The notes under the pieces: model-generated
What the model was told of the DNA's origin: nothing
The model's database searches: none
Seen by the model: the letters and a program-made list of their open reading frames with translations, nothing else
In this document: positions 1 through 32,692 of the stretch, piece by piece
Layout: each line of letters begins with the position of its first letter
How positions within the stretch are numbered: the first letter of the stretch is position 1
Made by a program: the position numbers and the translations under genes
Source: Bacteroidota bacterium
GTDB lineage: Bacteria > Bacteroidota > Bacteroidia > UBA7662 > JAIXUI01
Reading direction: 5' to 3'
Assembly (NCBI GenBank): GCA_027484125.1
Contig: JAIXUI010000133.1
Location: forward strand, 1 to 32,692
DNA length: 32,692 nt

Positions 1-3000
1 ACTGTAGTAGTCAATGTGATAGATTATTGCCAAGTGAATACAGATTCAGTTCCTGTACATATTCAAAAAGTAACCTTTACAGGATTATCCAATAATTCTA
101 GTGCTTCAATAACAGGATATGAGTTCTTTAACAACCTAAGCGCTAAAGTTATTCCGGCTTCTAAGAACAATATTCTAACGATAACCCCAGGATTTACCGG
201 CACAACCATTCCGGTTCATTTTAAAGCTTGGGTTGACTGGAATAAAGATGGTGACTTGCTTGACGCAGGAGAAGAAATTCTAAGCAGTGGACCTGACACC
301 AATATGGCGATGGCTAACATCACAATTCCTGCAAGTGCTACATTAGGCATTTCAAGAATGCGAGTAGGAGCATTTACTACTGCTGGAATTGGAGCATGTG
401 ATACCGTTGCAGTTGGTGAGTTTGAAGATTACCCAATCGAAATTCTTCCATCTTCTGCCGACACCTCACTTCCAGTGTTCATAAGTCTAAATGCAATTCA
501 ACCTGTTTGTACGCCAGTATCGAGAACCATTGAAACCGTTTGGTCTGATAATTTCACTGTTGATAGTGTTTTCTTAGATTACTCCTTAGACAATGGAGCA
601 ACTTTCAACACTACAGCCATGGCTTACCAACTGGCCAATAATCTCTGGACAGGGACTTTACCGAGCGGTACACAAGGAGTGAAAGTAATTTATGCTTCAA
701 GAGCTATCGACCATAGTGGCAACACCAGAACCTCCGTTCCACGTTCGTTTACTGATGGTGCTTTTATAGTTTATGCCGGAAACGACACTACCGTTCCTCC
801 TACTGGCGGTGCTTTCAATAGAGTTGCCAAGCTGAACAGAAACTCCTTGAAGTTGTCTGAAATCCTTGTAAGCAGAGCCGCCCCAGGTGCTCAGGTAGTC
901 TGGCCAACAGTTCTTCCTCAAACGGGATTTGCCGATATGGTTGAAATTGCCAATACCATGAATGTATCTGCAGATTTATCCGGAATGATATTACGCACTC
1001 AAATTGTAACCGGAGGTCCAGGAGGTACACAAACTTTAAGTTATACTTTTCCGTCAGGAAGTATTGTCCCAGCTGGACAAACTGCGGTAGTAATTTATGC
1101 AGCCGGTACTGCCAACCTTGCTGCAAGGGTTTTCTACACTAATAACAACTTCTCAGTATTCAATGCAAACGGTCAATTTGCTGTTGCCTTAATCAACACC
1201 GACGGCAGTGTCCAAGATGCATTTATTGCCAATAACATGGTACCTACAGGTGCGCTTGGATTAAGTGCCAATGATTTCAATGGCACAATGGCAATTGGAG
1301 CAAATGTATCTGCAGTTCAAAGAATTAATTTGATGGACTCAGACTCGCCAGCTGATTGGATTTTGGTAAACGGGCAACCTACAACCACTTCACTATTGTC
1401 TTATAATTCTGGCTTGGGTATTCGTCCTGCTAGTTTTCAGTGGAAAGATCTCGGTACTAACACGTTAGTATCTAACACCGATACCTTGACCATATCAGCT
1501 CCTTCGAACAATCAATATGAAGTAGTCTTCACAGTTGACTCTTCTTGTACAGTTAGAGATACATTCCAAGTGAACGTTTCTACAGCCTTCCTTGATCTCA
1601 CTTTAGACAGTATTGCGCTGCCAAATTCTTGTGCTTTTGGATCCAATGAAACCATTCGTGTAAGAATTAAAAACATAGGCTTTAGTGCTTTAACCTTATC
1701 TCCTACCAACGGGCTGACGGTAGTGTTAGATGTAAATGGCGTACCCATTACACAGACGGTAAGTAATGGAACATTAGCTCTGAATGACACCATATGGGTA
1801 ACCTTTAACGGAATTAATTTGACAGGTGCTGCAATTCCAGTTAAATACACAATTTCTTCTTTCCTGAGTGTTGCTAATGACTTTGTTATCAATAACAACT
1901 CACGTGGACCAGTTGCACTCTTCTCTGAATTAATTTCAGTAAACGCTGGTGTTGACCAAACCATTGCTCCTTCTGCCAATGCAACACTTACTGCAACAAG
2001 TTCATACGAGAAAGTGGTGATCTCCGAAGTCATGCAGTCGCGTGGTAACGCAGGTACACAAGCTACCTTCCCTCCTGCAATCAATGTTGGAGGTGGAGCT
2101 GGCGGTCCGGATGTTTTCGAGTTCACCAACTTAGGTCCTAATCCAGTGGTTATGAGTGGTATGCAATTCCAAGCGTTAGGCAATGGAGGAGGCCCTGGAG
2201 GGGGTACTTTAGTAAACTATACTTTCCCAGCTGGTATCACTTTAGCTCCGGACTCTATTCTTACCCTTATAGCCGGAACTGGTACAAACGATACGGTTGG
2301 TAGATACTATTTCACCAATACTGCCAATAACAATCCTATCAATTCAACAGCAGCAGTGGGATACCTTTTAAGAAGAGGCACTAAAATTCTAGATGCTGTT
2401 GCAGTAAATAATTACACTTTCACCGTTGCCTCAGGAGTTACATCCGATGATTGGACAGGTAGTGTTTCGGTAGCCAACTTAGCAGGTATGCAAAGATTTG
2501 GCTCTGATAACAATAGCAGTTCAAATTGGAGAGCCGATACCGTAGGTTTTGTCTCCACCATTGGCGCTCGTAATGCTAGTTTAGTAAGCACCCCTGGAAG
2601 CACTTCTTGGAACGTTCAAGGCAATTCTACTTCCCTGGGCTCAGCCAACTCCATTGTTGTGAATCCTTCTGTAACAACTCAATACGTTTACACTCTTGCT
2701 GTTAACAATTGCACCTACAGGGACACTGTAACAGTGAATGTATCTACAAGCTTTGTTGATTTAACTCCGGATTCTGTTAGACTTGGTAATGGAGCATGCA
2801 GTATTGGAAATACCGTTGATGTTGAGTTGAGAATAAGAAATGTTGGCTTACAAACACTTAATGCTTCAACGAATCCAATTGATGTAAATCTTACTGTAAA
2901 TGGAACTCCTACAACAGCTACCATCAACACCGGCAGCATCCCTGCCAATGGCTTTAGTTGGGTTACAATTCCGGCAGTTTCGTTAACAGGTTCACAAACA

Positions 3001-4494
3001 TTTACATTCAATACCACAATCGGAGCAAGAATTAGCTGTTCTGTTGACATTCTTGCAACAAACGATTCTCTCAATCCAATACGTATAGGTAGAGCACCAT
3101 TGACCATAATAGCAAGCAACGACACCCAGGTTGTACCTGGAGCGAATGTTACCTTACAAGCTAGTACCACATTAGGTTCGGTGGTGATTTCGGAAGTATT
3201 CTACGCATCAGGAAGCCAAGGTGCTCAATCGGCGGCCTCCTTCCCAAGTCCAATCACTACTTCTACGAATGCTTCATTTATTGAGATTGCCAATAACTCT
3301 TCAGCCACAATGAACCTAGCTGGTTGGGTTTTAGAATCTGTTGCAAATAATCCCCAAGCTGCCTTTACTTTCAATATGCCCACATCAGCGGTACTTGCTC
3401 CCGGTCAAGTAATGGTCATCAGCAGCCAAACGGGTACAAATGACACCGTAAACAAAGTTTACTTCCTTAATCTCGCCGCAAACCCTTATGCCGCTAACCG
3501 AGCTTGGGGATTAATTCTACGTCAAGGAACTACCATCAGGGATGCGGTTGCATTTAATACCTACGCATTCTTCCCAACTAGTGGAGTAACCGCTTTAGAT
3601 TCAAGAGGATCTGTAAATAACATTGCAGGCCGTGCAGCGATGATTAGAAAGGGATGGGACAACAATGCTTCCACTGATTGGTCTTTGAGTTCAACTGCTG
3701 ACACCTCTAGCATTGGAGTTTTCAATAATGGCTTAAACAGATTTACAACTACCTATTTGTGGACTACAGCTGGAAACACCATTGGAGCTGGAAGTTCTTT
3801 AGTTGTTAACCCAACTTTTAATACTACTTACATCGTTAATGCTTCAAATGGCTTCTGTACTGCTATAGATACTGTAGTAGTGAGCATGACCAGTGTCCAG
3901 AATATCGAAATGATTGCCTTTAACACGCCAACGAATGTTCCTATCGTAGGAGGTACCCCCATCTCTGTGAAGTTGAGAAATATGGGTAATCAACCTGTTT
4001 CTGGCTTTGATTTATTCTTGTCTGACAATGGATTAATGGTTGCTACTGATAACATTACCACCAGTATTGGAGTTAATGGCACTTTTGACCACACCTTCTC
4101 TACGAATTGGAGTCCGGTAATTGCCGGACCGATTAGCCTTAAAGCTTATCATAACTTGGCTAATGACATCAACCGTTCTAATGACACCATCAGTGCAGTT
4201 TATAATTCCATCGTAAGTTCAGCTACTCTTGAAGCTGATCAGTTTAGAATTTATCCAAACCCTGCTAATCACGAGGTTTATTTAGACGCTAAATTCGAAG
4301 GTTCTTCAAGGGTAACCATTCAAGTTAGAGATCTATCAGGTCGTACCCTCATGTTGATTCCATTAGGTACCGTTCATCATGGAATTCATCGCCTTCCTAT
4401 TCAAACTAACATCTTAAACAACGGTCTGTACATTTTCGAAGTTTTGTCAGATGAAAATCCAGTGATGAAAGCGAAAATTCAGATTCTAAAATGA
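1..4494 (+). CDS. Large secreted T9SS cargo protein with GEVED and lamin-tail modules (5' end outside window)
   Basis: Secreted or surface protein; function unknown, probably adhesive or structural. The frame is open to the first base, where it reads TVVVNV like the ends of later modules, so the gene starts upstream; the GTG at 16 is not a credible start. In order: a GEVED-type domain (about nt 30-450, with DWNKDGD and ending GEFEDYPIEIL); an Ig-like stretch (about 450-790); three modules, each a lamin-tail-like domain (SE[IV] start at 856, 2023 and 3190) followed by a Cys-x-x-[RI]-D-T strand, with a CARDB-like domain after it. A type A T9SS sorting domain closes the protein (about 4240-4491, FRIYPNPA then GLYIFEV). 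The next cargo gene follows after 10 nt with no terminator, so they are probably co-transcribed. Secretion route is well supported; the ligand is unknown. Confidence 0.85.
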   Translation, partial: TVVVNVIDYCQVNTDSVPVHIQKVTFTGLSNNSSASITGYEFFNNLSAKVIPASKNNILTITPGFTGTTIPVHFKAWVDWNKDGDLLDAGEEILSSGPDTNMAMANITIPASATLGISRMRVGAFTTAGIGACDTVAVGEFEDYPIEILPSSADTSLPVFISLNAIQPVCTPVSRTIETVWSDNFTVDSVFLDYSLDNGATFNTTAMAYQLANNLWTGTLPSGTQGVKVIYASRAIDHSGNTRTSVPRSFTDGAFIVYAGNDTTVPPTGGAFNRVAKLNRNSLKLSEILVSRAAPGAQVVWPTVLPQTGFADMVEIANTMNVSADLSGMILRTQIVTGGPGGTQTLSYTFPSGSIVPAGQTAVVIYAAGTANLAARVFYTNNNFSVFNANGQFAVALINTDGSVQDAFIANNMVPTGALGLSANDFNGTMAIGANVSAVQRINLMDSDSPADWILVNGQPTTTSLLSYNSGLGIRPASFQWKDLGTNTLVSNTDTLTISAPSNNQYEVVFTVDSSCTVRDTFQVNVSTAFLDLTLDSIALPNSCAFGSNETIRVRIKNIGFSALTLSPTNGLTVVLDVNGVPITQTVSNGTLALNDTIWVTFNGINLTGAAIPVKYTISSFLSVANDFVINNNSRGPVALFSELISVNAGVDQTIAPSANATLTATSSYEKVVISEVMQSRGNAGTQATFPPAINVGGGAGGPDVFEFTNLGPNPVVMSGMQFQALGNGGGPGGGTLVNYTFPAGITLAPDSILTLIAGTGTNDTVGRYYFTNTANNNPINSTAAVGYLLRRGTKILDAVAVNNYTFTVASGVTSDDWTGSVSVANLAGMQRFGSDNNSSSNWRADTVGFVSTIGARNASLVSTPGSTSWNVQGNSTSLGSANSIVVNPSVTTQYVYTLAVNNCTYRDTVTVNVSTSFVDLTPDSVRLGNGACSIGNTVDVELRIRNVGLQTLNASTNPIDVNLTVNGTPTTATINTGSIPANGFSWVTIPAVSLTGSQTFTFNTTIGARISCSVDILATNDSLNPIRIGRAPLTIIASNDTQVVPGANVTLQASTTLGSVVISEVFYASGSQGAQSAASFPSPITTSTNASFIEIANNSSATMNLAGWVLESVANNPQAAFTFNMPTSAVLAPGQVMVISSQTGTNDTVNKVYFLNLAANPYAANRAWGLILRQGTTIRDAVAFNTYAFFPTSGVTALDSRGSVNNIAGRAAMIRKGWDNNASTDWSLSSTADTSSIGVFNNGLNRFTTTYLWTTAGNTIGAGSSLVVNPTFNTTYIVNASNGFCTAIDTVVVSMTSVQNIEMIAFNTPTNVPIVGGTPISVKLRNMGNQPVSGFDLFLSDNGLMVATDNITTSIGVNGTFDHTFSTNWSPVIAGPISLKAYHNLANDINRSNDTISAVYNSIVSSATLEADQFRIYPNPANHEVYLDAKFEGSSRVTIQVRDLSGRTLMLIPLGTVHHGIHRLPIQTNILNNGLYIFEVLSDENPVMKAKIQILK
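856..3900 (+). repeat. Three tandem lamin-tail/CARDB-like coding modules, period 1167 nt
   Basis: The Ser codon opening each lamin-tail-like domain lies at 856, 2023 and 3190, exactly 1167 nt (389 codons) apart. A second anchor, the Cys codon of the C-x-x-[RI]-D-T strand, lies at 1546, 2710 and 3856 (spacing 1164 and 1146 nt). Modules resemble each other as protein but have clearly diverged as DNA, so this is old duplication rather than a recent expansion. The first bases of the window look like the end of one more such strand. Confidence 0.8.
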
Positions 4495-4504
4495 AATCAC
4501 ACCA

Positions 4505-7500
4505 ATGACTAAAAGGCTTCTTGCCGGAATACTTTTAATTCTTCTGTCTTTATCCGGGTACGTGGCTACGGCCAACCATATGATGGGTGGTGACATGTAC
4601 TACACTTATCTCGGTCTAAAACCAGGAGATCCAACCAGGTCGTTGTATCGCTTGTCCGCCGTCATTTACAGAAATTGTAATGGCGGCGGCGCCGCATTAG
4701 AAGGTTCTTATCCTTTTGGAGTTTATAACGCGCTGAATAACACGCTTATACAGACAGTCAACCTTGGACAAGTCTCTTTTGTTCAATTAGGACAATATGC
4801 CCCTGGATGCAGCTATCCCTCTAGTGTTTGTATTCAGGAAGGCATGTATGAAGGAATTATTGAAATCCCCAATAACCTGACAGGCAATCCCGGTTTTCAC
4901 ATTTCGATGTACTCGTGGAGGCGGAATACCAATATCAATAATATCGCAACTAACGGGGGGAATCAAGCAGGACCAGATGGCATGGTTTGGTACTGCTATA
5001 TTCCACCCCATTCTTTTCAAAATAGCTCTCCTCGATTTTTAGCTAAACCTCTCCCCTATATGTGTGTAGGGAGAGAATTTCGATTTAATCACAATGGTTT
5101 TGACCCTGATGGTGACTCCCTTGTCTTCTCATTCGCTTATCCTTATGGCTCGATTGGAATTGGAGCTGTTGCGAATAATACTCCACAAGGGGTAGCTGGT
5201 GGAGTACCAAACAGCCCCGCTCCCATTGGTCTTGCTAATAATCCTCGTCCACCAGGTGCCAATTCGAATACAACTTTCTGGTTCGGTGGCGTGCAATACC
5301 AAGCTGGATACTCATTCCCCAATACCCAAATCAACTCTCTCGGAGGAATGACCATAAACCCTTACACAGGAGAAATTTCAGTAACTCCCACGCAAGCTGG
5401 GAATTTTGTAATTGCCGTGGAGGTTAAAGAGTATCGGGTTGACCGTCTTAATGACACCACCATCTACCTCGGCTCTATTCGAAGAGACTTACAGTTTCTG
5501 GTTGGTGCAGGTTGCGCCAACAATTTTGCGCCGGTGGTTACCAATATCCCTGACAGTTTTGTTGTTGAAGCTGGCACTCCACTTAACTTCAACTTCCTAG
5601 TTTTCGATGCCGAAGGTGATAGTGTTATTATCGACAAACAAGGATCCATCTTCGACGCCTCTGGCGGTTTCCCTCCTCCATATGCCAATCTACCCAATGT
5701 TTCAGGTTTACAAGTTGCGCAAGGCAGTTTTAGCTGGACACCTTCCTGCGCCTACGCCCGTGTTGCTCCCTATTTCTTTTCCATTTTAGTTCGTGACAAT
5801 CAGTGTAATGCCACTCAGAAAACTGTTTTTATTAAAGTTATTCCCAAAGACATTATCAAACCACCTTCCATACAATGTGTGGATGTCTTAAGCAATAATA
5901 GCATAAGATTGAGTTATACCAGAGCTACCGGAAGCGTAACAGATTTTCAACTTTACCGGGTTTTTAGAAGACCTTTTGGCAGTAGTAACTGGACCCAAAT
6001 TGATTCCATCAACAACTGGTCTAGCGGAACTTATACGGATAATACTGCCAGTAATGCATTGACACAGCGGTATGAGTATAGAATGATTTCCGTGAATCAA
6101 TGTAAAGAAGAAGGGCTACCCTCTAATTCAATTAGCTCAATTACTCTCACAGGAAACCGCTACAGCGCTGACCGAGTACAATTGAGATGGACCAGGCCCT
6201 CTTTCCCAACCTCTTTTACCGCCAGAGTCAGAATCCAAAGAAGTGTCAATGGAGGGCCTTTCAATACCATCGATTCCATTCCTTCTACTGACACAGTTTA
6301 CAACGACAAATGGTGTACTTCTTCTGTTACTTATCGCATTTTCTACATTGAAAATGTGACTGGTTGCCAAATAGGTACCATTACACCTAATTCATTTACC
6401 CTTTTCGATACTATCCGACCAAGCCGACCAACAATTCTTGTTGCCAATGTTTCCGGTACAAACAGGGTTGAAGTAACTATTCAAAGTTCTGACTCAAGCG
6501 ATGTAGCCAACTATCGTTTACTCAGGTCCGTGAATGGTGGTCCATTTACTCAGATAAACACCATCAACAATGCCTTTACCGCTACACATATTCTTACAGA
6601 TTTTGATAGCCCTAGCGGTAGAATTAGTACATGTTACAGGGTTATCGCAACCGATATCTGCGGATTAACTAGTGACAGTTCAAATACTCATTGTATTTCA
6701 CAGCTAACGGGTACACCCGGGCAATTAAGCATCAACCTAAGGTGGAGTAACTATACAGGAAGAAGTTTTGCGACTTGGCGTGTTCAGAAATTACAAGGTA
6801 GCAACTGGGTCACTTTACCAGGGACAGGTAACGTACCCGATTCAGTTTACACCGATAACTCTGCTATGATATGCAATCAACTTCAAACCTACAGGGTGAA
6901 GTTTTTTGCTCCAGGTTCTGATACAACTGTTTCACACAGTAGCCAATTGGTAATTGCCCCTTTCGACACGATTCGCCCTGCTACTCCTGTAACCTACAAT
7001 GCCACCGTTTGGAATGCAACTCAGAACAGAGTTTCCTTCTTTACAGTTGCGGATGCTGATGTAAATCGCTATCAAATCCTTGCCTCTGTTAATGGAGGCC
7101 CATACTCCCAAGTTGGGCAGGTTCTAAACCCAACACCAGGGTTACAAACCTTTCAGCATACCGGCATCAATACTACAGCCAATACTTACACTTATCGTAT
7201 TCAAGCAGTAGATACCTGTAACCAAAATCGATCCGACAGTTCTGCCATTCAACGACCTATCCTCCTCTCCGGTAATCCAGGAAACCTTAGTGCATGGCTG
7301 AGTTGGACCCCTTATGTAGGTTATACCCTTTCCAGACATCGGATTCAAAGACTTATCGGTACAACCTGGACTGATATAGGATTTACAGACTCTGTAGCTA
7401 CCAGCTTCAGAGATTCCGGTACTTTAGCTTGCAACGTTACCTACCGTTATCGGTTACTTGCTGAAAAATCCGCAGACACCCTCGGGAATTTCTCAAATGA

Positions 7501-10500
7501 GATTTCTGTAACGCCATTCGACACCTTGCGTCCAACAGTTCCAGTGGTGCTTTTGGCTACCGTTAATAGTGCAAACTCCATTACCTATTCTTTCCTGCGT
7601 TCTACTTCTGCAGATGTGAATCGCTATCAGGTTTTCGGGAGTACCAATAATGGTCCTTGGAACTTACTTGCTACACTCAATCCTCCATTTACCGATACGC
7701 TCACCTTCACTCAAACACCTGTGAATGCAAGAGTCAATACTTTCCGCTATCGGGTAGTGGCCATAGATAGTTGTAACAACAACCGCTCTGACTCAAGCAT
7801 TATTCACAGCCCGGTGAGAGTCACCGGTACAGCTGGTCAATTACGAGCTAATTTATCGTGGCCGCTGTATGTTGGCTTTAACCCTGATTCTCAACGCGTT
7901 CAAAAACTATCCGGCACCAATTGGATTAACCTTGCATCCTTAAATGGTGTTGTTACAAGCTACACAGATAGCATTGGTTTAGCTTGTAACGTTCCTCAAA
8001 CTTATCGACTCTTGAGCTTTAGCCCTGGGGGATTAATTAGCCAATCAAGCGATATTACCGTAACGCCATTCGATACTATTCCACCAACAATTCCTCAAAT
8101 CCGAAACATCTCAATTCCTGCGAACGGTGTTGTTCAAGTAACTTGGAATGCAAGTCCTTCCGTTGATGTAAATAGACACAGTATTTGGAACAGCTTTAAC
8201 GGAGCCGCAGCAACCTCTGTGTTAGACACTTTGGTTAGAGGTGGAAATCTTGGAACTTTTGTTTCCCAGTTCAATAGCAACACCCAACTTAACAATTGTG
8301 TATTTGCCACTGCAGCAGATAGCTGCTCGAATCGAAATTCGCCGAACAGCCCAACATTCTGCGCTATCACACTCAACGGAAGTCCAGGAAACCTTAGAAG
8401 CAACTTGAGTTGGAGTGCCTTTGCAGGATACAACCTCAGCAACTATCAAATTGAAAGACAAAGTCCAGGCAGTAGCAGCTGGGTAAACATCGGATCAGTA
8501 AGTGCAACCACCCTGTCTTTTGTTGATTCAGTAAACACCCCTTGCAATAATACTTTCAACTATCGCATTTCGGGTGTTGAAAACGGAGGAAGTAGAACTA
8601 CCCTTTCTAATACTATTTCAGTAACTCCATTCGATACCATTCGCCCTAATGCTCCATCGGTTCACAATGTTTCAGTATTCAGCTCAGGGAGTGTACAAAT
8701 AACCTTTACTGCTAGCAATGCGAGTGATGTTGACCGTCATTTGGTGTATAGGTCTAATGGTGGTGCATTCCAATTAATTGACACTATTAGACAAGCCGGA
8801 AATGGCGCAAATGTTACTTGGTATGATAGCACTGCTTCTACCGCAAGCGCAGTATCGTATTGTTACTACCTGGTGGCATTAGACAGCTGTCAAAATAATG
8901 CATCAGCTCCATCAGACACTGATTGTACCGTTCGTATTGAAGCAACCGGAAACAGCTGTGCAAGAGTGGCTAACCTCACTTGGAGCGGCTATCAAGGCTG
9001 GAATAATCCGGTAAGCCGTTATGAAATCTATCGTTCAGACAATGGTGGACCATTTAATCTGCAGGCACAAGTAACCGGTACTACTACTGCTTTCAGCCAA
9101 GCAAGCCTTCCTTTAGGGGTTGACTTCTGCTATCAAATCGTAGCGGTACAAGCAACTACAGGAACTACCTCTAATTCGAACATCTTTTGCTTAACCTTAG
9201 GACCTCCTGCTCCACCGGTTGTTACAGCGGCAAGTGTTACTCAAACTAGTGCCGCCGCTGGAGAAGTGCAAGTAAGATGGAGCGTACCCGCCGGTCAAGC
9301 AGTGAGCTCTTTAAGTTTATATTATGCAAGTGGAAGAACTGGAGGAATGACGCTGCTACAAGCCAACATTCCTCCAACTCAAACCAGCTTCACGCATCAA
9401 AACTTGAATACCAAAACAGAGGTACACCGTTACTATCTAACGCTCACTGATACGTGTGCGAATACTTCTGCTCCATCTGATACCAATAGAACCATGGATT
9501 TCTCTATTCAGGGTGGGCAAGTGGTTCATCGGATGAATTGGTCGCCTTACTTAGGCTGGCCGGTACAACGCTATCGCATTCACCGCTTCGATCCAAGTGG
9601 ATTGGTCGTTGTTGACAGCGTTCCCGGTACCGATACCGTTTATACGGCTTTCCCTGCGCCATGTAATCGTGATGTTTCTTATAAGGTAGAAGCGGTTGGG
9701 CCTTTGGGGCAAAGCAGCTTCTCTGATACTGCTCAAACACGCGCTGTTGACATATTACCACCCAATGCGCCAATACTTCGAAATGCAACTGTTATCTCTA
9801 ATAACCGAGTTCAAATAAGCTTCACTAGCGCAGACTCTGTTGACATTTTTGCTTATTCAGTAAGAAGATCAGTCAATGGTGGAAGTTTCAGTCATATCAA
9901 CTTTGTAGCTCACCCAGGTCCCGGCCAGTCTTTAAATTACCTCGATACCACCAATACTTTAAGTGATCAGCTTTGCTATGTGGTAGTCACCTTAGATAGC
10001 TGTTTAAATGCAACTGCTTCCGACACCTTCTGCGTAGTTCAATTGAAGGCAGAAGCGCAACAATTGCAAAACACCATAACCTGGTCAAGATTTAGAGGAT
10101 ATAACCTTGCAAATCAAATACTTGAAAGATGGAACGGGACAGCTTGGGTTACTTTAGCAACTTTATCGCCTGCCGATACCCAATTCGTTCATTCCCCACT
10201 CCCCTGTTCGGTTACTGAACGTTATCGTCTTACAGTGAATGAGGCAGGTGGAAGTAGATTATCTTTATCTGACACCACATGGGCAACACCTTTCGATACA
10301 GTAAAACCAGCTCGCCCAACTATTCGCTGGGCAAGTATTAGAAGCAACACAACTGCCTTATTGAAATGGCAAGCCAATACCGAAGGTGATTTAGCCGGGT
10401 ACCGAATTTACTACCGCTCTGCTAATACTCCTTGGACATTCTTCTCCCAAACCGGAAGAGTTGATTCCATTCAAATCACAGGCCTCAACACCCTCGATTC

Positions 10501-13500
10501 TACTTACAGCTTTGCGCTCGCAGCTTTCGATACCTGTGGAGGCAACCGCTCTGATACAGCATTCTTCCACAGCACCGTCCAATTAAAAGGAACAGCAGGA
10601 AACTTATCCAACGCTTTGAACTGGTCGCCTTATGTAGGATTTGCTGGAATCAGCCAATACTACATCGAGCGATTAACCGGAACAGTATGGAGTGTGTTAG
10701 ATTCTGTCAATGGCTTGACCAATACCTACAATCACCAGAATCTGCCATGCAATCAAGCGGTAGTTTACCGCATTCGAACTATGGCAACCGATGGCTCTAT
10801 CAGCCTTTCTGATACCCTGAGGAGAATTCCATTCGACACCATCCCACCCGTTGCGCCGGTTATTCGAAACTTAACGGTGTTAAACAACTCCAGCTTGATT
10901 GTGAACTGGGATCCTGCAGACCTTCAAGTAGGCACCCATGAAATCTACCTAAAATCATTAAATGGAAGTTGGGTACTATCAGCAACGGTTGGCAATGTAA
11001 GTACGCATACCATCACCGGTCTCAACACCCTAGATTCTGCTTATTGCGTACGCATTCAAGCCCTCGACACTTGTGCATTCAACCGTTCTGCATTTAGTCA
11101 GGAACATTGCAGTGTTCAACTCAATGGTGTTGCGGGCAACCAAAGCAATACCCTTAATTGGACTCCATACGCCGGTTTCCAAAGCTGGAAGTATTACATC
11201 GAACAACCAGGTGGAACAGGATGGATTATTCTTGATTCGGTAGCGTCAAACTTGCAAACCTTTGTTCATCAGCCGCTTGCATGTAACGTTACTCAGACCT
11301 ACCGCATAAGAGCGCTCAACCTGCTAACCGGATTCTCTGCTGTGTCTGACACTTTAATGAGAACTCCATTTGATACTGTAAAGCCAAACCGTGCCATCCT
11401 TCAAGCGGTTTCTGTAACTGGGCCAAACAGCATTCTGGTCTCCTGGCAAGCAGGACCTAGCCCGGATGTTAATCGTTATGAAGTATGGAGGGCTAATGCA
11501 GGAGGAACCTTTACCCTCATCGCTACCGTAACAAACCAGACTTCTTATACCGATAACGTTCCTGCGGCTACTCAAGGTCAGCGTTATCAGTACCAGATTA
11601 TTGCCATCGACTCTTGCAACTTGGCCAATAGATCAGAGCCTTCCTTGCCACATCTTACCATGAACCTGACCAGTCGAACCGGTGCTTGTTCACCGGCTGT
11701 AGTCTTGAACTGGTCTGCTTATCCGTATTTCAATGGTGGGTTAGGAAATTATCAGGTATTACGTTCTCAAAACAATGGCCCATTTACCCCTATCGCCACT
11801 GTTGCAGCAACCGACACCTTCTACACCGACAATGGGGTGAACGTCACTTCCGCTTATTGCTATCGAATTCAGGCCAACAGCCTAGTAGGAAACAATCAGG
11901 CACTTTCTGACAGCACCTGTATCGCTCCGGCAGTTTTTGCGACTACCCCTGCTGGTCCGATGGTTTATACTTCTGTTACAGCAACCGGAATCTCCAACGG
12001 TGCTGCATTTATTGCGTGGACGCCGTACAATCCAGCAATTGATACCCTAGCACGAGGCTATCGCTTGTATCACAGCACCGTTTCCGCTAATGGTCCTTGG
12101 AACTTGATAGGAACTTTCAATCAAGTTACCCCAACTTCCTTTAACCACACCAACATCAACACCCGGACAGGACGTAACTTCTACGCTGTTCGCGTCATCG
12201 ACTCTTGCGGATTTGAAGGAGATTCCAGCGCTGCACACAGCCCAACCTTGTTACAAGTTAACAACGGCAACCTTCGAACTAGTTTATTCTGGACACGATA
12301 TGTCGGTAGCACCCCTTCTTCCTTCTCACTCGAAAAATCACTCAACGGAGGTCCTTTCTTCGTAATTCCGGGTATTCTTCCAACTGACACCAGTTACACC
12401 GATACCCTAATCCGTTGTGGTCAAACCTACACCTATCGCATTCAACAAACCATTGTATCCGCATCAGGAAATACCAATATCAGCCTTTCTGATACGGTTC
12501 AAATCATTGGTAGAGATTCCATAGCACCAGATGTTCCTGTGTTGCTGGAAGCTAGCGTCACCAGAACCGATGTAGTTAATGGAGAAGTAACTCTTCAATA
12601 TACCGGAGCAAACCAAGACAACCGAAACGGTTACCGCATTTATAGGTCAATTAACAGCGGTCCGTTCACGCCAACCTTTGTGGCCAATACCGGAACAGGC
12701 CAATTCTCCTTCACTGATCAGAACCTGAACACTCGCGACAATACCTACCGCTATTTCATCACTTCTACCGATAGTTGTGGCAATGAATCAGATTCATCCG
12801 CTATTCATATCACAACCAACTTAACTGTAACCGCGGTAAATGGTGCCAATGCACTAAGCTGGACCGCTTATATAGGGTTCCCCAACGTAGAGTATGAAAT
12901 TGAACGTAAAACCGCAGGCACTGCGTGGGTAAGCTTGGGTAAATTCCCATCTACCCAACTTGCCTTCGACGACTCGTTGGTAAAATGCGACACCATTTAT
13001 TTCTATCGAATTACCGCATTGAATATCACACCGGTAGTTCCTCCAACCCAAGCCTTTGCTTATTCGGATACAACTTCTGCCAAAGCATTTGAAAGCATTC
13101 CGCCATTGGCGCCAGCCGTTCATCAAGCAACTGTGGAGCAAACCTCCAGAACCCAAGGAAGTGTTCGTGTAAACTGGCAGCCTTCTGCTTCCCGTGACGC
13201 TATGCGCTACATCATTTCTCGCAGTACCAGCGGTGGCACATTTATTCAGGTAGCAGATCTTGGCCTAGTTACTTCATGGCTCGATACCGCAATCAATACC
13301 GTGCAGGAAACCTACACCTACCGCATTGAGGTCATCGACTCCTGCTTCAACCGCAGTACTTCTCCAAGTGTGGACCACACTACCATGGTGCTCAACACCA
13401 CTCCAAGCAATGAGGCTGCAATTCTCAACTGGACGCCTTATGGAGGTTGGACCGTTAACGAGTATGAAATCTGGAGAGACAATGTAAAAGTGGGAAGCGT

Positions 13501-14500
13501 CTCAGGAGCGGTAACCTCTTACACCGACACCAACCTCTTCTGCACCACCACTTATCGCTATACCATTGTAGCGACCCAACTCGCCGACACTGCTCGTTCC
13601 TGGTCTAACCATAGCGATGTACGACCTTTCGACACCCGCGCACCTCAACCAGCAGAAATCATCAGCGTAAGTGTTGACTCTTCCAACAATGGCAAAATTG
13701 TCCTAAAATGGAAGCCTTCACCCAGTTTCGATGTGCAGTTCTATCAAATCCTGAAGCGCGAAAATGGCAGCAATCGCTTGTCGCCGCTCGGTAATGTATT
13801 CGGAAATACAGACTCCATTTATGTGGACAGCCTAAGCTTTAATGTAGGCCAAAACAGCTTCTGCTATTCGCTTATCGCATTCGACTTCTGCGGCAACATC
13901 GGAGACACCTCCAACCAAGGTTGTAGCATCAACCTCGAAGTAGCAGTTGATCCAAACCCATCGGTGGTACAAAATGTACTAACCTGGAATGCTTACGAAC
14001 AGTTTAAAGCCGGTACTGACCGATATGAAATCCTTCGCTCTGCTGATGGAGGGCAAACTTGGGACAACCTGGCCAGCCTGCCAGCCGGACCTGCATCCTT
14101 AACCTATACCGACAATCAACTGCCTGACAGTAGCGGTGCCGCTTGTTATGTAATCATTGGTTATGAAAACACCGGTGGATTTGATGCGATTTCGCGCTCA
14201 GATAAAGTGTGCGTCATTCAACCAGCCAGAATTCAGATCCCTAATGTATTCACAGCGAATGACGACAACCTCAACGATACCTTCGGACCAATCGGAACCT
14301 TCTTCACCGCTTATACGGTAAGCATCTACGACCGTTGGGGCAATGAAGTCTTCCGCTCCAGCCCAGATAGGCTTCGCTGGAATGGACGCCATCAAAACGG
14401 TGGGCCTCTCTCCGAAGGCAATTACACTTACCTCATTGAAGTCACCGACTTGAACGGAAAAACCATCCTGAAAGAAGGTAGAGTAACCCTCTTGAAGTAA
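4505..14500 (+). CDS. Giant FN3-repeat surface protein with T9SS type B (gliding-motility-associated) C-terminal domain
   Basis: A 3331-residue exported protein, probably a surface adhesin; ligand unknown. A signal peptide (MTKRLLAG, then a Leu/Ile-rich core) probably ends at VATA before N24. Residues about 24-110 (NHMMGGDMYYTYLG, then a YRNC motif) match an N-terminal domain I know from other large Bacteroidota T9SS proteins. A cadherin/dystroglycan-like part follows (DPDGDSL; FSWTPSC) to about residue 448. Then come 15 two-FN3 units (about 449-3240), most separated by a PFDT-type linker. The last about 89 residues (IPNVFTANDDNLNDTF, IYDRWGNEVF, W-x-G, GNYTYLIEV) are a type B sorting domain. 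No protease, lectin or enzyme motif was recognised. It is probably the second gene of an operon and is followed by a strong terminator. Confidence 0.9.
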   Translation: MTKRLLAGILLILLSLSGYVATANHMMGGDMYYTYLGLKPGDPTRSLYRLSAVIYRNCNGGGAALEGSYPFGVYNALNNTLIQTVNLGQVSFVQLGQYAPGCSYPSSVCIQEGMYEGIIEIPNNLTGNPGFHISMYSWRRNTNINNIATNGGNQAGPDGMVWYCYIPPHSFQNSSPRFLAKPLPYMCVGREFRFNHNGFDPDGDSLVFSFAYPYGSIGIGAVANNTPQGVAGGVPNSPAPIGLANNPRPPGANSNTTFWFGGVQYQAGYSFPNTQINSLGGMTINPYTGEISVTPTQAGNFVIAVEVKEYRVDRLNDTTIYLGSIRRDLQFLVGAGCANNFAPVVTNIPDSFVVEAGTPLNFNFLVFDAEGDSVIIDKQGSIFDASGGFPPPYANLPNVSGLQVAQGSFSWTPSCAYARVAPYFFSILVRDNQCNATQKTVFIKVIPKDIIKPPSIQCVDVLSNNSIRLSYTRATGSVTDFQLYRVFRRPFGSSNWTQIDSINNWSSGTYTDNTASNALTQRYEYRMISVNQCKEEGLPSNSISSITLTGNRYSADRVQLRWTRPSFPTSFTARVRIQRSVNGGPFNTIDSIPSTDTVYNDKWCTSSVTYRIFYIENVTGCQIGTITPNSFTLFDTIRPSRPTILVANVSGTNRVEVTIQSSDSSDVANYRLLRSVNGGPFTQINTINNAFTATHILTDFDSPSGRISTCYRVIATDICGLTSDSSNTHCISQLTGTPGQLSINLRWSNYTGRSFATWRVQKLQGSNWVTLPGTGNVPDSVYTDNSAMICNQLQTYRVKFFAPGSDTTVSHSSQLVIAPFDTIRPATPVTYNATVWNATQNRVSFFTVADADVNRYQILASVNGGPYSQVGQVLNPTPGLQTFQHTGINTTANTYTYRIQAVDTCNQNRSDSSAIQRPILLSGNPGNLSAWLSWTPYVGYTLSRHRIQRLIGTTWTDIGFTDSVATSFRDSGTLACNVTYRYRLLAEKSADTLGNFSNEISVTPFDTLRPTVPVVLLATVNSANSITYSFLRSTSADVNRYQVFGSTNNGPWNLLATLNPPFTDTLTFTQTPVNARVNTFRYRVVAIDSCNNNRSDSSIIHSPVRVTGTAGQLRANLSWPLYVGFNPDSQRVQKLSGTNWINLASLNGVVTSYTDSIGLACNVPQTYRLLSFSPGGLISQSSDITVTPFDTIPPTIPQIRNISIPANGVVQVTWNASPSVDVNRHSIWNSFNGAAATSVLDTLVRGGNLGTFVSQFNSNTQLNNCVFATAADSCSNRNSPNSPTFCAITLNGSPGNLRSNLSWSAFAGYNLSNYQIERQSPGSSSWVNIGSVSATTLSFVDSVNTPCNNTFNYRISGVENGGSRTTLSNTISVTPFDTIRPNAPSVHNVSVFSSGSVQITFTASNASDVDRHLVYRSNGGAFQLIDTIRQAGNGANVTWYDSTASTASAVSYCYYLVALDSCQNNASAPSDTDCTVRIEATGNSCARVANLTWSGYQGWNNPVSRYEIYRSDNGGPFNLQAQVTGTTTAFSQASLPLGVDFCYQIVAVQATTGTTSNSNIFCLTLGPPAPPVVTAASVTQTSAAAGEVQVRWSVPAGQAVSSLSLYYASGRTGGMTLLQANIPPTQTSFTHQNLNTKTEVHRYYLTLTDTCANTSAPSDTNRTMDFSIQGGQVVHRMNWSPYLGWPVQRYRIHRFDPSGLVVVDSVPGTDTVYTAFPAPCNRDVSYKVEAVGPLGQSSFSDTAQTRAVDILPPNAPILRNATVISNNRVQISFTSADSVDIFAYSVRRSVNGGSFSHINFVAHPGPGQSLNYLDTTNTLSDQLCYVVVTLDSCLNATASDTFCVVQLKAEAQQLQNTITWSRFRGYNLANQILERWNGTAWVTLATLSPADTQFVHSPLPCSVTERYRLTVNEAGGSRLSLSDTTWATPFDTVKPARPTIRWASIRSNTTALLKWQANTEGDLAGYRIYYRSANTPWTFFSQTGRVDSIQITGLNTLDSTYSFALAAFDTCGGNRSDTAFFHSTVQLKGTAGNLSNALNWSPYVGFAGISQYYIERLTGTVWSVLDSVNGLTNTYNHQNLPCNQAVVYRIRTMATDGSISLSDTLRRIPFDTIPPVAPVIRNLTVLNNSSLIVNWDPADLQVGTHEIYLKSLNGSWVLSATVGNVSTHTITGLNTLDSAYCVRIQALDTCAFNRSAFSQEHCSVQLNGVAGNQSNTLNWTPYAGFQSWKYYIEQPGGTGWIILDSVASNLQTFVHQPLACNVTQTYRIRALNLLTGFSAVSDTLMRTPFDTVKPNRAILQAVSVTGPNSILVSWQAGPSPDVNRYEVWRANAGGTFTLIATVTNQTSYTDNVPAATQGQRYQYQIIAIDSCNLANRSEPSLPHLTMNLTSRTGACSPAVVLNWSAYPYFNGGLGNYQVLRSQNNGPFTPIATVAATDTFYTDNGVNVTSAYCYRIQANSLVGNNQALSDSTCIAPAVFATTPAGPMVYTSVTATGISNGAAFIAWTPYNPAIDTLARGYRLYHSTVSANGPWNLIGTFNQVTPTSFNHTNINTRTGRNFYAVRVIDSCGFEGDSSAAHSPTLLQVNNGNLRTSLFWTRYVGSTPSSFSLEKSLNGGPFFVIPGILPTDTSYTDTLIRCGQTYTYRIQQTIVSASGNTNISLSDTVQIIGRDSIAPDVPVLLEASVTRTDVVNGEVTLQYTGANQDNRNGYRIYRSINSGPFTPTFVANTGTGQFSFTDQNLNTRDNTYRYFITSTDSCGNESDSSAIHITTNLTVTAVNGANALSWTAYIGFPNVEYEIERKTAGTAWVSLGKFPSTQLAFDDSLVKCDTIYFYRITALNITPVVPPTQAFAYSDTTSAKAFESIPPLAPAVHQATVEQTSRTQGSVRVNWQPSASRDAMRYIISRSTSGGTFIQVADLGLVTSWLDTAINTVQETYTYRIEVIDSCFNRSTSPSVDHTTMVLNTTPSNEAAILNWTPYGGWTVNEYEIWRDNVKVGSVSGAVTSYTDTNLFCTTTYRYTIVATQLADTARSWSNHSDVRPFDTRAPQPAEIISVSVDSSNNGKIVLKWKPSPSFDVQFYQILKRENGSNRLSPLGNVFGNTDSIYVDSLSFNVGQNSFCYSLIAFDFCGNIGDTSNQGCSINLEVAVDPNPSVVQNVLTWNAYEQFKAGTDRYEILRSADGGQTWDNLASLPAGPASLTYTDNQLPDSSGAACYVIIGYENTGGFDAISRSDKVCVIQPARIQIPNVFTANDDNLNDTFGPIGTFFTAYTVSIYDRWGNEVFRSSPDRLRWNGRHQNGGPLSEGNYTYLIEVTDLNGKTILKEGRVTLLK
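5851..14220 (+). repeat. Fifteen tandem two-FN3 units, about 540-595 nt each
   Basis: Units begin near 5851, 6404, 6960, 7516, 8068, 8629, 9198, 9744, 10291, 10831, 11368, 11932, 12512, 13087 and 13627. In each, FN3 domain A has a DVNRY-like strand, RSxNGGPF and a DSC or DTC loop. Domain B has NLSW, GF or GY, IER, a Cys-Asn just before strand F, and SLSDT. The linker is most often PFDTIRP. All 15 A domains have the loop Cys (NQC in unit 1); 12 of 15 B domains have the Cys before strand F, the exceptions being units 6, 11 and 15. Diverged as DNA, so assembly collapse is not an obvious risk. Confidence 0.85.
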
Positions 14501-14524
14501 TCTTCATCCTCCAATACTATGTCG

Positions 14525-14553
14525 AACGGGCTACTTTTCAGTAGCCCGTTTTT
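14525..14553 (+). terminator. Intrinsic terminator after the giant T9SS gene
   Basis: A perfect 11-bp stem (AACGGGCTACT paired with AGTAGCCCGTT) with loop TTTC runs into a T-run. It lies 24 nt past the stop codon and separates the cargo pair from the polymerase gene. Confidence 0.9.
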
Positions 14554-14789
14554 GTTGAATAGAAGTTTAATGTGGACTTCTATACCTGAACAACAGGGTT
14601 AAATATTATCCACAAGCCTTCATAAAACTTGCTTAGGTAACCGCACTTTCCAAGCGATTATCCTCTCCAATTGTTGCTAATTCAGTCCACCACGAACACT
14701 TTATTAAAACCAAAACTTCTTGTGAAATTATTTGCTTAACCCATCCTCATTGTCAATATTGTAATCCGCATTTTGTCAACAATACAGAC
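14554..14789. other. Intergenic region with one perfect DnaA-box sequence
   Basis: AT-rich, with no convincing gene. TTATCCACA at 14606-14614 is identical to the bacterial DnaA-box consensus. A 6-bp inverted repeat (AGAAGT/ACTTCT) sits near 14560-14581. No clean TAnnTTTG promoter was found for the polymerase gene, which must nevertheless be transcribed from this region because a terminator lies upstream. Confidence 0.4.
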
Positions 14790-17738
14790 ATGTTTCTCCC
14801 CTGTTTCTCTTGGTTTAGCCTCAACTTCGGCACTTTATCGGTAGAGCGCCTGCTTGAAGAAGCAGCCAGGCGCGGCTATCGGAGGCTGGCGTTGGCAGAT
14901 TTAAACAACACCTCCGGCATTCCTGACTTTTTGCGCCTGGCACCTAAATACGGCATTCAACCCGCTGCAGGCATCACCTTCGCCGAAGGCAATCAATTGC
15001 GCTACATCGCACTGGCAACCAACCTAGAAGCTTATGCAGAAATGAATGCTCAGCTATCGGAACAACTGAAGACAGGGCAACCACCAAGGCGACGAGCCGA
15101 GGGTCTGCAACATGCCCGAATTATTTATCCCACCGCCAGTTATGGCGGGTGGCGCCTCAGACCGAATGAATTCGTAGGCGTTAGTCTCGATGAACTCAGA
15201 TACTGGCAAGTACGTAGAAAAGGGCTTCCCGAAGACAGCCTCGTATTCACTCAACCCGTTTTGGGGCTAGGCCCTGCCGACTACAACACCCATCGACTGT
15301 TGCGCGCCATCGACCACAATATCCTGCTCAGCAGGCAACAACCCGGAAGCTTGGCGCCTCGTTCGTGGCTCATGCCCGAACCTGATCAACTCAGGGAAGC
15401 GGCCTCAAAAGCACCTGACATCTTTCGAAGAACCCGAACCCTCTTCGAAAGTTGCCAATTAGACCTCGGCTTTGGGCAACCCAAAAACAAGCACCACCTC
15501 GGCCCTAATGCCGAACATGACCGCGAGCTGCTGAGAAAAGAAGCGGAAGCAGGCGCCATCAACCGATACGGCCATTGCTCCGGTGAAGTTCAACAACGAC
15601 TAGAACATGAACTAAAACTCATTGATTCGCTGGGATTTACGGCCTACTTCCTCATCTGCTGGGACATGCTCCGGTATGCACGCAGTAAAGGCTACTTCTA
15701 CGTAGGACGAGGCTCTGGAGCCAACAGCATCGTGGCTTACTGCCTCTACATCACCAATGTGGACCCACTCGAGCTCGACCTTTTTTTCGAACGATTCATC
15801 AACCCTAACCGGAGTTCTCCGCCCGATTTCGATATCGACTTTTCATGGAAAGACCGCGACGATATCCTCCAGTATTTGTTCAACCGCTATGGTGAAGCGC
15901 ATGTGCGCTTGCTTGGCACTTATACCACTTATCAACAGCAAGGTGTACTCCGTGAACTCGGTAAAGTATATGGCCTACCGCGTCAGGAAATAGAAGAGCT
16001 CCCGCGCTGGATGCACGAGCCGCCTCCGCAGGATAACAAACTCACTACCTCGCTTATACGCTACGCCAAGCGGCTGCTCGATACGCCTGCACACTTATCC
16101 ATTCACGCTGGGGGGGTCTTAATTGCAGAAAAAACCATGCACCACTACTCCGGAACCTTCTGGCCACCCAAAGGATTTCCGGTCACGCAATGCTCTATGT
16201 TGGAAGCCGAAGACCTTGGCCTTTACAAATTCGACATCCTCAGTCAGCGCGGATTAGGACACATCCGGGATGCTGTGGACCTGATTCAGGAAAACAGAAA
16301 ACAAGGGGTCAATATTCATGACATTCCCGGCTTCAAACGCGATCCGGCCATAAAAGCTTTAATAAGAGAAGGCCATACCCTCGGCTGCTTTTATGTAGAA
16401 TCACCCGCCATGCGCATGCTCTTGAAGAAGCTAAGGGCGGAAGAATACCCGGATTTGGTTGCAGCGAGCTCTATCATACGTCCTGGCGTAGCCCGTTCTG
16501 GCATGATGAAAGAATACATCCTCCGATTTCGAATGCCGGAACGACGCAAACAAGCACACCCCGAATTAATGAAACTGCTGCCAGACACCTTTGGCATCAT
16601 GGTGTATCAGGAAGATGTGATTCGGGTAGCGCACCACTTTGCCGGTATGAGCCTTGCCGACGCCGATGTACTAAGGCGTGGCATGTCGGGGAAGTTTAGG
16701 TCGCGGGAAGAATTTGCCCGCGTGCGCGAAGTCTTCTTCGAAGGCTGCCAAAAACAAGGTCATTCTGAATCATTGAGCAAAGAAGTATGGTTTCAGATTG
16801 AAAGTTTTGCTAGCTACTCTTTCTCCAAAGGCCATTCCGCCTCCTTTGCCGTTGAAAGCTTCCAAAGTTTATGGCTGAAAGCCCATTATCCACTTGAGTT
16901 TATGACGGCTGTCATCAACAACTTCGGCGGCTTTTACCGAACCGAATACTACATCCACGAGGCAAGACGCGCCGGCGCTCAAATAGAAGCGCCTTGTGTT
17001 AATCACTCCGGCCTGTTATCTCGCCTTCAAGGCCGTACCCTGTGGATCGGGCTCACCCATTTACAAGGGTTAGAGTCTGCATCCGTGGAAAAAATCCTAG
17101 TAGCCAGAAACTTGCACGGCTCCTTTCATTCGCTGGAAGATTTCCTGACACGAACCGGGCTATCCATCGAACAAACAAGAATCCTCATCCGCATAGGCGC
17201 TTTTCGGTTTACCGGCCATAGCCGACAGAACCTGCATTGGGAGCTATTCGGTTTGGCCGGGCAAGCTCAACCCGCCAACATCGCCGACTCCTCCACCCTA
17301 TTCGCCATGCCTGCCGAACAGTTTAACTTGCCCCCGCTCGATGACACACCCACGGCTCGCGCATTCGACGAGCTTGAACTCCTCGGTTTCACCTTAAGCA
17401 GCCCATTTCTACTCGTGCCACCGGAAGCCTTGAACGACAGCGGCGCCCGTGCCAAACAATTTAAGGAGATGTTAGGGCAATCTATCTCTATACTTGGCTA
17501 TCTCGTGACAGTGAAAAGCACACGCACCATCACTAAAACCCTCATGGGCTTCGGCACCTTCCTCGACCCTGATGGCGACTGGATAGACACGGTCCATTTT
17601 CCCGACACTTATTTGCAGCACCCCTTTAGAGGCAGCGGGTGCTATCGGATTAAAGGGAAGGTCACCGAAGAGTTTGGTTTTTTTAGTGTTGAAGTAGATT
17701 TCATGGAAAAACTTCCGGTAAGAAAACGGTGGGATTAG
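14790..17738 (+). CDS. DNA polymerase III alpha-subunit homologue, short DnaE2-like (error-prone type) form
   Basis: C-family DNA polymerase, 982 residues, shorter than replicative DnaE (about 1150 or more). An N-terminal PHP domain (about 1-200; FSLNFGTLS, LADLNNTSG) lacks the metal-binding His pattern, so it should have no exonuclease activity. The polymerase core has GRGSGANSIVAY, PDFDIDF at 345-351 (catalytic D348 and D350 by analogy with E. coli D401/D403) and KFD with the third Asp at D482. HhH-like segments follow, then a C-terminal OB-fold (about 895-975; MGFGTF, HFP, FRGSG). The layout fits the second DnaE of many Bacteroidota, related to DnaE2/ImuC, a translesion polymerase that normally works with ImuB. 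No imuA, imuB, lexA or dinB is present here, so that role is inferred. Start ATG, no Shine-Dalgarno. It could be a differently specialised DnaE. Confidence 0.85.
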   Translation: MFLPCFSWFSLNFGTLSVERLLEEAARRGYRRLALADLNNTSGIPDFLRLAPKYGIQPAAGITFAEGNQLRYIALATNLEAYAEMNAQLSEQLKTGQPPRRRAEGLQHARIIYPTASYGGWRLRPNEFVGVSLDELRYWQVRRKGLPEDSLVFTQPVLGLGPADYNTHRLLRAIDHNILLSRQQPGSLAPRSWLMPEPDQLREAASKAPDIFRRTRTLFESCQLDLGFGQPKNKHHLGPNAEHDRELLRKEAEAGAINRYGHCSGEVQQRLEHELKLIDSLGFTAYFLICWDMLRYARSKGYFYVGRGSGANSIVAYCLYITNVDPLELDLFFERFINPNRSSPPDFDIDFSWKDRDDILQYLFNRYGEAHVRLLGTYTTYQQQGVLRELGKVYGLPRQEIEELPRWMHEPPPQDNKLTTSLIRYAKRLLDTPAHLSIHAGGVLIAEKTMHHYSGTFWPPKGFPVTQCSMLEAEDLGLYKFDILSQRGLGHIRDAVDLIQENRKQGVNIHDIPGFKRDPAIKALIREGHTLGCFYVESPAMRMLLKKLRAEEYPDLVAASSIIRPGVARSGMMKEYILRFRMPERRKQAHPELMKLLPDTFGIMVYQEDVIRVAHHFAGMSLADADVLRRGMSGKFRSREEFARVREVFFEGCQKQGHSESLSKEVWFQIESFASYSFSKGHSASFAVESFQSLWLKAHYPLEFMTAVINNFGGFYRTEYYIHEARRAGAQIEAPCVNHSGLLSRLQGRTLWIGLTHLQGLESASVEKILVARNLHGSFHSLEDFLTRTGLSIEQTRILIRIGAFRFTGHSRQNLHWELFGLAGQAQPANIADSSTLFAMPAEQFNLPPLDDTPTARAFDELELLGFTLSSPFLLVPPEALNDSGARAKQFKEMLGQSISILGYLVTVKSTRTITKTLMGFGTFLDPDGDWIDTVHFPDTYLQHPFRGSGCYRIKGKVTEEFGFFSVEVDFMEKLPVRKRWD

Positions 17739-17747
17739 CCTCAAGGG

Positions 17748-17778
17748 TTGCTTAATAAAAGTTGATTTCCTACCTTCG
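17748..17778 (+). promoter_or_regulatory. Bacteroidota-type promoter for rpsF-rpsR-rplI
   Basis: TTG at 17748-17750, a 20-nt spacer, then TACCTTCG at 17771-17778 (one mismatch to TAnnTTTG). Predicted start of transcription near 17784, leaving a leader of about 15 nt before the rpsF ATG. Confidence 0.7.
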
Positions 17779-17798
17779 CAGTCCTTTTAACGCAAATT

Positions 17799-18167
17799 AT
17801 GCTTAAACCTTACGAAGCCGTATTCATCATGACCCCAGTTCTTACTGAGGAGCAGGTGAAAGAAACGGTAGGGAAGTTTGAACAGGTACTGAAGGAAAAC
17901 GGTGCCGAAATTGTCTTCCAGAATCACTGGGGACTCCGCAAGCTGGCTTATCCCATACAAAAAAAGACCAGCGGGTTCTATCACCTCATCGAGTTCAAAG
18001 CCGATCCGACTTTAATCAGTCGCTTCGAGATTGAACTGAAACGCGATGAGCGAATTATGCGCTTTTTAACGGTAGCTCTCGACAAATATGCCGTGATCTA
18101 CAACGAAAGCCGCCGCAACGGAAAGAAAGAGAAAGTTGAAGCCCCTGCAAACACTGAGGAGAACTAA
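17799..18167 (+). CDS. rpsF: 30S ribosomal protein bS6
   Basis: Small-subunit protein that binds 16S rRNA as a pair with bS18 on the platform. The 122-residue sequence has the family opening (YEAVFIMTP), the central NHWGLRKLAYPI segment and the RDERIMRFL strand, and ends in a charged tail (KKEKVEAPANTEEN). It is first in the conserved rpsF-rpsR-rplI order; ssb, which sits between rpsF and rpsR in some phyla, is absent. The ATG follows an AT-rich leader with no Shine-Dalgarno. In Flavobacterium johnsoniae ribosomes bS6 helps form the pocket that hides the 16S rRNA 3' end, which bears on the Shine-Dalgarno-like sequences later in this operon. Confidence 0.97.
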   Translation: MLKPYEAVFIMTPVLTEEQVKETVGKFEQVLKENGAEIVFQNHWGLRKLAYPIQKKTSGFYHLIEFKADPTLISRFEIELKRDERIMRFLTVALDKYAVIYNESRRNGKKEKVEAPANTEEN

Positions 18168-18170
18168 GAC

Positions 18171-18428
18171 ATGATCAACAATCCATTTGCCGCAATGTCT
18201 CCTCGTGAGGAGGTTCGCAAGAAGTATTGCCGCTTCAAGAAAAATGGCATTAAGTACATCGATTACAAAGACGCTGACTTCTTGTTGAAATTCGTCAACG
18301 AGCAAGGTAAGCTTCTTCCACGTCGTATTACCGGAACTTCATTGAAGTATCAGCGCAAAGTTTCTCAGGCCGTTAAGCGTGCCCGTCACCTTGCTTTGAT
18401 GCCTTACGTTGCTGACGCTCTTAAATAA
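18171..18428 (+). CDS. rpsR: 30S ribosomal protein bS18
   Basis: Platform protein of the small subunit and partner of bS6. Its 85 residues have the family core: [18 protein letters not shown], then [10 protein letters not shown] and a basic helix ([19 protein letters not shown]). It starts 3 nt after the rpsF stop. GAGGAGA at 18156-18162 resembles a Shine-Dalgarno with 8-9 nt spacing, but those bases also encode Glu-Glu at the bS6 C-terminus, so the match may be coincidental. Part of the bS6/bS18/bS21 pocket that blocks the anti-Shine-Dalgarno in F. johnsoniae. Confidence 0.97.
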
Positions 18429-18433
18429 AAATC

Positions 18434-18440
18434 GGGAGGA
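18434..18440 (+). promoter_or_regulatory. Clear Shine-Dalgarno sequence for rplI, unusual in this genome
   Basis: GGGAGGA lies in the 20-nt non-coding gap between rpsR and rplI. Its GGAGG core can pair five bases with a standard 16S rRNA 3' end, 9 nt before the ATG. Other starts in the window, apart from the ambiguous rpsR case, have no comparable sequence. Confidence 0.65.
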
Positions 18441-18448
18441 CTATCATC

Positions 18449-18892
18449 ATGCAAATCATCCTGAAAGAAGATTACAAAGGTCTTGGTTACAAGAACGACG
18501 TAGTGAAAGTGAAGAATGGCTATGGCCGTAACTTCTTAATCCCAAAAGGTATTGGCGTTATCGCTAACGACAGCAACCTTAAAATGAGAAACGAAGAAGT
18601 TCGCCAAGCTGAGTTTAAACAAGCTAAAATCAAAGCAGAAGCTGAGGTTATCGCAGAAAAAATCAACGGAATTACCCTCAACATCGGCGCTAAAGCTGGT
18701 GAATCAGGTAAAATTTTCGGTGCTGTAACCAACGTTCAAATTGCTGAAGCTTTAGCTGGTAAAGGAATCGCGGTAGATCGCCGTAAGATTTCTTTCCGTG
18801 GTGACATTAAAAATGTAGGTAGCTACGAAGCAGAAGTAGATCTTCACCGCGATGTGAAGGCTACCCTGAAATTCGAGGTTATCGCAGAATAA
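18449..18892 (+). CDS. rplI: 50S ribosomal protein bL9
   Basis: Large-subunit protein bound near the L1 stalk base that reaches out toward the small subunit. Length 147 is normal. The N-terminal domain (MQIILKEDYKGLGYKNDVV, then NGYGRNFLIPKGI) is the family signature; a long connecting helix rich in Lys, Ala and Glu (about 45-75) leads to the C-terminal domain (GKIFGAVTNVQIAEAL, IKNVGSYEAEVDLH). It is last in the rpsF operon, has a good Shine-Dalgarno, and is followed by an intrinsic terminator. Identification is secure. Confidence 0.97.
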   Translation: MQIILKEDYKGLGYKNDVVKVKNGYGRNFLIPKGIGVIANDSNLKMRNEEVRQAEFKQAKIKAEAEVIAEKINGITLNIGAKAGESGKIFGAVTNVQIAEALAGKGIAVDRRKISFRGDIKNVGSYEAEVDLHRDVKATLKFEVIAE

Positions 18893-18912
18893 TCAACCTG
18901 GATTTTCTTATC

Positions 18913-18941
18913 AAGCCTGCCCTAACCGGCAGGCTTTTTTT
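18913..18941 (+). terminator. Intrinsic terminator after rplI
   Basis: A 9-bp stem (AAGCCTGCC with GGCAGGCTT), 6-nt loop, and a run of seven T ending just before an ATG at 18942. That position argues against this ATG as the start of the ankyrin gene. Confidence 0.9.
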
Positions 18942-19007
18942 ATGCTTCTATTCTCAAGAATCATAGCTCCAAGCTGCTTAAGTAAGAAATTTTCTTATTT
19001 TTCGAAG

Positions 19008-19562
19008 GTGGACGCACTTACTGAAGCAATCAACGCCGGACGTGATGATCTCGTAGATCAGCTCTTGTACCAACATCCGGACTGGGTTAATGCACAGGAT
19101 TCAATAGGCAACAGCATGCTGATGCTCGCTTTGAATGAGCGTCAACCCTGGGTAGCAGGGGTTATCATCCGACACCGTCGGCGCTTTAGTTCTTGGGAAC
19201 TCGCTGCTTGCGGACTAGAGGGAGACTTACGCAAGCAGCTTGACGAAAATCCGGCATCTATCCATGAATACAGCCCCGACGGTTACCCACTCGTGTATAT
19301 GGCTGCCTTGTTTGGACAAGATGTTACGCTCAAACTACTATTGGAACGCGGAGCTAACCCCAATGCCCTAGCGAAAAATCCTAGCAAAATGTCGGCTTTG
19401 CATGCAGCAGCCTTAGAAAACCACCCTGAAGCAGCCAAGCTACTCATACGGTATGGCACCGCGCTCACCCATTGTGATTGTGATGGAAAAACTGCGGCTC
19501 AACTTGCTGAAGCACTAGAACATTATGAAGTTCTTAAGGCATTCGATACCGAAATTCATTGA
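19008..19562 (+). CDS. Small ankyrin-repeat protein
   Basis: Cytoplasmic protein made of ankyrin repeats, probably a protein-binding scaffold; partner unknown. Recognisable repeats are an N-terminal one (ALTEAINAGRDDLVDQLL), a central pair (ELAACGLEGDLRKQLDENP; SPDGYPLVYMAALFGQDVTLKLLLERGANPNA would be the next) and two C-terminal ones (MSALHAAALENHPEAAKLL; DGKTAAQLAEA). I chose GTG 19008, giving 184 residues. The in-frame ATG at 18942 abuts the terminator T-run of rplI and would add 22 residues without ankyrin character. TATTTTTC at 18996-19003, one mismatch from TAnnTTTG, with CTG 19 nt upstream, would start transcription almost at the GTG. The reading frame is secure; the start is moderately so. 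Confidence 0.75.
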   Translation: MDALTEAINAGRDDLVDQLLYQHPDWVNAQDSIGNSMLMLALNERQPWVAGVIIRHRRRFSSWELAACGLEGDLRKQLDENPASIHEYSPDGYPLVYMAALFGQDVTLKLLLERGANPNALAKNPSKMSALHAAALENHPEAAKLLIRYGTALTHCDCDGKTAAQLAEALEHYEVLKAFDTEIH

Positions 19563-19563
19563 C

Positions 19564-19607
19564 AATACCGCATCATCTGGCGATAATTACATCTAATTTG
19601 CGGTATT
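19564..19607. repeat. 9-bp inverted repeat ahead of the DEAD-box helicase gene
   Basis: AATACCGCA at 19564-19572 is the exact reverse complement of TGCGGTATT at 19599-19607, with 26 nt between. The right arm overlaps the TTG of the helicase promoter. No T-run follows, so a simple terminator is unlikely; an operator is possible. Confidence 0.5.
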
Positions 19608-19630
19608 ACGGCCAAGGAATCTTAACTTTG
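19598..19630 (+). promoter_or_regulatory. Bacteroidota-type promoter for the DEAD-box helicase
   Basis: TTG at 19598-19600, a 22-nt spacer, then a perfect TAnnTTTG (TAACTTTG) at 19623-19630, 22 nt before the ATG. The spacer is slightly longer than the usual 19-21. Confidence 0.7.
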
Positions 19631-19652
19631 CGCACGCACTAGCGTGTAATTA

Positions 19653-21440
19653 ATGACTTCATTTTCAGATTTAGGACTTCGCCAAGAGCTATTGAGCGCC
19701 ATCGAAGACCTCGGGTTTACACAACCCACCCCTATCCAGGAGCAGGCTATTCCAATTCTTTTAGAAGCCACTACAGACTTTGTAGGTTTGGCTCAAACAG
19801 GCACCGGCAAAACCGCAGCCTTTGGCCTTCCGCTCTTACACCATGTTGATACCCGACGCCGTGAGGTACAAGGGTTAATCCTTTCGCCCACTCGTGAACT
19901 TTGCCTTCAGATTGCTACTGACTTGGAACGCTATGCCGCACACATGCCACAATTGCGCATTTGTGCCGTCTATGGTGGAGCGAATATCCAACCACAAATG
20001 AGAACCCTCCGCGATGGTGTTCAAATTGTTGTGGCTACGCCTGGTCGCCTCATTGATCTTATCGACCGTGGCGCCATTAAACTAGATACTGTTTCATTTA
20101 CTGTTCTCGATGAAGCCGATGAAATGCTTAACATGGGATTCCGAGATGACCTCGACTACATCCTAAGCAATACTACTGGTAAAAAATCGACTTGGCTCTT
20201 CTCTGCTACTATGCCCAATGAAGTACGTAGAATTGCCGCTCAATACATGACCGAACCAGCAGAAATTACGGTTGGAAAGAAAAATCAGACGGCTGCTAAC
20301 ATCGCTCACAATTACTTTGTAACTACTCAAGCTCATCGTTATGAAGTACTTAAGAGAATTGTAGATAGCAATCCTGGCATGTATGGCATCATCTTCACCC
20401 GTACCAAAATGGATGCACAGGATATCACTGAAAAGCTCATCCGTGAGGGGTACGACATCGATGCATTGCATGGAGACCTTAGTCAGCAACAGCGCGACAA
20501 GGTTATGGCGCGCTTCCGTGAAAAATCACTGCAACTCCTTATTGCTACAGATGTTGCTGCACGTGGTATTGACGTAGATGGCATTACCCATGTAATCAAT
20601 TATGCGTTACCAGACGATATCGAGGTTTATACCCACCGTTCTGGAAGAACTGCCCGTGCTGGTAAATCCGGTATCTGCATTTCTATTGTTCACCAAAAAG
20701 AACAACATCGAATCCGTGATCTGGAACGCATGCTGAAAGTACCTTTCAACAAACTTCCTATACCTAATGGAACCGAAGTTTGCGAAAACCAATTCATGCA
20801 CTTCATCAATAAAATTGTTGAGTCACCCCTCGATCATGGCGAATATGAACGCTACCTTCCACAAGTTCAAGAAGTGCTTCAGGAAATGTCTAAAGAAGAA
20901 CTTTTGCAACGCGTAGTTGCGCTCGAATTTAGCCGCTTCCTTGCTTATTACAAAAACGCTCCAGATCTCAACCTTCACGATAGTAGAGACCGTAACAAAA
21001 AGCAAGACCGCGAACGTGGCGCTGCCAGCAATGATGACTTTGTTCGTTTATTCTTCAACATTGGCTCTAAAGACGGCTTCTATAAAGCAAGCTTTCTTCA
21101 GTTTGCCCTTGACGCTTCTGATATCAATAAAACAGAACTCGGTCGTATTGATTTGAGAGAGGTTTACACCCATGTTGAAGTTAATCCGGCTTTGGCAGAC
21201 CAAATGATTAACGCCATTCATGGGTTAAAAGTAAATGGACGGAAAATCAGAGTTGAGTATGCCGATAGAAATATGAATAAAGGCCGTAGCGGTGGTGGCT
21301 TTAGCCCCCGAGACGGTGGTGGAGAAGGCGCTCCTCGTCGCGAAGGTGGAGGCGGCGGATACTTCCAAAACAAAGAAAGATCCGATAGACCAGAACGTCC
21401 CTCTTATGGAGACAAGAAAAAAAGCAAGAAATTCTATTAA
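19653..21440 (+). CDS. DEAD-box ATP-dependent RNA helicase with DbpA-type RNA-binding domain
   Basis: Unwinds RNA using ATP; members with this layout (DeaD/CsdA, DbpA) act in ribosome assembly, cold adaptation or RNA decay. Motifs are intact: Q motif F22-Q29, motif I AQTGTGKT 47-54, PTREL, TPGR, DEAD 153-156, SAT 184-186, ATDVAARGID, and HRSGRTARAG from H328. After a helical linker (about 365-455) comes a DbpA-type RRM (about 460-540; RLFFNIGSKDGF, GRIDLREVYTHVEV, GRKIRVEYAD), then a Gly/Arg-rich tail ending KKKSKKFY, likely an unspecific RNA-binding arm. It has its own promoter and terminator, so it is a single-gene unit. DeaD/CsdA and DbpA cannot be separated from sequence alone, so no symbol is given. 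Confidence 0.93.
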   Translation: MTSFSDLGLRQELLSAIEDLGFTQPTPIQEQAIPILLEATTDFVGLAQTGTGKTAAFGLPLLHHVDTRRREVQGLILSPTRELCLQIATDLERYAAHMPQLRICAVYGGANIQPQMRTLRDGVQIVVATPGRLIDLIDRGAIKLDTVSFTVLDEADEMLNMGFRDDLDYILSNTTGKKSTWLFSATMPNEVRRIAAQYMTEPAEITVGKKNQTAANIAHNYFVTTQAHRYEVLKRIVDSNPGMYGIIFTRTKMDAQDITEKLIREGYDIDALHGDLSQQQRDKVMARFREKSLQLLIATDVAARGIDVDGITHVINYALPDDIEVYTHRSGRTARAGKSGICISIVHQKEQHRIRDLERMLKVPFNKLPIPNGTEVCENQFMHFINKIVESPLDHGEYERYLPQVQEVLQEMSKEELLQRVVALEFSRFLAYYKNAPDLNLHDSRDRNKKQDRERGAASNDDFVRLFFNIGSKDGFYKASFLQFALDASDINKTELGRIDLREVYTHVEVNPALADQMINAIHGLKVNGRKIRVEYADRNMNKGRSGGGFSPRDGGGEGAPRREGGGGGYFQNKERSDRPERPSYGDKKKSKKFY

Positions 21441-21447
21441 TGCTTCC

Positions 21448-21474
21448 AAGGAGCCCCAATCGGGCTCCTTTTTT
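21448..21474 (+). terminator. Intrinsic terminator after the helicase gene
   Basis: A 9-bp stem (AAGGAGCCC with GGGCTCCTT), 5-nt loop and a run of six T, starting 7 nt after the stop codon. The rest of the gap to 21630 is very AT-rich with ATTTAAAAT repeated; no clear promoter was found for the next gene. Confidence 0.9.
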
Positions 21475-21630
21475 ATTTTAGTTAATTGGTGGCAATTACT
21501 TTGTGAAGGGCCATAAATCAATACTTAAAATTCAGCCATCAATTATTTTAATATTTAAAAATGAAAGCAGAACTTACACCCTGATTCTCATTTAAAATCA
21601 ACTATTTAAAATAAGAGCCTTCTTCCAGTT

Positions 21631-22059
21631 ATGAACTCGATTCAAAAAGTCAGGCATTTATCACCAGAGTCCCTATTGGAAAGTATTCCGGAAGACCAGC
21701 AATTTATAATGGAAAAACTAATGTGCTTAATTAGTGAAACACTACCGGAATGCGAGATAAAAATGAATTTCAATGTGCCATTTTACCGCAGGAAGAAAAA
21801 CATCCTCTACCTCTGGCCATCGGCTATGCCCTGGGGAGGTATTACTTCAGGAGTTGCCATAGGCTTTGTTTATGGACACTTACTCCAAGACGAATCTCAG
21901 TGGTTGATGATGGGAAAAAGAAAACAAATCGGCATTCGAGTATTTCATCAAAGTAAGGAAGTGGACGAACAAGCAGACATGCTCAAATCCTTCCTTTTAG
22001 AATCAGCGATTATTGACGATCAACTCGCTCAAAACAAAAAAGGCCGAAATCGCAATTAA
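21631..22059 (+). CDS. DUF1801 domain protein
   Basis: A 142-residue cytoplasmic protein of the DUF1801/YdhG-like family, whose molecular function is unknown. Visible signs are the N-terminal helices (LLESIPEDQQFIMEKLMCLI), the family segment MNFNVPFYRRKKNILYLWP, a glycine-rich strand pair (GVAIGFVYGHLL) and the C-terminal KRKQIGIRVF strand. There is no signal peptide or membrane segment. It stands alone, converging on the polysaccharide operon; its stop codon lies in the loop of the terminator hairpin serving that operon. The ATG is not preceded by a Shine-Dalgarno. Confidence 0.8.
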   Translation: MNSIQKVRHLSPESLLESIPEDQQFIMEKLMCLISETLPECEIKMNFNVPFYRRKKNILYLWPSAMPWGGITSGVAIGFVYGHLLQDESQWLMMGKRKQIGIRVFHQSKEVDEQADMLKSFLLESAIIDDQLAQNKKGRNRN

Positions 22060-22073
22060 GCAATTCCGGCCTT
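22031..22073 (-). terminator. Terminator of the polysaccharide operon, overlapping the DUF1801 stop codon
   Basis: Arms 22040-22053 and 22060-22073 pair over 14 positions with two mismatches, loop AATTAA. On the minus strand the hairpin is followed by TTTTTTG TTTT (A-run 22031-22041 on the plus strand). The stop TAA at 22057-22059 of the converging gene lies at the loop. On the plus strand the T-run is poor. Confidence 0.8.
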
Positions 22074-22089
22074 CTCATTTCAACTAATT

Positions 22090-24309
22090 CTAGCTCAGCG
22101 TATAGCTTTTCTCGTTAAAACTGAGAGTTAGGATTTTCTTAATAATCCTTCTCATGCGACTTCTCTTCTTCGGTACTTCTCCAAATACAGATTCTAGCTT
22201 GTAAGGAGCAACCACATTAAGGAAAAGTGAGATGTTATTATGAGTAGCTTTTCTGAACAAGTTAAGGGAGTGATTATCAGAATCCGTCCAAACTTTGTTG
22301 GCTGCAGCAACTAATACAGAATGTGTAGCCTGACGTACTATTTGAACCGGGATAGGGTTGTCAATCAAAGCAGGCAATTCGAGAATAATCAATTTTGGAT
22401 TAATCAATCCTGGATGGTCTTCAGGCAAAAAGTCACTTAAAGAGGTGTAATCAACGAAGTTGGTATGAATCACATAACTGATGTCGTTATTGGAAACCCT
22501 CTCTATATCACGGTAATTCTTGTAGTTGTTAACTGTAATGGGGTGAATAAAATATACACCGTCCATGATATCAGAGAACTTATTGAAAAGCTTACTTCCA
22601 ACCCAGGTTTTACCAACTTCTGTTTTCGTTGAAAACAAAAGCAACAGGTTATAAGGCTGTGGATTATCCACTTTTCCAAATTCAATTTTTATACTCGAAA
22701 GCGTATGCTCAATGAGTGCTGCCTCTAGGTAATCCAAATCGATGAGTTTCTCAGAAGGATCACGCATAGGCAGCGCTCCCAGCATATTGAGTCCGGTAGC
22801 CTGTTCAGCTCTAGTGATCGATTTAAGTGTGTTATCGAGGAATTCAACCGTAACGAAAAAGCCGAGTGCCAATACAAAACCACCAATAAAGGAGATTACA
22901 ATCAACAGAGGACGTTTAGAAGGCTCAGGTTTTTGAGGGAAGTAGGGCGCATCCACCATCTTCAGGTTAGAAGAAAGCTCGATGTTTTGTTGGCGCAATT
23001 GCGCCATATTAAGTCCATGAAGCAATTGCAGATATTCTTTCTCAATAATATCTACGTTTCTATTCAATCTATTAAGCGTTGAACCTAGAGGTGCGAATTG
23101 ATTGTAAATCCCATCAAATTCCACCTTTCTCTTTTCAATAACACGCATTTTTGCTTTACTCTCATCCAAAGTCAGGATATTATCCAACCATTGATTAAGT
23201 AAATTTTGACGAGGTACCGATTCAATGGTGTTGTTAAGTCTAAAATACTCATCCACCAATCTTCTAATGTCCTCTTTGAGTTGCTCGGTTTTTGCAACCA
23301 GTTTAGAGATTTCTGCGGGATTTTCATTAGCAATTCTGGCATTCGCAAGAAGGAAGTTGGCACTTGACAATTCCGCTCGCTTTTCCATTAGCTTTTGAGT
23401 ATTCATTAACACGACGCTCCTGGAGCCAATTTTATCCTCTAAGCGCTTGATTGCTGCCTCGGCAGACTCAATCTCCATTCGTTCGCGATAAATTTCCTTC
23501 TCTAATTCCTCTTTAGCTTCTGCGATGTATTTGGTTTGCTCGTCGTAATTGATGATTTTATTTTTTATTCCAAAATCTCTCAATTCATCCTCGGCGCCTT
23601 TCAACTTGCCGTAAGTTCTTGAAGTTTGATCAGCGAAATATCCAACCACACTTTCAGTTTCAGAGCCCTTATTTCTTTTATAACGAGACATAAACACATT
23701 GGATAGAGTTACCAATGTTTGCTGCGTTACACCCGGGTCATTTCCTTTGAAACCCAATTCTAACATATCAGAGCTCTGTTTACGAGCTACCGTCATGTTC
23801 TTGGTTATCGAGGATATTCCATAAGTAGGATTATCAGAATTGAGCAACGCGATTATCTCATTTTTATACTGTGCGTTTTTATAGCGAACGATATTACCAA
23901 CGGTGTTCTCAAAAGAGTACTTATCCACTAGTTTATCCCTTAATCGCGCAGGTATAATTTCTTGTAATTCGCGAAAACCAGCTGAAGATAAAATTTCGGC
24001 TTTAGGTTGATTAAGCATTAAATGCTGAGCCAACAGACGAATGGCAACCTCTTCAATGGTTTCGCGTGCTTTAACCGTTGCGATAAGGTTATCAAAAGCA
24101 TTGTTTACTGCAAAGTAATCCACACGTGTTTCTTCGGTGTTCATAATTGAAACACCAGAAGCTAAACCAGTGTACATCAAGCAGTTTGAAACATATTCTT
24201 TCTTTTCATTTCTTGTAAGAAAGAATACAACAAGCGCGAGAGTTAGGGGAAAGAGAACCAACCACCTCAGGTTTTTGATGATAATCCGTATAAAATCGAC
24301 CAAACTCAT
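22090..24309 (-). CDS. Wzc/GumC-like polysaccharide chain-length and export protein with degenerate kinase domain
   Basis: Inner-membrane co-polymerase of the Wzz/Wzc type, expected to control chain length and pass polymer to an outer-membrane partner. 739 residues. TM1 is at about 14-32, a large periplasmic part is mostly coiled coil (about 200-430), then a Pro-rich stretch (YFPQKPEPSKRP) and TM2 at about 465-487. The C-terminal half has the fold order of a bacterial tyrosine kinase but its motifs are decayed. The P-loop position reads STKTEVGKT (560-568). The Walker A' position (VYFIHPITVNN) lacks the DxD acids. The Walker B position (LIILELPAL) has no Asp. The C-terminus has one Tyr (SYTLS) rather than a Tyr cluster. 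Kinase activity is therefore doubtful. It starts 12 nt after the TolC-like stop and is last in the operon. Confidence 0.85.
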   Translation of the reverse strand: MSLVDFIRIIIKNLRWLVLFPLTLALVVFFLTRNEKKEYVSNCLMYTGLASGVSIMNTEETRVDYFAVNNAFDNLIATVKARETIEEVAIRLLAQHLMLNQPKAEILSSAGFRELQEIIPARLRDKLVDKYSFENTVGNIVRYKNAQYKNEIIALLNSDNPTYGISSITKNMTVARKQSSDMLELGFKGNDPGVTQQTLVTLSNVFMSRYKRNKGSETESVVGYFADQTSRTYGKLKGAEDELRDFGIKNKIINYDEQTKYIAEAKEELEKEIYRERMEIESAEAAIKRLEDKIGSRSVVLMNTQKLMEKRAELSSANFLLANARIANENPAEISKLVAKTEQLKEDIRRLVDEYFRLNNTIESVPRQNLLNQWLDNILTLDESKAKMRVIEKRKVEFDGIYNQFAPLGSTLNRLNRNVDIIEKEYLQLLHGLNMAQLRQQNIELSSNLKMVDAPYFPQKPEPSKRPLLIVISFIGGFVLALGFFVTVEFLDNTLKSITRAEQATGLNMLGALPMRDPSEKLIDLDYLEAALIEHTLSSIKIEFGKVDNPQPYNLLLLFSTKTEVGKTWVGSKLFNKFSDIMDGVYFIHPITVNNYKNYRDIERVSNNDISYVIHTNFVDYTSLSDFLPEDHPGLINPKLIILELPALIDNPIPVQIVRQATHSVLVAAANKVWTDSDNHSLNLFRKATHNNISLFLNVVAPYKLESVFGEVPKKRSRMRRIIKKILTLSFNEKSYTLS

Positions 24310-24321
24310 GGGTAATCTAGT

Positions 24322-25092
24322 TTATTTTCTAAGTTTTGAAATGGAGACACCAACTGTAGTTTCTAGTTGATTGAAGGCTATGGTAAATGAGCGCTTAGCC
24401 ATTTCAAAGTTATTCTCGTTGATGGTTACCGTTTGCATAATTTGGGTGTAAGCAGCCAAATCCAAGACTCCATCACGAAACGACTTTTCCGCTAAAACAA
24501 GGTTAATTTTGGAAGATTGAGTTGCTTCGTTGTGGATACGCATCAATCGATGAAAAGCCAAGACGTCATTATATTCTTGTATAATTTGGCGGCGCAAGAC
24601 TAGTTCTGCTTCTTCCTTTTTAAACTTGGTGGCTTTCAACTCCATTTTAGTAGCATTGACCCTTTCTTGGCGGCCAAATACTTCATACAAAGGTAATCTG
24701 AGGTTCAATCCGAATGCAACTCCATTACTTAAAGTCGACGACTGGGTCTGTCCAAGGCCTGAATTTGATTGCAAGATCAAATCTTGATTGCCACCAGTTA
24801 CATTCACAAATGGAATCATCCCATTCATCCAAGAATATCGATCCACGTTCACCTGATGTTCTGATTTGGCAATCATAGCATCGTTAACTTTTAAAGTTGG
24901 GCTATTCTTGAGTGCTATTTTTACAATAGAGTCAAGAGGCAGGAGCTGTTCCGCCAAATCTTCTTGAGTATCTCCTAAAAATGAGAGCTCATTATCCAGC
25001 AATAAAGAATCTTTGACCTGCGCTTTTGACTCTGGAGTTAAGGCCCAAAAAATCAGAAATAGAAAGCTATACTTTGGCCACTTCAAATACAT
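24322..25092 (-). CDS. Half-length TolC/OEP-like outer-membrane protein
   Basis: Likely the outer-membrane part of the polysaccharide exporter. I chose ATG 25092 (MYLKWPKYS), which opens a signal peptide (FLFLIFWALTPESKA|Q) and lies one base after the sugar transferase stop (TAA-T-ATG), so translation is probably coupled. An upstream in-frame start would run through the sugar transferase gene and hide the signal peptide. The 256 residues contain one OEP-type repeat: a helix (LDSIVKIALKNSPTLKVNDAMI), a beta pair (MIPFVNVTGG; GVAFGLNLRLPLYEVFGR) and long helices (QIIQEYNDVLAFHRLM; AEKSFRDGVLDLAAYTQI). Ordinary TolC proteins have two repeats in about 430-490 residues. The frame ends at a clean stop with no second half downstream, so this looks like a natural single-repeat form. 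Confidence 0.75.
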   Translation of the reverse strand: MYLKWPKYSFLFLIFWALTPESKAQVKDSLLLDNELSFLGDTQEDLAEQLLPLDSIVKIALKNSPTLKVNDAMIAKSEHQVNVDRYSWMNGMIPFVNVTGGNQDLILQSNSGLGQTQSSTLSNGVAFGLNLRLPLYEVFGRQERVNATKMELKATKFKKEEAELVLRRQIIQEYNDVLAFHRLMRIHNEATQSSKINLVLAEKSFRDGVLDLAAYTQIMQTVTINENNFEMAKRSFTIAFNQLETTVGVSISKLRK

Positions 25093-25093
25093 A

Positions 25094-26290
25094 TTAAACG
25101 TTTTCTTTTTGTAGAAGTGCGGGGATAGTTCGAAGTATGAGGATGATATCGTGCCAGAAGCTGTAGTTTTTAGCGTAATCATTATCGAGGCTCATGCGTT
25201 CTTCTTCAGACATGTCGCCCTTACCTCTTTTCATAACTTGCCAAAGCCCTGTGATTCCAGCTGGTGCTAGGAACCTTAACGAGAATTGGTCGGTAGTTAT
25301 TTTTTCGGCTTCATATAGGGGTAAAGGGCGATTTCCAACTAGCGACATATCCCCTTTCAATACATTGAACAGCTGAGGTAACTCATCGATGCTGGTATTT
25401 CTTATGAATTTTCCAACTTTCGTGATACGAGGATCGTCCTTAATTTTCACGAACGCAGAACCAGCTTTAGCCTTCTTTATTCTGGCATATTCTTCCTCTG
25501 TTACCATTTGTCCATCCATGTAGAGTAAATCTGGATTAAGTAAATCCAAATCTCCTGAAAGCGTCTGAGTAGTTGCGGCAGAGTTTGACTCAGTTTCTGC
25601 AGCCGCAGCATTGTACTGATTGAGATGCGCAAGTTCTTTCAGTTTTGCATCGGCACCAGTGAACATGGAGCGGAACTTATAGAATTTAAATATCTGATAT
25701 CCAGTACCTACTCTTAAGGAATAGTAAAAAACAGGACCTTTAGATTCTAATCTAATTGCGATAGCAACTGCCAAGAATAAAGGAAGTAAAAAGACCAGTG
25801 CTATGCTACACACTAAAATATCGAATACCCTTTTTGACAAGGGCATTTTGTACTTCAGTTGATCCGTATGCTTGATATCGATATGGGTATGTAACGCAGG
25901 TGGATTATCGATCAAATACTGAAATCTGAGCTTGAGGCCCGATACATCAGTTAAGTTATCGTAGATGTCATTGATACCCTCTTTGAGCGCAATGGAGGCT
26001 GTACGAGGGTTAACATCGTCCAGCAGAAGTACAAAAGGTAGCTTCCATTGGTGCTCATTTCTTAGCGTTCTAAGTAAAGGCAAACCATTAACGTCATAGA
26101 GATTACTTTTAGAAAAGAGTAAATCCACGGTTTGGTCATGCTTAACGGCATCAACGAAATCAAATCCACTCTTAAACATAACAATGTGGAATTCGTCGCC
26201 AAACTTCAGTTGGAAACTCTGATTGATTTCATGATCCTGACAAATGACTCCTATCGTTTTCATGTTTTCAGGTTTGGTGTTAGAAGACAT
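25094..26290 (-). CDS. Initiating sugar-phosphate transferase with N-terminal pseudo-receiver domain
   Basis: Predicted to transfer a sugar phosphate to undecaprenyl phosphate, the first step of polysaccharide synthesis (bacterial sugar transferase family, WcaJ/WbaP-like). Residues about 11-130 follow the layout of a response-regulator receiver, but where its neighbour has Asp53, Ser83 and Lys105 this one has Lys61, Leu90 and Asn112. It cannot be phosphorylated in the usual way. The catalytic part (about 148-398) has the hydrophobic segment FDILVCSIALVFLLPLFLAV, FYKFRSMF, TKVGKFIRNTSIDELPQL, NVLKGDMSLVGNRP and GITGLWQV. About 60-65 extra residues, Ala/Ser/Thr- and acid-rich, sit between FRSM and DPRITKVG. 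The start lies 2 nt after the response regulator stop; M10 is an alternative start. The exact sugar is unknown. Confidence 0.87.
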   Translation of the reverse strand: MSSNTKPENMKTIGVICQDHEINQSFQLKFGDEFHIVMFKSGFDFVDAVKHDQTVDLLFSKSNLYDVNGLPLLRTLRNEHQWKLPFVLLLDDVNPRTASIALKEGINDIYDNLTDVSGLKLRFQYLIDNPPALHTHIDIKHTDQLKYKMPLSKRVFDILVCSIALVFLLPLFLAVAIAIRLESKGPVFYYSLRVGTGYQIFKFYKFRSMFTGADAKLKELAHLNQYNAAAAETESNSAATTQTLSGDLDLLNPDLLYMDGQMVTEEEYARIKKAKAGSAFVKIKDDPRITKVGKFIRNTSIDELPQLFNVLKGDMSLVGNRPLPLYEAEKITTDQFSLRFLAPAGITGLWQVMKRGKGDMSEEERMSLDNDYAKNYSFWHDIILILRTIPALLQKENV

Positions 26291-26292
26291 GA

Positions 26293-26670
26293 TTACAGTC
26301 TCAGACGGCGAAAAATGTTATCAATACGCGCATCCAATTCCTCCGGGTTGAACGGTTTTACTAGATAGTCATCAGCCCCTGCACGTAAACACTTGATTTT
26401 ATCGGCGGTGGAATCATTTCCTGACAGGGTGATGAGAGGAAGTTCTTTAAAAAGTCCGCTGGTACGCACATGCCGGATAAACTCAATCCCGTTGATTTCC
26501 GGCATGTTGATATCCGCAACAATGATATCAGGAATGTTTCCTGCCTGAAGCCAACCTAATGCTTCTTTGCCGTTGGCTTTAGATACCACTTGGTATCGGC
26601 TACCGAAATAGAGTTCCAGTAACTTAAGAATCGTCTTTTCGTCATCAACAGCGAGAAGAACTTTTTTCAT
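26293..26670 (-). CDS. Receiver-only response regulator (CheY-like)
   Basis: A single phosphoacceptor domain of 125 residues without an output domain, so it should signal by protein contact. All conserved residues are present: acidic pair D9/D10, phosphorylation site D53 (VADINMP), S83 in the switch Thr/Ser position, Y102 and K105 (KPF). It lies 2 nt ahead of the sugar transferase whose N-terminus is a receiver-like domain lacking these residues, so the obvious inference is that it docks on that domain, or acts on another protein of the same polysaccharide module. No histidine kinase gene is in the window. It is 35 nt after the pdhB stop, with no terminator in between. Confidence 0.93.
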   Translation of the reverse strand: MKKVLLAVDDEKTILKLLELYFGSRYQVVSKANGKEALGWLQAGNIPDIIVADINMPEINGIEFIRHVRTSGLFKELPLITLSGNDSTADKIKCLRAGADDYLVKPFNPEELDARIDNIFRRLRL

Positions 26671-26705
26671 TGGCTCAGTTTAGTGGTTAGTGGGGATGAA
26701 AAGCT

Positions 26706-27689
26706 TTACTTGGAGACGTACATCACCTCTTTTACAGCGCGAACAATTTTATCGACACTTGGCAAGTAAGCTTGAACCAAAGGCAGTGCGTAAGGCATTG
26801 GAACATCGGTGCCGTTTACTCTCAAAACCGGAGCATCAAGATAATCAAAGGCATCTTTTTGAACACGGAATGCGATTTCTGATGAAATGCTTGCGAACGG
26901 CCAAGATTCATCGATGACTACAAGGCGGTTGGTTTTCTTGACAGAATCGATGATAGTTTTGGTATCGAGTGGTCTGATAGTACGCAAATCAATCACTTCA
27001 GCAGAGATTCCCTCCTTTTCAAGCGCTTCTGCAGCAGCAAGGGTAACCTTCATCATTTTGTTGTATGAAACTAAGGTTACATGATTTCCTTGACGTTTTA
27101 CATCAGCTAGACCAATTGGTATAAGGTATTCACCATCAGGAACAAGGCCTTTATCGCCATACATCTGCTCTGATTCCATGAAAATAACCGGGTCATCATC
27201 TCGGATCGAAGCTTTCAGAAGACCTTTTGCATCAGCAGGATTACTAGGTGATACTACTTTAAGCCCTGGACAGTTGGCATACCAACTTTCAAAAACTTGG
27301 CTATGCTGAGCGGCGAGTGTTCCGGCTGAACCAGAGGGGCCTCGAAAAACCATTGGGATGTTGAACTGACCTGCAGACATGGAATACATCTTAGCAGCTG
27401 AGTTGATCACTTGGTCGATGGCTACTAAGGAGAAGTTGAAAGTCATAAACTCGATAACAGGACGGAGGCCATTCATGGCTGCACCAACTCCAATACCTGC
27501 AAATCCTAACTCTGCAATGGGGGTATCGATTACACGACGGGGGCCAAATTCATCCAACATACCTTGGCTTACTTTATAAGCTCCATTGTACTCGGCAACT
27601 TCTTCGCCCATAAGAAAAACGCGCTCATCACGGCGCATTTCTTCTACAAGAGCTTCCCGCAATGCTTCACGAAACTGAATTTCTCTCAT
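26706..27689 (-). CDS. pdhB: Pyruvate dehydrogenase E1 component, beta subunit
   Basis: Beta half of the thiamine-diphosphate-dependent E1 enzyme that decarboxylates pyruvate and loads the acyl group on lipoyl-E2; cytoplasmic. 327 residues, normal length. Signatures are the ThDP-side motifs [17 protein letters not shown] and [18 protein letters not shown], the [20 protein letters not shown] helix, [15 protein letters not shown], and the C-terminal transketolase part ([34 protein letters not shown]). GPSG/AAQHSQ with MPYA favours pyruvate over branched-chain 2-oxo acids. The alpha subunit and E2 are not adjacent, which is common in Bacteroidota. It lies 68 nt after the SDR gene and 35 nt before the response regulator, so it may share their mRNA. 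Confidence 0.92.
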
Positions 27690-27757
27690 TTATCGGATTT
27701 TAATTCACAATTATAAAGATTTAGAACGTCGTTTTTAGCTGAAACCGGGCAATTTCG

Positions 27758-28456
27758 TTAACCACGCGGTTTTAAAGGACGTATTTCGATATCAACGGGT
27801 AAATAATTGGCAGAAGTCTTAAGCATCCAATCGAGCATTTCTCCTAAATCTTCTGCCGCCATCATGTTTGAATGCGCGGTGATGGCCTCTACCCTATCAA
27901 AAAAGTTAGTATTCACAGAACCTGGATAAACACAACTAACTTTAATACCAAACTCTCTCAACTCTTTGTAGAGTGCGCTGGAAATACCTGAAACTGCAAA
28001 TTTTGTAGCGCTGTAACCACTTCCCTGTACCACCCCATCTCTACCGGCAATGGATGCGATGTTGATAATATGACCTGCCCCTTGCGCTTTCATCACCGGA
28101 ACTACTTGGCGAATGGCATACATCAAACCATGAACATTCACATCAAACATCTCATGCCATTGTTCAAGCGGCAGTTCTTCAACCCGACCAAACCAGCCCA
28201 AACCGGCATTATTGACCAATCCATACAACCTTCCACCTTCTAATTCGGATACAGTAGCCTCACAAACGGCTTTTACGTCATCGTGATTAGCAATCTGACA
28301 GTTAAAATGTTTAAAATCGGGGTGTTGGTATTCGGGGGCATTTCGGCTCCAGCTGACCACCTTAAACCCGCTTTTTAGTAACGATTTCGCAGTTTCGAGC
28401 CCTATTCCTTTGTTGGCTCCGGTAATGACGATGGTGTCACCTTTTTGTATTGACAT
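27758..28456 (-). CDS. Short-chain dehydrogenase/reductase (classical SDR), substrate unknown
   Basis: NAD(P)-dependent oxidoreductase with a Rossmann fold, 232 residues. Coenzyme motif TGANKGIG is at 12-19, NNAG at 82-85, N107, and the catalytic triad is S135, Y148 and K152 (YSATK). Arg38 after the second strand (SWSRN) suggests NADP(H). PGSVNTNFF follows as in classical SDRs. There is no signal peptide. The substrate cannot be told from sequence; FabG-like or general aldehyde/ketone reduction are options. It is first in the minus-strand run leading to pdhB and the polysaccharide genes and diverges from the small Cys-rich protein gene. No clear promoter was found. Confidence 0.9.
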   Translation of the reverse strand: MSIQKGDTIVITGANKGIGLETAKSLLKSGFKVVSWSRNAPEYQHPDFKHFNCQIANHDDVKAVCEATVSELEGGRLYGLVNNAGLGWFGRVEELPLEQWHEMFDVNVHGLMYAIRQVVPVMKAQGAGHIINIASIAGRDGVVQGSGYSATKFAVSGISSALYKELREFGIKVSCVYPGSVNTNFFDRVEAITAHSNMMAAEDLGEMLDWMLKTSANYLPVDIEIRPLKPRG

Positions 28457-28543
28457 GGTTAAAAGCTTGTTAATTGTGGAAGAATTGGCAAAAAACGCTG
28501 ATTTAGATGCCTTTCAAAAATAAAATGAGACCTTCTTCTTTAT

Positions 28544-28551
28544 TAAATTTG
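28544..28551 (+). promoter_or_regulatory. Perfect -7 box for the small Cys-rich protein gene
   Basis: TAAATTTG matches TAnnTTTG exactly and ends 18 nt before the ATG at 28570. No TTG was found at the expected distance upstream, so this is a half-supported promoter. Confidence 0.55.
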
Positions 28552-28569
28552 TAAGGTAAACCCAACGAT

Positions 28570-28815
28570 ATGAAAAAATCACTTTTTGCTCTTGCACTCG
28601 CAGGATTCCTGTTTGCAGGCATTAACAACGCAAATGCTTGTGACGACAAAAAAGCAGCTTCTGCCAAAGGCGCGAAAAAAGAAAACTGCTCTTCTGACAA
28701 AGCTTCTACTACAGCCGCCAAGAAAGATGGAAAATCAGAAGGTTGTGCTGATTCTAAAGAGGCAAAAAAAGGTGGATGCTGCTCTAAAGACAAAGCTGCT
28801 CCAGCTAAAATCTAA
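28570..28815 (+). CDS. Small exported Cys/Lys/Ala-rich protein
   Basis: 81 residues; function not recognised. A signal peptide (MKKSLFALALAGFLFAG) ends ANA before C24. The 58-residue mature part is nearly all Lys, Ala, Ser, Asp, Gly and Cys, with cysteines at 24, 40, 59, 70 and 71 (the last two adjacent), and appears disordered. C24 at the cleavage site could make this a lipoprotein, since acidic residues (CDDKK) follow as in Bacteroidota surface lipoproteins, but a normal lipobox Leu is missing, so signal peptidase I is equally possible. Metal or thiol binding is a guess from composition. It has its own -7 box and terminator. An overlapping longer frame (28586-28963) lacks protein-like composition and was not chosen. 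Confidence 0.75.
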   Translation: MKKSLFALALAGFLFAGINNANACDDKKAASAKGAKKENCSSDKASTTAAKKDGKSEGCADSKEAKKGGCCSKDKAAPAKI

Positions 28816-28835
28816 GCTAACCCGCCTTTATCTAA

Positions 28836-28861
28836 CAAAAGCCACTAAACAGTGGCTTTTG
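28836..28861 (+). terminator. Terminator after the small Cys-rich protein gene
   Basis: A perfect 11-bp stem (CAAAAGCCACT with AGTGGCTTTTG), loop AAAC. The T-run lies in the stem end and in a later TTTT, so it is somewhat weaker than the other terminators here. Confidence 0.75.
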
Positions 28862-28873
28862 TGCTTTTATACC

Positions 28874-28904
28874 CTGTTATCAAGGACTATTTTGGTTATT
28901 TTTG
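28874..28904 (+). promoter_or_regulatory. Promoter for the M20 peptidase, predicting a leaderless mRNA
   Basis: TATTTTTG at 28897-28904 is a perfect TAnnTTTG; CTG at 28874-28876, 20 nt upstream, is one base off TTG. The box ends 6 nt before the ATG at 28911, so transcription should begin at or within a couple of bases of the start codon. Confidence 0.65.
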
Positions 28905-28910
28905 AATCCT

Positions 28911-30278
28911 ATGAAACATGTCAATGCGTACATCACTGCTCATCAGGAGCGTTTTCTCGATGAGTTATATGCTTTGCTTCGCATCCCTTCGGTAAGTGCC
29001 AATCCTGCTTACCGGGAAGATGTATTCCGATGTGCAGCCTTTGTTGCCGACTCTATGAAGTCTGCCGGGTTGGAACTAGTGGAAATCTGCCCAACTCCAG
29101 GATTTCCCGTTGTTTACGGTGAGAAAATCATTGATCCTGCACTTCCTACCGTTCTCATTTATGGACACTATGATGTGCAACCGGCTGAACCATTCGAACT
29201 TTGGCACTCACCACCGTTTGAACCTACCTTGAAAGACGGTAAGATTTACGCGCGTGGTGCCGCTGACGACAAAGGTCAGTTTTACATGCATGTGAAAGCT
29301 GTGGAGTTTATGATTGCCACCAACTCACTGCCTTGCAATGTGAAAATGATGATTGAAGGTGAAGAAGAGGTAGGCTCCGACAACCTGGGCAACTTCTGCC
29401 GCGAAAACAAAAAGCGCCTCGAAGCTGATGTCATTCTCATTTCTGACACTAGCATGGTGGCTAACGATGTTCCTTCTATCGATGTAGGGCTCCGTGGACT
29501 TTCCTACCTCGAAGTGGAAGTTACCGGACCCAATCGCGATTTACATTCAGGTGTTTATGGCGGAGCTGTAGCTAATCCAATCAACACGCTGTGTAAGATG
29601 ATCGCCTCTCTCACCGACGAGAACAACCATATCACCATACCAGGCTTTTACGATTCAGTAGCTGAAGTAAGCATAGAAGACAGAGAAGCGATGGCTCAGA
29701 TTCCTTTTTCAGAAAGCGAGTACAAAGCTGATTTAGATATTGAAGAAGTTCAGGGAGAGCAAGGATTCACCACCATAGAAAGAACTTCTATCCGTCCTAC
29801 TTTAGATGTAAATGGCATTTGGGGAGGTTACACAGGCGAAGGCTCCAAAACGGTACTTCCTTCAAAAGCTTATGCGAAAATCTCGATGCGCTTGGTGCCC
29901 AATCAAACGTCTGACGAAATCACGGCTAAGTTTAAAGCGCATTTCGAAGCTATTGCCCCAAAGAGTGTGAAAGTAGAGGTGAGGCCGCATCATGGTGGCG
30001 AGCCGGTGGTTACTCCTACCGATTCTGTACCATTTAAAGCAGCTTCGGCTGCAATGGAAACCACCTTTGGTAAAAAGCCCATCCCAACGCGTGGAGGAGG
30101 AAGTATTCCAATCGTTGCGTTGTTTGAAAAAGAGCTCAAGTGTAAAACCGTATTGATGGGCTTTGGGCTTGATTCAGATGCTCTGCACTCACCCAACGAG
30201 CATTATGGGGTGTTCAATTACCTCAAAGGCATTGAAACTATCCCTTGGTTTTTCCATTATTTCAAGGAAATGAACTAA
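28911..30278 (+). CDS. M20 family dipeptidase
   Basis: Cytoplasmic zinc peptidase of the M20 family, closest in appearance to the CNDP/PepV-like dipeptidases. 455 residues from ATG 28911. Metal and catalytic motifs are present: H86 and D88 (GHYDVQP), D119 (AADDKGQ), E152/E153 (GEEEVGS), an Asp after LIS, RDLHSGVYGG in the dimer domain, and the final metal His in DALHSPNEHYG. There is no signal peptide. A TTG nine bases upstream is in frame but belongs to the promoter's -7 box, so ATG is the start. It stands alone, ended by a hairpin at 30303. The preferred peptide cannot be read from sequence. Confidence 0.93.
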   Translation: MKHVNAYITAHQERFLDELYALLRIPSVSANPAYREDVFRCAAFVADSMKSAGLELVEICPTPGFPVVYGEKIIDPALPTVLIYGHYDVQPAEPFELWHSPPFEPTLKDGKIYARGAADDKGQFYMHVKAVEFMIATNSLPCNVKMMIEGEEEVGSDNLGNFCRENKKRLEADVILISDTSMVANDVPSIDVGLRGLSYLEVEVTGPNRDLHSGVYGGAVANPINTLCKMIASLTDENNHITIPGFYDSVAEVSIEDREAMAQIPFSESEYKADLDIEEVQGEQGFTTIERTSIRPTLDVNGIWGGYTGEGSKTVLPSKAYAKISMRLVPNQTSDEITAKFKAHFEAIAPKSVKVEVRPHHGGEPVVTPTDSVPFKAASAAMETTFGKKPIPTRGGGSIPIVALFEKELKCKTVLMGFGLDSDALHSPNEHYGVFNYLKGIETIPWFFHYFKEMN

Positions 30279-30296
30279 CACCCAATAGACCATAAT

Positions 30297-30330
30297 TAAA
30301 AAAGCCGGACATGATTGCCCGGCTTTTTTT
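30297..30330 (+). terminator. Terminator after the M20 peptidase gene
   Basis: Stem AGCCGG (30303-30308) with CCGGCT (30319-30324), extended by an A-run on the left and a T-run on the right, 10-nt loop. The flanking A-run means it could also work on the opposite strand. Confidence 0.8.
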
Positions 30331-30349
30331 ATGGGATACAATTGGCTGT

Positions 30350-30379
30350 AAAAAAAAAGCCGCTGATAATCAGCGGCTT
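30350..30379 (-). terminator. Terminator of the thrS-infC-rpmI-rplT operon
   Basis: A perfect 10-bp stem (AAGCCGCTGA with TCAGCGGCTT) and loop TAA. On the minus strand it is followed by a run of about nine T. It lies 25 nt past the rplT stop. Confidence 0.85.
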
Positions 30380-30403
30380 CGAGGTTTAACTAAAAGAGTA
30401 CGA

Positions 30404-30748
30404 TTAACGTACAGTATTAACGACAGTTTGGAAAGCAGCCGGATGATTCATGGCTAAATCAGCAAGAACCTTACGGTTTAGTTTCACTTGTTTGTCGTTG
30501 ATTTTCCCCATCAATTGAGAATAGGAAAGACCTTCTTGACGAGCACCTGCGTTAATACGGGCGATCCAGAGGGTACGGAAATGGCGTTTTTTGGTTTTAC
30601 GGTCACGATAGGCGTAAACACCTGCCTTTTCAACGGCATTTTTAGCGACCGTGTACACTTTGGAACGTGCTCCCCAATAGCCTTTAGCTAGGCTCATGAT
30701 TTTTTTTCTGCGACGGCGGGAAGCCACGTGGTTGACGGATCTGGGCAT
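30404..30748 (-). CDS. rplT: 50S ribosomal protein bL20
   Basis: Early large-subunit assembly protein binding 23S rRNA. The 114 residues are of usual length. The basic N-terminal tail and long helix ([37 protein letters not shown]), the [18 protein letters not shown] segment and [16 protein letters not shown] are family hallmarks. It is the last gene of the thrS-infC-rpmI-rplT operon, 19 nt after rpmI. In E. coli and Bacillus bL20 represses its own operon; no leader structure can be judged here because the genes are packed closely. Confidence 0.97.
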
Positions 30749-30767
30749 CTTCTAAAATTTTAAATGG

Positions 30768-30968
30768 TTATTTTCCGATTGCAAGCAAACGCTTAACGTT
30801 ATCTTCCTGAGTGTGGTGAACCATAGCGGTGTGAACGAGGTTACGCTTGCGCTTGGTTGATTTTTTAGTCAGGATGTGACTGTGGTAAGCGTGTTTACGC
30901 TTGATTTTGCCTGTTCCGGTAAGCGCGAAACGCTTTTTAGCACCGGAATTGGTTTTCATCTTGGGCAT
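30768..30968 (-). CDS. rpmI: 50S ribosomal protein bL35
   Basis: Small basic large-subunit protein, 66 residues. [20 protein letters not shown], then [24 protein letters not shown] and the C-terminal VKRLLAIGK are typical. It sits 10 nt after infC and 19 nt before rplT, the order conserved across bacteria. No Shine-Dalgarno precedes the ATG, so translation may depend on coupling to infC. Confidence 0.97.
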
Positions 30969-30978
30969 ATCCGTAGAG

Positions 30979-31530
30979 TTACTTGGTTTTCAGTGATTTA
31001 GGAGAGATAAAGATGTGCATGCGTTTACCTTCAAGTTTAGGCATTTGCTCAAGCTTGCCTAATTCCTCGAGTTTTTGAGCAAATTGAAGAAGCAGCAACT
31101 CGCCTCTTTCTTTAAAAACAATTGCTCTACCTCGGAAGTGGACATAAGCTTTTACTTTAGCGCCTTCTTTTAAGAAAGTTTCAGCGTGCTTTAGTTTGAA
31201 GTTAAAGTCGTGCTCATCGGTATTGGGGCCGAAACGAATTTCCTTGACTACAGTTTTAACCGTATTGGCCTTGATTTCCTTTTCCTTCTTACGTTTTTCA
31301 TAAAGGAACTTGGAGAAATCAACGATTCTACATACTGGTGGAAGTGCTCTATCAGTGATAGTGACAAGGTCAAGGCCTTGTTGATCGGCCATTGCCATTG
31401 CTTTTTCAAGAGAATAGACTCCGTTCTCTACATTTTCGCCAACAAGGCGAACTTCTGTAGCGGTAATCTGCTCATTAATAGGCAGTTCGTATTCCGGTTT
31501 GACCACTCGGGCCGGCTGTCTGGGTTTCAA
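30979..31530 (-). CDS. infC: Translation initiation factor IF-3, TTG start
   Basis: Binds the 30S subunit, keeps subunits apart and checks the start codon. About 183 residues. N-domain: [47 protein letters not shown] Lys/Glu-rich linker follows, then the C-domain ([51 protein letters not shown]). No ATG or GTG is suitably placed: the most likely start is TTG at 31530, sharing bases with the thrS TGA (TTGA). An ATT 16 codons upstream is the alternative. A non-ATG start fits self-regulation, as in E. coli infC (AUU), because IF-3 rejects weak start codons. Confidence 0.95.
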
Positions 31531-32692
31531 TTTCTGTTTATTTCCCTTTCGATTGAGTCGCGAACATACTGAACAAATTCTGCAATAGCCATACTACCGA
31601 GGTCTCCCTCTCCTTGTTTACGTACTGCAACGGTTCGTTCATTCTGCTCTTTTTCGCCGATTACAAGCATGAGAGGCACTTTTTGAACTTCCGCGTCGCG
31701 GATTTTCCGTCCGATTTTCTCGTCTCGATGGTCAGTGAAGCCGCGAATATCGTGATTTAATAATTCTTTTGAAACTTCATCGGCATAATCCCTGAATTTT
31801 TCGCTGAGTGGAAGGATCGCATATTGTTCGGGAGCCAGCCAAAGTGGGAATTTACCGGCACAATGTTCAATAAGAACTGCGGTAAATCTCTCCAATGAAC
31901 CAAATGGTGCGCGGTGAATCATTACCGGCCGATGTTTTTGGTTATCAGAGCCTGTGTACTCCAATTCGAAACGTTCTGGCAAGTTGTAGTCAACTTGAAT
32001 GGTTCCCAATTGCCATTTTCTTCCCAAGGCATCTTTCACCATGAAGTCAAGTTTCGGGCCATAGAAAGCAGCTTCACCTAACTCAGTGACGGTGTTCAAG
32101 TTTCTTTCAGCGGCCGCTTCAATGATGGCTTGTTCTGCTTTTTCCCAAGCTTCATCGGCTCCGATGTATTTTTCCTTGTTCTCAGGATCTCTCAAGGAAA
32201 TTTGAGCGGTAAATTCAGAGAAGCCGAGTGCATTGAAGACATAAAGCACCAAGTCAATGACTTTAATAAACTCTTCCTTCACTTGGTCTGGTCGGCAGAA
32301 CAAGTGTGCATCGTCCTGAGTAAAGCCGCGTACGCGAGTTAAGCCATGCAATTCTCCACTTTGTTCATACCGATAAACCGTACCGAACTCTGCGAAACGA
32401 AGTGGTAAATCGCGATAAGAACGTGGTCTGCTCTTGTAAATCTCACAGTGATGTGGACAGTTCATCGGCTTGAGGAAGTATTCCTCGTTCACATCAGGAG
32501 TGCGGATAGGCTGAAATGAATCTTTGCCATACTTGGCGTAGTGTCCGGAAGTCACATACAGCTCTTTTGAACCAATGTGGGGCGTTACCACAGGAAGATA
32601 ACCTGCTTTAATCTGAGCTTTCTGCAAAAATGCAATGAGGCGTTCTCGCATTAATGCTCCTTTGGGTAGCCAAAGCGGCAAGCCCATGCCCA
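31527..32692 (-). CDS. thrS: Threonine-tRNA ligase (5' part outside window)
   Basis: Charges tRNA-Thr with threonine. The C-terminal about 388 residues are present; the N-terminal TGS and editing domains (roughly 250-260 residues) lie past the right edge, and the frame is open to the last base. Catalytic-core signatures are motif 1 ([16 protein letters not shown]), the zinc Cys ([10 protein letters not shown]), motif 2 ([20 protein letters not shown]), the zinc His in TQDDAHLFC, and motif 3 with the third zinc ligand ([14 protein letters not shown]). The anticodon-binding domain follows ([29 protein letters not shown]). It is first in the conserved thrS-infC-rpmI-rplT cluster and overlaps infC by 4 nt. 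Confidence 0.97.

What the first reader, a model, noticed from the sequence alone, without database searches (positions are those of the whole stretch)
5851..14220. Paired cysteines that appear and vanish together in the FN3 array
Seen: in domain A, a Cys in strand F (as in CYRV or CYYL) and a Cys in strand G (as in THC, TDC or EHC) are both present in units 2, 5, 6, 8, 10 and 15 and both absent in the other nine. In domain B the same F/G pair is present only in units 6, 11 and 15. I found no domain with just one of the two; unit 1 domain B has an extra Cys, but in the loop. Known: strands F and G are neighbours in FN3. Inference: a modular F-G disulfide added to some domains, which would tune stiffness along the fibre.
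Basis: partly seen in the sequence, partly recalled or inferred. Interest (0 to 1): 0.5.

Follow-up and report, generated by a model that had tools for sequence, protein, structure and literature searches.

The report
Disulfide-chained giant bacterial surface fibre
The paired cysteines are real and probably form an optional bond inside single modules of a giant secreted protein, but the stronger pattern nearby is a cysteine pair at every second module boundary that looks like a staple joining each module to the next.

Summary
The gene (window 4505-14500) encodes a 3331-residue type IX-secreted protein with 15 A+B pairs of FN3 domains. In detail: strand F and strand G cysteines are both present in A2, A5, A6, A8, A10, A15, B6, B11, B15 and both absent in the other 21 domains. 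In 30 array fragments, window included, the two change together (74 both, 272 neither, 5 single of 351 domains). Predicted strands put them opposite each other, so an optional F-G disulfide is likely. This fits an interdomain disulfide at each B-to-A junction; pairing all sites assigns 56 of 57 cysteines. PKD arrays of related secreted proteins show the same n to n+1 chain: first domains lack the FG cysteine, and last domains keep the AB cysteine when an FN3 domain follows and mostly lack it before the sorting tail. No bond was observed directly, no distance could be measured, and known disulfide-forming enzymes were not found in this genome.

The parts
4505..14500 (+). Giant type IX-secreted protein, 3331 aa: N-terminal domain, Ig/HYR-like domain, 15 x (A+B) FN3, CHU_C sorting domain
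   Evidence: CHU_C E 3e-15 and TIGR04131 E 2.5e-11
5849..14230 (+). FN3 array A1-B15 (residues 449-3242)
14231..14497 (+). C-terminal T9SS type B sorting domain (residues 3243-3331)
6632..6694 (+). F-G Cys pair in A2 (C710, C730)
8297..8362 (+). F-G Cys pair in A5 (C1265, C1286)
8861..8926 (+). F-G Cys pair in A6 (C1453, C1474)
   Evidence: both in predicted strands
9128..9190 (+). F-G Cys pair in B6 (C1542, C1562)
   Evidence: predicted strand ranges mirror about the pair
9974..10033 (+). F-G Cys pair in A8 (C1824, C1843)
11045..11110 (+). F-G Cys pair in A10 (C2181, C2202)
11858..11920 (+). F-G Cys pair in B11 (C2452, C2472)
13862..13924 (+). F-G Cys pair in A15 (C3120, C3140)
14144..14212 (+). 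F-G Cys pair in B15 (C3214, C3236); terminal B, no pole Cys
6314..6661 (+). Inferred staple B1 EF loop C604 - A2 FG loop C719
   Evidence: both invariant in 11 aligned sequences
6872..7219 (+). Inferred staple B2 EF C790 - A3 FG C905
7430..7774 (+). Inferred staple B3 EF C976 - A4 FG C1090
7985..8326 (+). Inferred staple B4 EF C1161 - A5 FG C1274
8543..8890 (+). Inferred staple B5 EF C1347 - A6 FG C1462
   Evidence: both between predicted strands
8957..9457 (+). Inferred staple B6 AB turn C1485 - A7 FG C1651 (moved donor site)
   Evidence: C1485 is the last residue of predicted strand A
9662..10003 (+). Inferred staple B7 EF C1720 - A8 FG C1833
10205..10537 (+). Inferred staple B8 EF C1901 - A9 FG C2011
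10748..11074 (+). Inferred staple B9 EF C2082 - A10 FG C2190
11282..11617 (+). Inferred staple B10 EF C2260 - A11 FG C2371
11687..12208 (+). Inferred staple B11 AB turn C2395 - A12 FG C2568 (moved donor site)
12416..12778 (+). Inferred staple B12 EF C2638 - A13 FG C2758
12986..13345 (+). Inferred staple B13 EF C2828 - A14 FG C2947
13541..13891 (+). Inferred staple B14 EF C3013 - A15 FG C3129
5747..6103 (+). Inferred staple from the Ig/HYR-like domain (EF region, C415) to A1 FG C533
   Evidence: Both invariant in 11 aligned sequences; C415 between two predicted strands
5876..6367 (+). Inferred A1 strand-A C458 - B1 FG C621 pair; weakest assignment
   Evidence: Such Cys co-occur, both missing in L115; C458 lies mid strand A, not at the pole
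5513..5806 (+). Inferred pair C337 (linker after N-terminal domain) - C434 (FG loop of Ig/HYR-like domain)
   Evidence: Both invariant in 11 aligned sequences

Best explanation
The array carries two kinds of inferred disulfide. (2) A near-obligatory interdomain staple: a Cys at the C-terminal pole of a B domain (EF loop in most, AB turn in B6 and B11) bonds to the FG-loop Cys at the N-terminal pole of the next A domain. Staples at the B-to-A junctions, together with almost linker-free A-to-B joints, would give a stiff, stretch-resistant fibre about 30 domains long, secreted by the type IX system. Shown: positions, co-occurrence, moved donor sites, start and end behaviour. Inferred: that the thiols are oxidised, and the mechanical consequence.
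For: Junctions in 30 array fragments: Cys of n and FG Cys of n+1 both present 172, both absent 153, one-sided 7 of 332; 7 more skipped for gaps or truncation. Of the 172, 153 are B-to-A with the Cys at the pole; 19 (17 A-to-B, 2 A-to-A) use a strand-A Cys. Nine fragments fetched afterwards: 87 both, 84 neither, 0 one-sided of 171; 8 of the 9 come from two genera already sampled, only L115 from a new one. B followed by another FN3 has exactly one pole Cys in 238 of 238; terminal B has none in 27 of 28, the exception (L056) having an extra Cys just behind (related fragments included). The donor moves from EF to AB, and the linker motif [DE][TSINLVQ]xxP, chosen after looking, goes with it: 104 of 130 EF, 3 of 23 AB, p 1e-9. 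Pairing assigns 56 of 57 Cys. Model 1 (pLDDT 88.5) puts EF and FG Cys between strands, the AB Cys at the end of strand A, F and G Cys in strands. PKD arrays: AB_n/FG_n+1 345 both, 3 AB only, 1 neither of 349; within one domain 388 both, 20 AB only, 10 FG only of 418; fully covered first PKDs near the N-terminus lack FG in 12 of 13 (7 of the 12 had suggested the idea). Last PKDs followed at once by an FN3 A domain with FG Cys keep AB in 11 of 11; directly before a sorting tail AB is absent in 6 of 7 fully covered.
Against: No bond, distance or mass was measured: no coordinates are given, and pTM is 0.49 and 0.54, so domain-domain placement is not informative. VKOR, DsbB and Thioredoxin_4 were not found in this genome; its only DSBA-family match looks cytosolic, no signal peptide seen. 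VKOR was found in 2 of 14 and Thioredoxin_4 in 1 of 14 genomes with such arrays. Orphan Cys exist: C164 here, EF-region Cys in A domains of L103 (two), L106 and L054, B col 21 in L099-type arrays, single G-strand Cys. PKD exceptions: L128 first domain has both Cys (with an extra Cys before it), L139 last domain keeps AB before a Cys-free tail, three one-sided pairs. C458 lies mid strand A. Much of the FN3 junction statistic follows from A and B being two lineages; the informative cases are terminal Bs, moved donors, A1-B1, the A-A-A array L049 and PKD array ends.
Confidence: 0.8

Rival explanations
1. Only the F-G pair is a disulfide, added here and there; the invariant FG-loop and pole cysteines are free thiols or serve another purpose such as metal binding or adduct formation.
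For: F-G co-occurrence is strong by itself. VKOR and DsbB were not found in this genome, VKOR in only 2 of 14.
Against: Free thiols would not have to match between neighbouring domains, move from EF to AB, or vanish from the terminal B. PKD array ends show the same n to n+1 offset.
Confidence: 0.1
2. The pole and FG-loop cysteines cross-link neighbouring molecules side by side in a bundle rather than consecutive domains of one chain.
For: Co-occurrence data do not separate intra- from intermolecular bonds.
Against: The missing FG Cys in first PKDs and the missing pole Cys in terminal domains fit an n to n+1 offset within one chain; a bundle would need an exact one-domain stagger (inference).
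Confidence: 0.06
3. The co-occurrence is only shared ancestry of recently copied domains, with no bond implied.
For: The F-G state is clustered on the trees (30 changes against a shuffled mean of 43 for A, 11 against 24 for B), and positions such as the last B recur across species.
Against: F, G and the joint state need nearly the same number of changes. In the aligned homologue of A6/B6 in L046 both F-G pairs are gone while the FG Cys and the AB Cys remain. L102, L116 and L117 show G only, both, and neither at one site.
Confidence: 0.04

Closest known systems
Fibronectin type III domain arrays (fibronectin, titin, contactins; Pfam PF00041)
   Same: FN3 fold and tandem arrangement; Foldseek matches the two models to titin, receptor phosphatases, contactins and fibronectin; Pfam fn3 rings once in the array, over its cut-off.
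   Different: Two alternating FN3 types with cysteines matched across junctions. Human fibronectin FN3 domains lack such bonds (recalled).
Cross-linked Gram-positive adhesins, e.g. the Mobiluncus mulieris giant adhesin (PMC10619420, passages read)
   Same: Giant surface protein of repeated beta-sandwich domains hardened by covalent cross-links.
   Different: There the bonds described are inside single domains (ester, isopeptide, disulfide); here the main inferred bond joins consecutive domains.
Engineered FIII9-FIII10 fibronectin pair (Altroff et al. 2004; not held, recalled; only its reference entry seen)
   Same: As I recall, an artificial disulfide between consecutive FN3 domains fixes their tilt.
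   Different: Engineered single pair, against a natural repeated one.
Secreted Bacteroidota proteins with Ig-like repeats: cytophagalysin (PMC11674741, passages read)
   Same: Beta-sandwich repeats in a secreted protein; one predicted bond there joins the catalytic domain to the next domain.
   Different: No chain of bonds at successive junctions is described in the passages read.
Grappling hook protein A of Aureispira (PDB 9fly, 9flw)
   Same: Giant bacterial surface protein; one fragment appears in each Foldseek list.
   Different: Not among the sequence matches shown (60 of 80); its cysteines were not examined.

Membership tests
FN3 domain (PF00041) | Profile match over the curated cut-off | tested here: met
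   One match in the array, 26.8 bits against cut-off 25; no other repeat was listed. Pfam scan of the protein lists CHU_C, GH85_C and, below cut-off, FlgD_ig.
FN3 domain (PF00041) | Seven-stranded FN3 beta sandwich | tested here: met
   AF2 mean pLDDT 88.5, beta strands only; Foldseek top hits are FN3/Ig chains. Six of the 30 domains modelled there; A1, B1 and A2.
T9SS type B secreted protein | C-terminal CHU_C / TIGR04131 sorting domain | tested here: met
Fibrillar adhesin | Long stalk of repeats | tested here: met
   30 FN3 domains.
Fibrillar adhesin | Adhesive domain and surface display | not tested
   The N-terminal domain (residues 25-336) was not identified; no binding data.
FN3 with an F-G disulfide (as in growth hormone receptor, recalled) | Cys in strands F and G directly opposite | tested here: inconclusive
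   Both Cys in predicted strands and mirrored ranges in B6 and A8, partly in A6; no coordinates, so no distance.
Interdomain disulfide between consecutive domains | Sulfur-sulfur bond across the junction | not testable with these tools
   Only co-occurrence and predicted positions.
Dsb-type oxidative folding in the window's genome | DsbA with DsbB or VKOR partner | tested here: not met
   No VKOR or DsbB match; one DSBA-family protein without visible signal peptide.

The most novel reading that the evidence does not exclude
Giant type IX-secreted fibres of many Bacteroidota are covalent daisy chains: successive beta-sandwich domains of different families (PKD, Ig/HYR-like, FN3) are each bonded to the next by one disulfide from an AB or EF loop at the C-terminal pole to the following FG loop, with a starter domain lacking the FG Cys and a terminator lacking the pole Cys, formed in cells most of which show no VKOR.
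Probability: 0.6. Interest if true: 0.75.

Novelty: new variant of a known kind. Interest (0 to 1): 0.6.

Why it matters
Covalently hardened adhesins are known mainly from Gram-positive bacteria, with bonds inside single domains (PMC10619420, passages; otherwise recalled). A repeated, position-coded bond between consecutive domains would be a different way to make a long stiff bacterial fibre, would correct the natural assumption that the conserved PKD cysteine pair is intradomain, and would raise the question of what oxidises these proteins: VKOR was found in 2 of 14 genomes examined, and neither VKOR nor DsbB in the window's genome. The rule makes exact predictions that one small recombinant fragment can test.

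Tried and rejected
Cys-Cys distances: not obtainable, no coordinate file is given. A first alignment of overlapping shifted repeats was useless because MAFFT aligned identical stretches; non-overlapping rows replaced it. A phylum-wide search found only the window's own genome, 1 of 395 at E 1e-15. Intradomain pairing of A1 C458 with C533 was considered: it fits their height in the domain but leaves C415 and C621 without partners. Intradomain pairing of the PKD AB and FG Cys was rejected on the array ends. A Fisher test on the PKD tables says little because almost all cells are double positive. Papers: no paper in the held library has both 'interdomain disulfide' and 'fibronectin type III'; the listed titles and abstracts showed no such chain, but several lists were capped (25 of 1,150; 12 of 18,988) and most subscription journals are not held. 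Rows left out: L047, L048 (near-copies of L046), L105 (same genus as L050), and L056 ORF 1 (one hit). L131 and L149 had at most 2 PKD hits and were dropped. Loci L108-L111 were not analysed. In one search a Cys up to 10 residues behind a domain hit counted as FG; it did not.

Full report
What is there. The ORF at 4505-14500 (+) encodes 3331 residues ending in a T9SS type B sorting domain (CHU_C E 3e-15; TIGR04131 E 2.5e-11). Between an N-terminal domain plus an Ig/HYR-like domain and that tail lie 15 A+B units of FN3 domains, residues 449-3242. Pfam fn3 itself is listed only once in the array, over its cut-off, but AlphaFold2 gives confident beta sandwiches (mean pLDDT 88.5) and Foldseek's best hits are FN3/Ig chains. 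Array-like matches occur in 47 of 80 relatives at E 1e-10, 16 of 295 genomes of the class at E 1e-25 and 1 of 395 of the phylum at E 1e-15. The named relatives are Bacteroidetes MAGs and one record titled only uncultured bacterium.

The observation. Fisher p is 2.0e-4 for A and 2.2e-3 for B in the window alone. In 30 array fragments, window included, 351 domains gave 74 both, 272 neither and 5 single; 9 fragments fetched later gave 26, 150 and 2 of 178. On trees built from Cys-masked sequences the two sites and their joint state need almost the same number of changes (A: 30, 29, 31; B: 11, 14, 14). At one site in three related genomes the states are G only (L102), both (L116) and neither (L117), which looks like stepwise change. 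The other condition, distance, could not be tested: no coordinates are returned. Indirectly, in B6 the predicted strand F (model residues 254-264) and strand G (270-273, 276-280) mirror each other about the Cys pair 257/277; the same holds in A8 and partly in A6.

Every one of the 15 A domains has a Cys at the start of the FG loop (two residues after predicted strand F in the A domains modelled); in 30 fragments this Cys is in 180 of 181 A domains, and the exception (L056 A1) has one just behind the aligned part. Twelve B domains of the window have a Cys in the EF loop, B6 and B11 have one at the AB turn instead, and B15, followed by the sorting domain, has neither. In FN3 topology (established knowledge) AB and EF loops lie at the C-terminal pole and the FG loop at the N-terminal pole, so these Cys face each other across the B-to-A junction. 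Across 30 fragments the Cys of n and the FG Cys of n+1 were both present at 172, both absent at 153 and one-sided at 7 of 332 junctions, 7 further junctions being skipped. Of the 172, 153 are B-to-A junctions with a pole Cys, 17 are A-to-B and 2 A-to-A junctions with a strand-A Cys. Of the 7, three are B domains with a second Cys at column 24 that may pair inside the domain, and four are A domains with an unexplained Cys in the EF region (L103 twice, L106, L054). Later fragments gave 87, 84 and 0 of 171, but 8 of those 9 fragments come from two genera already sampled. B domains followed by another FN3 carry exactly one pole Cys in 238 of 238 cases; terminal B domains carry none in 27 of 28, and the exception has an extra Cys just behind it. 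These counts include related genomes. The linker motif changes with the donor site (104 of 130 EF, 3 of 23 AB; motif chosen after looking at linkers). The F-G pair in B domains never occurs with the EF donor: 0 of 198, against 39 of 68 B domains without it.

The start of the array follows the same idea. In 11 aligned sequences C102, C187, C337, C415, C434, C458, C533, C604, C621 and C719 are invariant. The inferred pairs C337-C434, C415-C533 and C604-C719 follow the rule; C458-C621 is the weakest, because C458 lies in mid strand A, yet an A-domain Cys at that place and an FG Cys in the next B go together (21 both, 0 A only, 7 B only, 237 neither; by the domain tables the 7 would be three B domains with the column 24 Cys and four counted only for a Cys right behind the domain), and in L115 both are missing. 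C58 and C109 are both present in 8 and both absent in 3 of the 11. With C58-C109 and C102-C187, 56 of 57 Cys are assigned; only C164 is left.

A test outside FN3. Related T9SS proteins carry PKD arrays in which cysteines sit almost only at two columns, 14 (AB loop) and 68 (FG loop): 423 and 394 occurrences. In 30 proteins with at least four PKD hits, AB_n and FG_n+1 were both present at 345, AB only at 3 and neither at 1 of 349 contiguous pairs, while within one domain 388 had both, 20 AB only and 10 FG only of 418. Among proteins whose array begins near the N-terminus, the first PKD has the AB but not the FG Cys in 12 of 13 fully covered cases; 7 of those 12 had suggested the idea and 5 were new. 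The exception, L128, has an additional Cys before the domain. At the other end, the last PKD is followed at once by an FN3 A domain with the FG Cys in 11 proteins, and all 11 keep the AB Cys; directly before a sorting tail the AB Cys is absent in 6 of 7 fully covered last PKDs (L133, L137, L142, L145, L146, L150), the exception being L139; five further last PKDs with FG only were partly covered (L132, L134, L138, L143, L148), L140 and L144 lack AB before another domain, and L134 ORF 1, L135, L136, L141 and L147 keep AB before other Cys-bearing sequence that was not analysed. This start/end signature is what an n to n+1 bond predicts and what an intradomain bond does not.

Mechanism. Shown: positions, co-occurrence, moved donor, start and end behaviour. 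Inferred: oxidation to disulfides, and that A-to-B joints are stiff because strand G of A runs almost directly into strand A of B (model of A6-B6) while the proline-bearing B-to-A linkers are held by the staple. A weak point is the oxidant: no VKOR, DsbB or Thioredoxin_4 in the window's genome and only one DSBA-family protein, apparently cytosolic; VKOR in 2 of 14 and Thioredoxin_4 in 1 of 14 genomes with such arrays; DsbB was sought only in the window's genome. Oxidation outside the cell or an unknown enzyme is possible.

Comparison. The giant Mobiluncus adhesin is hardened by bonds inside domains (PMC10619420, passages). Cytophagalysin is predicted to have one bond between its catalytic domain and the next (PMC11674741, passages). 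An engineered FIII9-FIII10 disulfide is recalled from Altroff et al. 2004, which is not held. I found no description of a natural chain of bonds between consecutive FN3 or PKD domains in the listings, which cover an open-licence library and are partly capped. PDB sequence searches with the FN3 and PKD arrays showed, in the few alignments printed, no counterpart of the cysteine pattern.

Verdict. Observation confirmed; interpretation partly supported; the larger feature is the inferred interdomain staple, a new variant of covalently hardened fibres.

Noticed in passing
window 1-4494 (+): Upstream partial ORF (1497 aa in the window) with three LTD stretches, a GEVED domain and a Por_Secre_tail, so another type IX-secreted protein lies next to this one.
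   Followed up: no
window 14790-17738 (+): Downstream ORF is a DNA polymerase III alpha/error-prone-like polymerase of 982 aa.
   Followed up: no
L059, L122-L130, L132-L148, L150: PKD arrays of related secreted proteins carry cysteines almost only at two columns, arranged as an n to n+1 chain.
   Followed up: partly
L056 (ORF 0): Here all A-to-B and B-to-A junctions detected carry the matched cysteines, not only B-to-A.
   Followed up: partly
L099, L114, L119, L120, L121: A second matched pair near one B-to-A junction: a Cys at the end of B and one at column 79 of the next A.
   Followed up: no
window 5513-5845 (+); L096, L098, L099, L101, L102, L103: In the Ig/HYR-like domain two further Cys (LCF/ICF and FCW contexts; LCI and FCW in L103) are both present in these 6 of 11 aligned sequences and both absent in 5 including the window.
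   Followed up: no
genome G000 and 13 relatives: VKOR found in 2 of 14 and Thioredoxin_4 in 1 of 14 genomes although their secreted proteins carry many paired cysteines; DsbB absent in G000, not sought elsewhere.
   Followed up: partly
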